In this document: piece after piece, positions 1 to 64,000 of the stretch | Layout of the letters: each line of letters starts with the position of its first letter | Numbering within the stretch: the stretch's first letter is position 1 | NCBI GenBank assembly: GCA_002256345.1 | Contig: NKIY01000005.1 | Location: 500,485 to 564,484, forward strand | Source of the DNA: Bradyrhizobiaceae bacterium PARB1 | Lineage (GTDB): Bacteria; Pseudomonadota; Alphaproteobacteria; Rhizobiales; Xanthobacteraceae | Length of the DNA: 64,000 bases | Direction of reading: 5' to 3' | Position numbers and translations under genes: made by a program | Notes under the pieces: generated by a model | Seen by the model: only the letters and a program-made list of their open reading frames with translations | What the model was told of the DNA's origin: nothing | Databases searched by the model: none

Positions 1-373
1 ACTCCTCGAAGGCGGCGACCGTCTCGGCCAGCGGAACCTGCCCCCGCCAGTGTAGCAGATAGCAATCGAGCCGATCCGTATTCAGCCGCTTCAGCGAGCG
101 CTCGCAGGCACTGATGGTGCCTTTACGCGACGCATTGCTCGGCAACACTTTCGAGACGAGGAACACTTCGTCACGACGGCCAGAGATCGCCTCAGCCACC
201 ACAGGCTCCGCATCACCATACATTTCGGCGGTGTCGATATGGCTCATGCCCGCATCGAGCCCAGCCTGCAGCGCCCTGACAGCCGTAGCGCGGTCGCCAT
301 GGTCGATGTACCAGGTCCCCTGCCCGATCACCGACACATCGCGCCCGGTAGCTCCGAATGGATTTTGTCGCAT
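1..373 (-). CDS. Aldo/keto reductase, C-terminal part outside the window
   Basis: NAD(P)H-dependent oxidoreductase of the aldo/keto reductase superfamily, a cytoplasmic TIM-barrel enzyme that reduces aldehydes or ketones. Only the first 124 residues are in the window; the gene runs off the left edge. All four catalytic residues of the family are visible: Asp47 and Tyr52 in DTAEMYG, Lys75 in LVSKV and His108 in YLLHW. The start is the ATG at 371-373, giving an N-terminus (MRQNPFG) that leads directly into the first barrel strand. The gene lies upstream of and on the same strand as nothing else visible; fmdB follows behind it after a 65-base gap. The substrate cannot be told. It is distinct from the second aldo/keto reductase at 20515-21573. 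Confidence 0.9.
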
Positions 374-438
374 GACTGCGCCTCCGCCTGCCCCGCGAAA
401 TGCGCGGAAGTGAACGATAGCGCATCACCGCAACGGTG

Positions 439-795
439 TCAGTGGCTGATCATCCATGGCCGCGCGGTCGGGAAGCTCTTGGCGCCGGTTGCACTTTTCT
501 TCACGAGCCGTGACGGCTTGTCGCCGGAACAGCAGCCGCAGCCGGCCCCGTGTTTAGCCCTTTCCTGCCCGGCTTTATATTGCGCCATGGTCTTCGGCGC
601 GTTGCGACTCTGCTCATTGGTAGCGTGTGCCTTGCGCTTGTCCGAGGGCATGCAGAAGAACGCGGGCGCCGTCAGCATCACCCGGGGGGCCGATGCCGCA
701 CAGTGCGGACAATCCTGCGGATCGTCGCATTCGGCCATCGGCCGCATGTCGGTGAAGGGCCCGCAATCGTCGCAGAGATATTCGTAGACCGGCAT
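439..795 (-). CDS. fmdB: FmdB-family zinc ribbon protein
   Basis: Small zinc-ribbon protein of the FmdB family, often encoded beside formamidase and proposed to be regulatory; its biochemical role is not established. The 118-residue protein opens with MPVYEYLCDDCG, the family hallmark, and carries two CxxC knuckles (Cys8/Cys11 and Cys29/Cys32). The C-terminal half is basic and has an additional Cys-rich patch (GAGCGCC). I place the start at the ATG at 795 because of the family N-terminus and the GAGGG just upstream; another in-frame ATG lies at 807. It sits 75 bases downstream of fmdA on the same strand and probably belongs to the same transcript, as in the known fmd clusters. Confidence 0.85.
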   Translation of the reverse strand: MPVYEYLCDDCGPFTDMRPMAECDDPQDCPHCAASAPRVMLTAPAFFCMPSDKRKAHATNEQSRNAPKTMAQYKAGQERAKHGAGCGCCSGDKPSRLVKKSATGAKSFPTARPWMISH

Positions 796-869
796 AACCG
801 CCCTCATCGCAAGAAGAGAAAAGGCAGCCGCGGCGCCGATGACATGGCCCCGCGGCCGAGTTGGCCGTG

Positions 870-2099
870 TTACTTATCCGGCGACAGCGGCATCTGGATC
901 GAACCGTCGATATGTTTGATCGGCCCGGCCGCCCCCGGCATGATGTCGAAGTCGAAGATCTCCGTCGGCAGCCACAGAGTGGCGCAAGCATTCGGCACGT
1001 CAACCACGCCGGAGATATGGCCCTGACACGGCGCGGTGCCGAGGATCGAGTAGGCCTGCGCACCGGAATAGCCGAACTTCTTCAGATACTCGATCGCGTT
1101 CAGACAGGCCTGACGGTAGGCGATGTGGACGTCGAGGTAATGCTGCTTGCCGGCCTCGTCGACAGAGATGCCCTCGAAGATCAGGAAATCCTTGTAATTC
1201 GGCGTCATCGGCGACGGCTTGAACACGGGGTTCTTGATGCCGTATTTCGACACGCCGTCCTTGATGATGTCGACCTTGATGTGCAACCAGCCCGCCATTT
1301 CGATGGCGCCGCAGAAGGTGATTTCACCGTCGCCCTGCGAGAAGTGCAGATCGCCCATGGAGAGACCGCCGCCGGGCACATAGACCGGGAAATAGACCTT
1401 GGAGCCGCGCGAAAGGTCCTTGATGTCGCAATTGCCGCCATGTTCGCGCGGTGGCACGGTGCGGGCGCCTTCGGCGGCGGCCTTGTCGCGGGCTTCGCCC
1501 TTGAGGCGTCCCATATGTGCGGTCGGCCCGAAGGGCGGATTGGCGAGACCGGGCACGCGGGTGGGATTAGTGTCGATCAGCGCCTGCTCACGCTCGTTCC
1601 AGGTCGCGAGCAATTTCGGATCGGGCAGACAGCCGATCAGACCGGGATGGATCAGACCGGCAAAGTTCACGCCGGGGATGTGGCGCGACGAGGTGTACAT
1701 GCCCTTGAAGTCCCAGATCGACTTCTGCGCCTGCGGAAAGTGATCGGTCAGGAATCCGCCGCCATTCTGCTTGGAGAAGAAGCCGTTAAAGCCCCACTGG
1801 CTGTCCTTCATCGGGCCGACATCGAGCAGATCGACGACCAGGAGATCACCAGGCTCGGCGCCCTTCACGCCGATCGGGCCGGACAGGAAATGCACGATCG
1901 ACAGATCGATATCGCGCACGTCGTCGGCGCTGTCATTGTTCTTGATGAAGCCGCCGGTCCAGTCATAGGTCTCGACGATGAAGTCATCGCCGGGATTGAC
2001 CCATGCCACCATGGGAATGTCCGAATGCCAGCGATTGTGAATCATGTCGTTGTCGTAGGCCGACTGCGTCAGGTCGACCTTGATCAGTGTATCAGGCAT
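870..2099 (-). CDS. fmdA: Formamidase / acetamidase
   Basis: Hydrolyses formamide (and possibly acetamide) to ammonia and formate (acetate). It belongs to the FmdA/AmdA acetamidase-formamidase family, whose members are about 400 residues; this one has 409 and looks full length. Recognisable stretches include the N-terminal RWHSDIPMVAWVNPGD, DWTGGFIKNNDSADDV and SIVHFLSGPIGVKGAEPGD. No signal peptide is present, so the enzyme is cytoplasmic. The ATG at 2099 is preceded by a good GGGGAG ribosome site. It is the next gene after urtE (48 bases) in a seven-gene array urtABCDE-fmdA-fmdB, so amides imported by the transporter can be hydrolysed directly. The exact amide preference cannot be read from the sequence. 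Confidence 0.93.
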   Translation of the reverse strand: MPDTLIKVDLTQSAYDNDMIHNRWHSDIPMVAWVNPGDDFIVETYDWTGGFIKNNDSADDVRDIDLSIVHFLSGPIGVKGAEPGDLLVVDLLDVGPMKDSQWGFNGFFSKQNGGGFLTDHFPQAQKSIWDFKGMYTSSRHIPGVNFAGLIHPGLIGCLPDPKLLATWNEREQALIDTNPTRVPGLANPPFGPTAHMGRLKGEARDKAAAEGARTVPPREHGGNCDIKDLSRGSKVYFPVYVPGGGLSMGDLHFSQGDGEITFCGAIEMAGWLHIKVDIIKDGVSKYGIKNPVFKPSPMTPNYKDFLIFEGISVDEAGKQHYLDVHIAYRQACLNAIEYLKKFGYSGAQAYSILGTAPCQGHISGVVDVPNACATLWLPTEIFDFDIMPGAAGPIKHIDGSIQMPLSPDK

Positions 2100-2146
2100 T
2101 CAGTGCTCCCCTTCGGTTTACAGGTCTTGGCAGTTTCTCAGACGAA

Positions 2147-2836
2147 CTAGACAGACAGATATTTCGCGACCTGCGCGGCATCGATGCCTTCGCGCGGCTC
2201 GTCGCGGACGATCTCGCCGTTCTCGATCACCAGCACGCGGTCGGCGACATCGAGAGCGAAGCTGAGCACCTGTTCGGAGACGATGATCGACAGTCCCTTG
2301 TCGTCCCGGATCTTCTTCAGCGTGCGCGCCATGTCCTTGATGATCGACGGCTGGATGCCCTCGGTCGGCTCGTCGAGCAGCAGCACTTTTGGCTTGGTGG
2401 CGAGCGCTCGGGCGATCGCGAGCTGCTGCTGCTGCCCCCCGGACAGATTACCGCCACGACGGCCCTTCATCTCAAGCAGCACGGGAAACAACTCGTAGAG
2501 ATCGCCCGGCACTTCTTTCTCGCCGGAGGCGACGAGGCCGGTCTCGATATTCTCCTTCACCGTCATGTGCGAGAAGATCATGCGGCCTTGCGGCACATAA
2601 GCGAGGCCCTTGGCAACGCGCTCATAGCTCTTCAGAGCGCCGATTTCCTTGCCGTCCATAGTCACCGATCCCGACTTGGTCGGCACGATGCCCATCAGCG
2701 ATTTCATCAGCGTGGTTTTACCCATGCCGTTGCGCCCCATGATCGCAACGATTTCGTTGGGCTGAACCTGAACATTGAGGCCGTGCAGGACTTCGGCATG
2801 GCCATAGGCAACATGGAGATCGTTGATCGCGAGCAT
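2147..2836 (-). CDS. urtE: Urea/short-amide ABC transporter ATP-binding protein UrtE
   Basis: Second ATPase of a branched-chain-amino-acid-type (LivF-like) importer for urea or short amides, acting at the inner face of the membrane. It has 229 residues, normal for UrtE/LivF. The Walker A loop (GRNGMGKTT) lies near residue 35, the signature is LSGGQQQQLAIARAL, and Walker B is VLLLDEPTEG. The ATG at 2836 has a strong AAGGAG 6 to 7 bases upstream. It is separated from urtD by 10 bases and precedes fmdA. The same gene order is found with fmdDEF amide transporters, so the solute may be formamide or acetamide rather than, or as well as, urea. Confidence 0.9.
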   Translation of the reverse strand: MLAINDLHVAYGHAEVLHGLNVQVQPNEIVAIMGRNGMGKTTLMKSLMGIVPTKSGSVTMDGKEIGALKSYERVAKGLAYVPQGRMIFSHMTVKENIETGLVASGEKEVPGDLYELFPVLLEMKGRRGGNLSGGQQQQLAIARALATKPKVLLLDEPTEGIQPSIIKDMARTLKKIRDDKGLSIIVSEQVLSFALDVADRVLVIENGEIVRDEPREGIDAAQVAKYLSV

Positions 2837-2846
2837 GATGATCTCC

Positions 2847-3602
2847 TTAGTGACCCAGATAGACTTCGATGACCTTGGGATCGTTCTGCACCTTCTCCAT
2901 CGTCCCCTCGGAGAGGATCTGGCCCTGATGCAACACCGTGACTTTGTGCGCGATGTCCTCGACGAATTTCATGTCGTGCTCGATCACCAGCACCGAACGG
3001 TTCTTGATGATGGTGTTGAGCAGTTCCGCGGTCTTGACGCGTTCGCTGACGCTCATCCCTGCGACGGGCTCGTCCAGCATCAAAAGGTCCGGGTCCTGGA
3101 TCAGCAACATGCCGATCTCGAGCCACTGCTTCTGGCCGTGCGAGAGCACGTCAGCATACATATTGAGGCGATCTTTCAGGAAGATCATCTCGGCAACTTC
3201 CTCGACTCGCTCCTTGACCTTGGCATCGCGCTGGAACATCAGCGAACCGAACACCGAGCGGCCGCGCGGATAGCAGATCTCCAGATTCTCGAACACGGTG
3301 AGATCTTCATAGACCGACGGCGTCTGGAACTTGCGACCGACACCGGCGGTGACGATCTCGTTCTCCTTCAGCTTGGTCAGCTCGGTGCCGCGAAACTGGA
3401 TTGAGCCAGACGTCGCTTTGGTTTTACCGCAGATCAGGTCGAGCACCGTCGTCTTGCCGGCGCCATTGGGGCCGATAATCACGCGGATTTCGTTCTCCTC
3501 CACATAGAAGGAGAGATCATTGACCGCTTTGAAGCCATCGAAGGAGACGGTGAGCCCTTCCACCGCGAGCAGAAAATCCTTGGGCTGATGTCCGATGAGC
3601 AT
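2847..3602 (-). CDS. urtD: Urea/short-amide ABC transporter ATP-binding protein UrtD
   Basis: LivG-like ATPase of the same importer, 251 residues. Walker A is GPNGAGKTT near residue 44 and Walker B is LLMLDEPVAG. The ABC signature reads LSHGQKQWLEIG, with LSHGQ in place of the usual LSGGQ; this variant is typical of UrtD proteins and helps to distinguish it from LivG. The ATG at 3602 follows AAGGAG. It lies between urtC (11 bases) and urtE (10 bases) in the operon and should form a heterodimeric ATPase with UrtE. Confidence 0.9.
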   Translation of the reverse strand: MLIGHQPKDFLLAVEGLTVSFDGFKAVNDLSFYVEENEIRVIIGPNGAGKTTVLDLICGKTKATSGSIQFRGTELTKLKENEIVTAGVGRKFQTPSVYEDLTVFENLEICYPRGRSVFGSLMFQRDAKVKERVEEVAEMIFLKDRLNMYADVLSHGQKQWLEIGMLLIQDPDLLMLDEPVAGMSVSERVKTAELLNTIIKNRSVLVIEHDMKFVEDIAHKVTVLHQGQILSEGTMEKVQNDPKVIEVYLGH

Positions 3603-3613
3603 GATGTGTCTCC

Positions 3614-4762
3614 TTACTCAGCCGGCGCGCCGTCGGCGGCGGATTTGACGGGCCAGTCCTTCTTCGACTTCGACGAGAAGGCGGCGATCAGCTTGTCCAC
3701 GTGGCGCTGCACGTGATCGCGCCAGATGCCGGACAGGCCGTTCGGGAAGAACAACACCACCGCGATGAAGAGGCCGCCCAGACCGAACAGCCAGAGTTCA
3801 GGGAAGGATTCCGAGAGGCTGGTCTTGGCGAAATTGACCAGCAGCGCGCCGTAGACGGCACCGAAGATCGACGACCGGCCGCCGACGGCCGTATAGATCA
3901 CCATCTCGATGGACGGCACGATGCCGACGAAGGACGGTGACATGAAGCCGATCTGCAGCGTGAACATGGCGCCGCCGATCGCGGCAAAGACAGCCGCCAT
4001 GCAGAAAGCGAAGATCTTGAAGTTCGCGACGCTGTAGCCGGAGAAGCGGACACGATCCTCCTGCTCACGCATCGCGACGAGAATACGTCCGAGCTTGGTG
4101 AGACGAATGAACTGCGCCGTGACGATGCAGCCGAACAGAACGAACACTTCGAAGAAATAGAGGATGAATTTGGCGCTGTCGGTGCGGATGTCCCAACCGA
4201 GCAGCGTCCGCAGGTCAGTCATGCCGTTGATGCCGCCGGTATAGCCCTGCTGGCCGATGATGAGGATGGTCGCGATCGCCGCAATCGCCTGGGTGATGAT
4301 GGCGAAATAGACTCCGCCGACCCGGCGCTTGAACATCGCGGCACCGATGATGAAAGCCAGCACGGCCGGCACCACGAAGATCGCGATGATCGTCAGCGTC
4401 AGCGAATGGAACGGCTTCCAGAACATCGGCAGCGACGTGATCTGATTCCAGTCCATGAAGTCGGGAATGCCGGGCGTGGTCTGAATCTTGGTATTCGCGA
4501 CGCTCGAGGCTTCCAACTTCAGGAACATCGCCATGCAGTAGCCGCCGAGGCCGAAGAAAACGCCCTGGCCGAGGCTCAGAATGCCGCCATAGCCCCAGCA
4601 CATCACGAGACCGATGGCGACGAAGGCGTAGGTCAGATATTTGGCGACAAGATTGAGCCTGAAAATATCGAGACAAAGCGGCAGAATGACAACGAGCAGC
4701 AACGCAAGCGACAGGAAGCCGATGAGTTCCGAGCGATTGAAGAAGCGCGAATTGATGACCAT
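3614..4762 (-). CDS. urtC: Urea/short-amide ABC transporter permease UrtC
   Basis: LivM-like inner-membrane permease, 382 residues with about nine to ten hydrophobic segments. Family stretches include MCWGYGGILSLGQGVFFGLGGY near residue 55 and the C-terminal AVYGALLVNFAKTSLSESFPELWLFGLGGLF. A periplasmic or cytoplasmic insert (NTKIQTTPGIPDFMDWNQ) after the third segment is a UrtC feature compared with plain LivM. The ATG at 4762 is used; its ribosome site is weak. It is 45 bases downstream of urtB and pairs with it as the permease heterodimer. Confidence 0.9.
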   Translation of the reverse strand: MVINSRFFNRSELIGFLSLALLLVVILPLCLDIFRLNLVAKYLTYAFVAIGLVMCWGYGGILSLGQGVFFGLGGYCMAMFLKLEASSVANTKIQTTPGIPDFMDWNQITSLPMFWKPFHSLTLTIIAIFVVPAVLAFIIGAAMFKRRVGGVYFAIITQAIAAIATILIIGQQGYTGGINGMTDLRTLLGWDIRTDSAKFILYFFEVFVLFGCIVTAQFIRLTKLGRILVAMREQEDRVRFSGYSVANFKIFAFCMAAVFAAIGGAMFTLQIGFMSPSFVGIVPSIEMVIYTAVGGRSSIFGAVYGALLVNFAKTSLSESFPELWLFGLGGLFIAVVLFFPNGLSGIWRDHVQRHVDKLIAAFSSKSKKDWPVKSAADGAPAE

Positions 4763-4807
4763 GGTGACTGTGCCCTGCTCTTTCTGTGCTTCAAGCGGTC
4801 TTGGCGC

Positions 4808-5734
4808 TTATTTGCGGACCTTGAGGGCGAACAGACCCTGCGGACGGATCATCAGGATCGCGACGATGGTGAGCAGCGTCAGCACCTTGGCCATCGAGCC
4901 GGACATGAAGAATTCCATGGTCGACTGGGCCTGCGAGATGGTGAAGGCCGAGGCGATGGTGCCGAACAGGCTGGCTGCACCGCCGAACACCACGACCAGG
5001 AACGTGTCCACGATATAGAGCTGGCCCGAGGTCGGCCCGGTCGAGCCGATCATAGTGAAGGCGGAACCGGCGATCCCCGCGATGCCGCAGCCAAGTCCGA
5101 AGGTATAGCGGTCGACCTTCTCGGTATTGATGCCGACAGCGCCGGCCATCACGCGGTTCTGCACCACGGCGCGCACCTGCTTGCCCCAGCGCGACTTGAA
5201 CATGATCCATGCGACCACGAGGGTGATGACCACCGTGAGGCACATCACGAAGATGCCGTTGATCGGGACTTCGATCGTATCGGTGACCTGCTTGGAGCCC
5301 ATCATCCATTGCGGTAGTTCGACGCCGACCTCGCGCGCACCGAAGATCGAGCGATAGGCCTGTTGCAGGATTAGGCTAAGCCCCCAGGTCGCCAGTAACG
5401 TGTCGAGCGGGCGCTTGTAGAGAAAGCGTATAAGCCCCCATTCCACCAGCATCCCCAGACTGCCTGACGCGATGAAAGCAAGGATCATGGCGACGAAGAA
5501 GTAGCCGGAGAACAGCGATGGCAAATACGCTTGAAAGAAATTCGAAGTCATCCAGGTGACGTAGGCGCCCAGGATCATGAACTCGCCATGGGCCATGTTG
5601 ATGACGCCCATCTGGCCGAAGATGATCGCGAGACCGAGCGCCATCAGAACGTAGACCGAGAACAGGATCAGTCCGGCAAAGCCCTGCATTGCAAAGATGG
5701 CGCCGAGATCGCCAATCGAGTAGTCGCCGAACAT
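4808..5734 (-). CDS. urtB: Urea/short-amide ABC transporter permease UrtB
   Basis: LivH-like inner-membrane permease, 308 residues. The N-terminal segment (LILFSVYVLMALGLAIIFG) is followed by QMGVINMAHGEFMILGAYV, the typical LivH/UrtB motif. Some UrtB proteins carry a long extra N-terminal domain; this one is the permease core only, as in FmdE of amide transporters. I start at the ATG at 5734; a TTG lies one codon upstream. A strong hairpin occupies the gap between urtA and this gene. Confidence 0.88.
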   Translation of the reverse strand: MFGDYSIGDLGAIFAMQGFAGLILFSVYVLMALGLAIIFGQMGVINMAHGEFMILGAYVTWMTSNFFQAYLPSLFSGYFFVAMILAFIASGSLGMLVEWGLIRFLYKRPLDTLLATWGLSLILQQAYRSIFGAREVGVELPQWMMGSKQVTDTIEVPINGIFVMCLTVVITLVVAWIMFKSRWGKQVRAVVQNRVMAGAVGINTEKVDRYTFGLGCGIAGIAGSAFTMIGSTGPTSGQLYIVDTFLVVVFGGAASLFGTIASAFTISQAQSTMEFFMSGSMAKVLTLLTIVAILMIRPQGLFALKVRK

Positions 5735-5763
5735 CAATCCATCCTCTGTTGCGGGAGACAGAT

Positions 5764-5793
5764 CCCGCGCCGCGCGTAAACACGCGACGCGGG
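5764..5793 (-). promoter_or_regulatory. Strong stem-loop between urtA and urtB
   Basis: Read on the minus strand these 30 bases fold back almost completely: about 13 pairs, mostly G-C with two G-U pairs, and a very small loop. No U-run follows, so it does not look like a simple terminator. A stable stem just after a binding-protein gene and before the permease gene is a known way of keeping the binding-protein mRNA more abundant. Its function here is inferred from position. Confidence 0.6.
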
Positions 5794-5844
5794 GTCTTGA
5801 TGCGCAGATAGGTCGTCCGCGCCAGGGAGAGGGTATGGAAGGGC

Positions 5845-7104
5845 TTACTGGTAGCCCTTCGGGAACGGATCCGGTTCGATCAGTTCGGGCGTCTCGTAGA
5901 CCACCTTAAACTGGCCATCGGTCTGCGCCTGGCCCACACGCGCCTTTGACCAGAGGTGATGGTTTGGATGGATCTTGACGTAGCCTTCCGGCGCCTTGGT
6001 GAATTCGATGCCTGCGGACGCCGCTGCGATCTTGTCGATATCGAACGAGCCGGCCTTCTCCACGGTCATCTTCCAGAGCCACGGGCCAAGATAGGCCGCC
6101 TGGGTGACGTCACCGATCACGGTCTTCTCGCCCCACATCTTCTTGAAGGCGGCCACAAACTCTTTGTTGTTCGGATTATCCAGCGACTGGAAGTACTTCA
6201 TACAGGCATAGGCGCCTGCGATGTTCTCGCCGCCGATACCGTCGATCTCGTCCTCGGTGACCGAGATGGTCAGCATGGTCTGCTTCGACAGATCGATGCC
6301 AGCAGCCTTCAGCTGCTTGTAGAAGGCGACGTTGGAGCCGCCGACGACCGCAGCATAGATCACATCGGGCTTGGTGAGCTTGATCTTGTTGATCACCGAG
6401 TTGAACTGGGTGTGGCCGAGCGGGAAGTATTCCTCGCCCGAGACTTTGCCGCCGAGCTTGCCCTCGATATGCTTGCGGGCGATCTTCATCGACGTGCGCG
6501 GCCAGATGTAATCCGAGCCGATCAGATAGAAGCTCTTGCCCTTCTTCTCCTTGGCGACCCAATCGAGGCCGGCGAGGATCTGCTGCGTGGCTTCCTGGCC
6601 GGTATAGATCACGTTCTTCGACTGCTCGAGACCTTCATAGAAGGTCGGGTAATAGAGCATGCCGTTATACTGCTCCATCACGGGCAGCACCGCCTTGCGC
6701 GAGGCCGAGGTCCAGCAGCCCATGATGGCGGCGACCTTGTCGTTGACCAGCAGCTTCTTCGCCTTCTCTGCAAAGGTCGGCCAGTCCGAGGCGCCATCCT
6801 CCTGGATGAACTTGATCTTGCGCCCGAGCACGCCGCCCATGGCATTGATCTGCTCGATGGCCAGTTTCTCGGCCTGCACCGAGCCGGTTTCCGAGATCGC
6901 CATGGTGCCAGTGACGGAGTGCAGGATGCCGACCGTGACTTCGGTATCGGTCACCGCAAGGCCCGTGGTGTTGACGGCTGAGGTCGCAGGCGCCTGCGCA
7001 AAAGATGTGCGCGGGAACATCGACATCGCCGGCAGCGCCGCCATGCCCATCAGCAGTTTTCGCCGTAACGGCGAGTGCAGGCCCGGTTTTTTCTCGTCTG
7101 ACAT
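5845..7104 (-). CDS. urtA: Urea/short-amide ABC transporter substrate-binding protein UrtA
   Basis: Periplasmic binding protein of the importer, 419 residues, belonging to the Peripla_BP_6 (LivJ/AmiC) fold. The N-terminus has a twin-arginine-type signal (SPLRRKLLMGMAALPAMSM) ending near SFAQA. The mature part opens with TDTEVTVGILHSVTGTMAISE, the usual first strand of UrtA, and contains MGCWTSASRKAVLPVMEQY. The ATG at 7104 follows GGGGA; a GTG lies one codon upstream. It is the first gene of the urt-fmd array and diverges from the sensor kinase at 7265 across 160 bases. Ligand is urea or a short amide by family and context. Confidence 0.92.
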   Translation of the reverse strand: MSDEKKPGLHSPLRRKLLMGMAALPAMSMFPRTSFAQAPATSAVNTTGLAVTDTEVTVGILHSVTGTMAISETGSVQAEKLAIEQINAMGGVLGRKIKFIQEDGASDWPTFAEKAKKLLVNDKVAAIMGCWTSASRKAVLPVMEQYNGMLYYPTFYEGLEQSKNVIYTGQEATQQILAGLDWVAKEKKGKSFYLIGSDYIWPRTSMKIARKHIEGKLGGKVSGEEYFPLGHTQFNSVINKIKLTKPDVIYAAVVGGSNVAFYKQLKAAGIDLSKQTMLTISVTEDEIDGIGGENIAGAYACMKYFQSLDNPNNKEFVAAFKKMWGEKTVIGDVTQAAYLGPWLWKMTVEKAGSFDIDKIAAASAGIEFTKAPEGYVKIHPNHHLWSKARVGQAQTDGQFKVVYETPELIEPDPFPKGYQ

Positions 7105-7215
7105 CACTTCCCCACTGGTTTGAAACGCTTATTGGTGAGGCAAGTGTTGCTGAACTTAAGCGCTCCTCGGATACGTGGGATTGCGTATACTGCACCGCAA
7201 AATGCCGACGTAGGT

Positions 7216-7231
7216 TTTGCTATCACGCAAA
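7216..7231. promoter_or_regulatory. Candidate operator between urtA and the sensor kinase
   Basis: A small inverted repeat, TTTGC-N6-GCAAA, lies in the 160-base region between the divergent urtA and kinase genes. I looked for a sigma-54 promoter (GG-N10-GC) on both strands and did not find a convincing one. The repeat is short and could arise by chance; it is listed because it is the only symmetric element in this control region. Confidence 0.25.
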
Positions 7232-7264
7232 TATGCGTAGGGACGTTGGGGTCAGGAGTGGGGA

Positions 7265-10200
7265 GTGGCAGGGCGGCAGCGGATCGACCGTGTTCGGCGC
7301 CAATACAATCAATGGGTCGCCAATCAGACCCTTGAGGATTACGCGCTCCGCTTCACCGCGAAGAGCGCGCGCCGCTGGTCCGCCGCCCGGGTTGCCAACA
7401 CTGCCCTCGGCGCCATCTCGTTTCTCGCGCTGGAAGCCATCGGCGGCACCATCACCATCAATTACGGCATGACCAACGCCACGGCGGCGATCCTCGTCGT
7501 CAGCGTCATCATCTTCTGCTGCGGTCTGCCCATTGCCTATCACGCGGCGCGCAGCGGCATCGATATCGACCTTCTCACCCGCGGCGCCGGCTTCGGCTAT
7601 ATCGGCTCGACCATCACCTCGCTGATCTATGCGTCCTTCACTTTCATCTTCTTCGCCATCGAGGCGGTCATCCTCGCCGCGGCGCTGGAGATGTGTTTCG
7701 ATATTCCGCGCCCCATCGGCTATCTGATATCGGCGGTGGTGATCATCCCGCTGGTCACCCACGGCATCACGCTAATCAGCCGATTCCAGCTCTGGACCCA
7801 ACCGATCTGGCTGGTTCTCAATCTCGCCCCTTTCGTCGCCATTGCCTATGCCAGTCGGCAGTCCTTCACCGAATGGACCGCCTATCCCGGCCTGCATGGC
7901 GATCCCAACGGCGGCCTCGACCTGCTGCTGTTCGGAACTGCCGCCGCTGTGATCTTCTCGCTGGTGGCGCAGATCGGCGAACAGGTCGACTTTCTGCGCT
8001 TCCTACCGCGCGACCGCCGGCAATCGAAGGTGAGCTGGTGGATCGCCCTGCTCTGCGCCGGCCCCGGCTGGATCATCGTGGGCGCCGTCAAGCTACTGGC
8101 CGGCTCGTTCCTGGCCTATTTCGCGCTGACCCATGGCGCGACACCGGAACAGGCCGCGGAACCCGCGCATATGTATCTCGAAGCGTTTCGTTACGTGCTG
8201 TCGCAGCCGGATCTGGCATTGGCGCTGACCGGCACCTTCGTGATCCTGTCCCAGCTCAAGATCAACGTCACCAATGCCTATGCGGGCTCCATCGCCTGGT
8301 CGAACTTCTTCTCGCGCCTGACCCATAGCCATCCCGGCCGCGTGGTCTGGGTGGTGTTCAACGTGCTGGTGGCGCTGCTGCTGATGGAAATCGGCGTCTA
8401 CAAGGCGCTGGAACAGACGCTCGCGCTGTATTCCAACGTCGCCATCGCATGGGTCGGCGCGCTGGTCGCCGATCTCGTCATCAACCGTCCGCTCGGACTG
8501 CGCCCGCAGCAGATGGAGTTCAAACGCGCGCATCTCTACGATATCAATCCAGTCGGCGTCGGCGCCATGCTCGCCGCCACCGTGATGTCGGTCAGCGCCT
8601 TCTACGGCCTGTTCGGCCCCACCGCGAAAGCACTGTCTCCCTTCGTCGCTCTCGTCACTGCGCTCGTCACGGCACCGATCATCGCTTATGCTACCGGCGG
8701 AAAATACTACATCGCGCGAAAGCCCAAGCGCGCCTGGCAGAATGTGGAAGCGATCCAGTGCTGCATCTGCGAGCACACATTCGAACATGAGGACATGGCG
8801 CATTGCCCGGCCTATGCCGGCCCGATCTGCTCGCTGTGCTGCTCGCTCGATGCCCGTTGCCACGACCTCTGCAAGCCCCATGCGCGCGTCGATGCGCAGA
8901 TCGCCGCCGCCTTCGGCGGTATCGTGCCGGAGCCGCTGCTGGCGCGGCTCAACTCGCAGCTCGGCCACTATCTCAGCGTCTTTCTTGCCGCCGCAGGACT
9001 AGTCGGGCTGACACTCGCGCTGATCTATCTGCAGACCTCTGCCGCCTCGCCCGGCGACAGCACGGCGGTGTCCGACGTGTTGTGGAAGGTGTTCTTCGCC
9101 CTCGCCATCATCATCGGCGTTGTTGCCTGGTTGTTCGTGCTCGCCAAGCAGAGTCGACGCGCGGCCGAAGCCGAGACCCAGCGGCAGACCACACTGCTGA
9201 TGCAGGAAATCGAGGCGCACAAGCGCACCGATGCCGAATTGCAGCGCGCCAAGGAGGTTGCGGAGTCAGCCAATCTCGCCAAGAGCCGCTATGTGGTCGG
9301 CCTCAGCCACGAGCTGCGCTCGCCGCTCAATGCCATCAGCGGCTATGCGCAGTTACTCGAACAGGACGACAGCCTGCAGACCCGCCCGCGCGAACAGGTG
9401 CGCGTCGTCAAGCGAAGCGCCGATCATTTGTCCGGGCTGATCGACGGCATTCTCGACATTTCCAAGATCGAGGCCGGTCGCCTCTATCTGTCGCGCGACG
9501 AGGTGCGCCTCACCGATTTCCTCGATCAGCTCGTCGGCATGTTCCGGCTGCAGGCGACCGCAAAGGGCATCGAATTCATCTTCCGCCGCCCGCCCGTACT
9601 GCCCGCCGTGGTCTATGCCGACGAGAAGCGCCTGCGGCAGATCCTCATCAACCTGCTTTCCAATGCCATCAAGTTCACGCAGGACGGCAACGTCCAGTTC
9701 GTCATTCACTATCGTAGCCCCGTCGCCGAATTCGAGATCATCGACACCGGTCCCGGCATCCGCGCCGACGATCTTGAGCGCATCTTTGCTCCGTTCGAGC
9801 GCGGCGCGCTCGGTGCCGCCCAGCCGCATACCGGCACCGGCCTCGGTCTCACCATCTCGAAGCTGCTGGCCGGCGTCATGGGCGGCGATATCCGCGTCTC
9901 CAGCGAGGTCGGCACGGGCAGCACCTTTCGCGTGAAGATGCTGCTGTCCGAGGTCAACAACCCCACCCGCACCGCGCCCATCGAAGCTCCGATCCTCGGC
10001 TATCACGGCCCGCGCAAGACCATCCTCGTCACCGACGACGACCCGAGCCAGCGCGACCTCCTGCGCCAGGTGCTCACCCCGCTCGGCTTCATCCTGCTCA
10101 GCGCGCCAGACGGCCCGGCCTGTCTCAGTCTCGCCCAGCACTGCCGTCCGGACATGTTCCTGCTGGACATCTCGATGCCCGGCATGGATGGCTGGACCGT

Positions 10201-10636
10201 CGCCGAGACGCTGCGCGCCACCGGCCATCATCAGGCGCGCATACTGATGGTCTCCGCCAGCGCGCTGGAAGCCCATGGCGCGCCGCTCGCGCAGCCATTC
10301 CACGATGGCTATCTGATGAAGCCCGTGGAGCTGCCGCGCCTCCTCGAAATGATCGGCCAGCTCCTCAAGATCGAGTGGCGCTACGATCGCGACGAGACCG
10401 CAGCCGAACAGCACTGGACACCGGACGACACCTGCCCGCCCGCACATCGTATCGATCAGCTGATCAGCCTCGGCGAGATGGGCCACATCCGCGCCATCCA
10501 GATGAAGCTCGACGAGATCGGTGCCGAACATCCCGAGCACATGGCCTTCGTCGCGCAGATGCGCATGCTGATCGATCGCTTCGATCTCGACCAGTACATG
10601 TCTCTCCTCAAGACGTTGCAGACACATGACTCCTGA
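7265..10636 (+). CDS. NCS1-permease/histidine kinase/receiver fusion
   Basis: A 1123-residue membrane sensor. Residues about 20-490 look like a complete NCS1-family nucleobase/allantoin/hydantoin:cation symporter with ten or more hydrophobic segments (for example GAISFLALEAIGGTITINYG). Residues 499-536 form a cysteine cluster (Cys499, 500, 502, 514, 522, 525, 526, 532, 536), probably metal-binding. Two further membrane segments follow (about 560-640), then a coiled coil, a HisKA domain with phospho-acceptor His682 in LSHELRSPLN, an HATPase domain (NLLSNAIKF, DTGPGI, GTGLGLTISK) and a REC domain with Asp968 in LLDISMPGMDG. A tail of about 80 residues follows. The start is a GTG at 7265 preceded by AGGAG. 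The next gene overlaps its end by 11 bases. Divergent from the urt-fmd operon, it may sense extracellular nitrogen compounds; ligand and transport ability are unknown. Confidence 0.88.
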   Translation: MAGRQRIDRVRRQYNQWVANQTLEDYALRFTAKSARRWSAARVANTALGAISFLALEAIGGTITINYGMTNATAAILVVSVIIFCCGLPIAYHAARSGIDIDLLTRGAGFGYIGSTITSLIYASFTFIFFAIEAVILAAALEMCFDIPRPIGYLISAVVIIPLVTHGITLISRFQLWTQPIWLVLNLAPFVAIAYASRQSFTEWTAYPGLHGDPNGGLDLLLFGTAAAVIFSLVAQIGEQVDFLRFLPRDRRQSKVSWWIALLCAGPGWIIVGAVKLLAGSFLAYFALTHGATPEQAAEPAHMYLEAFRYVLSQPDLALALTGTFVILSQLKINVTNAYAGSIAWSNFFSRLTHSHPGRVVWVVFNVLVALLLMEIGVYKALEQTLALYSNVAIAWVGALVADLVINRPLGLRPQQMEFKRAHLYDINPVGVGAMLAATVMSVSAFYGLFGPTAKALSPFVALVTALVTAPIIAYATGGKYYIARKPKRAWQNVEAIQCCICEHTFEHEDMAHCPAYAGPICSLCCSLDARCHDLCKPHARVDAQIAAAFGGIVPEPLLARLNSQLGHYLSVFLAAAGLVGLTLALIYLQTSAASPGDSTAVSDVLWKVFFALAIIIGVVAWLFVLAKQSRRAAEAETQRQTTLLMQEIEAHKRTDAELQRAKEVAESANLAKSRYVVGLSHELRSPLNAISGYAQLLEQDDSLQTRPREQVRVVKRSADHLSGLIDGILDISKIEAGRLYLSRDEVRLTDFLDQLVGMFRLQATAKGIEFIFRRPPVLPAVVYADEKRLRQILINLLSNAIKFTQDGNVQFVIHYRSPVAEFEIIDTGPGIRADDLERIFAPFERGALGAAQPHTGTGLGLTISKLLAGVMGGDIRVSSEVGTGSTFRVKMLLSEVNNPTRTAPIEAPILGYHGPRKTILVTDDDPSQRDLLRQVLTPLGFILLSAPDGPACLSLAQHCRPDMFLLDISMPGMDGWTVAETLRATGHHQARILMVSASALEAHGAPLAQPFHDGYLMKPVELPRLLEMIGQLLKIEWRYDRDETAAEQHWTPDDTCPPAHRIDQLISLGEMGHIRAIQMKLDEIGAEHPEHMAFVAQMRMLIDRFDLDQYMSLLKTLQTHDS

Positions 10637-11561
10637 ACCCAAGATATCAGATGCCAAGAAACGCGACGTTGCCCTCGTGGTGGATGACAGCCCCGATACG
10701 CTCCGGCTCCTGACCGACGCGCTGGACGGTGCCGGCATGACCGTCATGGTCGCACTCGATGGCGCCGGCGCCATGCGCATCGTCGAACAGATCACGCCGG
10801 ACATCGTGCTTCTCGATGCTGTGATGCCAGGTATCGACGGATTCGAGACATGCCGTCGCCTCAAGCGCGATGCGGGCCTCGCCGATGTCCCGGTGATCTT
10901 CATGACCGGCCTCAGCGAGACCGCCCATATCGTCCGTGGCCTGGAAGCCGGCGGCGTCGATTATGTCACCAAACCCATCGTGATCGAGGAGATGCTGGCG
11001 CGCATCCGCGTCCATCTCGCCAATGCGCGCCTCACCCAAAGCGCCCGCGCCGCCCTCGACGTGTCCGGTCGCTTCCTGCTCGCCGTCAACAAGCGCGGCG
11101 AGGTGCTGTGGGCAACGCCGCAGGCGCAGAAGCTGCTGAGCGATCATCTGATCGCGGGCATCGACGACACATTGCGACTACCGGCCACGCTACTGCAGTG
11201 GCTCGACCAGATGCAGAAGCCAGCCGCAAGGCCGGCTCCGTCCGCGCCTTTCACCGACAACGAATTGCTCCGCTTGAACTATATGGGCAAGGCGGGCCCA
11301 GACGAATTCCTGCTCCGTCTCGCCAAGGACGGCACCGCCGCCGTGCCCAGCGAATTCAGCAGGGAGCTCGGCCTCACCGCCCGCGAAGGCGAGGTGTTGT
11401 CCTGGCTCAGCAAGGGCAAGAGCAATCGCGACATCGCGCAGATCCTTGGCCTCTCGCCGCGCACGGTCGACAAGCATCTGGAGCAGATCTACGCCAAGCT
11501 CGGCGTCGAGAACCGTACAGCCGCTGCTGCCGTCGCGGTGAATGCCACGCAGCGTCGGTAA
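10626..11561 (+). CDS. Response regulator, REC plus LuxR-type DNA-binding domain
   Basis: Transcription factor of 311 residues, the likely output partner of the permease-kinase. An N-terminal REC domain (about 14-135) has the acidic pair in VVDDSP, phospho-acceptor Asp64 in IVLLDAVMPG and Lys in VTKP. A linker of about 110 residues without a recognised family is followed by a C-terminal LuxR/NarL helix-turn-helix (LTAREGEVLSWLSKGKSNRDIAQILGL...). The start ATG lies inside the last codons of the kinase, so the two are translationally coupled. Because the kinase already has its own REC domain, the pair implies either a phosphorelay or a branched output. Targets are not visible; the adjacent urt operon is the obvious candidate. 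Confidence 0.9.
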   Translation: MTPEPKISDAKKRDVALVVDDSPDTLRLLTDALDGAGMTVMVALDGAGAMRIVEQITPDIVLLDAVMPGIDGFETCRRLKRDAGLADVPVIFMTGLSETAHIVRGLEAGGVDYVTKPIVIEEMLARIRVHLANARLTQSARAALDVSGRFLLAVNKRGEVLWATPQAQKLLSDHLIAGIDDTLRLPATLLQWLDQMQKPAARPAPSAPFTDNELLRLNYMGKAGPDEFLLRLAKDGTAAVPSEFSRELGLTAREGEVLSWLSKGKSNRDIAQILGLSPRTVDKHLEQIYAKLGVENRTAAAAVAVNATQRR

Positions 11562-11643
11562 TAAGCGCTCAACCAAGTTTCATCGAGGAACCGTCGCAGC
11601 CGGTCGGCCACGCCGCATGCCGCCGCCGCGCTGCAATGCGAAA

Positions 11644-11685
11644 TGTCAAATTCGCCATTGACAGATAAATTCGCTAATATCTAAT
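11644..11685 (+). promoter_or_regulatory. Candidate promoter with overlapping palindrome
   Basis: A perfect -35 hexamer TTGACA at 11658-11663 is followed after 16 bases by TCTAAT at 11680-11685, a near-consensus sigma-70 promoter for the binding-protein gene at 11752. The -35 hexamer is also the right arm of an inverted repeat, TGTCAA-N8-TTGACA (11644-11663), so a bound repressor would block polymerase. The IclR-family protein encoded nearby is one possible ligand of this site. Surrounding DNA is locally A+T-rich. Confidence 0.5.
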
Positions 11686-11751
11686 CTTTCCAAAAACAGA
11701 CGACCAAGCAAAACGGCCCCGGCAGACGGGCCACTTTCGGGAGAGAAACAC

Positions 11752-12969
11752 ATGACGCGCCACGTGCTGGCGTGGGCGACTGCGCTCGCGCTTTCGACCA
11801 CCGCCGTTTCCACACCATCCCTTGCGCAGGTCTCCGACGACGTCGTCCGCATCGGCGTGCTGACCGACCTGTCGAGCTGGGGCCGCGACAACAGCGGTCC
11901 AGGCTCAGTCGAAGCCGCGAAAATGGCAGTCGAGGAATTCGGCAAGACCGTGCTCGGTAAACCCATCGAGATCATCAGCGCCGACCACCAGATGAAGTCC
12001 GATGTCGGCGTGCAGATCGCGCGCAACTGGTTCGACAATGGCAAGGTCGACGCCGTAGTCGATATCCCGAATTCCGCCATCGCCATTGCGGTTCACAATC
12101 TCGCCCGCGAGCGCAACAGGATCGCGCTGCTGTCCGGTCCGGGATCGAGCGCCCTCACGGATGAGCTGTGCAGCCCGAACACGGTGCAGTTCACCTACGA
12201 CACCTATGCCCTGTCGAAAGTGACCGCCTCTGCCGTGGTCGCGGAGGGCGGCAAGTCCTGGTACTTCATCACGGCCGACTATGCCTTCGGCAGCCAGCTC
12301 GAGAACGACGCCACACGCTTCATCAAGGCCAGTGGCGGCACCGTGGTCGGCGGCGTCCGCCATCCCACCAATACGGCAGATTTCTCGTCCTTCGCCCTGC
12401 AGGCGCAGAATTCGAAGGCCAATGTCGTCGCCTTCGCCAATGCCGGCCAGGACACCGACAATTCCATCAAGCAGGCCGGCGAATTCGGCCTCGTTAAAGG
12501 CGGCCAGAAGCTGGTTGGCCTGCTGATGTTCGATACCGACGTGCACGCCATCGGCCTTGACGCCGCGCAGGGCACCTATCTCACCACAGCGTCCTACTGG
12601 AACATGGACGACAGGACGCGTGCCTGGTCGAAGAAGTTCTTCGCCAAGACGAATGTGATGCCGACCATGATCCAGACCGGCGTCTATGGCTCGGTGCTGC
12701 ATTATCTCAAGGCCATCAAGGCCGCCGGCACCGACGATCCCGCCAAGGTGATGGCGAAGATGCGGGAGTTGCCCATCGAGGACACTTTCGTCCATGGCGG
12801 CAAGCTGCGCGAGGACGGCCGCGTGATCCGCGACATGTATCTCGCCAAGGTCAAGAAGCCTTCGGAGTCCAAGGAACCGTGGGACTATCTCGACATCGTC
12901 AAGACGGTGAAGGGCGAGGACGCGTACCGCCCCGTCTCGGAATCCAAGTGCCCGCTGCTGAAGAAGTGA
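11752..12969 (+). CDS. LivK-type ABC substrate-binding protein
   Basis: Periplasmic binding protein of the branched-chain amino acid/aromatic acid class (Peripla_BP_6), 405 residues. A cleavable signal peptide ends near PSLAQ, and the mature protein starts with the typical VVRIGVLTDLSSWGRDNSG. Such proteins bind amino acids, amides or aromatic acids for LivHMGF-type importers. No LivHMGF permease or ATPase genes are next to it, so it is an orphan component here. It is followed after only a few bases by a flavin dehydrogenase, suggesting that the ligand is the substrate or precursor of that catabolic enzyme. The start ATG has GGGAG upstream. Confidence 0.85.
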   Translation: MTRHVLAWATALALSTTAVSTPSLAQVSDDVVRIGVLTDLSSWGRDNSGPGSVEAAKMAVEEFGKTVLGKPIEIISADHQMKSDVGVQIARNWFDNGKVDAVVDIPNSAIAIAVHNLARERNRIALLSGPGSSALTDELCSPNTVQFTYDTYALSKVTASAVVAEGGKSWYFITADYAFGSQLENDATRFIKASGGTVVGGVRHPTNTADFSSFALQAQNSKANVVAFANAGQDTDNSIKQAGEFGLVKGGQKLVGLLMFDTDVHAIGLDAAQGTYLTTASYWNMDDRTRAWSKKFFAKTNVMPTMIQTGVYGSVLHYLKAIKAAGTDDPAKVMAKMRELPIEDTFVHGGKLREDGRVIRDMYLAKVKKPSESKEPWDYLDIVKTVKGEDAYRPVSESKCPLLKK

Positions 12970-12976
12970 GGTGACC

Positions 12977-14701
12977 ATGGCCAGCGATCCAGCAACTGCA
13001 ATCGAGACCCATGAGTGCGACGTGCTGGTCGCTGGCTCCGGTTGTTCCGGCATGTCGGCGGCAATCACCGCCAGGCATGGCGGTCTCGACGTCCTGATCG
13101 TCGAGAAAGAGCCCCGCTTTGGCGGCACGACTGCACGCTCCGGCGGCTGGCTGTGGGTGCCTGGTACATCACTGGCGAAGGCATGGGGCATCCATGAAAG
13201 CCCCGATCAGGCTCGCACCTATCTCCGGCACGAGGCGGGCAACAGTTTCGACGCTGCACGCGTCGATGCCTTTCTGACCGCGGGTCCGGAGGCGATCGAC
13301 TTCTTCACCACGCAGACCGCCGTGCGCTTCGACATGCCGCTGACCTTCCCGGACTACGACGCCGAAGCGCCGGGCGGCACCCAGGGCGGTCGCTCCATGG
13401 TGGCACGACCGTTCGACGGGCGCGAACTCGGCGACAACATCAAGAACATCGGCGCGCCGCTGCCCGAACTCACCGTGTTCGGCATCATGCTGGGCTCTGG
13501 TAAGGACATCATCCATTTCATGCGCGCGACCAAGTCGCTGACCTCGGCGATCTATGTGGCCAAGCGGTTGTCGAAACATCTGAGGGATGTACTCAGCCAC
13601 GGCCGCGGCATGACGCTGACCAACGGCAATGCGCTCGCCGGCCGTCTTGCCAAGTCGGCCTTCGATCTCAAGATCCCGCTATGGCTCTCGTCGCCGGTGC
13701 GCGAGCTGATCGTGGAGAACGGACATGTGCGTGGCGCCATCGTCGAGCGTGACGGCAAGCGCGTGCGTGTCATCGCGCGTCGCGGCGTCGTGCTTGCCTG
13801 CGGCGGCTTCCCGCACGATGTCGAGCGCCGCAAGGCCATGTTCCCGCATGCGCCCACAGGTCGCGAGCATTATTCGCCCGGTCCCACCGGCAATACCGGC
13901 GACGGCCTTCGCCTCGCCGAGACCGCCGGCGGCCGTGTGGAGGACTCGCTGCCGAACGCCGCGGCCTGGGTGCCGGTTTCGGTCACCACGCGCAAGGATG
14001 GCAGCAAGGGCGTGATGCCGCATTTCATCGACCGCGCGAAGCCGGGCGTCATCGCCGTGCTGCGCGACGGCACCCGCTTCGCCAATGAAGGCAACTCCTA
14101 TCACGCCTTCGTTCAGGAGATGATGCGCGCGACCAAGCCGGGCGACGAGATGGCTGCCTGGCTCGTCTGCGATCACCAGGCGCTGCGCCAGTATGGCCTC
14201 GGCGCCGTTCCGCCTTTCCCCATGCCCATCGGCCGCTACCTGCGCTCGGGCTATCTCATCAAGGGCGCGACACTGGACGAACTCGCGAACAATGCCGGGA
14301 TCGATGCGACTGCCTTCGCGAAGACCGTCGCACAATTCAACACCGCCGCTGCGAACGGTCACGATCCCGCCTTCGGCAAGGGCTCGCGTGCCTATAACCG
14401 CTATCAGGGCGACGCCCAGCATGGCCCCAACCCTTGCGTGGCGCCGATCGAGAGCGGGCCGTTCTACGCCATCAAGATGGTGATCGGCGATCTTGGCACC
14501 TATGCGGGCATCAAGACCGACGCCCATGCGCGCGCGCTGGACGGCAATGGCGAGGTGATCGGCGGGCTCTATGCCGCCGGCAACGACATGGCGAGCATCA
14601 TGGGCGGTAACTATCCCGGCGCCGGCATCACGCTCGGCCCTGCCCTCACCTTCGGCTATATCGCCGGCCGTCATCTCGCCGGCAAACCGGTGGCGGCCTA
14701 G
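12977..14701 (+). CDS. FAD-dependent dehydrogenase (fumarate reductase/ketosteroid dehydrogenase-like)
   Basis: Flavoprotein of 574 residues in the FAD_binding_2 family, which includes fumarate reductases and 3-ketosteroid delta-1-dehydrogenases. The N-terminal dinucleotide fold (CDVLVAGSGCSGMSAAITA, then IVEKEPRFGGTTARSGGWLW) and the C-terminal FAD segment (GLYAAGNDMASIMGGNYPGAG) are both present. There is no signal peptide, so it acts in the cytoplasm. I use the ATG at 12977 because of the GAGGTG before it; a GTG occurs two codons upstream. It sits between a binding-protein gene and a short-chain dehydrogenase, consistent with a small oxidative pathway. A steroid substrate is possible but not shown. 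Confidence 0.85.
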   Translation: MASDPATAIETHECDVLVAGSGCSGMSAAITARHGGLDVLIVEKEPRFGGTTARSGGWLWVPGTSLAKAWGIHESPDQARTYLRHEAGNSFDAARVDAFLTAGPEAIDFFTTQTAVRFDMPLTFPDYDAEAPGGTQGGRSMVARPFDGRELGDNIKNIGAPLPELTVFGIMLGSGKDIIHFMRATKSLTSAIYVAKRLSKHLRDVLSHGRGMTLTNGNALAGRLAKSAFDLKIPLWLSSPVRELIVENGHVRGAIVERDGKRVRVIARRGVVLACGGFPHDVERRKAMFPHAPTGREHYSPGPTGNTGDGLRLAETAGGRVEDSLPNAAAWVPVSVTTRKDGSKGVMPHFIDRAKPGVIAVLRDGTRFANEGNSYHAFVQEMMRATKPGDEMAAWLVCDHQALRQYGLGAVPPFPMPIGRYLRSGYLIKGATLDELANNAGIDATAFAKTVAQFNTAAANGHDPAFGKGSRAYNRYQGDAQHGPNPCVAPIESGPFYAIKMVIGDLGTYAGIKTDAHARALDGNGEVIGGLYAAGNDMASIMGGNYPGAGITLGPALTFGYIAGRHLAGKPVAA

Positions 14702-14703
14702 CC

Positions 14704-15471
14704 ATGACCGTGTTCGCACCCGATCTGCTGCTCGGCCAGCTCGCCCTCGTCACCGGCGCCGGCAATGGCAACGGCCGCGCCATCGCGCTCGGCCTCGCCG
14801 CTCATGGCGCCGAGGTGATCGTAACGGATATCGATGGCGAGGCCGCAGCCGATACGGCCCGCGAGATCAATGCCCGCGGCGAGCGCTCATGGCACCACCG
14901 GCTCGACGTCACGAATGTCGAGGCCTGCCGCGCGCTCGCGGATATCATCCGCCAACAGGCCGGCGACATCTCCATCCTCGTCAACAATGCGGGCATCATC
15001 ATCCGCGAGGGCATCGATTCCGACCGCGCGGCCGAGAACTGGCGCCGCGTGCTCGACGTCAATCTCAACGGTGTCTTCAATGTCACCCACGCCATTCTGC
15101 CGGCTTTGCGCGCTCGGCACGGCAGCGTGATCAATCTCGGCTCCATCGCGTCCTTCGTGGGTGTCGCCGATACGCTCGGTTATTCGCCATCCAAAGGCGG
15201 GGTAAAACTCCTGACTCAGGCGCTCGCGCGCGAACTCGCGAAAGACGGCGTACGCGTGAATGCACTCGCGCCGGGCGTGATCGAAACCGCCATGACCGAG
15301 GGCACGCGCAACGATCCCGTCCGCCTCGCCGGCTTCCTCGGCCGTACACCGCTCGGTCGCGTCGGCCAGCCGTCAGAGCTTGTTGGGCCCGTGGTGTTCC
15401 TCGCCTCCGACATGGCCTCATATGTGAACGGCGTGACCTTGCCGGTGGATGGCGGCTTCCTCGCCGTGTAA
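14704..15471 (+). CDS. Short-chain dehydrogenase/reductase (SDR)
   Basis: Classical SDR oxidoreductase of 255 residues. The cofactor loop reads TGAGNGNGRAIALG near residue 18, the NNAG motif is present, and the catalytic residues are visible as Ser in NLGSIASF and Tyr/Lys in YSPSKGG. The PG motif (LAPGVIETAM) follows. Acidic residues after the second strand (TDIDGE) favour NAD(H) over NADP(H). It begins 2 bases after the flavin dehydrogenase stop, so the two are almost certainly cotranscribed and may act on the same carbon skeleton. The substrate is unknown. Confidence 0.9.
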   Translation: MTVFAPDLLLGQLALVTGAGNGNGRAIALGLAAHGAEVIVTDIDGEAAADTAREINARGERSWHHRLDVTNVEACRALADIIRQQAGDISILVNNAGIIIREGIDSDRAAENWRRVLDVNLNGVFNVTHAILPALRARHGSVINLGSIASFVGVADTLGYSPSKGGVKLLTQALARELAKDGVRVNALAPGVIETAMTEGTRNDPVRLAGFLGRTPLGRVGQPSELVGPVVFLASDMASYVNGVTLPVDGGFLAV

Positions 15472-15496
15472 TGTCGCGCTCTGAGTTGGGGCAAGC

Positions 15497-16282
15497 ATGG
15501 CTAAAGAGAGTCGCGGCATCCAGTCGATCGAGGTCGGTGGTGAATTGCTGCAAGCGCTGACGCGCAATGGTGAACCGATGATGCTGCGCGATCTCGCGCG
15601 CGAAGCCGGCATGGCGCCGGCAAAGGCACATCCCTATCTCGTCAGTTTTTCACGCATCGGCCTGATCGAGCAGGACCCGACCACGGGACGCTACGAATTC
15701 GGGCCGCTCGCCCTCGAACTCGGCATCGTCACGCTGCGGCGGCTCTCCGCCGTGCGTGTCGCAACGCCAGCGATCACTGCGCTTGCAGCGCAGATCGACC
15801 ACGCGGTCTCGCTGGCGATCTGGGGCACTCATGGACCGACGGTGGTGCGGCTGGAAGAACCGAGTCATCCCGTCCACATCGCCATGCGCGTCGGCTCCAC
15901 CATGTCGCTGCTCGAGACTGCGACCGGCCGCATCTTCGCAGCCTTCCTGCCTCCGGCCACCATCACGGCGGCGCTCGATGAGGGCCTCGATCGCCTCTCC
16001 ATCGGCTATGATCCGAAGCGCGAGACCGAAGGGCCGGCCATCGACAAGATTCTGGCCGATGTCCGCAGCCGCGGCCTCGCCCGCGCCGTCGGCGAGCCCC
16101 TGCGCGGCGTCAACGCGTTTTCCGCGCCGGTGTTCGATCACAGCGGCACCGTTGTCCTCTCCGTCACCGCCATGGGCGCCGTCGGCACCTTCGACGTCAA
16201 CTGGAACAGTGCCATCGCCAAGGCGCTGCTCGACTGCACGCATGCGATCTCGCGCCGGCTCGGGCATGGCGTGAAGGACTAG
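15497..16282 (+). CDS. IclR-family transcriptional regulator
   Basis: DNA-binding regulator of 261 residues: an N-terminal winged helix-turn-helix (about 10-70; LRDLAREAGMAPAKAHPYL) and a C-terminal IclR effector domain (about 85-255). It follows the SDR gene by 25 bases on the same strand, so it probably belongs to the same operon and autoregulates it. Likely targets are the catabolic genes before it and the ABC transporter genes after it; palindromes at 11644-11663 and 16319-16333 are candidate binding sites. The effector is unknown. Confidence 0.88.
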   Translation: MAKESRGIQSIEVGGELLQALTRNGEPMMLRDLAREAGMAPAKAHPYLVSFSRIGLIEQDPTTGRYEFGPLALELGIVTLRRLSAVRVATPAITALAAQIDHAVSLAIWGTHGPTVVRLEEPSHPVHIAMRVGSTMSLLETATGRIFAAFLPPATITAALDEGLDRLSIGYDPKRETEGPAIDKILADVRSRGLARAVGEPLRGVNAFSAPVFDHSGTVVLSVTAMGAVGTFDVNWNSAIAKALLDCTHAISRRLGHGVKD

Positions 16283-16318
16283 CGGCACGGTAGCGCTGCA
16301 CAAGATCCCTGCGCGACA

Positions 16319-16333
16319 ACTTGTCTGACAAGT
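16319..16333. promoter_or_regulatory. Candidate operator upstream of the sugar-type ABC genes
   Basis: Perfect inverted repeat ACTTGT-CTG-ACAAGT in the gap between the IclR gene and the solute-binding protein gene. It is followed by a stem-loop (TCCCCG-N5-CGGGGA, 16388-16404) before the ribosome site. The palindrome resembles FadR/FCD-type GntR operators as much as an IclR site; no GntR gene is in the neighbourhood. Function is inferred from symmetry and position only. Confidence 0.4.
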
Positions 16334-16453
16334 GGCATGTCCAGCTTGCCACCCCGCCTCAGCATGTTACGCTTCCCTTCAGGCGCATCCCCGGTGAACG
16401 GGGAGCGACCATAAAATCACCGCCGGTCAAGGCGGCTTGAGGGAGGACTACCC

Positions 16454-17791
16454 ATGGCCAGCCAAGGCCCGTCTCGTCGTGCCCTGCTCAAGGGTGCGCT
16501 CGCCACCAGTGCGCTGCCTGCACTCGGATCGCTCGGCATCTCAACACCCGCTTTCGCCGATGTGAACTGGAAGAAATATGCGGGCACCACCATCGAAGCC
16601 AATCTGATCAAGGGACCGCGTGGCGAGCTGCTGCAAAAATATGCGCCCGAATTCACGGCGCTAACCGGCATCAAGGTCGAATCCGAGCTCATCCCGGAAC
16701 AGCAGCAGCGCCAGAAAGCCGTGATCGAACTCACCTCCGGCAAGCCCTCCTTCGATGTGGTGCATCTCAGCTATCACGTGCAGAAGCGACAATTCGAGAA
16801 AGCTGGCTGGCTCGCCGACATTTCCGGCTTCATGAAGGACCCAACCCTCACCGCGCCTGACCTGAAGGTCGAGGACTTTTCCGCCGGCGGCCGGCAATTC
16901 GCCGAGAACGACAAGGGCGTGATGCATTCGCTGCCGTGGTCGGTGGATTACTTCATCCTTTATTACAACAAGGAGATGTTCGCGAAGAAGAACATCGCTG
17001 TGCCCAAGACCATGGACGAGATGGTCGCCGCTGCCGAGAAGCTCAACGATTCGTCGGCCGGCATCTATGGCTTCACAGGGCGCGGGCTGCGCAACGCCAA
17101 CATGACGCTGTGGAGCAACTTCTTTCTGAACTACGGGGGCGAATTTCTCGACGCCAAGGGCAACATCCTGACCGATGGTCCCGAGTCCATCGAGGCGACA
17201 AAGGTCTATCAGCGCCTGATGATGAAGAGCGCGCCGCCCGGCGCCGCCGGCTTCAACTGGATGGAGTCGATGGCTTCTCTGACGCAGGGACGTGCGGCCA
17301 TGTGGATCGATGGTGTCGGCTGGGCGCCGCCCATTGAAGACCCCAATGCCTCGCGCGTGGTCGGCAAGATCGGCTACACGCTGGTGCCGGCCGGTCCAAA
17401 GGGCCAGTATTCCTCCACTTACGGCGACGGCATCGGCATCGCCAAGACCTCGACCAAAAAGGAAGCGGCCTATCTTTACTGCCAGTGGGCCGTGTCCAAA
17501 CAGATGGGCGCGCGCCTGTTGCAAACCGGCGGCGGCGTGCCATTCCGCAACTCGATCCTCAATGACGAGGAAGTCCGCAAGGGCGTGAAGAACCAGGAAT
17601 GGCTGCAGTCCGTGATCGACAGCGCCAAGATCAGCAAACTCGGCCTGCCCGTGATCATTCCCGTGGCCGAATTCCGCGATCTCGTCGGCGCCGGCATCAC
17701 CGCCACGCTCGCGGGCGCCGATCCCGCCACCGAACTCAAGAAGGCGCATGAGCAGTTCCGTCCCATCCTGGAGCGTAGCGAAAAGACGTGA
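16454..17791 (+). CDS. Sugar-type ABC transporter solute-binding protein
   Basis: Extracellular solute-binding protein family 1 (MalE/UgpB type), 445 residues. The N-terminus has a twin-arginine signal (SRRALLKGALATSALPAL) ending near TPAFA. Ligands of the family include sugars, polyols, glycerol phosphates and some aromatic or opine-like compounds. GGGAGG precedes the ATG. The stop codon overlaps the GTG of the next gene (GTGA). Together with the two permeases it makes an importer, but the ATPase gene is not present. Confidence 0.88.
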   Translation: MASQGPSRRALLKGALATSALPALGSLGISTPAFADVNWKKYAGTTIEANLIKGPRGELLQKYAPEFTALTGIKVESELIPEQQQRQKAVIELTSGKPSFDVVHLSYHVQKRQFEKAGWLADISGFMKDPTLTAPDLKVEDFSAGGRQFAENDKGVMHSLPWSVDYFILYYNKEMFAKKNIAVPKTMDEMVAAAEKLNDSSAGIYGFTGRGLRNANMTLWSNFFLNYGGEFLDAKGNILTDGPESIEATKVYQRLMMKSAPPGAAGFNWMESMASLTQGRAAMWIDGVGWAPPIEDPNASRVVGKIGYTLVPAGPKGQYSSTYGDGIGIAKTSTKKEAAYLYCQWAVSKQMGARLLQTGGGVPFRNSILNDEEVRKGVKNQEWLQSVIDSAKISKLGLPVIIPVAEFRDLVGAGITATLAGADPATELKKAHEQFRPILERSEKT

Positions 17792-18726
17792 GTTCACTGG
17801 CTGCAGAACAACGAAGTGCGGCCGAACCAACGGCCGTGAAAAAGGATGAGTGGCGGCCAATCTCCTATTGGCCGTTCGTCCTGCCTGCGATGATCGTCGT
17901 GATGGCGGTCATCGTGTTCCCGTGGGCCTATACAATCTGGATGAGCCTGCATGAATGGAAGGTCGGCCAGGCGCCGACCTTCGTCGGTTTCGCCAACTAC
18001 ATGCGCCTGCCTGGCGATGCCCGCTTCGTGGAATCGGTGTGGCACACGCTGGTCTATACGGTGCTATCCGTCGTGCTCCCGCTGATCCTGGGCACGCTCG
18101 CGGCCGTGGTCTTCAACAACCGCTTCCCTCTGCGCGGCTTCATTCGCGGCCTGTTCATCCTGCCGATGATGGCGACGCCTGTCGCCATCGCCCTGGTGTG
18201 GACCATGATGTTCCATCCGCAGCTCGGCATCCTCAATTATCTGCTGTCGCTGATCGGCCTGCCGCCCTCACTGTGGGTGTTTCACCCCGCCACCGTCATC
18301 CCCTCGCTGGTGCTGGTGGAGACATGGCAATGGACGCCGCTGGTGATGCTGATCGTGCTCGGCGGCCTCAGCGCCCTGCCCAGCGAGCCTTATGAGAGCG
18401 CGCAGATCGATGGCGCGACGCCGTGGCAGACCTTCCGCCACATCTCGCTGCCGATGATCATGCCGTTTCTGTTCATCGCCGCGATGATCCGCATGATCGA
18501 TGCCGTGAAAAGTTTCGACATCATCTTCGCCATCACCCAGGGCGGCCCCGGCAGCGCATCGGAAACAATCAACCTCTATCTCTACAGCGTCGCCTTCGTC
18601 TATTACGACGTCGGCTATGCCTCGGCGATCGTGGTGGTGTTCTTCGCGCTCATCGTGGCGCTTGCCGGCGCGCTCCTGCATCTGCGCCAGCGCACCCACT
18701 GGAACGAGAGCGGAGGCAGCGCATGA
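17788..18726 (+). CDS. ABC transporter permease, MalF/UgpA type
   Basis: Inner-membrane permease of 312 residues with six hydrophobic segments. The EAA loop is visible as EPYESAQIDGATPWQTFRHISLP. The GTG start overlaps the stop of the binding-protein gene, implying coupled translation. The N-terminus carries about 30 hydrophilic residues before the first membrane segment, as in other members. It should pair with the next gene product. Confidence 0.9.
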   Translation: MSSLAAEQRSAAEPTAVKKDEWRPISYWPFVLPAMIVVMAVIVFPWAYTIWMSLHEWKVGQAPTFVGFANYMRLPGDARFVESVWHTLVYTVLSVVLPLILGTLAAVVFNNRFPLRGFIRGLFILPMMATPVAIALVWTMMFHPQLGILNYLLSLIGLPPSLWVFHPATVIPSLVLVETWQWTPLVMLIVLGGLSALPSEPYESAQIDGATPWQTFRHISLPMIMPFLFIAAMIRMIDAVKSFDIIFAITQGGPGSASETINLYLYSVAFVYYDVGYASAIVVVFFALIVALAGALLHLRQRTHWNESGGSA

Positions 18727-19538
18727 TGCGGGCCTTGCTCGGGCGGATCGGTCTCGCTTTCGCCATTCTCGTGATCGTCTCGCCGGCGATCCTGTTCTTC
18801 CTCTGGATGCTGTCGCTGTCGCTCAAATTCGAGATCGACAACGCCTCCTATCCGCCGGTCTTCATCCCCGAGCGGATCAATTGGGGCAACTATGCCGCCG
18901 TCATCGAATCCAAGCGGTTCATGACCTACTTCTTCAACACGCTGATCGTCACCGGCGCGGCGACGCTGTTCGCCCTCGTCGTGGGCGTTCCCGCGGGCTA
19001 CGGCCTCGCCCGCATGCGCGCACGCAAGGCGGCGGTGCTGATCCTGATTGCGCGCATCACGCCCGGCCTGTCCTATCTGATCCCGCTGTTCCTGCTGTTT
19101 CAGTGGCTCGGCCTGCTCGGCACGCTGTGGCCGCAGATCATCATCCATCTCGTCGTTACCGTGCCCATCGTGATCTGGATCATGATCGGTTATTTCGAGA
19201 CGACACCGATGGAGCTGGAGGAATCCGCTGTGATCGACGGCGCCAATCGCTGGCAGGTGTTTCGCCACGTCGCGCTGCCGATCGCCAAGCCCGGCATCGC
19301 CGTCGCGTTCATCCTCGCGGTGATCTTCTCCTGGAATAATTTCGTGTTCGGCATCGTGCTGGCCGGCCGCGAGACGCGAACGCTGCCCGTAGCGGTTTAC
19401 AACATGATCTCGTTCGACCAGCTGAGCTGGGGGCCGCTCGCGGCCGCCGCGCTGATCGTGACGGCACCGGTGCTGCTGCTCACGGTGTTCGCACAACGGC
19501 AGATCGTGGCGGGCCTGACGGCCGGCGCCGTGAAGTGA
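18723..19538 (+). CDS. ABC transporter permease, MalG/UgpE type
   Basis: Second inner-membrane permease, 271 residues with six hydrophobic segments and the EAA loop MELEESAVIDGANRWQVFRHVALP. The ATG at 18723 overlaps the TGA of the preceding gene (ATGA). It ends the transporter operon; the next gene is on the opposite strand and no nucleotide-binding subunit follows. A shared MsmK/UgpC-like ATPase encoded elsewhere would be needed for function. Confidence 0.9.
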   Translation: MMRALLGRIGLAFAILVIVSPAILFFLWMLSLSLKFEIDNASYPPVFIPERINWGNYAAVIESKRFMTYFFNTLIVTGAATLFALVVGVPAGYGLARMRARKAAVLILIARITPGLSYLIPLFLLFQWLGLLGTLWPQIIIHLVVTVPIVIWIMIGYFETTPMELEESAVIDGANRWQVFRHVALPIAKPGIAVAFILAVIFSWNNFVFGIVLAGRETRTLPVAVYNMISFDQLSWGPLAAAALIVTAPVLLLTVFAQRQIVAGLTAGAVK

Positions 19539-19575
19539 CGGCGCCATGGGCGTCACGCTGCTCCAGCGACACGCC

Positions 19576-19935
19576 TTACCGCCGCCGGAAGATCATGCCG
19601 CCATGATGCAGTGTGTTCTGGCCGACAAATGTGCCATCGGCCGTGAAGCCGGTGTCGTCCCAGTAGTCGATATGATTGCCCTTGATTTCGTAGCGCCCCT
19701 GATAAGCGCTCTCCTTGCTGCCGCGCGCCTCGTCATAGCGGCCGTTCGGGAGAAGTTGGTGGCGGATGTGACCGTCATCGGTCACCCACATGCCGATATA
19801 GGGGGTCTCGCTCATGTCTTTCCTCATGATGTGTTGTCGCGCGCCATCCTGCGCCACGCCCGGCGCCGGCGTTGCGATGATGAAAGTGAGTAAAGCAGCG
19901 GAGACGATCATCACCGTGCGAGCATTCGCATTCAT
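19576..19935 (-). CDS. Small exported Atu4866-like protein
   Basis: Secreted or periplasmic protein of 119 residues resembling the Agrobacterium Atu4866 domain family, whose function is unknown. A signal peptide (VMIVSAALLTFIIATPAPGVAQ) precedes a compact domain of about 80 residues rich in Gly, Tyr and Trp (ETPYIGMWVTDDGHIRHQLL, then YEIKGNHIDYWDDTGF), probably a small beta-barrel. I use the ATG at 19935, which has GGAGG 5 bases upstream. It is the last gene of a three-gene minus-strand group with the SnoaL-like protein and aldo/keto reductase. Confidence 0.75.
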   Translation of the reverse strand: MNANARTVMIVSAALLTFIIATPAPGVAQDGARQHIMRKDMSETPYIGMWVTDDGHIRHQLLPNGRYDEARGSKESAYQGRYEIKGNHIDYWDDTGFTADGTFVGQNTLHHGGMIFRRR

Positions 19936-19957
19936 GTCATCCTCCGTTCTGGCCAAG

Positions 19958-20488
19958 TCAGGGCTGGCTGGATGACGGCGCAGGTACGCGCCGCAGCACG
20001 TCGTCGAAGCGCGCCAGATCGAGAAAGGCGTTCACCTCGACTGCCTTCCCGTCCTGCATGCGCATGATCCAGACATAGCGGTTGGTATAAGCGAGCCCGT
20101 CACGCGCACGTGCTGCGCCCTCCCAGTTGACGATCACATGCTCGCCGTCCGCCCAGATGCGGGTACTGACCGGCTTGATGGGATCGGACAATCGCGCCGC
20201 GAGCGGCCGCACCGCGCGCTCGATCAGCGCATCACGTCCCCGATGGGTGCCGGCATTCGGTCCCGAACCTTCCACCGTCCAGACCACATCGGGGGCAAGC
20301 AGATCGTTGAAAAATGTCGTTCCACCCGCCGCCCAGCGATCGAATGCCTCGGTGACGACCCGCTTGTTGCCAGTTGCGATATCGGCATTCTCCGATGCCG
20401 TCGCGGCATGCGGCAACAGTGCGCAGAACGTCAGCATCGTCCATCCGACAATGCCTGCCCGAACGTAACTCGATAGCGACGACATCAT
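19958..20488 (-). CDS. Exported SnoaL/NTF2-fold protein
   Basis: Protein of 176 residues with a signal peptide (YVRAGIVGWTMLTFCALLPHAATA) and a SnoaL-like cone-shaped domain (about 45-170; FNDLLAPDVVWTVEGSGPNAGTH). Members can be enzymes or small-molecule binders; no catalytic residues can be assigned. I use the ATG at 20488, which has AAGGAG upstream; a start at 20518 would overlap the preceding aldo/keto reductase gene. It is cotranscribed with its neighbours. Confidence 0.75.
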   Translation of the reverse strand: MMSSLSSYVRAGIVGWTMLTFCALLPHAATASENADIATGNKRVVTEAFDRWAAGGTTFFNDLLAPDVVWTVEGSGPNAGTHRGRDALIERAVRPLAARLSDPIKPVSTRIWADGEHVIVNWEGAARARDGLAYTNRYVWIMRMQDGKAVEVNAFLDLARFDDVLRRVPAPSSSQP

Positions 20489-20514
20489 GACATTCTCCTT
20501 CATTTGCATCGCGA

Positions 20515-21573
20515 TCATCTCGCCACGACAGAGGCACCGCCGAAGATGAGTTGCTGAACCATCGGCCGGCCGACGAACCGCGCCGGAAACATCGGCTCCG
20601 GAGCATTCACGCTACTGAGCCGCTCAAGCTGCTCGCGCGACAACGACAGATGCAAAGCCCCGAGATTGTCCTCGGCCTGCGCCAAAGTGCGCGCCCCCAG
20701 AATCGGCGACACGACGGCAGGATTGGCCAATGTCCACGCCATCGCCACCTGCGACGGCGTAGCGCCGATATCATCGGCAACCGCACGCACGACTTCGGCA
20801 ATCCTGATAGCACGCTCGTTCAAATGACCGGATGAGGCGATGACGCCCTTGCGCGTCGGCGATACGTTCGCCTCGCCCGATGAGTCCACATCCGCCAGCG
20901 TATATTTGCCGGTCAGCACGCCGCCGCCCAGCGGCGACCAGGGCAGCACGCCGAGCCCGAGCGCCGCTGCCATCGGCAACAATTCATGCTCGACCGTGCG
21001 TTCGACAAGACTGTATTCGATCTGCAGAGCGACCAGCGGCGACCATCCCCGCAATTCGGCAATCGCCTGCATCTGCGAAACCCGCCAGGCCGGCGTGTTG
21101 CAGATGCCGAGATACTGCACCTTGCCGCTGCGTACGAGATCGTCGAGCCCGCGCATCACCTCATCCGGCTGCGTGGTCATGTCCCACGCATGGAGATAGA
21201 GCAGATCGATGCGATCCGTATCGAGCTGCCGCAGGCTCTGCTCCACCGAGCGCACCATGTTCAGCCGATGATTGCCGCCCGAATTCGGATTGCCGGGATC
21301 GCGCGCCATGGTGAATTTGGTCGCCAGCACGATCCGCTCGCGCTTCTCCTTGATGAATTTTCCGACCAGCCGCTCCGATGCGCCATTGGTGTAGTTCACC
21401 GACGTATCAATGAAGTTGCCACCCCGATCGACATACAGATCGAAGATCCGCCGCGCCTCGCTTTCGCCGGCGCCCCAACCCCAGTCCTCGCCGAAGGTCA
21501 TCGTACCCAGCGAGATCGGGGACACCCGCAATCCGGATCGTCCAAGCAGGCGGTAAGTATCGAGGGATGTCAT
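20515..21573 (-). CDS. Aldo/keto reductase
   Basis: NAD(P)H-dependent reductase of 352 residues in the YajO/Tas-like branch of the aldo/keto reductases. Catalytic residues are visible as Asp and Tyr in FIDTSVNYTNGASE, Lys in LATKFTM and His in YLHAWD. No export signal, so cytoplasmic. It diverges from a LysR-type regulator at 21673 across 99 bases, the classical layout of a LysR target, and is followed by two genes for small exported proteins. The substrate is unknown. Confidence 0.92.
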   Translation of the reverse strand: MTSLDTYRLLGRSGLRVSPISLGTMTFGEDWGWGAGESEARRIFDLYVDRGGNFIDTSVNYTNGASERLVGKFIKEKRERIVLATKFTMARDPGNPNSGGNHRLNMVRSVEQSLRQLDTDRIDLLYLHAWDMTTQPDEVMRGLDDLVRSGKVQYLGICNTPAWRVSQMQAIAELRGWSPLVALQIEYSLVERTVEHELLPMAAALGLGVLPWSPLGGGVLTGKYTLADVDSSGEANVSPTRKGVIASSGHLNERAIRIAEVVRAVADDIGATPSQVAMAWTLANPAVVSPILGARTLAQAEDNLGALHLSLSREQLERLSSVNAPEPMFPARFVGRPMVQQLIFGGASVVAR

Positions 21574-21672
21574 GGTTCGCGGCTCCGGTTGCTGTTGCCG
21601 CGAAACCTAGGGCTGCTCCAGGAGTCGAACAATTTGCCGATTTCTGACCAAACTGGTAAGTCTTGCTAACCA

Positions 21673-22569
21673 ATGCTGCTCGACCTGAACCAGATTTCCG
21701 TCTTTCTCGCGGTCGCCGAGGCGAAGAGCTTTCGCGTCGCTGCCGAGCGGCTTGGCGTCACCCGGCCCGCCGTCAGCCAGGCTATCCGCAAGATGGAGGA
21801 CCGGATGGGCGTCGCCTTGCTGCAGCGAACGACCCGCAGCGTCAGCCTGACGGAAGCCGGCCTGCGCCTGCATGAGCGCGTCGCGCCTGCCATTGCCGAA
21901 GTCACGGATGCGCTGGAGACGGCTCGCGATCTTCCGACCCAGCCAACGGGCCAATTGCGATTGGCTGTGTCCTCCATCGCGGAGCGCTTTATCTCCGGTC
22001 CGTTGCTGGCGAGTTTCACGCTCGCTCATCCCGGCATCCAGCTCGACGTCACCGTCACCGACTCGGAGTTCGACATCGTCGCCGAAGGTTTTGACGCCGG
22101 CGTCAGGCTCGGCGAAGTGATCGAGCAGGACATGATCGCCGTGCCCGTCTCGACGGAACAGCGTCAGGTGGTGGTCGCAGCACCCTCTTATCTCGAGCGC
22201 TTCGGTGCGCCCAAGCATCCATCGGAGCTCACCCAGCATTGCTGCATCGGCTGGCGTCCCGCGCCGGACGTCGCGCCCTACCGCTGGGAGTTCGAGGAAA
22301 ACGGCCGTGAGTTCGACGTCGCGGTCAATCCGCGGATCACCACGAACGATATGTGGGTCATGGTTCGTACCGCCTGCGCCGGCGGCGGCCTCACTTTCGG
22401 CATGGAGGAGTTGTTCAGGCCATATCTCGCACGCGGCGAACTGGTGACGCTTCTCGACGCCTGGCTGCCGCCGTTTCCCGGTTTCTTCCTGTATTTCCCC
22501 GATCGCCGCAACCTGCCACCGAAGCTGCGCGCCTTGATCGATCATGTGCGCTATCGGGCCGGCGCCTGA
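21673..22569 (+). CDS. LysR-family transcriptional regulator
   Basis: Regulator of 298 residues with an N-terminal winged helix-turn-helix (about 1-60; FLAVAEAKSFRVAAERLGVTRPAVSQAIRKME) and a PBP2-type LysR effector domain (about 90-295). It is divergent from the aldo/keto reductase operon and probably controls it from the 99-base intergenic region. The inducer is unknown. Confidence 0.92.
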   Translation: MLLDLNQISVFLAVAEAKSFRVAAERLGVTRPAVSQAIRKMEDRMGVALLQRTTRSVSLTEAGLRLHERVAPAIAEVTDALETARDLPTQPTGQLRLAVSSIAERFISGPLLASFTLAHPGIQLDVTVTDSEFDIVAEGFDAGVRLGEVIEQDMIAVPVSTEQRQVVVAAPSYLERFGAPKHPSELTQHCCIGWRPAPDVAPYRWEFEENGREFDVAVNPRITTNDMWVMVRTACAGGGLTFGMEELFRPYLARGELVTLLDAWLPPFPGFFLYFPDRRNLPPKLRALIDHVRYRAGA

Positions 22570-22580
22570 GCTGCCGATCC

Positions 22581-22669
22581 GTAGCCCGGATGAAGCGAAG
22601 CGTAATCCGGGATTCAGAGCATTGGCATATCGCCGGCCCCTGGATTGCGCTTTGCTCCATCCGGGCTAC
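22581..22669. repeat. Palindromic dispersed repeat (GTAGCCCGGATG family)
   Basis: An 89-base element bounded by a perfect 12-base terminal inverted repeat (GTAGCCCGGATG at 22581-22592 and its complement at 22658-22669). Internal parts are also partly symmetric. Such non-coding palindromic units are frequent in Bradyrhizobium-group genomes and may be mobilised like MITEs. The right end contains the stop codon of nasA (CTA on the plus strand at 22666-22668). Confidence 0.75.
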
Positions 22670-25371
22670 GACATCGCGACCTTGCGCTGCTCAGCCGGCT
22701 CCGCCTCGCTCGCCGCGATGAGTCGCTTCAGCTCGGGAATGCATGAGCCGCAATTCGTTCCAGCCTTGAGCCTGGCGCCGATCTCGCCGGCCGTCGCACA
22801 CCCCGCCGCGATCGCATCATTGATCGTGTTGCGACCAACGCCGAAACAGGCGCATACGATTGGGCCCGCACTCGCAGCGCCATCGGCTGACTTGCCGGAC
22901 AGCAGCATGCGACGCTGATCGTCGTTCAATGCCTCTGCCGCAAACAACTCTTTCACCGAATCCCACGACAAGACTTCATCGGCGGGCCCGACGAACAGGC
23001 ACAGCTCGATCCGCTCATCCGCAAACGACACCGCTCGATAGACGCCGCGGCTGATATCCTCGAAACTCGCCACCTCATCACCAAGCAGCGGCGACAACCA
23101 GTCGCGCCAGACAGCCAGATCCATATTGTCGGCCAACAAGTAGCCAACACCACCAGTCACCGCGACACGCGCATAAACCACGCCGGGCGGCAGCACCAGC
23201 GGTTTTCGCGACAGCACAAAGCCGCGCTGGCTCACAGCCACCGCTGCGATCGATACCGGCGTCGCCTTGTTCTCCGGCTGACCTGAATACGGATCGACAT
23301 ACGGCGCAACCAGCGCGCCGACACGAGCGTAACCGGCCGTCTCGTCGTTCCAGTGGATCGGCGCAAACAGCATGCCGCGTTGCTGGCGTTCGCTGACAAC
23401 GACCTTCAGCGTGCACGCGCCGTAATCCGTCGTGAGCTGCGCATAGCCGTCATCGACGACGGCGAAACGCGCCGCATCATCCGGATGGATCTCCACATAG
23501 GGCTCGGGAATATGCTGGCCGAGCCGCGGGCTGAGGCCCGTGCGCGTCATCGTGTGCCACTGGTCACGCACGCGGCCGGTGTTCAGGCGCAGCGGCCGTT
23601 CGGGCGTCACATGGGTGCGCAGCTCCGGAGCTTCCGGCACGACGAAGCGGCTTCGCATGTCGTTCGTATAGAAGCGGCCATCGGCGAAGAAGCGCGCCTG
23701 CTGCGTGGTCGTCCCCTTGCGCAGCGGCCACTGCACCGGCGCCATGGTGTCGAATGCCTCGTCGGAGACATGCATGAGCCCGCCGATGTCGAAATCGCGG
23801 CTGCCGTCATTCTCGAAATCCGACAGCGCAGCATGTTCGCGGAAAATCTCCGCTGCGGACGTGTAAGCGAAGCCGGCGCCGAATCCGAGCCGCTTCGCCA
23901 CTTCGCTGAGCGCCCACCAGTCCGGCTTCGCCTCACCCGGTGCCCGCAGGAACGAACGCTGCCGCGATACGCGGCGTTCCGAATTCGTGACCGTGCCCGA
24001 CTTCTCGCCCCAGGCCAGCGCAGGCAGCAACACATGTGCACCGGCATTGGCCGTGTCGTTGGAGCGCACATTTTCCGATACCACGAACAAATCGAGCCTG
24101 CCGAGTGCTGCCCGCACCGCATCGGCATCGGGCAGCGACACCGCGGGATTGGTGCCCATCACCCACAGCGCCTTGATCTCGCCGCGGCCGATGGCCTCAA
24201 ACATCTGCACGGCCTTGAGGCCTTCATGTGTGGCGATGCCGGGCGCCTTCCAGAACCGCCGCACGCGATCGATCTCGGCCGGCGAGAAGCCCATATGCGC
24301 GGCAAGCTGATTGGCAAGACCGCCGACCTCGCGGCCGCCCATGGCATTGGGCTGGCCGGTGAGTGAGAATGGCGACGCGCCGGGTTTGCCGATGCGCCCG
24401 GTGGCAAGATGGCAGTTCAGGATCGCATTGACCTTGTCGGTGCCTTGCGCCGACTGGTTGACGCCCTGCGAATAGAGCGTGACGACGCGCGGCGTCTGCC
24501 GGAACATCTGGAAGAACGTGGCGACGTCCACTTCATTGAGGCCAGTCGCCTTGGCCGTCGCAGCGACGCTGCCGGCGATGGCCCGCGCCCGCGCCAAGGC
24601 CTCATCGAAGCCCGACGTATGCTGTTCAATGTAAGCGCGGTCGAGCGCGCCATTGTCCGCGAGATAGACGAGCAAACCGGAGAACAGCGCCGTATCGGTG
24701 CCGGGCCTCAGGCCGAGAAACAAGTCGTCGTCGCCCACCGTATCGGTGCGGCGCGGATCGATCACGACAAAGCGGGCGCCGCGCGTCTGCTTGTTGGCCA
24801 GCATGCGCTGATACAACACCGGGTGGCACCAGGCGGCATTCGAGCCAACGAAGACCAGCAGATCGGCCTGATCGAGGTCTTCGTAACAGCCCGGCACCGT
24901 GTCGGCCCCGAAAGCACGCTTGTGGCCGACCACTGAGGAGGCCATGCAGAGCCGCGAATTGGTGTCCACATTGGCGCTGCCGATAAAACCCTTCATCAGC
25001 TTGTTGGCGACGTAGTAGTCCTCGGTCAGCAATTGCCCGGACAGATAGAACGCGACCGCACCCGGTCCGTGCTCGGCGACGATGCGGTGAAAACCATCCG
25101 CGACATGATCGAGGGCAGCGTCCCACGGCGCCTGCGCCATCGCACCGGAGGCATCGCGCATCATCGGATGCAGCAGGCGCTCATCGAGGCTCAGCGTCTC
25201 GCCGAGCGCCGAGCCCTTCGAACATAGACGACCGAAATTAGCGGGATGGTCGGGATCGCCGGCGATAGCTGCGCCGCCCCGCCCGTCCGGCGTCGCGAGT
25301 ACGCCGCAACCGACACCGCAATAGGCGCAAGTCGTGCGGACGGTGGTGAGTCTCGTATCGACCGCGTTCAT
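22666..25371 (-). CDS. nasA: Assimilatory nitrate reductase, catalytic subunit
   Basis: Cytoplasmic molybdenum enzyme of 901 residues that reduces nitrate to nitrite. The N-terminus binds a [4Fe-4S] cluster (CAYCGVGCGV with a fourth Cys in RLCSKGS), followed by the bis-MGD molybdopterin oxidoreductase domains and the dinucleotide-binding domain (about 570-700). A C-terminal BFD-like [2Fe-2S] domain (about 840-890; CACFGVGRNTINDAI, CGSCIPELKRL) is typical of NasA. Its start overlaps the stop of the flavoprotein gene (ATGA), so the two are coupled. It ends the nrtABC-reductase-nasA operon. Nitrite reductase genes are not in the window. Confidence 0.93.
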   Translation of the reverse strand: MNAVDTRLTTVRTTCAYCGVGCGVLATPDGRGGAAIAGDPDHPANFGRLCSKGSALGETLSLDERLLHPMMRDASGAMAQAPWDAALDHVADGFHRIVAEHGPGAVAFYLSGQLLTEDYYVANKLMKGFIGSANVDTNSRLCMASSVVGHKRAFGADTVPGCYEDLDQADLLVFVGSNAAWCHPVLYQRMLANKQTRGARFVVIDPRRTDTVGDDDLFLGLRPGTDTALFSGLLVYLADNGALDRAYIEQHTSGFDEALARARAIAGSVAATAKATGLNEVDVATFFQMFRQTPRVVTLYSQGVNQSAQGTDKVNAILNCHLATGRIGKPGASPFSLTGQPNAMGGREVGGLANQLAAHMGFSPAEIDRVRRFWKAPGIATHEGLKAVQMFEAIGRGEIKALWVMGTNPAVSLPDADAVRAALGRLDLFVVSENVRSNDTANAGAHVLLPALAWGEKSGTVTNSERRVSRQRSFLRAPGEAKPDWWALSEVAKRLGFGAGFAYTSAAEIFREHAALSDFENDGSRDFDIGGLMHVSDEAFDTMAPVQWPLRKGTTTQQARFFADGRFYTNDMRSRFVVPEAPELRTHVTPERPLRLNTGRVRDQWHTMTRTGLSPRLGQHIPEPYVEIHPDDAARFAVVDDGYAQLTTDYGACTLKVVVSERQQRGMLFAPIHWNDETAGYARVGALVAPYVDPYSGQPENKATPVSIAAVAVSQRGFVLSRKPLVLPPGVVYARVAVTGGVGYLLADNMDLAVWRDWLSPLLGDEVASFEDISRGVYRAVSFADERIELCLFVGPADEVLSWDSVKELFAAEALNDDQRRMLLSGKSADGAASAGPIVCACFGVGRNTINDAIAAGCATAGEIGARLKAGTNCGSCIPELKRLIAASEAEPAEQRKVAMS

Positions 25372-26579
25372 CAGGCCGCCTTCGCGATGGGGCGCCCGAA
25401 CATCATGTCGGCACGAAGTTCCGAGACATCGGCACCGCTGCGGATCAGCTCGAGATACCAGAGCGCATCGCCGGTATCGCCAACCAGCACGGCGCCCGTG
25501 AGCTGACCTTTTGCGATCACCAGCTTCTTGTAGGTGCCGCGCCTCACATCGCTCAGCAGCAATGTCTCGCTGCCATCGGCCGCCATGAAATCGCCGGCCG
25601 AAAACACGCCGACGCCGGAGACCTTGAGATTGGTGGACAGAATGCTGCCCGCATAGGCGGCCGTCTTGCCGGCAAGCGACTGCGCGAGAACACGCGCCTG
25701 CTCATAGGCGGGTTCAACGAGCCCATAGCAGGTGCCGCGATGCTCGGCGCATTCACCGAGAGCAAAGACGCCTTCGGCGGACGTCGCCATCCGGTCATCG
25801 ACGATAATGCCGCGATTGACGGCAATACCGGCTTCCCCGGCGAGCGCGACATTTGGCCGGATGCCCGCTGCGAAGATCACCGCATCGGCGCCGAGCATGC
25901 GGCCGTCGGCGAGTTCGACGCGCTCGACGGCATTTGCGCCGTGAATGCATGCCGTATTCGCGTTCAGAACGATCTTCACACCCTTGCGCTCGACAAGCGT
26001 CTTCAGCAGCTCCGCGGCCGGCCCGTCGAGCTGCCGCTCCATCAGACGGTCCATCAGATGGATCAGCGTGACATCGGCGCCGGCCTTGGCGAGACCATAG
26101 GCCGCCTCCAGCCCGAGCAATCCGCCGCCGACCACGACCACGCGCTTCTTCTGCCCGGCCAGCGCGATCAGGAGATCGACATCCTGGCTGTCGCGGAACA
26201 CATGAACGCCCGCAAGATCGCCGCCCGGCACCGGCAACCGCAGCGCCGACGAGCCGGTGGCGAAAACGAGCTTGGAAAAACCGACGCGCTTGCCGGTCGA
26301 CGTCGTCACCTCGCGCGCAGCGAGATCGACCGATACGGCGCGCGCACCATATTTCAGCGTGACGCCGCGGTCGCGCCACCACGACGCGGGCTTGAGCTCG
26401 ATCTCCGCGGAGGTCGCTTCGCCGGCCAGCACCGAGGACAGCAGCACCCGGTTATAGGCGAGCCGCGGCTCGTCGCCGATGACCGCGATGGCGTAGCGGC
26501 CGAGCGCGCATTTGGCGAGTTCATCCACCAGCCGCGCCGCCGCCATGCCGTTTCCGATGATGACCAGCGGCTCGCTCAC
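25371..26579 (-). CDS. FAD/NAD(P)H-dependent reductase partner of nitrate reductase
   Basis: Pyridine nucleotide-disulfide-type oxidoreductase of 402 residues, similar to the N-terminal half of nitrite reductase NirB and to the electron-donating subunit of assimilatory nitrate reductases (NasC of Klebsiella, NasB of Bacillus). The FAD fold starts at once (EPLVIIGNGMAAARLVDEL), and the NAD fold is VVVVGGGLLGLEAAYGLAKAG. The NirB siroheme part is absent. I use the GTG at 26579, which gives the family N-terminus; an in-frame ATG at 26669 would add 30 residues of no recognisable type and overlap nrtC. It most likely passes electrons from NAD(P)H to NasA. Confidence 0.85.
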   Translation of the reverse strand: MSEPLVIIGNGMAAARLVDELAKCALGRYAIAVIGDEPRLAYNRVLLSSVLAGEATSAEIELKPASWWRDRGVTLKYGARAVSVDLAAREVTTSTGKRVGFSKLVFATGSSALRLPVPGGDLAGVHVFRDSQDVDLLIALAGQKKRVVVVGGGLLGLEAAYGLAKAGADVTLIHLMDRLMERQLDGPAAELLKTLVERKGVKIVLNANTACIHGANAVERVELADGRMLGADAVIFAAGIRPNVALAGEAGIAVNRGIIVDDRMATSAEGVFALGECAEHRGTCYGLVEPAYEQARVLAQSLAGKTAAYAGSILSTNLKVSGVGVFSAGDFMAADGSETLLLSDVRRGTYKKLVIAKGQLTGAVLVGDTGDALWYLELIRSGADVSELRADMMFGRPIAKAA

Positions 26580-26652
26580 AGTGATGGAGTCTCCGGATGA
26601 GTGTGAGTAAGAGACGTCGTCATTGCGAGGAGCCTTGCGACGACGGAGATGA

Positions 26653-27447
26653 CTACGCCGCCTCCACAAATTTGTGGCGTTCGTACAGGAACTCCAGCAC
26701 GCGCTTGCGGCACTTCACGTAAACTGGATCGCTCGCCAGCTCGATGCGCTTGCGGGGGCGGCTGAGTGGCACGTCGAGCATTTCACCGATCGTTGCGCTC
26801 GGCCCATTGGTCATCATCACGATACGGTCCGACAGCAACACGGCCTCGTCCACGTCATGGGTGATCATGACGATGGTGTTGCCGAGCTTCTGGTGCAGCG
26901 CCATCACCGAGTCCTGCAGATGCGCGCGGGTAAGCGCATCGAGTGCGCCGAAAGGTTCATCCAGCAGCAGCACCTTCGGCTCCATCGCGAGCGCGCGGGC
27001 GATGCCGACGCGCTGCTTCATGCCGCCTGAGATTTCCGACGGGCGCTTGTCCTTGGCATGCGTCATCTGCACGAGATTGAGATTGTGCATGGTCCATTCG
27101 TCGCGTTCGGCGCGGCTCTTGGTTTTCGCAAACACCTTGTCCACGCCGAGACGGACGTTCTGATAGACCGTCAGCCATGGCAGCAGGCTGTGGTTCTGGA
27201 AAACCACTGCGCGATCCGGCCCCGGCGAATTCACCTCGCGCCCTTCCAGCAGTACGCCTCCGGTGGTTGCGCGCGTCAGGCCGGCGATGATGTTGAGCAT
27301 CGTCGATTTGCCGCAGCCGGAATGGCCGATGATGGAGATGTATTCGCCCTTGCCGAGGGTGAGGTTGATGTCCTTCAGCACCTGCGTTGTGGCCTTGCCG
27401 CGGCTGAAAGTCTTGTCGATGTGGTCGAGCTTCACATACGGGGTCAT
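26653..27447 (-). CDS. nrtC: Nitrate ABC transporter ATP-binding protein
   Basis: ATPase of a nitrate/sulfonate/bicarbonate-type importer, 264 residues. Walker A is GHSGCGKST, the signature is ISGGMKQRVGIARAL, and Walker B is VLLLDEPFGALD. It lacks the NrtA-like C-terminal domain found on cyanobacterial NrtC, so it resembles NrtD/SsuB in size. I start at the ATG at 27447 (GAGG upstream); an upstream in-frame start would overlap nrtB. The order nrtA-nrtB-nrtC-reductase-nasA couples uptake to reduction. Confidence 0.9.
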   Translation of the reverse strand: MTPYVKLDHIDKTFSRGKATTQVLKDINLTLGKGEYISIIGHSGCGKSTMLNIIAGLTRATTGGVLLEGREVNSPGPDRAVVFQNHSLLPWLTVYQNVRLGVDKVFAKTKSRAERDEWTMHNLNLVQMTHAKDKRPSEISGGMKQRVGIARALAMEPKVLLLDEPFGALDALTRAHLQDSVMALHQKLGNTIVMITHDVDEAVLLSDRIVMMTNGPSATIGEMLDVPLSRPRKRIELASDPVYVKCRKRVLEFLYERHKFVEAA

Positions 27448-27457
27448 GACGCGATCC

Positions 27458-28369
27458 TCAAGCGGCCGAAGTGCCGTGGGTGACGAGCTTGCCGAGACCG
27501 GCAATCAGGCGGTCGAGCACGAAGCCGACGATGCCGACATAGAACAGCGCCAGGATGATCTCGCTGATATGCGATGAATTCCACGCGTCCCAGATGAAGA
27601 AGCCGATGCCGACACCACCAATCAGCATTTCTGCCGCGATGATGGCGAGCCAGGACAGGCCGATGCCGATGCGCAAGCCCGTGAAGATGTAGGGCGCCGC
27701 CGCCGGCAGCATCACCTTCCAGAAGAACTCCAGCGGATTGAGCTGCACCACCGCGGCGACGTTGCGATAGTCCTGCGGGATGTTGCGGATACCGACCGCG
27801 GTATTGATGATGATCGGCCAGATCGAGGTGATGAAGATCACGAAGATCGCCGAGGGCTGGCCGTCACGGAATGCGGCAAGCGCGAGCGGCAACCAGGCCA
27901 GCGGCGGGATCGTGCGCAGCACCTGGAAGATCGGATCGAGGCCGCGCATCGCCCACACGGATTGTCCGACCAGCGTGCCGAGCCCGATGCCGACCACTGC
28001 AGCGAGGGCGTAGCCATAGGCAACGCGCCACAGGCTGGCAGAGAGATGCCAGAACAGGCCCTTGTCGAGACCGCCATTGTCGAAGAACGGATCGAAGATC
28101 AGCTCCTTCGTATCCTTGTAGACCTTGGACGGCGGCGGCAGCGTCGAGCCGGTGCGCCGGCAGAGCAATTCCCAAAGCACGCCGAGGAAGATGACGACGA
28201 TGAGCGGCGGGATCACCCGGGCGGCCACATCCTTCGCCATCTTCACATATATCTCAGCTTTCGGCTGAGCCTTGGGAGCCAGTGCGACGACCGCAGCCGG
28301 CGCTTTCGCGAGCTGTGTCACAGGCTCTGTCTTGAGTGCTTGCACGTTCATCGCACTGATCTCCGTCAT
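27458..28369 (-). CDS. nrtB: Nitrate ABC transporter permease
   Basis: Inner-membrane permease of 303 residues with a hydrophilic N-terminus of about 55 residues, then five to six membrane segments. The permease loop GIRNIPQDYRNVAAVVQLNPLEFFWKVMLPAAAP is typical of NrtB/SsuC. ATG at 28369 is given; the in-frame ATG at 28351 has a better-placed GGAG and may be the real start. It lies 19 bases from nrtA and 10 bases from nrtC. Confidence 0.9.
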   Translation of the reverse strand: MTEISAMNVQALKTEPVTQLAKAPAAVVALAPKAQPKAEIYVKMAKDVAARVIPPLIVVIFLGVLWELLCRRTGSTLPPPSKVYKDTKELIFDPFFDNGGLDKGLFWHLSASLWRVAYGYALAAVVGIGLGTLVGQSVWAMRGLDPIFQVLRTIPPLAWLPLALAAFRDGQPSAIFVIFITSIWPIIINTAVGIRNIPQDYRNVAAVVQLNPLEFFWKVMLPAAAPYIFTGLRIGIGLSWLAIIAAEMLIGGVGIGFFIWDAWNSSHISEIILALFYVGIVGFVLDRLIAGLGKLVTHGTSAA

Positions 28370-28388
28370 CTTGCTTGCTTCGCCGCGA

Positions 28389-29696
28389 TCACGCTTCGAC
28401 CCGCTTGATCGCGAGCGACTTCAGATAGGCCGCGGGATCCGCGGGATCGAAGACCTTGCCGTCGAAGAAGGTCTCCTTGCCGCGCGAGGTCGAGGTCGGT
28501 GCGGCCACGCCGAGCTCCTTCGCAGCCTCCTTCCACATGTCCTCGCGGTTGACCTTGGCGATCAGCGCCTTGGCATCTGTGCCGGCCTCATATTTACCCC
28601 AGCGGATATCCTCGGTGATGAACCAGAGGTCGTGGCTCTGATACGGATAGGAGGCGAAGTCTTCCCAGAAGCGCATGATGTGCGGCGAGTTCTCGACCAC
28701 GCGGCCGGTGCCGTAATCGAACTTGCCCTTGACGCGATCGGTGACGTCTTCCACCGGGCAGTTGATCCACTGCCGCTTGGCATTGATGGTCGCGACCTCG
28801 TCGCGGTTCTCCGGCTTCTCGCACCACTGCTGCGCTTCCATCACAGCCATCAGCAGCGCCTTGGCGGCCTTCGGGTTCTTGTCCACCCACGCCGCGCGCA
28901 AGCCGAGCGACTTCTCCGGATGCTTGTTCCAGAGTTCGCCCGTGGTGATAGCGGTGTAGCCGATGTTCTGATGGATGAGCTGCAGATTCCACGGCTCGCA
29001 GACGCAGAAGCAATCCATGGTGCCAACCTTCATGTTGGCGACCATCTGCGGCGGCGGGACGACAATCGTCTCGATATCCTTGTCGGGATCGATGCCGCCG
29101 GCGGCGAGCCAGTAGCGGATCCACAGATCGTGCGTGCCGCCCGGGAAGGTCATCGCTGCCTTCACCGACTTGCCGCCCGCCTTCTTCTTGTCGAACGCCA
29201 CCTTCAGCGGTGCGGTATCGAGACCGACCTTCAGATCCTTGTATTCGTTGCCGACCGAGATGCACTGGCCGTTCAGATTGAGGCGCGCCATGATGTACAT
29301 CGGCGTCGGCACATTGTTCTGCGTCACCTTTCCGGCGGAGATCAGATACGGCATCGGCGTCAGGATATGCGCGCCATCGATGCCGTTGCCTTCGGAGCCG
29401 AGCACGAGATTGTCGCGCGTGGTGCCCCACGACGCCTGCTTCAGTACTTCGGTCTCGGGCAGACCATATTTTGCGAAGATGCCCTTCTCCTTGGCGACAA
29501 ACAGCGGCGCCGCATCAGTGAGCGCGATGAAGCCGAGCTTCGCGCCCTTCACTTCCGGCCCTGCGCCCTGTGCGAACGCACCGGCGGGGAAATTGAGCTT
29601 GGCGGCCGCCAGCAGGGCGGCGGTTCCCGCGCTAGCCTTGATGAGCTGACGACGGCTGATCTTGCGGCCCGGTTTGGTGGTCTCATGCTTCGTCAT
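28389..29696 (-). CDS. nrtA: Nitrate ABC transporter substrate-binding protein
   Basis: NrtA/CmpA-type binding protein of 435 residues. A twin-arginine signal (KISRRQLIKASAGTAALLAAA) ends near AGAFAQ, so export occurs in folded form. The mature part starts with VKGAKLGFIALTDAAPLFVAKEKGIF and includes MTFPGGTHDLWIRYWLAAGG and the Cys-rich TMDCFCVCEPWN. I place the start at the ATG at 29696, just before the signal; an upstream in-frame start at 29741 would add 15 unrelated residues. First gene of the nitrate operon. Confidence 0.92.
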   Translation of the reverse strand: MTKHETTKPGRKISRRQLIKASAGTAALLAAAKLNFPAGAFAQGAGPEVKGAKLGFIALTDAAPLFVAKEKGIFAKYGLPETEVLKQASWGTTRDNLVLGSEGNGIDGAHILTPMPYLISAGKVTQNNVPTPMYIMARLNLNGQCISVGNEYKDLKVGLDTAPLKVAFDKKKAGGKSVKAAMTFPGGTHDLWIRYWLAAGGIDPDKDIETIVVPPPQMVANMKVGTMDCFCVCEPWNLQLIHQNIGYTAITTGELWNKHPEKSLGLRAAWVDKNPKAAKALLMAVMEAQQWCEKPENRDEVATINAKRQWINCPVEDVTDRVKGKFDYGTGRVVENSPHIMRFWEDFASYPYQSHDLWFITEDIRWGKYEAGTDAKALIAKVNREDMWKEAAKELGVAAPTSTSRGKETFFDGKVFDPADPAAYLKSLAIKRVEA

Positions 29697-30137
29697 TGGT
29701 CGATGTCGTCCTTTCGCGCCTCGGTACGGCCGGCCTTTCATCCCCTCCGTCAGGCCGCGCCCGATCAGGCGCGCCCATGGCGGCGCGGCTGGAGGAAGCC
29801 TCCAGGATGGCAGTGCTGGCTGGTGATGAAATGTGACGGCTACAATGGCGTCGCCAAGAACTATTCAAGCTTCGTGCCAAGCAAAGTCGACGCGGCAATT
29901 GTAGTTTCTTCATTGGCTTAGCGACGGAGCAGCTTCAGCTCGCGCGATCTGTCTCGCTGCGAAATATTGCGCGCCGCTTAAATATTGTGCGACGCACTCA
30001 AAATAAGCAAACCGAGAGCGGGTGCGACCATACAGCTCCGCATCAGCTCATATGGGGACTATGCGCCATGCCTTATGGACAGCTGCGGCTCAAGCCCGCC
30101 TAATCCGTCATCCTCGTCCACCATCCGAGTGCCGCCA
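29697..30137. promoter_or_regulatory. Control region between nrtA and the serine hydrolase
   Basis: A 441-base gap between divergent genes. The half next to nrtA (29740-29830) can form GC-rich hairpins on the minus strand, for example around GCGCC-N5-GGCGC and GGAGG-N3-CCTCC, and may be a leader. The far half contains two adjacent 18-base direct repeats (29962-29979 and 29980-29997) with AAATATTG at the start of each. No open frame with good coding character was seen. Confidence 0.4.
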
Positions 30138-31391
30138 ATGTCGCCCACCAGCCTGACCGCCCCGACCGTCTCCCCCGAACAGGCCGGCATGTCCGCCGCA
30201 GCGCTGGAGCGGATCGAACGCCATCTCGAAACACGTTATCTCGACAGCGGCCGCTTCCCTGGCGCGCAGCTCCTCGTCTATCGCCGCGGCGGCATCGCGC
30301 ATCACAGCGTTCATGGCTTCGCGGATGTCGAGCGCAAGGCGCCCATGAAATCCGACACCATCTTCCGCATCTATTCGATGACCAAGCCAATCACCACGGT
30401 CGCCTTCATGATGCTGGTCGAGGAAGGCAAAGTCGCGCTCGACGAGCCCGTGCACAAATACATTCCAGAATGGAGCCATCTCGGCGTTTATCAGGCGGGC
30501 CTCGCGCCATTGTTTCTGGCGCGCCCCGTCGCGCGCCCGATGCAAATCGTCGATCTGCTGCGCCACACCTCGGGTCTCACTTACGGTTTCCAGAATCGCA
30601 CCAATGTGGACGCTGCCTATCGCGCCCAGAAGATCGGAGAGATCGAGAAGGCCGGCTCCATGGCCACCATGATCGCCGACCTCGCGAAGATTCCGCTCGA
30701 ATTCTCGCCGGGCGATGCCTGGAATTATTCTGTGGCCACCGACGTCGTCGGCTATCTCGTTGAAAAGATCAGCGGCCAGCCATTCGAGCAATTCCTGCAG
30801 CAACGCATTTTCGATCCGCTCGGTATGAACGACACCGGCTTCCATGTGCCCGCGGAGAAAGCGCATCGCTTCGCCGCCTGCTACGCTGCCGATGGCAAAG
30901 GCGGCATGGTACTGCAGGACGATCCGACAACGAGCTCCTTCCTCGCACCGCCCTCCTTCATCTCGGGCGGCGGCGGTCTGTGTTCGACGGCCGCGGACTA
31001 TCTCGCCTTCTGCCGCGCACTCCTGAATGGCGGCGCGCTCGGCAATGTGCGCTTGCTGTCTCCGAAAACGATTGCACTGATGGCAACCAATCATTTGCCG
31101 GGCGGACGCGATCTCACCGAGATGTCGAAGTCGTTGTTCAGCGAAGCGAGCTATGCCGGCGTCGGCTTCGGACTCGGCTTTTCGGTGACGATGGAGCCGG
31201 CAAGGACTCTCATACCCGGCAGCGCGGGCGAATATGCATGGGGCGGCGCAGCGAGCACGGCGTTCTGGATCGATCCGCGCGAAGAGCTGATTACGATCTT
31301 CATGACTCAGCTTCTGCCGTCGAGTGCTTATCCCGTTCGTCGCGAACTGCGCACGATGGTCTACTCAGCGTTAACTGATAGCAATGTTTAG
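30138..31391 (+). CDS. Serine hydrolase of the class C beta-lactamase fold
   Basis: Penicillin-binding-protein-like hydrolase (Beta-lactamase/EstB family) of 417 residues. The catalytic SxxK is S80-M-T-K83, and the second motif appears as Tyr in WNYSVATD near residue 197. No signal peptide is seen, so a cytoplasmic esterase or peptidase is more likely than a true beta-lactamase. I start at the ATG at 30138; the frame is open further upstream to 29985 but that part has no family similarity. It stands alone, divergent from nrtA. Confidence 0.85.
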   Translation: MSPTSLTAPTVSPEQAGMSAAALERIERHLETRYLDSGRFPGAQLLVYRRGGIAHHSVHGFADVERKAPMKSDTIFRIYSMTKPITTVAFMMLVEEGKVALDEPVHKYIPEWSHLGVYQAGLAPLFLARPVARPMQIVDLLRHTSGLTYGFQNRTNVDAAYRAQKIGEIEKAGSMATMIADLAKIPLEFSPGDAWNYSVATDVVGYLVEKISGQPFEQFLQQRIFDPLGMNDTGFHVPAEKAHRFAACYAADGKGGMVLQDDPTTSSFLAPPSFISGGGGLCSTAADYLAFCRALLNGGALGNVRLLSPKTIALMATNHLPGGRDLTEMSKSLFSEASYAGVGFGLGFSVTMEPARTLIPGSAGEYAWGGAASTAFWIDPREELITIFMTQLLPSSAYPVRRELRTMVYSALTDSNV

Positions 31392-31997
31392 TAGCGGGCG
31401 GCGCGTGCAATATTGATCGGATTAAATCGGGTGAAAAAATCACGGTCGAATCGCGGTTTATTCTCTCCCAGTGAGAAATACCGGTGAAACTTCCGGTATT
31501 TCTCATCCGTAATAACAACTATGCACAGAATTGTGATATAATGCGGCGTGGATTGGTTTTCAGGAAAATGCGGAATTTCGGCGGAAAATCGATGAATTTC
31601 TGCGAGCCGGACCGTGAATGCGAACCAGTCTCAGTTATCGCGCGTGCATGAGAGTGCCCGCGTGTGTATAGCATAAAGTCCAACCTCTACTTTTGCTCCC
31701 CGGTCGGGCAAAACCAGTAGATGTTGGTCGCGGTCATGCGCTTCTGGCGTCTGCCCGCGAAGAAAACAGCAGTTGAATACCGCGATGAAGAGGTCAGTGC
31801 TCGATTGGGATGACCGTTGCGAGAATAGTTTGATGAATTCGCGTATCGCGACGATTTCAACCATTCCGATTGTCATAACGATGTGTATAAAGGCGATGCC
31901 TTTGGATGATAGCTTTCATGGCTTTCGAGCTGAAAGGCTTAATCAAGAAAATCAGAACCAATAACTCCCTTGTCAAAACGAAACTGAATGGTGACGA
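31392..31997. other. A+T-rich gene-free stretch
   Basis: About 600 bases with visibly lower G+C than the flanks. It holds the stem-loop at 31473-31504 and a perfect TATAAT at 31537-31542 without a clear partner hexamer or following gene. Short open frames on both strands (up to about 80 codons) have no recognisable features and no good ribosome sites. The last part is the leader of the XRE regulator. It could hide a small RNA; I have no direct evidence for one. Confidence 0.4.
31473..31504. terminator. Perfect 12-base stem-loop downstream of the serine hydrolase
   Basis: GAGAAATACCGG and its exact complement enclose an 8-base loop, 82 bases after the hydrolase stop codon. The stem is perfect but no T-run follows, so termination would depend on the A+U-rich lower stem or on another factor. 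It may instead be a protein-binding palindrome. Confidence 0.5.
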
Positions 31998-32372
31998 ATG
32001 AAGCAACGTAGCGCCGGCAAGTCCGACATCGAGTTGGGCAAGCGAATCCGTCTTCGTCGTGTCGAGCAGAAAATCTCGCAGGCGGATTTGGGCGAGAAAC
32101 TGGGTGTCAGTTTCCAGCAGGTTCAGAAGTACGAGAAGGGCGTAAACCGTGTGGGCGCCGCGCGCCTGCAGCAGATCGCCTCTGCGCTCGACGTGCCCGT
32201 CACCTTCTTCTACGACGGCGACACCAAGAACCGCGAAGTCGAGAGCCTTCTTTTCCTCGACAGCGCTTTCAGCCTCCGCCTGCTGCGTGCCTATAGCCGC
32301 ATCAAGAGCCAGACTGTCCAGCGTCAGATGGTCGTGCTGATGGAAGCCATCGCGGACGAGGAAGACAAGTAA
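31998..32372 (+). CDS. XRE-family helix-turn-helix regulator
   Basis: Small DNA-binding protein of 124 residues with a Cro/CI helix-turn-helix (about 13-70; KISQADLGEKLGVSFQQVQKYEKG). The C-terminal 50 residues (FLDSAFSLRLLRAYSRIKSQTVQRQMVVLMEAI) form one or two helices, as in a group of short alphaproteobacterial XRE regulators. It is a stand-alone gene preceded by a long A+T-rich region and followed by a strong terminator. Targets are unknown. Confidence 0.88.
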   Translation: MKQRSAGKSDIELGKRIRLRRVEQKISQADLGEKLGVSFQQVQKYEKGVNRVGAARLQQIASALDVPVTFFYDGDTKNREVESLLFLDSAFSLRLLRAYSRIKSQTVQRQMVVLMEAIADEEDK

Positions 32373-32438
32373 GCGTCCTGCAGATCGTCGGGGGCATCCG
32401 GCGGTCGCGCGATTGCGTTTGTGACCGGGTTCGAAACG

Positions 32439-32472
32439 AAAAATCTCGCCGCTCGCGCGGCGAGATTTTTTT
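32439..32472. terminator. Bidirectional intrinsic terminator
   Basis: CTCGCCGC (32445-32452), a 4-base loop and GCGGCGAG (32457-32464), extended by an A-run on the left and a T-run of seven on the right. It serves the XRE gene on the plus strand and, because of the A-run, also the alcohol dehydrogenase gene ending at 32494 on the minus strand. Confidence 0.92.
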
Positions 32473-32493
32473 GTGCCTTGAAGAGAGCGCGGC

Positions 32494-33555
32494 TTAAGCC
32501 GGCGTCAGGATCGCGCGTCCCACCAGCTTGCCATCCTTCAGGTCGTTCAACGCCGCATTCGCCTTCGCAAAGGGCATCGGCGTGGTCGGGATCGGCGCCA
32601 CCTTCTTGGTGCGCACCAGCTCGAGCAGCTCCTTGGTCTCCTTGAGATTACCGACATAGCTGCCCTGGATGGTCAGCGCCTTCATGGCGATCAGCGGCAG
32701 CGCCCAGGTCGCACCGCCACCGAACAGCCCGACCATGATCAGGCTGCCGCCCTTGGACAGCGCATCGAAGCCAAGCTGAGTGGTCTGCGCATTGCCGACG
32801 AGATCGATGACCGACAGGATCGGCTGCCCTGCCGCCTTCTGGAGCTGCGCCAGCGCGTCGGGCGCATTGCCATCCACCGCCGCGAGCGCGCCGGCTTCGA
32901 GCGCCGCCTTGCGCTTGTTGGCGTCGATATCGACCACGATGGCGCCCTTGCCACCCATGGCCTTGAGCAGGCTCAGCGCCATCAGGCCGAGGCCGCCGGC
33001 ACCGAAGATCACGATCGGATTGCCAAGATCCTTCTCGACCTTCTTCAGCGCGCTATAGGTGGTCACGCCGGAGCAGGCATAAGGCGCCGCGAGCACCGGA
33101 TCCATGCCCTTCAGGTCGATCAGATATTTTGGATGCGGCACCAACATGTAGTCGGCATAGCCACCGTCGCAATGCACACCAAGGCAGCGCGGCTGCAGGC
33201 AGAGATTTTCTTCATCGGCGAGACAGACCGCGCATTTGCCGCAGCCGATCCACGGATAGGCCAGCGCGACATCGCCGATCTTGACGCCATCCTTGGGCGC
33301 GTCCGGACCAAATGCGACGACTTCGCCGACGGTCTCGTGGCCCATGGTGTGCGGCAGATTGATGCCACGCTCCTTGAGCGAAAGCCGCTTGCGGCCATGG
33401 CCGAGTTCGTAACCGCCTTCCCAGATGTGAAGGTCGCTATGGCACACGCCCGCTGCCTTGACGCGGACCAGCACCTGCGTGCCGGTCGGCTGCGGCGTAT
33501 CCTGATCGACTTCGCCTAGCGGCTCGTTGAATTCGAGGACCTTGAAGCTCTTCAT
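32494..33555 (-). CDS. Zinc-dependent alcohol dehydrogenase
   Basis: Medium-chain dehydrogenase of 353 residues. Catalytic zinc ligands are in GVCHSDLHIW and GHETVGEV; the structural zinc site is CGKCAVCLADEENLC. The NAD fold is VIFGAGGLGLMALSL followed by VVDIDANKRKAA, suggesting NAD. A long loop (GGYELGHGRKRLSLKERGINLPH) after the first zinc ligand distinguishes it from simple AdhP. The ATG at 33555 has GGGAG upstream. It is 41 bases downstream of the molybdenum hydroxylase gene and may share its transcript. It may oxidise an alcohol or reduce an aldehyde; substrate unknown. Confidence 0.92.
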   Translation of the reverse strand: MKSFKVLEFNEPLGEVDQDTPQPTGTQVLVRVKAAGVCHSDLHIWEGGYELGHGRKRLSLKERGINLPHTMGHETVGEVVAFGPDAPKDGVKIGDVALAYPWIGCGKCAVCLADEENLCLQPRCLGVHCDGGYADYMLVPHPKYLIDLKGMDPVLAAPYACSGVTTYSALKKVEKDLGNPIVIFGAGGLGLMALSLLKAMGGKGAIVVDIDANKRKAALEAGALAAVDGNAPDALAQLQKAAGQPILSVIDLVGNAQTTQLGFDALSKGGSLIMVGLFGGGATWALPLIAMKALTIQGSYVGNLKETKELLELVRTKKVAPIPTTPMPFAKANAALNDLKDGKLVGRAILTPA

Positions 33556-33595
33556 TTTGTTTTCTCCCGGTTGAAGTCTGTTGAATTCGTTGCGG

Positions 33596-35917
33596 CTACG
33601 CCGCCTTCGCGCTCTTGATCGCCTCCCACACCTTGATCGGCGACAACGGTGTGTTGAGCTGCATGATTCCATAGGGTGCCAGCGCATCGAGCACGCCGTT
33701 GACCACGCAAGGCGGCCCGCCGATGGCGCCGGATTCACCGCAGCCCTTGGCACCGATCGGATTGGTAACGCACGGCGCCGAACCGTCGAGCGTGACGTTC
33801 AACAACGGCATGTCGGTGGCGCGCGGGATGCAGTAATCCTGATAGGTCGCGGTGATGAGCTGCCCATCCTCGTCGTAATGGACATTCTCGAACAGCGCCT
33901 GGCCGATCCCCTGCGCGACGCCGCCATGGATCTGTCCGGTGACCAGCATCGGATTCACCGCAACGCCGACATCGTCCACCGTGGTGTAGCGCACGACATT
34001 GGTGATGCCGGTTTCCGGATCGATCTCGACCTCGCAGATATGCGTGCCATTGGGCCAGCTCGGCGCATCGACCTCACCGGTGGAATCGACGCTCAAGCCT
34101 GCGCCACCTTCGACCTTGGCGATTTCAAACAGGCTGACGCGCTTGTCGGTGCCGACCACGGTGAGGAAACCGTCGACATATTCAATGTCCTCGACGGACG
34201 CTTCCATCATGTTCGACGCCTTTTCGCGCGCCTTCTTGATGAGATCCTGCGTGGAGACGACGGCAGCCGTGCCGCCGACGAATAGCGAGCGCGAACCGAC
34301 GCTACCGAAACCGAGCGCCACATCGGTGTCGCCCTGCACCACGTCGATCTTGTCGATCCCGATGCCGAGCGAGGTCGCGACCATCTGCGAGTAAGCGGTC
34401 TGCAAGCCCTGCCCCATGGCCATTGTGCCGGAATAGAGAATGACGCGGCCATTCGGCGTCGCCGTGAGCGTCACCTTCTCGGTGTGGTTGCGCCCGCCGG
34501 TCCATTCGATATAGCTGGTGAGACCACGTCCATAGAGCATACCCCGCTTCTTCGCTTCCTTCTTGCGCGCGGCAAAGCCATCCCAGTCCGCAAGTTCGGA
34601 TGCGCGCTCCAGCATGTGCGCGAAGGCACCGCTGTCATACACCTGCCCCACCGCATTGGTGTAGGGAAACTGGGCGGGCTTGATGTAGTTCACCTTGCGG
34701 ATGGCGCGCGGGTCCATGCCGATCTGGCGCGCGGCAGCATCGAGCAGGCGCTCCATGATGAACACCGCTTCGGGACGACCTGCGCCACGATAGGCGCCGA
34801 CCGGCGCCGTGTTGGTCATGACCGCCTTGATCTCGTAATGCACATTCGGCACGTCATAAACGCTGGTCTGCACGAACGGCCCGAGCACCAATGGAATGAT
34901 CACGCCGGTGCCGCTGAGATACGCGCCGGTACCACCGAGCGACTTCACGCGATATGCCTGGATGCGGCCTTTGGCGTCGAGCGCGAGCTCCGCGGTCGAG
35001 GTGAGATCGCGGCCATGGGTGCCGCCGACGAAATCGTCCGTGCGGTCGCCGCGCCAGCGGATCTTCTTGCCGAGCTTCACCGCCGCATAGGCGACGATGC
35101 CGTCTTCCGGATACAGGCTGGTCTTCTGCCCGAAGCCGCCGCCGATGTCGCCGACCACAAGACGGATCGACTCCTTCGGCCGCTTCAGGATGGCATCGGC
35201 GATGATGTCGCGCGTCGCCATCGGCGTCTGCGACTGCACATAGACCGTGAGCCGGCCGGTCTTCTTGTCCACGTCCGCGATCGTGCTGCGCGGCTCCATC
35301 GCCGACGGCACGAGCCGCTGGCTGACGATATCGAGCGACACCGTGTGCTTGGCATCGGCGAAGATCGCGGCGATCTTGCCCGCATCGCCATAGCTCATGG
35401 AAGCCGCGATATTGTCCGGCGCCTGCTCCCAAACCGCCGGTGCACCTGCCGCGATGGCGGCGGCGGGATCGACCACGGCCGGCAGCACATCGTAATCGAC
35501 CTCGATCGCCTCGGCGGCGAGCTGCGCCTGAATGCGCGACGTCGCAATCACAGCCGCGACACCCTCGCCGGCGAAACGCACCGCCTCATGCGCCAACAGG
35601 CGGCGCGGCGGAAACTGCATGGCCGATCCGTCCGGCCGCTTGAAAATGTTCAGCGTCGGCAGCGTGCCGACATCGTCAGCGACGAGATCGGCGCCGGTGA
35701 GGATCGCCTGCACGCCGGGCATCGCGCTGGCGGCCTCGGTATTCACCCCCATGATCTTGGCATGGGCATGCGGCGAGCGCAGCACATGCAGCCACAGTGC
35801 GCCGTCTTCCGGCTTGTCGTCGATGAAATGGCCCTGCCCGGTGAGAAGTCGCTGGTCTTCGAGGCGCTTGGGAGACAACCCCGCGCCGAAACGCAGGTTC
35901 GCAGGCAGAATATTCAT
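33596..35917 (-). CDS. Molybdenum hydroxylase large subunit, form II CoxL type, without partner subunits
   Basis: Xanthine oxidase-family molybdopterin-binding subunit of 773 residues. The first part (about 20-130) is the Ald_Xan_dh_C-like domain, followed by the Mo-binding domain. GGGFGQK and AYRGAGRPE are visible; the latter is the signature of form II (putative) CoxL, whereas true CO dehydrogenase has AYRCSFR. The active-site glutamate lies in KGCGESGAIG near the C-terminus. The FAD (CoxM) and iron-sulfur (CoxS) subunit genes, normally adjacent, are absent on both sides. The ATG at 35917 follows AAGGAAG. It may hydroxylate an N-heterocycle or aldehyde; the nearby purine genes make a purine or its breakdown product possible. 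Confidence 0.88.
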   Translation of the reverse strand: MNILPANLRFGAGLSPKRLEDQRLLTGQGHFIDDKPEDGALWLHVLRSPHAHAKIMGVNTEAASAMPGVQAILTGADLVADDVGTLPTLNIFKRPDGSAMQFPPRRLLAHEAVRFAGEGVAAVIATSRIQAQLAAEAIEVDYDVLPAVVDPAAAIAAGAPAVWEQAPDNIAASMSYGDAGKIAAIFADAKHTVSLDIVSQRLVPSAMEPRSTIADVDKKTGRLTVYVQSQTPMATRDIIADAILKRPKESIRLVVGDIGGGFGQKTSLYPEDGIVAYAAVKLGKKIRWRGDRTDDFVGGTHGRDLTSTAELALDAKGRIQAYRVKSLGGTGAYLSGTGVIIPLVLGPFVQTSVYDVPNVHYEIKAVMTNTAPVGAYRGAGRPEAVFIMERLLDAAARQIGMDPRAIRKVNYIKPAQFPYTNAVGQVYDSGAFAHMLERASELADWDGFAARKKEAKKRGMLYGRGLTSYIEWTGGRNHTEKVTLTATPNGRVILYSGTMAMGQGLQTAYSQMVATSLGIGIDKIDVVQGDTDVALGFGSVGSRSLFVGGTAAVVSTQDLIKKAREKASNMMEASVEDIEYVDGFLTVVGTDKRVSLFEIAKVEGGAGLSVDSTGEVDAPSWPNGTHICEVEIDPETGITNVVRYTTVDDVGVAVNPMLVTGQIHGGVAQGIGQALFENVHYDEDGQLITATYQDYCIPRATDMPLLNVTLDGSAPCVTNPIGAKGCGESGAIGGPPCVVNGVLDALAPYGIMQLNTPLSPIKVWEAIKSAKAA

Positions 35918-36123
35918 CGGGCTTCCTTGGATGGCGGGCCTTACGGGCGGGCTGCGCGAACCTTGCCCGAAAATCCCATGCGCGCCAACCGCGTTGCGGC
36001 GGGCCAGAACGGGCGGAATTGCATATCGAATATTGTTACAATGCGTGTGCTGTGAGGTGGATGACGCGGACTTTGTCATCGGACGCACTTCGCGCGACCC
36101 GTTGGCCGATCTGCCCTATGGCA

Positions 36124-36999
36124 TCATGCGACATCGGCCAACACCCGCTCGATCACCTTGCGTTCATCCGCCGTCAGGGCGGGCTGTGGCGCCACGGGAT
36201 CGCCGACCTCATACCCCTGGATCGCGAGGCCGGTCTTGATGCAGGCGGCAAGATTGTAGCGTGCGAAAGCCTCGTTGAGCCCCCATAGCTTCCGCTGCAG
36301 GATCATCGCCTCGTCCCAGCGCTGCGCCTTGCAGAGATCGTAGAGGCGTACGCTCTGCTTCGGCACCACGCAGGCCGGCCCGGCCATCCAGCCGACCCCG
36401 CCGATCAGCATCACCGCGGCCGGAATATGCGCTGACGCAGCGAACACGCTGAGCTTGCCGCTGCAGCGATTGATCATCGACAGCAGCCGACCGGTATTGG
36501 TGGAGGCATCCTTGATATAGTTGATGCGCGGATGCTCGGCGAGCCGCGCCACCACATCCAGCGTGAGATCTGAGCGCTGGAATTGTGGATTGGTGTAGAT
36601 CACCACCGGGATATCGACGGCATCGGCGATCGCGCGAAAATAGGATTCGATCTGCGCATCCTTGAGCGGGAAATACGCTTCGAGAATGGCGAGAATGCCG
36701 TCGGCGCCGAGCTTCTGATACGACTTCGCCTGCGCTACCGCATCCACCGTGGATGTCGAGGCGACGCCCGCCACGACAGGCACGCGCCCCTGCGCGGCCT
36801 CGATGGTGGTCTGCACCACGCTCCGGCGCTGCTCGCGATTGAGATAGGCGAACTCGCCGGTCGAGCCGAGCGGCGTCAGTCCGTGCACACCGGCCGCGAT
36901 GAGGTCGTCGCATAGCCGTGCGAGTACGTCGGTGCGAATGCGGCCGTCGTGATCGGTAGGCGACACGAGATAAGGAAATACGCCATGAAAGCCGGCCAT
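36124..36999 (-). CDS. DapA/N-acetylneuraminate lyase-family aldolase
   Basis: Class I aldolase-fold enzyme of 291 residues. The Schiff-base lysine is in YIKDAST and the family tyrosine is in VIYTNP; the entry motif [14 protein letters not shown] is also present. Members include dihydrodipicolinate synthase, sialic acid lyase and various keto-acid lyases. It lies 4 bases after the allantoate amidohydrolase-like gene on the same strand, so it is part of the purine cluster rather than lysine synthesis. Its reaction there is not known. Confidence 0.87.
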
Positions 37000-37003
37000 C
37001 GGA

Positions 37004-38269
37004 CTATGCCTTCGGTTCGAAATTCTCGATCATGCGCAACAGGACGCGCGCGCCCGCTTCGACATCGGCGGTCTCGACATGCTCGGCCGGATTGTGGCTG
37101 ATGCCGCCGCGGCAGCGTACGAACAGCATCGCGATATCGGCGATGTCGATCATGGCCATGCCATCATGCCCCGCGCCGCTCGGCAATTCAAACACCCGGA
37201 ACCCTTCCGCCGCGATCGCCGCACCAATCTGGTTTTGCAGCCAGGGCGCACAAGGCGCAGTGCCGTTCTCATGGGTAACGTTGATCTGCAGGTCGAGCTG
37301 CCGCTGCTTGGCGATGGTCTCGATCTCGCGCACGATGTCAGTCACCGCCATCTTGCGATAGCTGTCCTTCGGCGCCCGGATATCGAGGGTGAAGGAGACG
37401 AGCCCCGGAATGACATTGGTCGCTCCCGGCATCGCGTTGATGTAGCCGACGGTGCCGACCAGCCCGCCGCGATCGGACCGGCAGAATTCCTCCACCACGA
37501 GAATACATTCGGCAGCGCCAGTCAAGGCGTCGCGCCGCATCGGCATCGGCACGGTGCCGGCATGACCGGCCGTGCCGTGCAGCTCCACCGCCAGCCGGGT
37601 CGCACCTGCAATCGCAGTGACGACGCCCACCGGCAGATCCTGCGCCTCCAGCACCGGCCCCTGCTCGATATGCAATTCGAGATAGGCCAGCACCTCCGCG
37701 GGCGCCCGCGCAGCGGCGCCGATATGATCGGGATCGAGCCCGAAGCTTTCCATCGCCGCACGCATGGCGATGCCGTCGCGATCGCGGCTTGCCAATGCGC
37801 TCTCGTCGAAAGTACCCGCCACCGTGCGGCTGCCGAGCAGCGTCGAGGCAAACCGCGTCCCCTCCTCATCGGCAAAGGCCACGATCTCGATGGCGAAAGG
37901 CAGCCTGATGCCACGGCGGTTGAGATCACCGACGCAGGCGATCGCCGTGATGACGCCGAGCGGTCCATCCCATTTACCCGCATCGCGCACGGTGTCGTAA
38001 TGCGAGCCGAGCATCAGGCACGGCGCGCCCGGCTTCAACCCCTCATAGCGCCCGCACACATTGCCGATCGCATCAACGCGCGCCAGCATCCCCGCCTGTC
38101 GCATCCAGCCGACCAGCAGCTCCGCAGCCGCACGGTGCTCCTTCGACAGGAATACGCGTGTAAGATTGTCCGGCGTCTCCGAGATCGCGGCGAGTTCATC
38201 GATGCGCCCGACGATCTCGTCGCCGAGCCCTTGTCGTTCAGTTTGCACTAGCCGCGCCCCACGGTGCAT
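37004..38269 (-). CDS. M20 family amidohydrolase, allantoate amidohydrolase-like
   Basis: Metal-dependent amidohydrolase of 421 residues in the allantoate amidohydrolase/N-carbamoyl amino acid hydrolase group. Metal-site motifs are [16 protein letters not shown] (first His and Asp) and [10 protein letters not shown] (acidic pair), with [12 protein letters not shown] further on and SGAGHDGM near the C-terminus. Coupling to uricase indicates that it cleaves allantoate to ureidoglycine with release of ammonia. The ATG at 38269 overlaps the uricase end by 22 bases; a GTG at 38248 (in TAGTG) is an alternative start. A second family member is at 62803-64000. Confidence 0.88.
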
Positions 38270-39087
38270 TCGATCTGGCCGTGCGGTTCTTCCGTCGGCA
38301 AGAACACGTCATTGTTGTTGTCGAGACCAAACGGCGCCAGATTCATCGGGATGAAATGCAGGTTCGGGCAGGCCATGCTGATCTCGGAAATCTCCGGCAC
38401 TGCAGCCAGCGCCTTCTCACCCATACGGTACAGGCTGTTCTGCACGCTTGGACTATAAGTGGTTGCAAATTCGCGCAACAGCGTCTCAAGGATCTTTGCA
38501 TTGGTCGCCGCATAGTCCGCCGGCGTACCCGACCACTTCCATGAGGCGACCATCGACGTCGCGCAGATGCGGTCGTCGGTCGGTTGAAGGGTGGAGTATT
38601 TGTCAGTGTAGTAGTTCTCCCAGCCGGACTGGGTGGATTTCATGAAAACGAAATTGTCGAGCCCCGAGCTCATCGTCATGCTGTCGCGGGTCGCGACCAG
38701 CTCGACGAACGGCTTGCCATTGTCATCGCGCACAAAGCTGTGCGGATGCGGCGCGCCGTCGATGGACAGCCGGCTCCATTTGGTCTCATGCGCGGTGATG
38801 CTCACCGACGCCGCCTGCGGATAGAGATCGAGATAACGCCTGGCCAGTACCTGGCAGAACGGCTCGGTTTGCAGCGCGGTGTTCTCGCGTGCTGTCGCAT
38901 TGACGATATTCTTGATCGTATCCGTGGAGGTCGAAGTGGAATTGTCGGCATCCGTATAAGCGCGGCCGAAGTCACCCTCCAGCATCACTTTGAGGCTGAG
39001 CTGGCTGACATCCTGCGTGTCGCCGTCCCGATGCACCCGCATGATGCGGACACGGCCCTTGCCATAGCGGTTCTTGATGAGCGTCAC
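38248..39087 (-). CDS. Uricase (urate oxidase)
   Basis: Cofactor-independent urate oxidase of 279 residues that converts urate and oxygen to 5-hydroxyisourate and hydrogen peroxide. Family stretches are YGKGRVRIMRV, the catalytic Thr/Asp region around AYTDADNSTSTSTDTIKN, and VATRDSMTMSSGLDNFVFMKSTQSGW. Length is close to the normal 290-300. The start is a GTG at 39087 with GAGG upstream. The gene follows the UraD-UraH gene by 116 bases on the same strand and overlaps the amidohydrolase gene. Its products feed the neighbouring enzymes. Confidence 0.93.
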   Translation of the reverse strand: MTLIKNRYGKGRVRIMRVHRDGDTQDVSQLSLKVMLEGDFGRAYTDADNSTSTSTDTIKNIVNATARENTALQTEPFCQVLARRYLDLYPQAASVSITAHETKWSRLSIDGAPHPHSFVRDDNGKPFVELVATRDSMTMSSGLDNFVFMKSTQSGWENYYTDKYSTLQPTDDRICATSMVASWKWSGTPADYAATNAKILETLLREFATTYSPSVQNSLYRMGEKALAAVPEISEISMACPNLHFIPMNLAPFGLDNNNDVFLPTEEPHGQIECTVGRG

Positions 39088-39203
39088 GAACGACCTCAGT
39101 TACTGACGGGCGATCCGGACCATCCGGCCGCCGCATGTTCCGGCCAGTTATTTCGAGCAACCTTCGTGCCGCCGGTCAAGCAATGCCTCGCTCCGAAAAG
39201 CAA

Positions 39204-40091
39204 CTAGCTTCCCCGATATGTTCCATAGCTCCACGGCGTCACCAGCAAAGGCACGTGCAGATGCCCTTCCGGCTCGTAAACCGAGAACCGCAACGGAATC
39301 TCGTCGAGGAACGGCGGGTCCGACATCGGCACCTTGCGGGCCGCGAAATAGGCTCCGACCTTGAAGGTCAGCTCATAGCGCCCGACCGGCACCGGTCGGC
39401 CGCCGATCAGTGGCATATCGGTGCGGCCATCGTGATTGGTGACGGTGCGTGCGATCAGGCGGCTCGCGCCGAGCCGCGACAATTCCACCAGCTCGACCTC
39501 GATCCCTTCCGCCGGCTTGCCGCCATGCGTGTCGAGCACATGGGTCGATAGCCGGCCATTCACCTTGAGCGGATCGTCGCCCTTCACGAGTTGATCGAGC
39601 CGCAGCGCCGCGATCCTGCAGATCTCGCCGATGGACACCGCCATCTCCGTCTTCGCATCGTTCGGCAGCCGCTTCTCGAAATCGGCGAGAATGGAATCTT
39701 TCGTGTGACGACGGACACAGACAATGTAGGGAAATTCGAATTTCTTGCGATAAGCAGTGTTTGCCTGTTCGAATGCGTCGTATTCGGCTTCCGACAGCCG
39801 GTCGAGGCCGACGCTGTGCTGTTCGGCGTTGGATTCCGCCGTGAGCTGGTCGCCGCGCATGGTCTTGTCGGCCAGATCGGGATGCGCCTTGATCAGCGCC
39901 AGACGCTGCGCGGGCGACGCCACGGCCACTGCCTGGCGCATCATGAGGTGCAGCCGGCTGACGCCGCTGAACGGCCGCTGAAAAAACGCGGCTTCGGCGA
40001 TCCACGGCGAATGTTCGAAGACATTCGCGAGCGCGGCAACGAATTCCTCCTGGCTGCATGAATTGAGATAGTCGATCGTGGTCTCGATCAT
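39204..40091 (-). CDS. UraD-UraH fusion: OHCU decarboxylase/5-hydroxyisourate hydrolase
   Basis: Bifunctional enzyme of 295 residues converting the unstable uricase product into S-allantoin. Residues about 1-165 are OHCU decarboxylase (PWIAEAAFFQRPF, the catalytic His in KAHPDLADK, and EYDAFEQANTAYRKKFEFPY). Residues about 180-295 are the transthyretin-like hydroxyisourate hydrolase, with LSTHVLDTHGGKPAEG at its start and the diagnostic C-terminal YRGS. The order (decarboxylase first) matches the plant allantoin synthase, while the second reaction in the pathway is done by the N-terminal half. AGAGG precedes the ATG at 40091. It lies 49 bases after puuE. Confidence 0.95.
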   Translation of the reverse strand: MIETTIDYLNSCSQEEFVAALANVFEHSPWIAEAAFFQRPFSGVSRLHLMMRQAVAVASPAQRLALIKAHPDLADKTMRGDQLTAESNAEQHSVGLDRLSEAEYDAFEQANTAYRKKFEFPYIVCVRRHTKDSILADFEKRLPNDAKTEMAVSIGEICRIAALRLDQLVKGDDPLKVNGRLSTHVLDTHGGKPAEGIEVELVELSRLGASRLIARTVTNHDGRTDMPLIGGRPVPVGRYELTFKVGAYFAARKVPMSDPPFLDEIPLRFSVYEPEGHLHVPLLVTPWSYGTYRGS

Positions 40092-40140
40092 ATCAGCCTC
40101 TGTCCAGGTCCTTTAATCCAGATCTGATGCGAGCTCTTGC

Positions 40141-41073
40141 CTAGCCGATCGCGCGAGCATCTGCCGCGAGATGCTTCAGATTGGCATGCCAGTGCTCGGC
40201 AATCGCGAGCCGCGTCGGCACCCACACTTTCTCATGGCTCATGATGTAATCGAGGAACCGCATCAGCGACGCCGCACGTCCGGGCCGTCCGACGAGGCGG
40301 CAATGCAGGCCCACCGTCATCATCTTCGGCGATGTCGCGCCTTCCGCATAGAGCACGTCGAAGGCATCCTTCAGATAGGAGAAGAACTGCTCGCCATTGC
40401 TGAATCCCTGCGCATTGGTGAAGCGCATGTCGTTGGCGTCGAGCGTATAGGGAATGATGAGCTGCGGCTCGCTGGCGCCCTTGATCCAGTAGGGCAGATC
40501 GTCGGCATAGCTGTCGCTGAGATATTTGAACCCGCCGGCTTCCATCAGCAGCCGCAGCGTATTGATCGAGCTTCGGCCGGTGTACCAGCCGTTCGGGCGG
40601 GCTCCCGTTGCCTCGGTATGCACGCGGATTGCCTCGGCAATCTCATGGCGCTCCTCGGGCTCGGACATGTCCTTGTGCTCGATCCATTTCAGGCTGTGGC
40701 TGGCGATATCCCACATCGCCTCCTGCATGGCGGCGACAATCTCGGGATTACGCGCGAGCGCGGTTGCCACGCCGAACACCGTGGTCGGCAATCCGCGCTC
40801 GGTGAATATGCGAAACAACCGCCAGAAGCCTGCACGCGAGCCATATTCGTACATGGATTCGATATTGGCATGGCGCTGCCCCGGCCATGGCTGCGCACCC
40901 AGCACGTCGGAGAGAAACGCCTCCGACGCACGGTCACCATGCAGGATGTTGTTCTCGCCGCCCTCCTCGAAATTGACGACGAATTGCACGGCGACGCGTG
41001 CGCCGCCCGGCCATTTCGGATCGGGCGGATTGCGACCGTAGCCGCGCAAATCGCGGGGATAATCGGCGGTCAT
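40141..41073 (-). CDS. puuE: Allantoinase PuuE (polysaccharide deacetylase-like)
   Basis: Allantoinase of the polysaccharide-deacetylase fold, 310 residues, hydrolysing allantoin to allantoate. The family N-terminus YPRDLRGYGRNPPDPKWPGG is followed by VNFEEGGENN and IESMYEYGSRAGFWR; HSLKWIEHKDMSEPEE lies near residue 145. This type is not related to the metal-dependent amidohydrolase allantoinases. The ATG at 41073 overlaps the stop of the DUF3830 gene (ATGA), favouring it over the ATG-like start at 41112. Uricase, UraD-UraH, PuuE and the amidohydrolase together make a complete urate-to-ureidoglycine path. Confidence 0.92.
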   Translation of the reverse strand: MTADYPRDLRGYGRNPPDPKWPGGARVAVQFVVNFEEGGENNILHGDRASEAFLSDVLGAQPWPGQRHANIESMYEYGSRAGFWRLFRIFTERGLPTTVFGVATALARNPEIVAAMQEAMWDIASHSLKWIEHKDMSEPEERHEIAEAIRVHTEATGARPNGWYTGRSSINTLRLLMEAGGFKYLSDSYADDLPYWIKGASEPQLIIPYTLDANDMRFTNAQGFSNGEQFFSYLKDAFDVLYAEGATSPKMMTVGLHCRLVGRPGRAASLMRFLDYIMSHEKVWVPTRLAIAEHWHANLKHLAADARAIG

Positions 41074-41486
41074 CACACGAGCTCGATGCGGACTTTCTGC
41101 GCGCCCTTCCACAGCACCGTCTTGCCCATCTCCTTGAGCTTGTCGAGATTGGAGGTGATGGTGATGAAGTGGTTGCCGGCGAGCTGCCCCATCTTGCTGG
41201 CGAAATGCACACCGCTATAGGCGAGAAGGATCTCAGTCTCGCTGATGCCGCCCGGATAAAGGATCATGTGGCCCGGCGCAGGAAACGACGTGTGGTTCTC
41301 GTAATCGACACCGAAGTCGAGGTCGCCCAGCGGCATCCACACGCCCTCGCCGCTCCAGCGCACATGGATCGCCTGGCTTTCGAACGGCATCGCCTTCTTG
41401 AAGGCGGTGACGGTCAGCGGCGCATCCTCCTCCTCGAATTTCGCATCGAAGGTGAAGTCGCCGATATGGACTTTAAGCTGGCTCAT
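41073..41486 (-). CDS. DUF3830 family protein
   Basis: Cytoplasmic protein of 137 residues of the DUF3830 family, which has a cyclophilin-like beta-barrel fold and no proven function. Visible features are the N-terminal LKVHIGDFTFDAKFEEEDAP, the RWSGEGVWMPLGDLDFGVDYENHTSFPAPGH core and the C-terminal hydrophobic strand. It is the first gene of the purine cluster and translationally coupled to puuE, so a role in purine or ureide metabolism, perhaps ligand binding, is likely. The ATG at 41486 is used; the open frame before it lies in repeat DNA. Confidence 0.85.
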   Translation of the reverse strand: MSQLKVHIGDFTFDAKFEEEDAPLTVTAFKKAMPFESQAIHVRWSGEGVWMPLGDLDFGVDYENHTSFPAPGHMILYPGGISETEILLAYSGVHFASKMGQLAGNHFITITSNLDKLKEMGKTVLWKGAQKVRIELV

Positions 41487-41625
41487 GCAGGCATGTCTCG
41501 CGGGTCGGGAGTGGATCGATGGCGCCAGTGTGCAGGTGCGCTGCGAAGAAGCAAGGGTGGTGCTCCCCGTCGTTGCCGACTTGACCCACCTCTTCCTGCC
41601 GCGCTGGCAGCCAGACTCTTCCTCT

Positions 41626-41724
41626 CGTTGCCCGGCTTGACCGGGCAATCCGGTAAACACTGGCTTCTCAGATCGAGCCGAACCATCAGTGTCTACTGGA
41701 TCGCCCGCTTTCGCGGGCAATGAC
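41626..41724. repeat. Palindromic dispersed repeat with two hairpins
   Basis: About 100 bases with related ends (GTTGCCCGG on the left, CGGGCAATGAC on the right) that are inverted relative to each other. The left end is itself a hairpin, TTGCCCGG-N5-CCGGGCAA (41628-41648), and the right end holds GCCCGC-N4-GCGGGC (41703-41718). This two-hairpin shape resembles palindromic units common in rhizobia. No coding capacity. Confidence 0.65.
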
Positions 41725-41829
41725 AAACGGAGCAGCAGGCTTCCCAATAGCCTCGTTCTTATTTTGTTCTTGACAATATTCCTCTCTTGGCCCTATATCC
41801 CTGCCGTCTTGTTCGCGAGGGGCGCTCTC

Positions 41830-42245
41830 ATGAGGCGTTCTTTGAGCGGGACAGGATGCGGTGCCTGCGGCCAGCCTCGCAAGCTGGACTCGGGAGGCCG
41901 GGGGCCACCGTCCCTCCCCATTATGAGGGGGAGCCGATAGGTCGGCTGCGACGGCACAGGCGAACGGCGGGAAAACCGTCGGGATCAACGGAACCGAAAC
42001 TTCGTGAATCGAAGGAGTACGGGACGTGCCGGTGTGCGACAGAGCGGTCCTCCAGCCCAAAATCCCGCGGTGGCACGCCGTCAGGCGTTGCGCGGCTCAA
42101 GTTTGCCGGCGATCCGGCAGGCAGGGGCGGCGTCAGTAACCACCAGGTGCGCCTGACGGCGTGCTGCCTCCCCTCATGTCTCGAGGGGAAACTGCTCAAA
42201 CCTCGGACGCTTCGGCGCCGCGAGAACGAGAGCGCATGATTTCAA
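41830..42245. repeat. Structured non-coding element
   Basis: About 400 bases without a credible gene but full of symmetry. There is an exact 15-base inverted repeat (GCACGCCGTCAGGCG at 42073-42087, complement at 42150-42164), a hairpin TCCCCTC-N7-GAGGGGA (42169-42189) and another, CTCCCC-N8-GGGGAG (41914-41933). Plus-strand open frame through the area is rich in Arg and lacks protein-like character. It may be a longer dispersed repeat or a structured RNA; boundaries are approximate. Confidence 0.4.
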
Positions 42246-42297
42246 GATGACGTGGCTGTTTGACATGTTGATCAGCAACGACGCGCCGGGCGTCGTA

Positions 42298-42339
42298 TTC
42301 TCCCTCGCCCAAGCGACGGAGCCGCGCAGTGGGGAGGGA
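42298..42339. repeat. Partial copy of the CTCCCTC/GGGGAGGG repeat
   Basis: Forty-two bases that match, in the opposite orientation, the right end of the palindromic element at 57958-58104 at 38 of 42 positions. It ends close to the stop codon of the small gene at 42348. Two copies in one window show that this is a dispersed repeat family. Confidence 0.75.
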
Positions 42340-42347
42340 AAAAGCCC

Positions 42348-42677
42348 TCACCGCTCATCACTGAGCGGCGGCCGGAATGTCATTGGCTCCTCAGTCGCGC
42401 GCTTTCTTGCTCGCTCCACTGCCTCGGCAAAATCCCTGGCATCGAACCACGGCAGATCGCGCATCGGTGCGTCGAGGTTGTCGCCCCAGATCTGCGATAC
42501 CTCGATATCGAATTTCATATTGTGCTTCTTGCTCACGGCCTGCACGCCGTAACCGGTGACAGCCCACTGCCGACCGAGCCAGAATACATCGCGATGTAGT
42601 ACCACGCCCCTTACGCCCGCTTCCCCAATACGTCGTCCGACGACGACGTCGGCCTCATCTCCGTCGGAGTGAGGCAT
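42348..42677 (-). CDS. Small hypothetical protein
   Basis: A 109-residue protein I do not recognise. The central and C-terminal part (VFWLGRQWAVTGYGVQAVS, then IWGDNLDAPMRDLPWFDARDFAEAVERARKR) has the mixed composition and amphipathic helix of a real protein. AAGGG lies 7 bases before the ATG. No membrane segment or cysteine motif. It is flanked by repeat DNA downstream and an exported glycine-rich gene upstream; no functional link is apparent. Confidence 0.6.
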   Translation of the reverse strand: MPHSDGDEADVVVGRRIGEAGVRGVVLHRDVFWLGRQWAVTGYGVQAVSKKHNMKFDIEVSQIWGDNLDAPMRDLPWFDARDFAEAVERARKRATEEPMTFRPPLSDER

Positions 42678-42739
42678 CTCGAATCCCTTTGTTCTTCAAG
42701 AACACGATGCCGTTCGCAAAAAGCGGTGACACTGCGACG

Positions 42740-42979
42740 CTAGATATGATTATCCTGGCGCGGCGATGACTGCTGCGCCTTCTGCGCACGCTCGGCGTCG
42801 GCTTTGTTTGCCTCGTGACGACCGATGACGCAACCCGCAACGGCGCCGACCTTGCCATGCCCTGCGTAATGGCCGGCGATGCCGCCGATGATCGCGCCCT
42901 TGATACATCCCTTTGCTTCAGCGGCCACGGACGAAAGCACCAGGCCCATCACGGCAGTGCATAGCAGCAATTTTCTCAT
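42740..42979 (-). CDS. Small exported glycine-rich protein
   Basis: A 79-residue protein with a signal peptide (MRKLLLCTAVMGLVLSSVAAEA) followed by a short glycine-zipper-like segment (CIKGAIIGGIAGHYAGHGKVGAVAGCVIG) and a charged tail (RHEANKADAERAQKAQQ). Two cysteines flank the zipper and might form a disulfide. GGAGAA precedes the ATG at 42979. Similar small proteins are common in this bacterial group and are probably membrane-associated in the periplasm; function unknown. Confidence 0.75.
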   Translation of the reverse strand: MRKLLLCTAVMGLVLSSVAAEAKGCIKGAIIGGIAGHYAGHGKVGAVAGCVIGRHEANKADAERAQKAQQSSPRQDNHI

Positions 42980-43120
42980 AGGAATTCTCCACAGGCACGA
43001 CCCTAAACAAGTAGCAGCCGCTCGCTTTGTTCCATCTGTCGAAATGCGCACTGCGACTGCTCGCACTCGCACAGTGATTCGTGCCATAGATGGCGAAAAT
43101 CAAAAGGGACGAGACGCGAG

Positions 43121-44416
43121 ATGCCTGCACCCAAGCCGCCTGCTTTCGAAACGCTGAGCCTGCATGCCGGCCAGCATCCCGATCCCGTCACCGGATCGCG
43201 GGCAGTGCCGATCCATCAGACCACGTCCTATGTGTTTCAGGACACCGATCACGCTGCAGCGTTGTTCAACCTCGAACGCGCCGGGCACATCTATACCCGC
43301 ATCTCCAATCCGACCATTGCCGTGCTCGAGGAGCGCCTCGCCGCATTGGAGAATGGCGTCGGCGCAGTCTGCACCGCATCGGGCATGGCCGCGCTGCATC
43401 TCGCCATCGCCACCATCCTCAATGCCGGCGATCACATCGTGGCGTCATCGTCGCTCTATGGCGGCACCATCAACCTGCTGGCGCATACGCTACCCCGATT
43501 TGGCATCACCACGACTTTCGTGAAGCCGCGCGACCTCGATGCGTTCAAGGCGGCCATCAAGCCGAACACCAGATTGATCATCGGCGAGACCATCGGCAAT
43601 CCCGGTCTCGAAGTACTCGACATTCCCGCTGTCGCCGACATCGCCCATGCAGCGAAAATCCCGCTGCTGATCGACAACACCTTCGCCACGCCATTCCTGT
43701 CGCGCCCTCTCGATCTCGGCGCCGACATCGTCATGAACTCCACCACGAAATGGATCGGCGGCCATGGCATCGCCATTGGCGGCGTCATCGTCGATGCCGG
43801 CCGCTTCGACTGGCGCGCCTCCGGCAAGTTTCCGCAGCTTACCGAACCCTATGCCGGCTATCACGGCATCGTCTTCGACGAGCAGTTCGGCACCGCCGCC
43901 TTCATCATGCGCGCACGTACCGAAGGCCTGCGCGATTTCGGCGCCTGTCTTTCGCCGACCAATGCATTTCATCTCCTGCAGGGTATCGAGACGCTCGGCA
44001 TCCGCATGGAGCGCCATGTCGCCAATACCAGCGCGGTGCTTGCCGCGCTCACCGCGAACAAGGCCGTCGACTGGGTGCTGCATCCCTCGCTGGAAAATCA
44101 TCCTGATCATGCGCTGGCAAAAACACTGCTACCGCGCGGCGCCGGTTCCATTATTTCCTTCGGCATCAAGGGCGGCCGTCCTGCGGGGCGCAGGTTCATT
44201 GAGGCACTGAGACTCACCAGCCACCTCGCCAATGTCGGCGACGCCAAGACGCTGGTGATCCATCCGGCGTCCACCACACATCAGCAGATGGATGCCGAAC
44301 AGCTCAAGGCCGCCGGTATCGGCGAGGAATTGATCCGCCTCTCCGTCGGCATCGAGGCCGCAGAGGACATCATCGACGATCTCGCGCAGGCGCTGCGCTT
44401 CTCGCAGAAGGGCTGA
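43121..44416 (+). CDS. O-acetylhomoserine sulfhydrylase (Cys/Met metabolism PLP enzyme)
   Basis: Pyridoxal-phosphate enzyme of 431 residues in the Cys/Met metabolism family, most like O-acetylhomoserine aminocarboxypropyltransferase (MetY), which makes homocysteine from O-acetylhomoserine and sulfide. The PLP lysine lies in MNSTTKWIGGHG; other motifs are HTTS-like IHQTTSYVF at the start and GETIGNPGLEVLDI for the cofactor ring. Length and the insert after PLP lysine (GKFPQLTEPYAGYHG) fit MetY rather than MetB/MetC. It is followed after 4 bases by an alpha/beta hydrolase. Cytoplasmic. No SAM riboswitch was noticed upstream. Confidence 0.9.
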   Translation: MPAPKPPAFETLSLHAGQHPDPVTGSRAVPIHQTTSYVFQDTDHAAALFNLERAGHIYTRISNPTIAVLEERLAALENGVGAVCTASGMAALHLAIATILNAGDHIVASSSLYGGTINLLAHTLPRFGITTTFVKPRDLDAFKAAIKPNTRLIIGETIGNPGLEVLDIPAVADIAHAAKIPLLIDNTFATPFLSRPLDLGADIVMNSTTKWIGGHGIAIGGVIVDAGRFDWRASGKFPQLTEPYAGYHGIVFDEQFGTAAFIMRARTEGLRDFGACLSPTNAFHLLQGIETLGIRMERHVANTSAVLAALTANKAVDWVLHPSLENHPDHALAKTLLPRGAGSIISFGIKGGRPAGRRFIEALRLTSHLANVGDAKTLVIHPASTTHQQMDAEQLKAAGIGEELIRLSVGIEAAEDIIDDLAQALRFSQKG

Positions 44417-44420
44417 GCCG

Positions 44421-45203
44421 ATGCAGATCACAGTCAACGGTCACGAGACCTTCGTCGCCAATGGCGGCCGCACCTTCGATCCGTCACTTCCCGTCGTGGT
44501 GCTGATCCACGGCGCCGGCTTCGACAGTTCCACATGGGCGCTGCATACGCGCTGGTTCGCCCATCATGGCTATGCCGTGCTCGCGCCGGATCTTCCCGGC
44601 CACGGCCGCAGCGGCGGCGAAGCGCTCACCAGCATCGGCGATCTCGCCGATTGGACCGCGGCACTGATCGCAGCGGCCGGCGCCAAGCAAGCGCGACTGA
44701 TCGGCCATTCCATGGGCTCGCTGATCGCTCTGGAAACCGCAGCGCGCCATCCGGACAAGGTCACACGCCTCGACCTGCTCGGCACCGCCGCGACGATGAC
44801 CGTCGGTCCCGATCTGCTCAAGGATGCCGAAGCCAACCAGCATTCGGCCATCGACATGGTATCGATCTGGGGTCTCGGTATGCGCGCCGAACTCGGCGGC
44901 AGTCTCGCGCCGGGCCTGTGGATGCATACCGGCGCGCAGCGCGTGCTGGAGACGATGAAGCCCGGCGTCCTCCATGCCGATCTCAACGCCTGCAACGCCT
45001 ATGAGAATGCCCTTGCCGCGGCGGCGCAGGTAAAGGTTCCGGTGACGCTGATCCTCGGCGAGCGGGACATGATGACGCCGCTCAGGGCCGGCAAGGCGCT
45101 CGCCGCCGCGCTCGCGGATGTGCGCACGGTGATTCTGCCGGCCACCGGCCACATGATGATGGTCGAACGCCCGGATGAGGTGCTCGCGGCGCTCCGCAGC
45201 TAG
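44421..45203 (+). CDS. Alpha/beta hydrolase
   Basis: Serine hydrolase of 260 residues. The oxyanion segment is VVLIHGAGFDSSTW, the nucleophile elbow is GHSMGS, the acid is probably Asp in LGERDMMTP and the histidine is in ATGHMMMVE. No export signal. The gene is cotranscribed with the sulfhydrylase; it may be a MetX-like or esterase partner, but homoserine acetyltransferases are larger, so an unspecific hydrolase call is safer. The cobalamin riboswitch begins about 55 bases downstream. Confidence 0.88.
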   Translation: MQITVNGHETFVANGGRTFDPSLPVVVLIHGAGFDSSTWALHTRWFAHHGYAVLAPDLPGHGRSGGEALTSIGDLADWTAALIAAAGAKQARLIGHSMGSLIALETAARHPDKVTRLDLLGTAATMTVGPDLLKDAEANQHSAIDMVSIWGLGMRAELGGSLAPGLWMHTGAQRVLETMKPGVLHADLNACNAYENALAAAAQVKVPVTLILGERDMMTPLRAGKALAAALADVRTVILPATGHMMMVERPDEVLAALRS

Positions 45204-45257
45204 AACCGATCAAAGCCTGTTGCGCGCAGCGGCGCGCTGTGCCACTGAAGTTCCGTC

Positions 45258-45425
45258 ATCGGTGCCTCCGTGAGGAGGTGAAACGGGAATGCGGTGTGGG
45301 GAGAGATCTCCCCTGATGCCGCGGCTGCCCCCGCAACTGTAAGCAGTCGGTCCAGATCCCTCACGCCACTGAGCATGCTCGGGAAGGCGGATCTGGAGAT
45401 CACTGCGAGCCAGGAGACCGGCCGA
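45258..45425 (+). ncRNA. Cobalamin riboswitch upstream of btuB
   Basis: Class I adenosylcobalamin riboswitch. Visible conserved parts in order: GGTGCC near 45261, GAAACGGGAA near 45280, CCGCAACTGTAAGC (45331-45344), GCCACTG (45365-45371), GGGAAGGCGG and the B12 box GCGAGCCAGGAGACCGGC (45405-45422). The 48 bases to the btuB start form the expression platform. It should repress btuB and the btuCD genes when cobalamin is plentiful. Confidence 0.95.
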
Positions 45426-45472
45426 GGACATGTTTCAACTCGTTCGACGGTGGGTCGACGGTAGGGAATCTC

Positions 45473-47422
45473 ATGTCTATCCGAATGATCGCTGCCGGTA
45501 GTGCAGCGGTTCTTGCCGTGTCTGCTCAAGCAGCGCAGGCGCAATCCAAACCACAAGAACTCTCCGAAATCGTCGTCACCGCGAGCCGCACGGCAGAGCC
45601 GCTGAGCGCGACCGGCAGCGCCATCAGCGTGGTCTCGGGCGAAACCATCGCCACATCCAATCCCGGTTCGCTGGTCGATGCCCTGCGCAGCGTCCCCGGC
45701 CTCGATATTTCCGAAAACGGCGGCCCCGGCGGCACGGCGAATGTCCGCCTGCGCGGCGCCAATACCGGCCAGACACTGGTGATGATCGACGGCATCCGCG
45801 TCAACGATCCCACCGCGGCATCGGGCGATTTCGAATTTGCCATGTTCGCGCCCTCAAGCATCGATCGCATCGAGGTGCTGCGCGGCCCGCAAAGCGCGCT
45901 CTATGGCTCCGACGCCATGGGCGGCGTGATCAATATCATCACCAAGAAGGGCAGCGGCCCCGCGCAGTTCAATGTCCGCACCGAAGCCGGCAGCTACGGC
46001 ACCGTGGTGACGCAAGGCTCGCTGGTCGGCACCAATGGCCCGTGGTCCTATGCCTTCACCGGCGGCGGTCAGCACTCCAACGGTTTCTCCCGCTACGGCT
46101 ATCGTATCCCGTCCATCGAAGCCAGGTTTCCAAATCTCGAAAGCGACGGTTTCGATCGCATCGGCGGATCGGCGCGGATCGGTTACGATGCCGGCGAAGG
46201 CATCCGGCTCGAGGCCGGCACCGTGCAGTCCTTCACGCGCTCTGCCTATGATGCGGCGACTGGCGCGTTCCCAGACACGCCGGCTTCCGCCGATCGCCTG
46301 CTGCAAACCATCTATGGTCGTGTCGGCATCGATTCATTCGGCGGCATTCTCACGCATAATGTGACGATCTCGAACACTCACACCGAGCGTTCTTTCACTG
46401 ACTACACCTACAAGACTAACATGCTCCCGCAGAACACGACGGCGAAGACGTCGGACTATTGGGGCAACAGTCTCGGCGCGGAATACCAGGCGAACCTCAA
46501 GCTCGGCAGCTTTGGCACGCTGATCTATGGCGCCAAGACCCAAAGCGAGACTGCGCAAACCTTCTCGACAAACGTCCTTCCGATTGCGGGTCTGATGACG
46601 CCGCTGCTGGCGAAGCAGCAGGACACCAACTCCGTCTTCGCGCTTTGGTCGGTGCCGATCGGCGAGCGGCTGAACGTGACACTCGGCGGCCGCGTCGACG
46701 ATGTCGTCAATGTCGCGCGGTTCGAGACATGGCGTGCCACCGCAGCTTACAGCATCTCGGAGACCGGAACGAAGCTGCGCGCCAGCGCGGGCACGGGCGC
46801 CAAGGCGCCGACGCTGTTCCAGCTCTATGACAGCACCTATGGCAGCCTCAACCTGACGCCGGAAACCAGCTTCGGCTACGATGCCGGCATCGACCAGAGC
46901 CTGTTCAACGGGCGTGTCGTGCTGTCGGTGACGGGTTTCGCCAACGACTTCAACAATCTCATCAACTTCGTTAGCGATGCCTCGCGTCCGCTCGGCTACT
47001 ACACCAATGTCGCCCGCGCCGAGACCAGCGGTCTCGAAGTCGGCGCCACCGTCGACGTGTTGCCCGGCCTCGTGAAGATCAACGCGGCCTATACCTATCT
47101 GCACGCCGTCGATCTGACGACAGGCCTGACGCTGGCGCGTCGCCCGCAAAATCTCGCGCGCTTCGCCGTCACCATCACACCGAACGATCGCTGGCTGATC
47201 GAGCCGCGCATCACCACCGTCTCGAAGCGTTACAGTAGCGCCAACGAGGTCGGCGTCGTCGATGCCTATACCCGTGTCGACCTCTATAGCGAGTACAAGC
47301 TCGACGCCAACTGGAAGGTGTTCGCCCGCGGCGAAAACATCCTCAATGAGCGCTACCAGGAAGTGCTGAACTTCGGTACGACTGGCCCTGCGCTCTATGC
47401 AGGATTTAACGCCACATGGTGA
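45473..47422 (+). CDS. btuB: TonB-dependent cobalamin receptor BtuB
   Basis: Outer-membrane beta-barrel receptor of 649 residues for cobalamin. A signal peptide ends near AQAQS; the TonB box follows (SEIVVTASR). The plug domain (about 35-150) contains LRGANTGQTLVMIDGIRVND and RIEVLRGPQSALYGSDAMGGVINI. The barrel ends in a terminal aromatic (GFNATW), the sorting signal for outer-membrane proteins. It is preceded by a B12 riboswitch and overlaps btuC by 7 bases, confirming its ligand better than sequence alone. Confidence 0.94.
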   Translation: MSIRMIAAGSAAVLAVSAQAAQAQSKPQELSEIVVTASRTAEPLSATGSAISVVSGETIATSNPGSLVDALRSVPGLDISENGGPGGTANVRLRGANTGQTLVMIDGIRVNDPTAASGDFEFAMFAPSSIDRIEVLRGPQSALYGSDAMGGVINIITKKGSGPAQFNVRTEAGSYGTVVTQGSLVGTNGPWSYAFTGGGQHSNGFSRYGYRIPSIEARFPNLESDGFDRIGGSARIGYDAGEGIRLEAGTVQSFTRSAYDAATGAFPDTPASADRLLQTIYGRVGIDSFGGILTHNVTISNTHTERSFTDYTYKTNMLPQNTTAKTSDYWGNSLGAEYQANLKLGSFGTLIYGAKTQSETAQTFSTNVLPIAGLMTPLLAKQQDTNSVFALWSVPIGERLNVTLGGRVDDVVNVARFETWRATAAYSISETGTKLRASAGTGAKAPTLFQLYDSTYGSLNLTPETSFGYDAGIDQSLFNGRVVLSVTGFANDFNNLINFVSDASRPLGYYTNVARAETSGLEVGATVDVLPGLVKINAAYTYLHAVDLTTGLTLARRPQNLARFAVTITPNDRWLIEPRITTVSKRYSSANEVGVVDAYTRVDLYSEYKLDANWKVFARGENILNERYQEVLNFGTTGPALYAGFNATW

Positions 47423-48441
47423 CCGGACGCCCGGCAGCAAGACGAAGCGTGATCGCCACCACGGCACTCGCCGTACTGGTGGTGCTCTTGCTGCTGGCGT
47501 CGCTCGGCACCGGTCCGGTTCGCCTGCCGCCGCTGACGGTGCTCGATGCGCTGTTCGGCGGCGCCAGCGATGTGCAGCAGATCATCGTCCGCGAAATTCG
47601 TCTGCCGCGCGCGATCCTCGCGCTCGCCATCGGTGCCATTCTCGGCCTCTCGGGTGCAGCGCTGCAAGGTTTGCTGCGCAATCCGCTTGCCTCGCCGTCA
47701 CTGTTCGGCGCACCGCAATCGGCGGCCTTCGGCGCCGTATTGATGATTTCGCTCGGCCTCGCCGATGTCCGCTCATGGGCGCTGCCCGTGGCCGGCATCG
47801 CGATGGCTTTCGCGTCGGTCTTCGTACTGCTCACCATCGCCGGGCGCAATGCGGGATTGCTGCTCCTCATCCTCGCCGGCCTCGCTATTTCCAGCCTCGC
47901 TGGCGCTGCGACGGCGCTGGTGATGAACCTTTCGCCCAATCCATTCGCGGCGCTCGAAATCGCCTTCTGGCTGCTCGGCTCACTGGAAGATCGCAGCTTC
48001 CGCCATGTCACGCTGGCGATGCCGTTCATCCTCGCCGGCGCCGCGATCCTGATGAGTCAGCGCTCCGCCTTCCGCGCGCTCAGCCTTGGTGAGGAGACCG
48101 CGCAGAGTCTTGGCGTGAACGTGTCCCGCTTGCGCCTGCTGGTGATCGTCGGCGTCGCCCTCGGCGTCGGAGGCGCGGTCGCCGTTGCGGGCACCATCGG
48201 ATTCATCGGCCTCGTTGCGCCGCATCTGATGCGTCCGATCATCGGCCACGATCCGGCGCGGCTGCTGATTCCGAGCGCGCTCACCGGCGCGGCGTTGCTG
48301 CTCGCCGCGGATATCTCGGTGCGTATCATCCCGGCGACCACCGATATCAAGGTCGGCGTGCTCACCTCGATCATCGGTGTGCCGTTCTTCCTCTATCTGA
48401 TCATGCGCGAACGCCGCGCGCTGGGCGGAGGCATCGCATGA
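47416..48441 (+). CDS. btuC: Cobalamin ABC transporter permease BtuC
   Basis: FecCD-family inner-membrane permease of 341 residues with about ten hydrophobic segments. Typical stretches are EIRLPRAILALAIGAILGLSGAALQGLLRNPLASP and GTIGFIGLVAPHLMRPIIGHDPARLL. Its start overlaps btuB and its stop overlaps btuD (ATGA), so the three are one transcript under the riboswitch. Siderophore permeases are similar; context gives the cobalamin assignment. Confidence 0.92.
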   Translation: MVTGRPAARRSVIATTALAVLVVLLLLASLGTGPVRLPPLTVLDALFGGASDVQQIIVREIRLPRAILALAIGAILGLSGAALQGLLRNPLASPSLFGAPQSAAFGAVLMISLGLADVRSWALPVAGIAMAFASVFVLLTIAGRNAGLLLLILAGLAISSLAGAATALVMNLSPNPFAALEIAFWLLGSLEDRSFRHVTLAMPFILAGAAILMSQRSAFRALSLGEETAQSLGVNVSRLRLLVIVGVALGVGGAVAVAGTIGFIGLVAPHLMRPIIGHDPARLLIPSALTGAALLLAADISVRIIPATTDIKVGVLTSIIGVPFFLYLIMRERRALGGGIA

Positions 48442-49220
48442 GCGAGACGCCGCTGCTCACCGCAACCAATCTGAACGTCACGCTGTCGGGCCGCCGCGTG
48501 CTGCAGGACGTTTCTCTGTCACTGACCGAAGCACACCTCGTCGCGCTCGTCGGCCCGAACGGCGCCGGCAAGACGACGCTGCTGCGCGCTCTCGCCGGCT
48601 TGCAGGTCTCAACCGGCCACATCGCCGTCGCAGGCACTCCCCTCGCCGATCTCTCGCTGCGCGAGCGCGCCAAGCGTTTCGGTTATCTTCCGCAAGGCCA
48701 TCTCGTGCACTGGCCGCTGGTGGCGAAAGATGTCGTCGCGCTCGGTCGTTACCCGCATGGCGGCACCGATCCCGCGCGGCTTGCGCCTGCCGATGAGGCC
48801 GCCGTTCAGCGTGCCATGCAAGCAACCGACACGCTCGGCTTCGCTGACCGCCCCGTCACCGAACTCTCCGGCGGCGAACGCAGCCGTGTGGCGCTCGCCC
48901 GCGTGCTCGCCGTCGAGGCGCCCATCGTCTTTGCCGATGAGCCCACCGCCTCGCTCGATCCGCGTTACCAACTTGACGTGATGGTCAACCTGCGCCGCAC
49001 CGCAAATGGCGGTGTGCTGGTGATCGTCGTGACCCACGATCTCAGCCTTGCCGCACGTTTTGCCGATACAGTACTGGTGATGTCGAACGGCCGTCTCGTC
49101 GCACAGGGCACGCCGACCGAGGCGCTGTCGGATGTGACGCTTGCCGATGTCTTTCGCGTCAGCACTCTTCGCACAACGCATGGCGATCAGGCCGTCATCA
49201 TCCCCTGGGCGGGAGTATGA
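48438..49220 (+). CDS. btuD: Cobalamin ABC transporter ATP-binding protein BtuD
   Basis: FepC/BtuD-family ATPase of 260 residues. Walker A is GPNGAGKTTLLRAL, the signature is LSGGERSRVALARVL, and Walker B is IVFADEPTASLD. It is coupled to btuC. The gene ends 12 bases before the 3' end of the convergent cobD, which interrupts the operon: the matching binding protein gene is on the far side of cobD. Confidence 0.92.
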   Translation: MSETPLLTATNLNVTLSGRRVLQDVSLSLTEAHLVALVGPNGAGKTTLLRALAGLQVSTGHIAVAGTPLADLSLRERAKRFGYLPQGHLVHWPLVAKDVVALGRYPHGGTDPARLAPADEAAVQRAMQATDTLGFADRPVTELSGGERSRVALARVLAVEAPIVFADEPTASLDPRYQLDVMVNLRRTANGGVLVIVVTHDLSLAARFADTVLVMSNGRLVAQGTPTEALSDVTLADVFRVSTLRTTHGDQAVIIPWAGV

Positions 49221-49232
49221 GCGATGCTGTTT

Positions 49233-50216
49233 CTATGTCGCCAGCGCCGCCGCCAGACGATCGAGCGCCTGCGCATTTTCGGGCAATCCGAAGCGCAGCA
49301 AGTCCTTCGCCCAATCGAAACTACGGCACCAGATCTTCTGCTGTGCGAGCCGGCGATGCAGAGCCAGGGCGTCGCGATGTCGCGCCAGACGATAGAGCGA
49401 GGTGCCGCCGACGATCTCGAAGCCGGCATCGATCAGCACGCCATCGAGCTTGATTACCTGTGCGGCGAGACGCACACGCGTCGGCAGGACCCAATGCACG
49501 TCGCCGAGCGCCTTCGCGCCAACATGCAGCGCGGGTCCGGATACAGCCCACGGTCCGAGCACGGTGCGCATGCGATTTGCGAGATCCGGCGTGGTGATCG
49601 CAAAGCCGAGCCGGATGCCGGCAAGGCCATAGAACTTGCCAAAGGAACGCAGGATCACGATCGGCAGCTTGCCGCAGGAGGCGACCGCGCTGATGCCCGC
49701 CTCCACATCAGCAAAAGCTTCATCGATCACCAGCCAGCCGCTGCGGCGCTGCAGCACCGCCGCGATCTCGGCGAGACGATGCGGCGGGGTGATGCGACCG
49801 TCGGGGTTGTTGGGATTGACGATGACGGCATGCGCGACATGCGCCGGCAATTCGGCAAGATCGCCAATGGCCGCGATGGCATGGCCCGCATCGCTCCAGG
49901 CTGCGGAATGCTCATTGTAGGTGGGACCGACGATCGCAACGGCGCCATCCGTGGCGAGCCGCGGCAGCAACTGGATCAGCGCCTGCGTACCGCCGGCCGC
50001 AACGATACCGGCGCCTTCGGGGACACGATAGGCCGTGCGCGCCGCAGCGAGCAGCGACTGCTCGTCGGCGCGCGAGGGCAATCGCTGCCAGGCGCTGTCC
50101 GGCAGCTTGCGGATCGGATATGGCCACGGATTGATGCCGGTCGAAAGATCCAGCCATTCGTCCGCTGCGCCGCCGAACTCGGCCATCGCCTGGGTGAGAT
50201 CGCCACCATGTTTCAT
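49233..50216 (-). CDS. cobD: L-threonine-phosphate decarboxylase (CobD; CobC in Pseudomonas naming)
   Basis: PLP-dependent aminotransferase-fold enzyme of 327 residues that makes the (R)-1-amino-2-propanol phosphate used in the nucleotide loop of cobalamin. Visible are LDLSTGINPWPYP, NPNNPDGR for cofactor contacts, VIDEAFAD and the PLP lysine region RSFGKFYGLAGIRLGF. It is the only minus-strand gene among the btu/cbiB genes. Its start codon lies within 8 bases of the btuF start, so its promoter must be inside btuF. Confidence 0.92.
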   Translation of the reverse strand: MKHGGDLTQAMAEFGGAADEWLDLSTGINPWPYPIRKLPDSAWQRLPSRADEQSLLAAARTAYRVPEGAGIVAAGGTQALIQLLPRLATDGAVAIVGPTYNEHSAAWSDAGHAIAAIGDLAELPAHVAHAVIVNPNNPDGRITPPHRLAEIAAVLQRRSGWLVIDEAFADVEAGISAVASCGKLPIVILRSFGKFYGLAGIRLGFAITTPDLANRMRTVLGPWAVSGPALHVGAKALGDVHWVLPTRVRLAAQVIKLDGVLIDAGFEIVGGTSLYRLARHRDALALHRRLAQQKIWCRSFDWAKDLLRFGLPENAQALDRLAAALAT

Positions 50217-51083
50217 GCGTCTCTCATGCCATCATATCGGGCCAAGTGCGAGAGACTTTGCGCCGCGGTGACTGCCGTCGTCACGCTGCTTGTCGCCGAT
50301 CCGCTGCAAGCGGCCGGGCAGCCGCGCATCGCCTCGATCAATCTGTGCACGGATCAGTTGCTCGTCACCCTCGCCGATCCCGAACAGATTCTCGGTCTCA
50401 GCCCATTTGCGCGCGATCCCTTCCGTTCGTGGGACAAGGACAAGGCGGCGCACTTCCGCCTGCTCTCCGGCGAGGCGGAGGATGTGCTGGCACTGAAGCC
50501 AGATCTGGTCGTCGCCGGCCGCTTCACAAAACGCGCCACGCGCGAGCTGTTGAAGGACAAGGGCCTCAAGGTCGCCGAGTTCGCGCCGGCGCGCTCGCTC
50601 GATGAGGTGAGGAAGCAATTGCGCGAGATGGGCGCGCTGGTGAAACATCCGGAGCGCGCCGAGGCCGAGATCGCAAAGCTCGACGCGGCCATCGCCCATG
50701 CGCGCGCAGCCGCGCAGCAAAAGCCGCTGCGTGTACTTGCTGTGTCGCGCCGCGGCTGGGTGTCGGGCGGTGACAATCTCACCACATCGCTGTTGTCGGC
50801 AGTGGGTCTGAAGAATGCCGGCGGTGAGCTCGGTCTGAAAGCCGGTGGCTTCGCCTCGCTGGAAGCTATCGTAACGCTGAAGCCGGACCTGCTGCTGGTC
50901 ACCGACAACACCGACTTCGCCGAAGACGAGGGCCGCGCCTTCCTGCTGCATCCCGCGCTGGAAAAGACCTATCCGCCGTCGAAGCGTCTGGTGCTGCCCG
51001 AGCGCCTCACGGCCTGCGGCGGTCCGACCATGGTCGAGGCGCTGGATCGGCTTAGCGCCGAAATCAACCGCGTGGCACCGTGA
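50208..51083 (+). CDS. btuF: Cobalamin ABC transporter substrate-binding protein BtuF
   Basis: Periplasmic binding protein of 291 residues (helical-backbone, class III). A signal peptide (LCAAVTAVVTLLVADPLQAAG) is followed by the typical RIASINLCTDQLLVTLADPEQILGLS, and SGGDNLTTSLLSAVGLKNAGGE lies in the second lobe. I give the ATG at 50208, which has GGGTGAG upstream; the ATG at 50226 is an alternative and would avoid overlap with the divergent cobD start. It is separated from btuBCD by cobD. Its stop overlaps the cbiB start (TGATG). Confidence 0.88.
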   Translation: MFHASLMPSYRAKCERLCAAVTAVVTLLVADPLQAAGQPRIASINLCTDQLLVTLADPEQILGLSPFARDPFRSWDKDKAAHFRLLSGEAEDVLALKPDLVVAGRFTKRATRELLKDKGLKVAEFAPARSLDEVRKQLREMGALVKHPERAEAEIAKLDAAIAHARAAAQQKPLRVLAVSRRGWVSGGDNLTTSLLSAVGLKNAGGELGLKAGGFASLEAIVTLKPDLLLVTDNTDFAEDEGRAFLLHPALEKTYPPSKRLVLPERLTACGGPTMVEALDRLSAEINRVAP

Positions 51084-52051
51084 TGCTCGTGCATGGCGAT
51101 GCACTTTTGCTTGTGGTCGCAGCACTGCTGCTCGATACCGCCATCGGCGATCCCGACTGGCTGTGGCGCCGTGCGCCGCATCCGGTGGTGTGGATCGGCA
51201 ATGGCATCGGCTGGCTCGAACGAAGGCTCAATCGCGAGAGCTGGTCGAAGCACAGACGCAAGCTTGCCGGCGTGCTGACGGTCGTGATTCTGGTCGCCGT
51301 GTCGGTCCTCGTCGGCGCCCTGCTCAGCGATCTCCTGCACGGCCATTGGCTGGGCTTCATTGCCGAAGCCCTGATCGCGTCCACATTGATCGCGCAGCGC
51401 AGCCTGTATCAGCATGTCGCACGCGTGCATCTCGCTTTCACCGAAGGTGGCTTGCCGGCAGCACGCAAAGCAGTCGCCATGATCGTCGGCCGCGATCCCG
51501 AACGGCTCGACGAAGCCGGCGTCGCGCGCGCTGCCATCGAGTCCACGGCAGAGAATTTCTCCGACGGCATCGTCGCGCCGGTGTTCTGGCTGGCATTGCT
51601 TGGCCTGCCCGGCCTGATCGCCTACAAGGCGATCAGCACCGCGGATTCCATGATCGGCCATCGTACAGATCGCTACGTCGATTTTGGCTGGGCTGCCGCC
51701 CGGCTGGACGATCTCGTCAATCTCGTGCCCGCACGCCTCTCCGGCGTGCTGGTCGCGATTGCCGCGCCGATCGCAAGTGGATCGATCGCAACATCCATGA
51801 AAACGATGTTCCGCGATGCGCGCCAGCATCGCTCGCCCAATGCCGGCTGGCCGGAAAGCGCCATGGCCGGCGCGTTGGGGATCGCGCTCAGCGGTCCGCG
51901 TGTCTATCCCGAAGGCGTTGCGAACGAACCTTATCTCAATGCGGATGGCCGCCGCGCCGAACCGAACGACATCCGCCGCTCCCTGCGCGTCTATGCTGCG
52001 GCCTGCACGCTCGAAATCGTGGTCTACGCGACGCTGGCACTGTTGATCTGA
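51083..52051 (+). CDS. cbiB: Adenosylcobinamide-phosphate synthase CbiB (CobD in Pseudomonas naming)
   Basis: Integral membrane enzyme of 322 residues that attaches aminopropanol phosphate to adenosylcobyric acid. Several hydrophobic segments are present, with the hallmark [17 protein letters not shown] near residue 155 and [18 protein letters not shown] at the start. A GTG one codon earlier overlaps the btuF stop as GTGA; the ATG forms TGATG. Its 3' end overlaps the convergent cobQ by 28 bases. It uses the product of the CobD decarboxylase encoded nearby. Confidence 0.93.
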
Positions 52052-53511
52052 CGCTTATGTGCGATCTCGATCAACGCGTCGATATCGAGATGCGTTTCGC
52101 AATGATCCGCCAGCGCATCGAGCGCGGCTTCGACCTGGGCCTCGTAGGCAAGAGATGACGCGATACCGAGTTGCGCCAGCCACGCTTTGCGGAAAGCGTC
52201 ACCAGTAAACAGACCATGCACGTATGTGCCCTGGACACGGCCATCGCGCGAGATCGCGCCGTCGGCGCGATCGCCGATCTTCAGCAGCGGCCGCGCACAA
52301 TCCGCGCCGTTGCTGCGCCCCATATGGATTTCGTAGCCGTCAATGGCAACGCCAGTGCCGAGATGCTTGCCTGCAATGATAGTGGTCGATTTGCTGCCGC
52401 TCATGATCGTCTCGATATCGAGCAGTCCGAGACCATCGACCTCACCCGGCGCACCATCGACACCGTCGGGATCGGCGATGCGACGGCCGAGCATCTGATA
52501 GCCGCCGCACAGGCCGAGCACATGGCCGCCGCGGCGTACATGGGCAGCAATATCGATGTCCCAGCCCTGCGCGCGCAGGAAAGCGAGATCGCCGATGGTG
52601 AATTTGCTGCCGGGAATGATGACCACATCGGCATTGCCGGGGATGGCTTCGCCCGGTTTCACGAAGATCAGCTTGACGCCCGGCTCCATGCCAAGCGGAT
52701 CGAGATCGTCGAAATTGGCGATGCGCGCCAGCACTGGCACCGCGATGACGCGGGACGCGTTCGACGTCTGCGCGCGGTCGAGATCGACGGCATCTTCGGC
52801 CGGTAGAAACGCCGCCTGCGGTAGCCACGGCAACACACCGATCGAGCGCCAGCCAGTGAGATCAGTCACGGCCTTGAGGCCGTCGTCGAACAGCGAGGGA
52901 TCGCCGCGAAACTTGTTGACGATGAAACCGTGGATGCGCGCGCGCTCCTCCGGATCCAGCACCAGATGTGTGCCGGCAAGAGAGGCGATGACGCCGCCGC
53001 GATCGATATCACCAGCGAGCACAACGGGAATATCGGCCGCCTCGGCAAAGCCCATATTGGCGATGTCGCCCTTGCGCAGATTGATTTCCGCCGGACTGCC
53101 GGCGCCTTCGACCAGCACGATGTCGGCCCGGTCGGCGAGCAAGGAAAAGCTTTCCAGCACCGCCGGCAGCAGCGTTGCCTTCTTCTCCAGATAATTCTTC
53201 GCCCGCAGTGTGCCCCAGCGCTGGCCCTGCACGATTACCTGCGATCCCGTGTCGGTTTCCGGCTTCAGCAGCACCGGATTCATATGAACGCTTGGCTGCA
53301 TCCGCGCTGCGCGCGCCTGCACGGCTTGCGCCCGGCCGATCTCGCCGCCATCGACGGCGACGGCGGCATTGTTGGACATGTTCTGCGGCTTGAACGGCGC
53401 GACCTTGAGGCCACGCCGCACCAGCGCACGCGCCAGCCCGGCAACGATCGTCGACTTGCCGGCATTGGAACCGGTCGCCTGGATCATCAGCGCGGGCGTG
53501 GTGCGGTTCAT
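52024..53511 (-). CDS. cobQ: Adenosylcobyric acid synthase CobQ
   Basis: Glutamine-dependent amidase of 495 residues that amidates four side chains of adenosylcobyrinic acid a,c-diamide. An N-terminal P-loop dethiobiotin synthetase-like domain ([22 protein letters not shown]) is followed by a class I glutamine amidotransferase domain with the nucleophile in [13 protein letters not shown] near residue 335 and the histidine in YEIHMGRS. Length is typical. It is separated from cobO by a palindromic repeat and is probably the last gene of the minus-strand cob operon. Confidence 0.94.
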
Positions 53512-53525
53512 TTTGTTTCTTTCAT

Positions 53526-53574
53526 GAGCATGATCTTGTCCGAAAACCGGCGGCCACTTTTCGGGATCATGCTC
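53526..53574. repeat. Palindromic dispersed repeat (GAGCATGATC family)
   Basis: A 49-base near-palindrome: GAGCATGATC (53526-53535) with its exact complement at 53565-53574, and inner arms CCGAAAA and TTTTCGG. This unit is well known as a frequent intergenic repeat in Bradyrhizobium and relatives. It fills most of the 62 bases between cobO and cobQ, and its end touches the cobO stop codon. It could act as a processing or attenuation stem in the transcript. Confidence 0.85.
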
Positions 53575-54203
53575 TAGAACTCGACACCCTTCTGGCCCTT
53601 GATGCCGGCGCGGAACGGATGCTTCACCAGTGTCATTTCCGTGACGAGATCGGCCATCTCGATCAGCTCCGGCTTGGCGTTGCGGCCGGTGATGACGACA
53701 TGCTTGTCCGCCGGCTTTTCGTCACGCAGGAAAGTGATCACCTCGTTGATATCGAGATAGTCGTAACGCAGCACGATGTTGAGCTCGTCAAGCAGCACCA
53801 TGCGATGCCGGTCATCGCGGATCAGCTCCTTGGCGCGTTCCCAGCCGGCGGTCGCCGCAGCGATGTCGCGCTCACGGTCCTGAGTTTCCCAGGTGAAACC
53901 TTCGCCCATAATATGCAGCGTGACGAGCTCCGGAAATTTCGCCAGCACGCGCGCTTCGCCGGTGTCCCAGCTTGGTGACTTGGTGAACTGCACGACGCCG
54001 ACCGGCATCTCGTGGCCGATATGGCGAAACACCATGCCAAGCGCGGCCGAGGTCTTGCCCTTGCCGGTGCCGGTATGGACGATCAGCAGACCCTTCTCGC
54101 CCGTCTTGGTCGCCATGATCTTGTCTTTGGCGGCCTTGTGCTTGGCGGCCTTCTCCTTGTGCCGAAGATTCTCGGCGGCGTTGTCTGCAGCGGATTCGCT
54201 CAT
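53574..54203 (-). CDS. cobO: Cob(I)yrinic acid a,c-diamide adenosyltransferase CobO
   Basis: ATP:corrinoid adenosyltransferase of 209 residues (CobA/CobO family). The P-loop is [14 protein letters not shown] near residue 48; other motifs are [17 protein letters not shown] and [16 protein letters not shown]. The N-terminal 35 residues are highly charged (Lys/Glu/Ala), a helix that covers the active site in this family. The ATG at 54203 overlaps the cobN stop (ATGA), so they are coupled. Confidence 0.93.
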
Positions 54204-57200
54204 GCGTGTTCCCTCGCGATGTCCTTCGTATTGGTCAGCTCGGCAATCAGATGCTGCGCACTGTTGGAGCGTGGTGTCCACAATCCGCGGCGGATCGCTT
54301 CGGCAAAGCGCGCCGCCGTCTCCTGCAGGGCAGCCGGATTGGCATTGGCCATGAAGGCACGAACCCTGTCGTCTTCAATATAGGCGGAAAACAGCTGATC
54401 GAAATGGTGATTGCCGACGGCATTCGTCGATGCCGCAAAGCCGAACAGATAGTCGACCGTCGCCGCAATCTCGAACGCCCCTTTGTAGCCGTGCCGCATC
54501 ACGCCATCGATCCATTTAGGATTGGCGCCGCGGCCGCGCACCACGCGGGAGATCTCATGCGCCAGCGATCGCGCAATCGGCGCCTCCGGACGTGATGTAT
54601 CGATATGCGCTACGCGAGGCGCCGAGCCGCGCAACGTCTGCACGGTAGCTGCGAGGCCGCCGATGAACTGGTAGTAGTCATCGGAGTCGAGAATATCGTG
54701 CTCGCGATTGTCCTGCGCCTGGGCGACGAGATCGACGGCTTTCAGCCGTTCGGCGAATTCGCCGCGCGCATCCTCGCCCTCGTTGCCAGCGCCATAAGCA
54801 TAACAGCCCCAATCGAGATAGACATCGGCGATATCCGCGCGGCTATTCCAGCCGCCTTCGTCCATCAGCGCCTGCAATCCCGCACCATAGGCGCCGGGCT
54901 TGGAACCAAAGACGCGGCGCATCGCCTGTTTTCGCGCGGTCTCGCAGTTCATGCCGCCAGCTTCGAGCGTGCGTGCGCGGGCGCGGACATTCGCGGCAAT
55001 CGGATTGGCCTCATCAGGTTCATCGAGTTCGGCGACCGCGCTGACTGCCGAACCGATAATGTCCATCTGAGTCGGGAAGGCATCTCGGAACAGACCGGAG
55101 ACACGGAAGGTCACGTCCACACGCGGACGCCTCAATTCGGACAGTGGCGTGATCGCGAAGCCGGTGACGCGACCCGACGTTTCCTCCCACACCGGCCGTG
55201 CGCCGATCAGCGCCAGCGCCTGGGCGACATCGTCGCCGCCGGTGCGCATGTTGGCGGTGCCCCAGGCCGACAGCGCGATGCTGCGCGGCCATTCGCCGGC
55301 ATCCTGCCAGTAGGCCTCGACCAGCCGTTCGGCTGCGAGCTGACCGATCCGCCAAGCCGACGGCGTCGGCACCGCGCGGACATCGACAGCGAAGAAGTTA
55401 CGGCCGGTCGGAAGCACGTCGGGTCGCCCGCGTGTCGGCGCGCCCGATGGGCCCGGTCGCACGAAGCGGCCATCAAGACCTTGGAGGAACGCTGATATCT
55501 CGGCATCGCCGCATGTATCGATGGCGGGACGCAGTGACTTCGCAATCCAGTCCAGCACCTGCGCCGTCTGCGTCCAGCCCGGATCGCAAACACGCGATCC
55601 GGCGACGATGCTCAAGGCGAGCGCTTCGATTCGCTCAATCGTATCGCCTGTCGTCCTCCAAGGTGCAGCCGACACTTCCGCAAGCGCCTTCGGACGCGGA
55701 CCGAGATAGTCGTCAGCCATATCGCGCGTCAACGGATCGAAATTGCCAAGACCGAGATCCTGACCCAGCGCGCGATGCAGAGATGCATCCTGTGCGCGGA
55801 TATCGGAGCGCGGCAGACGCGCGATGGAGACAATTAGATCGTTGCGCTGCGCGCCCTCCGGCTTGCGGCCGAAGATGTGCAGCCCGTCGCGGATCTGCAT
55901 TTCCTTGAGATCGCAGAGATGCGCGTCGAGCGCGCGCAAGGCTTCATAGGTCGGCGTGTCGCGGTCGATATCGACGTCACTATCAAGTTGCTGCGCCCGA
56001 GCGAAGGACAGGATGTCCTCGGCAATGACGGCTGCGCGCTTCGGATCGAGATCGCTGGCGGCAGCATATTCATCGACGAGGCTTTCCAGCCGCGCGAGAT
56101 CGTCATGCAGTTCGGCACGCGTCATCGGCGGCGTCAGATGATCGACGATGACGGCCGAGGTGCGGCGTTTGGCCTGGATACCCTCACCGGGATCGTTGAC
56201 GATGAAGGGATAGAGATGTGGGAGCGGGCCGAGGATCGCATCGGGCAGGCAATCAGCGGAGAGGCCAGTGCTCTTGCCGGGCAACCATTCGAGATTGCCG
56301 TGCTTGCCCACATGGACAATCGCATGCGTGTCGAATTCCTGGCGGAGCCAGAGATAGAAAGCGAGATAGTGATGCGGCGGCACCAGATCGGGATCGTGAT
56401 AGGTGCTCTTCGGATCGATATTATAACCGCGCGCCGGCTGAACGCCGACGACGATATTCCCGAAACGATGCAGGCCGAGACGGAAAGAGCCGTCGACCAC
56501 GTGCGGATCGCCGGCGGCATCGCCCCAGCGCGTGTCAATTGCCCTGCGCACGGCAGCGGGCAATGCGGCAAAGGCGTTACGATAGTCTTCGACGGCCCAT
56601 CTGACACCGCCGCCGCGTAGCGCGCGCTCATGCAGCGCGTTGGTCGGCCCGTGCTGCAACAGCGCCATCATCGTAGCCGAAGTCACCGGCGCATCCTCGC
56701 CGCCATAACCTTCGGCGCGCATCGCCGCAATGATATCGACGAGGCTTTGCGGCGTATCGAGGCCAACGCCATTGGCGAGACGGCCGTCGCGATTGGGATA
56801 GTTGGCGAGGATCATTGCAACGCGCCGTTCGGCGATCGCGGTGCGACGAAGGCGCGTCCACGCGCATGCAAGATTGACAGTTGCGTCGATACGATCCGGC
56901 ACCGGCCTCAGGAGCGTCGGCGCAAAACCGCCGTCGCTCCTGCCGCGCTCCTTGAAGGCGATGACATTTGCGAAGATGCGGCCATCGACTTCCGGCAACA
57001 CCACATGCATCGCAAGATCGCGCGGATTGAGACCGCGCGACGAAGCTTGCCAGCTCGCATGTGAGATGCCGGCCTGCGCAACCTGCAACACCGGGCAGTC
57101 CGAAGCTGACAACACGCCCGCATCGTCATGCGCCGTCGCGGTCGCAAAGGCCGTGGCATTGACGATCACATCGGGCGGAAAGGCCGCGAGCGCCGCCCGC

Positions 57201-57916
57201 AGAAAGGCGACGGAGCGCTGGTCCTTGAGGCTTGTGACATAGAGGCAGACCGGATTGAGACCGCGCGTGTCGAGCGCATCGCGCAGCGCTTCGATCGCCG
57301 CCGTGTCGCCGCCGGCCACCAGCGCGCGATAGAAGATCACCACCGCATTCGGCCGCGCATCCTCTGCGGGCGCCTGCGGCCAAAATCCAGCGGAAGGCAT
57401 CGGCCGCGCGGCAGGCGGCTTGTCGCCCTGCCCGATCAGATGCGCAGCATAGCGCAGCGCGAGCGTCGCATTCTCGACACCGCCTTCGCTGCAATAGCGC
57501 CACAAGGCATGGGTCGCATCTGCGTCGAGCGTTCCGCGTGCGGCGAGCTCGGCATTCCAGTCCATCTCGCCGGGGATGCAGGCGAACAGCGCGCCGCGCG
57601 CGATCGCATCGGCGCGCAGGCTCTCGACGCCATGCGGCCAGTAGCTGATACCACCGAGCATGCGCAGCAGTACTATTTTTGCGCGGGCAAGCGTGCGTTC
57701 GACATAGAGATCGACGGAGGCGGGATGACCGAGCGCGAGCAGATTGGTCAGCCGCACGCTAGGAAAGTCGGATGGCAGGCTCGCATGTGCGACACCGAAG
57801 GCAGCAAGATCGCTGTCCGCCGCTGACAGCACGACGATATCGGCACTGTCCTGCCCGAGATCCCGGGCGACGTCGCCGTCATCAATACTGCCGGAAGTGT
57901 CGAGCTTGAGATGCAT
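54200..57916 (-). CDS. cobN: Aerobic cobaltochelatase subunit CobN
   Basis: Large subunit of the ATP-dependent cobaltochelatase, 1238 residues, which inserts Co2+ into hydrogenobyrinic acid a,c-diamide together with CobS and CobT. Family stretches include HVGKHGNLEWLPGKSTGLSADCLPDAILGPLPHLYPFIVNDPGEG in the middle and WGTANMRTGGDDVAQALALIG in the C-terminal half; no frameshift or stop was noticed. I start at the ATG at 57916: upstream in-frame codons run into a palindromic repeat and are not family sequence. CobS and CobT are not in this window. Confidence 0.93.
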   Translation of the reverse strand: MHLKLDTSGSIDDGDVARDLGQDSADIVVLSAADSDLAAFGVAHASLPSDFPSVRLTNLLALGHPASVDLYVERTLARAKIVLLRMLGGISYWPHGVESLRADAIARGALFACIPGEMDWNAELAARGTLDADATHALWRYCSEGGVENATLALRYAAHLIGQGDKPPAARPMPSAGFWPQAPAEDARPNAVVIFYRALVAGGDTAAIEALRDALDTRGLNPVCLYVTSLKDQRSVAFLRAALAAFPPDVIVNATAFATATAHDDAGVLSASDCPVLQVAQAGISHASWQASSRGLNPRDLAMHVVLPEVDGRIFANVIAFKERGRSDGGFAPTLLRPVPDRIDATVNLACAWTRLRRTAIAERRVAMILANYPNRDGRLANGVGLDTPQSLVDIIAAMRAEGYGGEDAPVTSATMMALLQHGPTNALHERALRGGGVRWAVEDYRNAFAALPAAVRRAIDTRWGDAAGDPHVVDGSFRLGLHRFGNIVVGVQPARGYNIDPKSTYHDPDLVPPHHYLAFYLWLRQEFDTHAIVHVGKHGNLEWLPGKSTGLSADCLPDAILGPLPHLYPFIVNDPGEGIQAKRRTSAVIVDHLTPPMTRAELHDDLARLESLVDEYAAASDLDPKRAAVIAEDILSFARAQQLDSDVDIDRDTPTYEALRALDAHLCDLKEMQIRDGLHIFGRKPEGAQRNDLIVSIARLPRSDIRAQDASLHRALGQDLGLGNFDPLTRDMADDYLGPRPKALAEVSAAPWRTTGDTIERIEALALSIVAGSRVCDPGWTQTAQVLDWIAKSLRPAIDTCGDAEISAFLQGLDGRFVRPGPSGAPTRGRPDVLPTGRNFFAVDVRAVPTPSAWRIGQLAAERLVEAYWQDAGEWPRSIALSAWGTANMRTGGDDVAQALALIGARPVWEETSGRVTGFAITPLSELRRPRVDVTFRVSGLFRDAFPTQMDIIGSAVSAVAELDEPDEANPIAANVRARARTLEAGGMNCETARKQAMRRVFGSKPGAYGAGLQALMDEGGWNSRADIADVYLDWGCYAYGAGNEGEDARGEFAERLKAVDLVAQAQDNREHDILDSDDYYQFIGGLAATVQTLRGSAPRVAHIDTSRPEAPIARSLAHEISRVVRGRGANPKWIDGVMRHGYKGAFEIAATVDYLFGFAASTNAVGNHHFDQLFSAYIEDDRVRAFMANANPAALQETAARFAEAIRRGLWTPRSNSAQHLIAELTNTKDIAREHA

Positions 57917-57957
57917 GCGGGTGAATATGCCTCTGTGTGACGAGCCGACGGTGATTG

Positions 57958-58104
57958 TCACCCTCCCCCTTGCGGGGAGGGTCGGCCGAAGGCCGGGGTG
58001 GGGGGCCCCACGTGACATCGAGTTTGTGGAAGCACCCCACCCGTCCGGCCTTCAGCCGGCCACCCTCCCCACTGCGCGGCTGCGCCGCTTGGGGGAGGGA
58101 GAAG
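57958..58104. repeat. Palindromic dispersed repeat (CTCCCTC/GGGGAGGG family)
   Basis: A nearly 150-base imperfect palindrome filling the gap between cobW and cobN. It begins with a hairpin of ACCCTCCCC and GGGGAGGGT (57960-57982), then CGGCC-GAA-GGCCG, and the distal part mirrors these (CCCCACCCGTCCGGCC...). The right end matches a fragment at 42298-42339. Such units are frequent between genes in this bacterial group. Within the cob transcript it could lower expression of cobN relative to cobW. Confidence 0.85.
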
Positions 58105-58107
58105 AAA

Positions 58108-59121
<1,014 letters not shown>

Positions 59122-59652
59122 TCAGTTCTCCTGAAAACGCTTGAGCCAAAGAGGGAGGCCGGCGGCGACGAAAACGACATTGTTCACGGCGGCGGCGAGG
59201 ATCTGGTTGAGGCGTCCCTGCGCATCGCGAAAGGCGCGTCCGATGGGCGTCTCCGGCACGAGGCCGAGGCCGACTTCGTTCGAGACAAAAACGATGGGAT
59301 AGCGCGAGACGTCGAGAAAGCGCACCAGACGCTTCGCCTCGACCTCAGGATCGCGCTCGGCCATCATCAGATTGGAGAGCCACAGCGTCAGGCAATCGAC
59401 GAGGATCACACGGCCAATGGTGGATTCGCGGGTCAAAGTATCGACAAGCCCCAGCGGTTCCTCGATGGTGATCCATCCCTCGCCGCGCTGTTTGCGATGC
59501 TGCGCGATCCGAGCCTGCATCTCGTCATCGCCCGCAGTCGCGGTGGCGAGATAGACTTTCGTGAGATTCATCTCGCCGATCAGCCGTTCGGCAAAAGCCG
59601 ATTTGCCGGAGCGCGCGCCGCCGAGAACGAGGGTCGTGCCGAGCGACGTCAT
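59122..59652 (-). CDS. cobU: Adenosylcobinamide kinase/GTP:adenosylcobinamide-phosphate guanylyltransferase (CobU/CobP)
   Basis: Bifunctional nucleotide-loop enzyme of 176 residues. The P-loop is LVLGGARSGKSAFAERL, followed by YLATATAGDDEMQARIAQH and the VSNEVGLGLVPETPIGRAFRD signature, which is diagnostic for this family. It is called CobP in Pseudomonas. The ATG overlaps the stop of the DUF1636 gene (ATGA) and its stop abuts the cobW start. It acts on the product of CbiB and provides the substrate of CobS. Confidence 0.94.
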   Translation of the reverse strand: MTSLGTTLVLGGARSGKSAFAERLIGEMNLTKVYLATATAGDDEMQARIAQHRKQRGEGWITIEEPLGLVDTLTRESTIGRVILVDCLTLWLSNLMMAERDPEVEAKRLVRFLDVSRYPIVFVSNEVGLGLVPETPIGRAFRDAQGRLNQILAAAVNNVVFVAAGLPLWLKRFQEN

Positions 59653-60095
59653 TTCGGCGCCCTCCCATCCTCAGGCGACCAGCGCAGCGGCGGCACGCGC
59701 GCGACCATGCCCTTGCGCAGCACATCGGCGCGTTCGCGCCACGGCACGAGACCGTAGTCGGAGTTCTGATAGGACTGTACGAAAGACGCGACGGCATCGG
59801 AGCCGGTCTCGGGCAATAGATCACCGAACAGAAATGTGTAGCCGTCCTGGCTCGTCACCGCGACAGTGGTCGGCCGCTTGCAGACGCTGAGACATTGCAC
59901 CGGGCGCACCATCACCGCGACATCACGCTCGTCGAGTGCCGCCGTCACCGCCTCCAACAGCGCGGGGCCGACCACGGCACCGTCAGGCGTCTTGCAATTC
60001 ACGCAGACGCTGACGACCACCGGCGCGCTCGGCAGGGAACGGGGCAGTTCAGTCACGGAAAGGTCGTCGGGCGAGGTCGATGCGTTGCGATCCAT
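59649..60095 (-). CDS. DUF1636 metal-binding protein
   Basis: Protein of 148 residues of the DUF1636 family, thioredoxin-like ferredoxin-type fold. Cysteines in VSVCVNCKTP and QCLSVCKRPTTVAV are placed for an iron-sulfur cluster or metal. It is the first gene of a riboswitch-controlled operon with cobU and cobW, so a role in cobalt handling or cobalamin-related redox is likely, though not proven. I use the ATG at 60095; the open frame before it runs into the riboswitch. Confidence 0.85.
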   Translation of the reverse strand: MDRNASTSPDDLSVTELPRSLPSAPVVVSVCVNCKTPDGAVVGPALLEAVTAALDERDVAVMVRPVQCLSVCKRPTTVAVTSQDGYTFLFGDLLPETGSDAVASFVQSYQNSDYGLVPWRERADVLRKGMVARVPPLRWSPEDGRAPK

Positions 60096-60199
60096 CTCAG
60101 GCTCAAATTGGGCGAGCTTTGTTGGGTCGCGCGGATGATTGTCACCCGCTCGCTCCCGTCCGGTGCACCCCGCCCCGACGACGCCTCCAAAGCACAATG

Positions 60200-60355
60200 C
60201 GTGACGGCAGGTCTCCTGGCTCGCGAGTCGCAACCCATTGCCGCCTTCCCGGGGAACTCCCAGTGGCACCGGCGTAGGCTCATCGCTTACAGTTGCGGGG
60301 GCAGCGCCGGTATCGCACCGGCTTCCCTTTTCGCCTTCCTCGCGGAAGGACCGTC
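60200..60355 (-). ncRNA. Cobalamin riboswitch upstream of the DUF1636-cobU-cobW operon
   Basis: B12 riboswitch on the minus strand. Reading in transcript order: GGTCCTTCCGCG with GAAAAGGGAA, CCGCAACTGTAAGC, GCCACTGGGA, GGGAAGGCGGCAATG and the B12 box GCGAGCCAGGAGACCTGCC (near 60206-60224). About 105 bases separate it from the DUF1636 start. It faces away from cobT, which starts 80 bases beyond its 5' end on the other strand. Confidence 0.95.
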
Positions 60356-60435
60356 GCGGCGGACGCTATCTGCAGCCACAGTCCGGGTCAACTGCAGCCG
60401 GAACTGTACGCCCGCCATTGACCGGAAGGCAGCGG

Positions 60436-61521
60436 ATGCGCCAGACAGACGGTCAAAGGAACCAGCATTTGACCACGTCCAGCCGCATCTGGCAGCCTCC
60501 TGCCATTACACCCCTCGATCCCGTCACAGAGGCCAGCCTGCGCGCGGTCATCGACGGCAAGGCGAAGCCGCCGGGGTCACTCGGGCGAATCGAGGAGCTG
60601 GCCATCCAGCTCGGCATGATCCGCCATCCCGGCGAGCCGCGCGGCGAGAAGGCCGTGTTGCTGGTGTTCGCCGGCGATCACGGGCTGGTCGCCGAGGGCG
60701 TGTCGCAATATCCGTCGGCGGTGACGGTCGCGATGGTCATGACCTATCTGGCCGGCCGCGCCAGCGCCAATGCATTTGCGAAAGCCAACGGCATCGACGT
60801 CCGTGTCATCGATATCGGCGTAGCGGCGGAACTCCCGGTGCGTCCCGGCCTCATCGACGCAAAGGTACGCATGGGCACGGCGAACGCGGCACGCGAGTCG
60901 GCGATGTCCCTTGAACAAGCAGCCGATGCGCTGTCACGCGGCGTGCGCATCGCCATCGGCGAGATCAAGGCCGGCGCCGACATCATCGCGCTCGGCGAGA
61001 TGGGCATCGGCAACACGGCATCGTCCGCGCTGCTCGCTCATCGTCTTGCGCCGGCCTCGCTCGACGATTGCATCGGCATCGGCGCCGGACAGGACGATGC
61101 CGGGATGAACCGCAAGCGCGCCGCCATCGAGATGGCGGCTGCACGGAGCGATACAACGGCGCCGCTCGATCTGCTCGCGGAGTTCGGCGGGTTAGAGATC
61201 GCCGGCATGGCGGGCGCGATCCTTGGCGCGGCATCCCAGCGGCGGCCGGTGATTGTCGACGGGTTCATCTCCAGCGTGGCGGCCCTGCTCGCCATCCGTC
61301 TCTGCCCGGAAGCACGCGGCTATTGCGTCTTCGCGCATCGCTCCGCCGAGCGCGGACATGATCTCGTGCTGAAGGCACTCGATGCCGAGCCCTTGCTCGA
61401 TCTCGGCCTGAGGCTTGGCGAAGGCACCGGCGCGCTGCTGGCCGTACCGCTCGTGCGCGCCGCTGCGCGGCTGCTCACCGATGTCGCCAGTCTCGACGAT
61501 GTGCTGGCTGGACGCATCTAG
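60436..61521 (+). CDS. cobT: Nicotinate-nucleotide:dimethylbenzimidazole phosphoribosyltransferase CobT
   Basis: Enzyme of 361 residues that makes alpha-ribazole phosphate for the lower ligand. Typical parts are KPPGSLGRIEELAIQLG, LVFAGDHGLVAEGVSQYPSAVT, EMGIGNTASSALLAHRL and GAGQDDAGMNRKRAAIE; the catalytic Glu lies in the C-terminal third. It is called CobU in Pseudomonas. The ATG at 60436 has GGAAGG upstream; a TTG at 60469 with AAAGGA is a possible alternative. It has no riboswitch of its own on its strand. It is directly followed by cobS. Confidence 0.92.
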   Translation: MRQTDGQRNQHLTTSSRIWQPPAITPLDPVTEASLRAVIDGKAKPPGSLGRIEELAIQLGMIRHPGEPRGEKAVLLVFAGDHGLVAEGVSQYPSAVTVAMVMTYLAGRASANAFAKANGIDVRVIDIGVAAELPVRPGLIDAKVRMGTANAARESAMSLEQAADALSRGVRIAIGEIKAGADIIALGEMGIGNTASSALLAHRLAPASLDDCIGIGAGQDDAGMNRKRAAIEMAAARSDTTAPLDLLAEFGGLEIAGMAGAILGAASQRRPVIVDGFISSVAALLAIRLCPEARGYCVFAHRSAERGHDLVLKALDAEPLLDLGLRLGEGTGALLAVPLVRAAARLLTDVASLDDVLAGRI

Positions 61522-62286
61522 ATGACGACGGATCCGCATCTGCTCAATGCGATCCGCTTTCTGACGGTGCTACCGACGCAGCAGTCGGACTGCGCTTCTG
61601 CACCCGATTGGCTGGCGCGCGCCATAAGGTACTTCCCGCTCGTCGGCGCAGGCATCGGTCTTGTCTCTGCGGTGGTCTTTGTCGTCGCCTGCAATATATG
61701 GTCGCCACTGATCGCATCTGCCCTCGCCGTGACAACCAGCATCGTGCTCACCAGCGCACTTCATGAGGATGGCCTTGCCGACACTGTCGATGCATTCGGC
61801 GGCGGCTGGACGTTGGAGAAGCGCCTCGCCATCATGAAGGACAGCCGCATCGGCACTTATGGCGCGCTCGCACTCGGACTCGGCTGCGCGCTACGCATCG
61901 CCGCGCTCGCGACGCTGCCGATCTGGACCGGTGCAGCTGCGCTTATCGCCGTTCATGCCGCGGCGCGTGCGATGCCGGCATTTGTGATCAACCGCCTCAC
62001 CTATGCGGGCGATACCGCGGCGATGAAAGTGAGCTATGCCGAAGCGCCGGTGCGGCGCGACGAGATCATTTTTCTGCTCATCACCGCTGCGCTTGCTGCG
62101 GTCCCGCTCGCGCTCGTCTCGTTCAAGTCCTTTGCCGTCGGCCTGTTGCTCGGAGCTGTATTGGGGGCCCTGCTCGCACGCTGGTCGCGGCGCCTGATCG
62201 GCGGTTACACCGGCGACGTGCTCGGCGCCGTCGAACAACTGTTCGAGATCGGTTTTCTACTCGGCGTCGCCGCCGTGATCAGATAG
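61522..62286 (+). CDS. cobS: Adenosylcobinamide-GDP ribazoletransferase (cobalamin synthase CobS)
   Basis: Integral membrane enzyme of 254 residues that joins adenosylcobinamide-GDP and alpha-ribazole (phosphate). The metal-binding motif is HEDGLADTVDAFGGGWTLEKRLAIMKDSRIGTYG near residue 80-110, and six to seven hydrophobic segments are visible. It is called CobV in Pseudomonas, and must not be confused with the chelatase subunit CobS. ATG immediately follows the cobT stop (TAGATG). Its 3' end overlaps the convergent phosphatase gene by 8 bases. Confidence 0.93.
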   Translation: MTTDPHLLNAIRFLTVLPTQQSDCASAPDWLARAIRYFPLVGAGIGLVSAVVFVVACNIWSPLIASALAVTTSIVLTSALHEDGLADTVDAFGGGWTLEKRLAIMKDSRIGTYGALALGLGCALRIAALATLPIWTGAAALIAVHAAARAMPAFVINRLTYAGDTAAMKVSYAEAPVRRDEIIFLLITAALAAVPLALVSFKSFAVGLLLGAVLGALLARWSRRLIGGYTGDVLGAVEQLFEIGFLLGVAAVIR

Positions 62287-62791
62287 GCCAATGTAACGGC
62301 AATTGATAAGGCTGGCCTTCGGCGGTCTCCGCGCCGCGGCCGATCCGCGCAATCGCTTCGCTCATGCGGCCGTCGCGGCCGAGCATGTCGTCTGCCAATT
62401 TCACCATCAATTTGTTCGGCGTCACGAAAGGCGAGCGGCGACGCAGTTCATCGGCGATGTCAGCCTCGTAACCGGGATTGCGGTCGCAGGCGATCGCGTA
62501 GGCCGCCGCACTCGATCGGCTGATGCCAGCCCAGCAATGGATCAGCAATGCACGATCCTCTACGGCACCGCGGCCGAAGTCGAGAACGGCGCGCATGACG
62601 ATCTCGTCGGGCGCGATCAGATCCGGCGTCAGCTCAACGATGTCGTGAAAAGACAGCTGCACATGCCGCCCGCGCGCAATTCCGCTCCAATCCCGCGGCT
62701 CCCCACTCGGCGACAGCAGCGTGAGCAGGTCGAAACGCTCCAGCGATGCTGCGAGTGCGGGAAGTCCGCTGAGCGAGCTGACATGGATCAT
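62279..62791 (-). CDS. Tyrosine phosphatase-like protein
   Basis: Protein of 170 residues with the cysteine phosphatase loop HCWAGISRSSAAAY (HCx5R) near residue 86-98, preceded by a plausible general acid region (DEIVMRAVLDFG). Similar proteins often lie next to cob genes in this bacterial group, but a direct link to cobalamin is not known. The upstream M20 gene ends 11 bases before it on the same strand, so the two may share a transcript. Confidence 0.85.
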   Translation of the reverse strand: MIHVSSLSGLPALAASLERFDLLTLLSPSGEPRDWSGIARGRHVQLSFHDIVELTPDLIAPDEIVMRAVLDFGRGAVEDRALLIHCWAGISRSSAAAYAIACDRNPGYEADIADELRRRSPFVTPNKLMVKLADDMLGRDGRMSEAIARIGRGAETAEGQPYQLPLHWPI

Positions 62792-62802
62792 GGTCGAGCC
62801 AG

Positions 62803-64000
62803 CTATTCGTTCTGCCCGTCGAGCAGACGCACGGCTTCATAGAGCACTGCGGCGCCGACGGCGAGTTGCTCGGGCGACGTATATTCCTCCGGACAATGGC
62901 TCTTGCCGTCCTTCGACGGGACGAACAGCATCGCGCTCTTGCCGATATGCGACATGAAGGCCGCATCGTGGCCGGCGCCCGACGCCAGCGTTGTGGTGGA
63001 GTAGCCGAGTTTGCCTGCGGCACGGCCGAGGATATCGCGCAGATGATCATCGCAAGGCGATGGCGGGTTCTGCGAAATGATGCCGAACCTGGTGCGTTCG
63101 ACCTTCGCTCGCTCGGCGATCGCCATCGTTTCCCGATCCAGCATCGCCACGAAGTCTGCGACGATCTCAGCCTTTTCGGCGCGAATGTCTAGGATCATGC
63201 GCGCGCCGCCCGGGACCACATTGGACGCATTGGGGCTGATCTCGAGAATGCCGCAGGTTGCAACGAAATGGCCCTGTTTTCGCGCGGCATATTCATTCGC
63301 CTTGCGCGCCACCAGAAGCACGATCTCGGCAGCGGCGAGGCTGGCGTCGCGGCGATATTGCATCAGCGTGGAGCCGGCATGATCGGCGGCGCCGGTGAGC
63401 AGGATCTCGACACGGGTAATGCCGGCGATGCCCGTGACCAGCGCGACATCGAGATTATTGCTCTCAAGCACGATGCCCTGCTCGATATGCAGCTCGAGAT
63501 AGCCGGCGAATGTCGGCTTCTCCATGGACGCGATCCTGTCGGGATCGCCGCCGACACGCCTGATCGCTTCGGCCAGCGTCTCGCCGGCCGCATTCGTATA
63601 GGTCAGCATCTTCGCGTCGAGCTCGCCCGCCATGGCGCGGCTGCCGACACAGGACAGGCCGTATTCGCTCGGCTCCTCAGCAAGGAAATCCACGATCTCG
63701 ATGGGATGGCGGGACCTGTAGCCCGAGGCCTGCAGCGCGCGCACGGCTTCCAGCGCCGTGAGAATGCCGGAAATGCCATCGAAGCGGCCGCCCGATGGCA
63801 CGGTGTCGGAATGCGAGCCCAGCATGATCGGCGGCAGGCCTTCGACCGTGCCCTCCAGCCGCGCAATCACATTGGCGCCGGCATCCATCCGCACCGTCAT
63901 GCCCGCGGCTTCATATTGCTGCTTCAGCCAGGCGCGGCCATCGAGAAAGCGCTGCGAGAAAGAGCGCCGCGTCCATGGCTTGTCGGGATCGGTGATGGCG
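62803..64000 (-). CDS. M20 family N-carbamoyl/allantoate amidohydrolase, N-terminus outside the window
   Basis: Metal-dependent amidohydrolase of the same family as the gene at 37004-38269. The last 399 residues are in the window and the frame is still open at the right edge (…FSQRFLDGRAWLKQQYEAAG before MTVRMDAGANV). Motifs are [39 protein letters not shown] and ASGAGHDAAF. At the second metal position it has AEEPSE rather than the ADEEGT of the other gene. It may act on N-carbamoyl amino acids or a ureide; not contiguous with the purine genes. Confidence 0.87.
   Translation of the reverse strand, partial: AITDPDKPWTRRSFSQRFLDGRAWLKQQYEAAGMTVRMDAGANVIARLEGTVEGLPPIMLGSHSDTVPSGGRFDGISGILTALEAVRALQASGYRSRHPIEIVDFLAEEPSEYGLSCVGSRAMAGELDAKMLTYTNAAGETLAEAIRRVGGDPDRIASMEKPTFAGYLELHIEQGIVLESNNLDVALVTGIAGITRVEILLTGAADHAGSTLMQYRRDASLAAAEIVLLVARKANEYAARKQGHFVATCGILEISPNASNVVPGGARMILDIRAEKAEIVADFVAMLDRETMAIAERAKVERTRFGIISQNPPSPCDDHLRDILGRAAGKLGYSTTTLASGAGHDAAFMSHIGKSAMLFVPSKDGKSHCPEEYTSPEQLAVGAAVLYEAVRLLDGQNE

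Follow-up and report, generated by a model that had tools for sequence, protein, structure and literature searches.

What does a hybrid histidine kinase sense if its N-terminal half resembles a permease and its gene lies back to back with genes for import and hydrolysis of urea or amides? The question is raised by a gene in a stretch of 64,000 nucleotides (the window) from Bradyrhizobiaceae bacterium PARB1 (contig NKIY01000005.1, positions 500,485 to 564,484 of the forward strand). The features of the locus, in window positions, are as follows.

439..807, minus strand: FmdB-like zinc ribbon protein, start possibly further in (matches the annotated FmdB genes of loci L043 and L048)
870..2099, minus strand: FmdA formamidase/acetamidase (PF03069)
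2147..2836, minus strand: UrtE-type ATPase
2847..3602, minus strand: UrtD-type ATPase
3614..4762, minus strand: UrtC-type permease
4808..5737, minus strand: UrtB-type permease
5845..7107, minus strand: UrtA-type binding protein (passes the TIGR03407 cut-off)
7172..7187, no strand: 7-2-7 inverted repeat TACGTGGGATTGCGTA, proposed regulator site
7224..7239, no strand: second 7-2-7-like repeat, two mismatches
7265..10636, plus strand: NCS1-like permease / Cys ribbon / hybrid histidine kinase, 1123 aa, single intact frame, start GTG
7322..8728, plus strand: NCS1-like permease domain, about aa 20-488 (hhalign; AlphaFold2 model and Foldseek)
8750..8884, plus strand: Cys-rich ribbon, about aa 496-540, presumably zinc-binding
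8954..9160, plus strand: extra membrane hairpin, about aa 564-632, leading into the kinase (hydropathy; AlphaFold2 model)
9281..9478, plus strand: HisKA with phospho-acceptor H682, aa 673-738 (passes the Pfam cut-off)
9620..9943, plus strand: HATPase_c, aa 786-893 (passes the Pfam cut-off)
10022..10354, plus strand: receiver domain (Response_reg) with D968, aa 920-1030 (passes the Pfam cut-off)
10626..11561, plus strand: LuxR-type response regulator, overlapping the kinase end by 11 bases

That positions 7265-10636 form one gene and not a pair joined by a frameshift, as an earlier note on this DNA had assumed, is borne out. The frame is uninterrupted, the G+C content per codon position is alike throughout, and 14 of 17 genomes of the same genus give a single-frame match over the full length. 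In the same comparison the 1123-aa kinase was matched piecewise, on other contigs, in G008 and G007, and for G017 the top listed match covers the kinase only. A frameshift or a chimera of two genes is ruled out by the uniform codon-position G+C and by the single frame kept in relatives. Members of this family are often annotated merely as 'ATP-binding protein'.

From the N- to the C-terminus the protein consists of the permease-like domain, the Cys-rich ribbon, the two-helix membrane hairpin, HisKA, HATPase and the receiver. H682, N796, N800, D968 and K1019 are invariant in 33 full-length sequences, which characterizes a hybrid histidine kinase. The ribbon of the fused forms has eight conserved cysteines, six of which are present in 39 of 39 members. 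According to the alignment the ribbon or its remnant is also carried by standalone permeases, and it is therefore not a feature of the kinase. In the AlphaFold2 model residues 596-699 form one helix. Only weak and unconvincing Pfam matches were obtained for the linker (aa 476-667), the coverage of STAC by Pfam being uncertain. The only SLC5 match of the own genome is a frame of 502 aa, which leaves no comparator for STAC kinship.

The same note had described the protein as an NCS1 permease fused to a hybrid histidine kinase and had suggested a Pfam search for Transp_cyt_pur together with HisKA and HATPase. HisKA, HATPase_c and Response_reg pass, but Transp_cyt_pur gives no match. No Pfam family is assigned to aa 1-502, even at an E-value of 10, and Transp_cyt_pur (PF02133) is absent among the families matched by 45 family members. 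The kinship becomes visible by profile and fold comparison. A profile alignment (hhalign) against five PF02133 members from the same taxonomic family reached a probability of 89.8 (E 1.8e-6), and one against five NCS1-like proteins found through the fusion family a probability of 99.9 (E 4.6e-32), where only one of these five, P0003, was scanned for PF02133, which it passes. With the AlphaFold2 model as query, the top five PDB chains of Foldseek are all NCS1 proteins (2jln with E 1.3e-9, 7qoa twice, 4d1a and 2x79). Direct sequence matches of the window domain to solved structures were not found, and the sole match of the family profile to solved structures is a zinc-finger (E 5.8). The N-terminal domain thus is a remote NCS1 branch, for which Mhp1 and CodB are nearest. 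In a tree of 57 domains the fused and standalone forms make up one group separate from NCS1. What stands is the transporter-type fold and the profile kinship; a typical NCS1 permease it is not, as it belongs to a branch of its own that is missed by the Pfam model. A non-transporter N-terminus was likewise rejected, since Pfam assigns no such family to aa 1-502.

The kinase gene was rightly described as divergent from an operon for urea/amide import and hydrolysis: urtABCDE-fmdA-fmdB is read away from it, and this arrangement is conserved far beyond this genome. UrtA is divergent in every one of the 77 loci, among the best 80 matches kept, whose upstream sequence spans 1300 bases or more. In a sample across the phylum, urt, formamidase (FmdA) or urease genes lie beside the fusion gene in 55 of 57 places, both misses being contig ends; such amide/urea genes were found in none of 20 comparison regions. 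In a Klebsiella plasmid copy the formamidase slot is filled by a CN_hydrolase formamidase unrelated to FmdA. No urt, FmdA or urease genes belonging to the fusions of L204, L205 and L224, or to the second copy in L203, lie within the sequence that was read. Nine of 11 standalone relatives examined are found in urease operons (L160, L161, L201, L207) or beside genes for FmdA (L043, L163), for FmdA and aliphatic amidase (L048, L202) or for aliphatic amidase (L164), and in L048 and L202 the sensor and the standalone permease are adjacent. Some relatives are annotated as allantoin or cytosine permeases; these labels are names given by homology.

For the substrate pocket we compared the domain with Mhp1, in which W117 and W220 sandwich the hydantoin and Ser312 is a residue of the Na2 site. 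In the alignment used these positions correspond to F129, to the non-aromatic residue 234 and to K332, where two alignments to NCS1 disagree in the TM6 region. Neither the aromatic sandwich nor the Na2-site serine is kept in this alignment, and the predicted pocket is smaller and polar in comparison to Mhp1. Seven polar or charged residues (E133, Q236, E239, Q240, K332, N334 and N337) are identical in all 53 fused and standalone members. The two forms are separated cleanly at positions in TM1 and TM10: the fused forms have L56, E57 and G377, the standalone forms D56 and N, D or S377. These differences may be a single event, because the 14 standalone forms make one clade in the domain tree.

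We consider it rather probable that the kinase is an amide/urea receptor built from a permease. Since both fused and standalone forms sit mostly next to genes of urt, formamidase, amidase and urease, the ligand of the N-terminal domain is probably urea, formamide or acetamide and not a nucleobase, and urea or short amides are probably what the standalone form imports, as its neighbour genes suggest. The nucleobase/hydantoin type proposed by the earlier note appears unlikely in this respect. A domain sensing a nucleobase, allantoin or hydantoin would agree with Mhp1 (hydantoin) and CodB (cytosine) as the closest folds and with the allantoin or cytosine labels of some relatives, but these are homology names, the aromatic sandwich is not kept in the alignment used and the gene context speaks for amides and urea; it was set aside on this context and appears extremely unlikely. 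The permease domain could also serve as an anchor only, with the signal entering elsewhere, for example as metal or redox state at the ribbon with its conserved cysteines, or as nitrogen status. We regard this as quite improbable, since conservation in the permease part matches that of the entire protein (mean column identity 64% for aa 1-665 versus 61% for the full length), its polar core is invariant and the ribbon or its remnant occurs in standalone permeases as well.

More weight, although it still appears unlikely, has a true transceptor, in which the domain would still import the amide while the kinase reads its cycle of transport, a scheme that has been put forward for CbrA. The shared polar core argues for it, and so does K332 at the Na2-site position. 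Excerpts on proton-coupled CbrA likewise report a lysine at the Na2 site, located on another helix (PMC13022988). Transport may survive in the fused forms because E57 retains an acid in TM1. On the other side, the fused forms shift this acid from 56 to 57 and replace N/D377, and an ABC importer adjoins the fusion gene in 45 of 57 places, so that import by the fused domain would be redundant there. Instead of the coupling of substrate passage to gene control that the earlier note suggested, the TM1 and TM10 differences may indicate binding without transport, and binding with little or no transport in the fused form is slightly favoured on these residues.

As an amide/urea receptor the kinase would work as follows. 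The NCS1-like domain would bind formamide, acetamide or urea, and its rocking would travel via the Cys ribbon and the extra hairpin, whose second helix is predicted to continue straight into the phospho-acceptor helix and could thereby set autophosphorylation of His682. The phosphate would pass to the LuxR-type regulator encoded by the overlapping gene, with the internal receiver tuning or relaying the signal, and the regulator would bind the 7-2-7 inverted repeats between the divergent genes and switch on urtABCDE-fmdA-fmdB. In 57 of 78 loci the stretch separating kinase and urtA contains a NarL-like 7-2-7 repeat scoring at least 12 of 14, versus 0.63 expected from shuffles, the repeat having been picked from 52 of the same 78 intergenic stretches. 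Only 4 of 740 comparison tiles reach this threshold. Stretches with the other UrtA type reach it in 14 of 25 cases (0.23 expected), urease-linked fusions without urt in only two of eight. The regulator is of the OmpR type in L172 and L173, for which the automatic tallies listed none; they also missed the regulator in L121, L252, L253, L254 and L256 and in L117, where a shorter LuxR-type regulator is present. For Klebsiella L044, no regulator is entered behind the kinase in PLSDB, where the gene table has gaps.

CbrA had been named as precedent, and in principle correctly, as it carries a transporter-type N-terminus on a sensor kinase. According to excerpts of two papers, the SLC5/STAC kinases CbrA, CrbS and RpuS share an N-terminal LeuT-fold transporter domain and a sensor kinase governing nutrient use, and RpuS/R also relies on a conserved promoter motif (PMC9100948, PMC13022988). 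In contrast to these, the window protein has no SSF (SLC5) match in Pfam, neither as a whole (P0001) nor in aa 1-502; at the place that STAC and PAS occupy in CbrA it appears to carry the Cys ribbon and the hairpin, and its ligands would be amides or urea instead of histidine, acetate or pyruvate. In Ks-Amt5 of Kuenenia, too, a kinase has taken over a transporter as its sensory module, here for a small nitrogen compound, and as far as the excerpts go this module binds its ligand but does not efficiently move it (PMC5764959). Ks-Amt5 belongs to the ammonium transporter family, whereas no such Pfam match exists in the 1123-aa protein. Mhp1 and CodB are alike as best fold matches and remote profile homologs; unlike them the window domain is fused to a kinase, lies below Pfam detection and is accompanied by a Cys ribbon and amide/urea genes. 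The fusion is best read as resembling CbrA or Ks-Amt5 in principle, with another transporter family and linker.

The operon type is known from B. japonicum, where excerpts argue for an amide, perhaps acetamide or formamide, as the solute of the urt-like ABC operon with formamidase, blr0968-0972 (PMC3098086); the same is argued, also in excerpt, for a Pseudomonas cluster (PMC13209695). Histidine kinases are mentioned in neither text. For urtABCDE operon III of Ectopseudomonas guguanensis the gene map in the available parts of the paper gives urt a hybrid histidine kinase and a regulator of the LuxR type as neighbours, with fmdA close in number, and a permease domain or ligand of this kinase is not discussed there (PMC13296017); it is probably the same locus type. 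The 'UTS' of Klebsiella CG307 is given in a partly available preprint as urt plus AmiF, with no occurrence of a histidine kinase in its text (PMC13060141). The L044 plasmid, with urt and the CN_hydrolase formamidase, bears the same kinase family divergently, and we infer that its cluster is the Klebsiella UTS. The open-licence papers searched do not describe this permease-kinase fusion.

The proposed ligand class and sensory module are the new part of the finding. The chance is about even that amide-permease domain, Cys ribbon and hairpin form a portable urea/amide sensory module, akin to an unrecognised family of urea/short-amide permeases and joined to hybrid, plain and PAS kinases and a PAS-GGDEF-EAL protein, with TM1/TM10 rewritten between carrier and receptor and paralogues in one genome splitting amides and urea. 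In one relative GGDEF-EAL stands in place of the kinase. The proposed permease branch mostly has a C-terminal Cys ribbon. If true, a missing sensor would be named for a nitrogen-scavenging operon that is common among soil and plant-associated bacteria and is carried by many Klebsiella plasmids, a function would be given to a family often named only for ATP binding, and a new urea permease family would be indicated in urease operons. Standalone permease and fused receptor are a natural pair with the same polar core, which offers two or three positions to probe the change from transporter to receptor. The permeases in question are those annotated as 'cytosine' or 'allantoin' permeases in loci with urease and formamidase genes, those of K. 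pneumoniae included. Among viral contigs no relative was confirmed; a standalone relative occurs in two records (329 and 379 kb) that bear the name Acinetobacter phage.

The sensor kinase is a single gene: its 1123-residue frame runs without a break, so that the frameshift join considered in the earlier note is not found, and it lies divergent from a urea/amide operon, as that note had proposed. L-numbers below denote loci and G-numbers genomes.

7265-10636, plus strand: sensor kinase, 1123 residues, GTG start; Pfam places HisKA at residues 673-738, HATPase_c at 786-893 and a receiver at 920-1030
10626-11561: LuxR-type response regulator, starting 11 bases inside the end of the kinase frame
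strand opposite to the sensor kinase: UrtA, B, C, D, E and FmdA
439-807, strand opposite to the sensor kinase: small FmdB-like zinc ribbon, matching genes annotated as FmdB in L043 and L048
7172-7187: candidate regulator site, two mismatches
7224-7239: candidate regulator site, two mismatches

Across 33 aligned full-length relatives the residues H682, N796, N800, D827, D924, D925, D968 and K1019 are invariant. The divergent frames of the sensor kinase and the UrtA side are separated by 157 bases. At 547.4 bits the UrtA protein of the window exceeds the cut-off of the curated urea model TIGR03407 (492.75), and therefore urea and amides are not separable by names alone.

The N-terminal half is an NCS1-like LeuT-fold domain of a remote branch. 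Pfam alone gives no family of any kind, transporter or other, to residues 1-502 (zero matches even at E 10), and the NCS1 model PF02133 is absent from the families matched by 45 members of the sensor family. The expected combination of Transp_cyt_pur with HisKA and HATPase in one protein was thus recovered for the kinase domains but not for PF02133. The NCS1 assignment is carried instead by profile alignment and fold comparison, which agree. With hhalign the sensor family aligned to five independently found PF02133 members of the same taxonomic family with a probability of 89.8 (E 1.8e-6), and to five NCS1-like proteins found through the sensor family itself with 99.9 (E 4.6e-32). The five PDB chains that best match the AlphaFold2 model of residues 1-665 (45 sequences, mean pLDDT 79.8, pTM 0.82; residues 341-380 less confident, in blocks of 54-69) all come from the NCS1 proteins Mhp1 and CodB (E 1.3e-9 to 4.1e-7; TM-scores 0.61-0.77 by target and 0.46-0.50 by query) and rank above other LeuT-fold carriers. 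A standalone protein from Paracoccus aminophilus (P0003), 28% identical, passes PF02133 and adjoins hydantoinase genes.

The permease domain is followed by a Cys-rich ribbon with six Cys in 39/39 fused members and two further Cys in 37, the other two being gaps. Since aligned standalone relatives keep the ribbon or a remnant, it is not a kinase feature. Two extra hydrophobic helices after the ribbon are absent from the aligned standalone forms. In the full-length monomer model (33 sequences, pLDDT 79.6, pTM 0.57) the second hairpin helix is continuous from 596 to 699 and enters the phospho-acceptor domain; in this prediction, whose block pLDDT is 60-72 over residues 631-700, it is a plausible push-rod.

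Matches to residues 1-635 were found in 54 of 398 genomes sampled from the phylum (at E 1e-10; G215, where the match is weak, and G276, with a fragment of 50 residues, are counted), and in 531 of 72,556 records of a plasmid collection, 342 of them Klebsiella. The relatives are frequently named only "ATP-binding protein". We studied 57 places from the phylum sample with at least 45% identity across most of the query; the G276 fragment and two matches of 25-28% (G233:C40, G215) were dropped. In the stretches read, which reach 2.8 to 9 kb upstream and less where the contig ends, urt, FmdA or urease genes are present in 55/57 places (urt+FmdA+AmiE 17, urt+FmdA 16, urt 8, urease 8, urt+urease 4, FmdA 2, none 2); for the two without a marker the contig ends 366 (L235) and 0 (L226) bases upstream. 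For comparison we chose 20 regions, each of 17 kb, elsewhere in 20 of the same genomes; none contains such a marker. Several genomes contain a pair of copies, of which one lies with an amide-type or urt operon and the other with urease (G265: L215, L216; G286: L255, L217; G417: L263, L211; G198: L246, L219). The best 80 of at least 592 matches in named genomes, a selection that favours near relatives, include 77 loci with at least 1300 bases upstream; UrtA is divergent in all of these, 52 having the UrtA type of the window and 25 a different one; with 9 kb upstream, FmdA is found in 43/44 loci of the former type vs 0/22 of the latter. A Klebsiella variicola plasmid (L044, 7909-17381) carries a urt-formamidase cluster, probably the one called "UTS" in work on Klebsiella CG307, with the sensor kinase divergent; the formamidase of this cluster is a CN_hydrolase without similarity to FmdA. 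FmdA, nitrilase-type amidases and urease thus have the same kind of neighbour; their common element is the substrate, urea or a small amide.

The nearest kinase-less carriers are 39-53% identical to the sensor domain, and 9/11 standalone loci with neighbours read (the unannotated L206, L208 and L209 left out) adjoin urease, FmdA or aliphatic amidase genes; L162 and L210 have no informative neighbours. They lie in urease operons (Acinetobacter L160 and L207, Klebsiella pneumoniae L161, L201), next to FmdA (Moraxella L043, Tsukamurella L163), FmdA and aliphatic amidase (Methylovirgula L048, L202) or aliphatic amidase (Arthrobacter L164). Two of these loci, L202 and L048, combine the standalone permease with a sensor and formamidase, without a full urt operon. 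The relatives in the four urease operons, among them L161 7989-9596, are named cytosine or allantoin permease or hypothetical and may be urea permeases. Two records named Acinetobacter phage MD-2021a (H121, H122; 329 and 379 kb), which may be host sequence, each contain a standalone relative.

A maximum-likelihood tree of 57 domains (quick search, SH-aLRT support only) unites the 14 standalone forms in a single clade (97) and 34 hybrid-kinase forms in another (98). Two small fused groups stand apart: L172 and L173 with L049 (the kinase of L049 being putative), and L204 with L205. This basal branching may reflect several fusions, or one fusion with one loss. A second sensor lineage is formed by L172 and L173, in which the kinase has no receiver; next to it lie FmdA, a regulator of OmpR type and a receiver-kinase protein. 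The output of L205 is PAS-PAS-kinase-receiver. In L204 (6852-10520) the permease module sits on PAS-GGDEF-EAL, amide or urease markers being absent from the stretch read; a similar ligand may control this c-di-GMP enzyme. A different ligand may be bound by those fusions that show no amide context in the stretch read, namely L204, L205, L224 and the second copy in L203.

S312 of Mhp1 is a Na2-site residue. In the alignment to Mhp1, W117 corresponds to F129 (F in 50/53, L in 3), Q121 to E133 and N318 to N337 (both 57/57), S312 to K332 (K in 53/53, R in four NCS1 outgroup rows), and W220 to residue 234, mainly I, V or M, where the TM6 alignment is uncertain. Fused forms have E57 (39/39), L56 (37/39) and G377 (38/39), standalone forms D56 (14/14) with F or Q at 57 and N, D or S at 377. 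Judged from the alignment, these differences could mark a change from carrier to receptor, and on the tree may be one event.

Our reading is that the sensor kinase is a receptor for small amides resembling urea. On binding, the ligand would shift the permease core, the hairpin helix would pass this movement on to the kinase, and the kinase would signal via the LuxR regulator to the divergent operon. For CbrA, movement of histidine has been reported (PMC13022988), and the permease half could likewise transport; we lean towards binding with little or no solute passage, because an ABC importer adjoins 45/57 copies and TM1 and TM10 positions are changed. Transporter-kinase fusions are already known as a kind. 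In the papers listed by our searches of open-licence literature, the NCS1-like branch, linker, ligand class and GGDEF-EAL version of such fusions did not turn up; a hybrid kinase and LuxR regulator have been mapped by a urt operon, in passages that leave the permease domain undiscussed (PMC13296017).

A candidate regulator site, TACGYMA-N2-TKRCGTA, was derived from words common to 52 intergenic stretches; its inverted 7-2-7 layout is the one known for NarL (PMC4549865). It scores at least 12 of 14 in 57/78 intergenic stretches (near relatives, e.g. Bradyrhizobium, over-represented) where base shuffles expect 0.63, in 14 of the 25 with the other UrtA type, not used in pattern finding (0.23 expected), and in 4/740 comparison tiles. 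Ten of a further 24 upstream stretches reach this score, two of them through a single shared site in L202. Within these 24, only 2/8 urease-linked stretches without urt do so, and 0/6 of those where the output or the regulator type differs or no LuxR match adjoins (L172, L173, second copy in L203, L204, L205, L224). Both sites of the window fall in the 157-base gap and none elsewhere in the 64 kb. Their number is weak evidence, because 20/100 shuffled windows give two or more (mean 0.75); it is the placement in the divergent gap that counts.

Elsewhere in the window, a 549-residue frame at 28272-29921 without a Pfam family at 1e-5 adjoins a beta-lactamase-family protein (29985-31391), and a TonB-dependent receptor, a periplasmic-binding domain protein and a CobN-type chelatase cluster at 45473-58018, perhaps a cobalamin or metal cluster.
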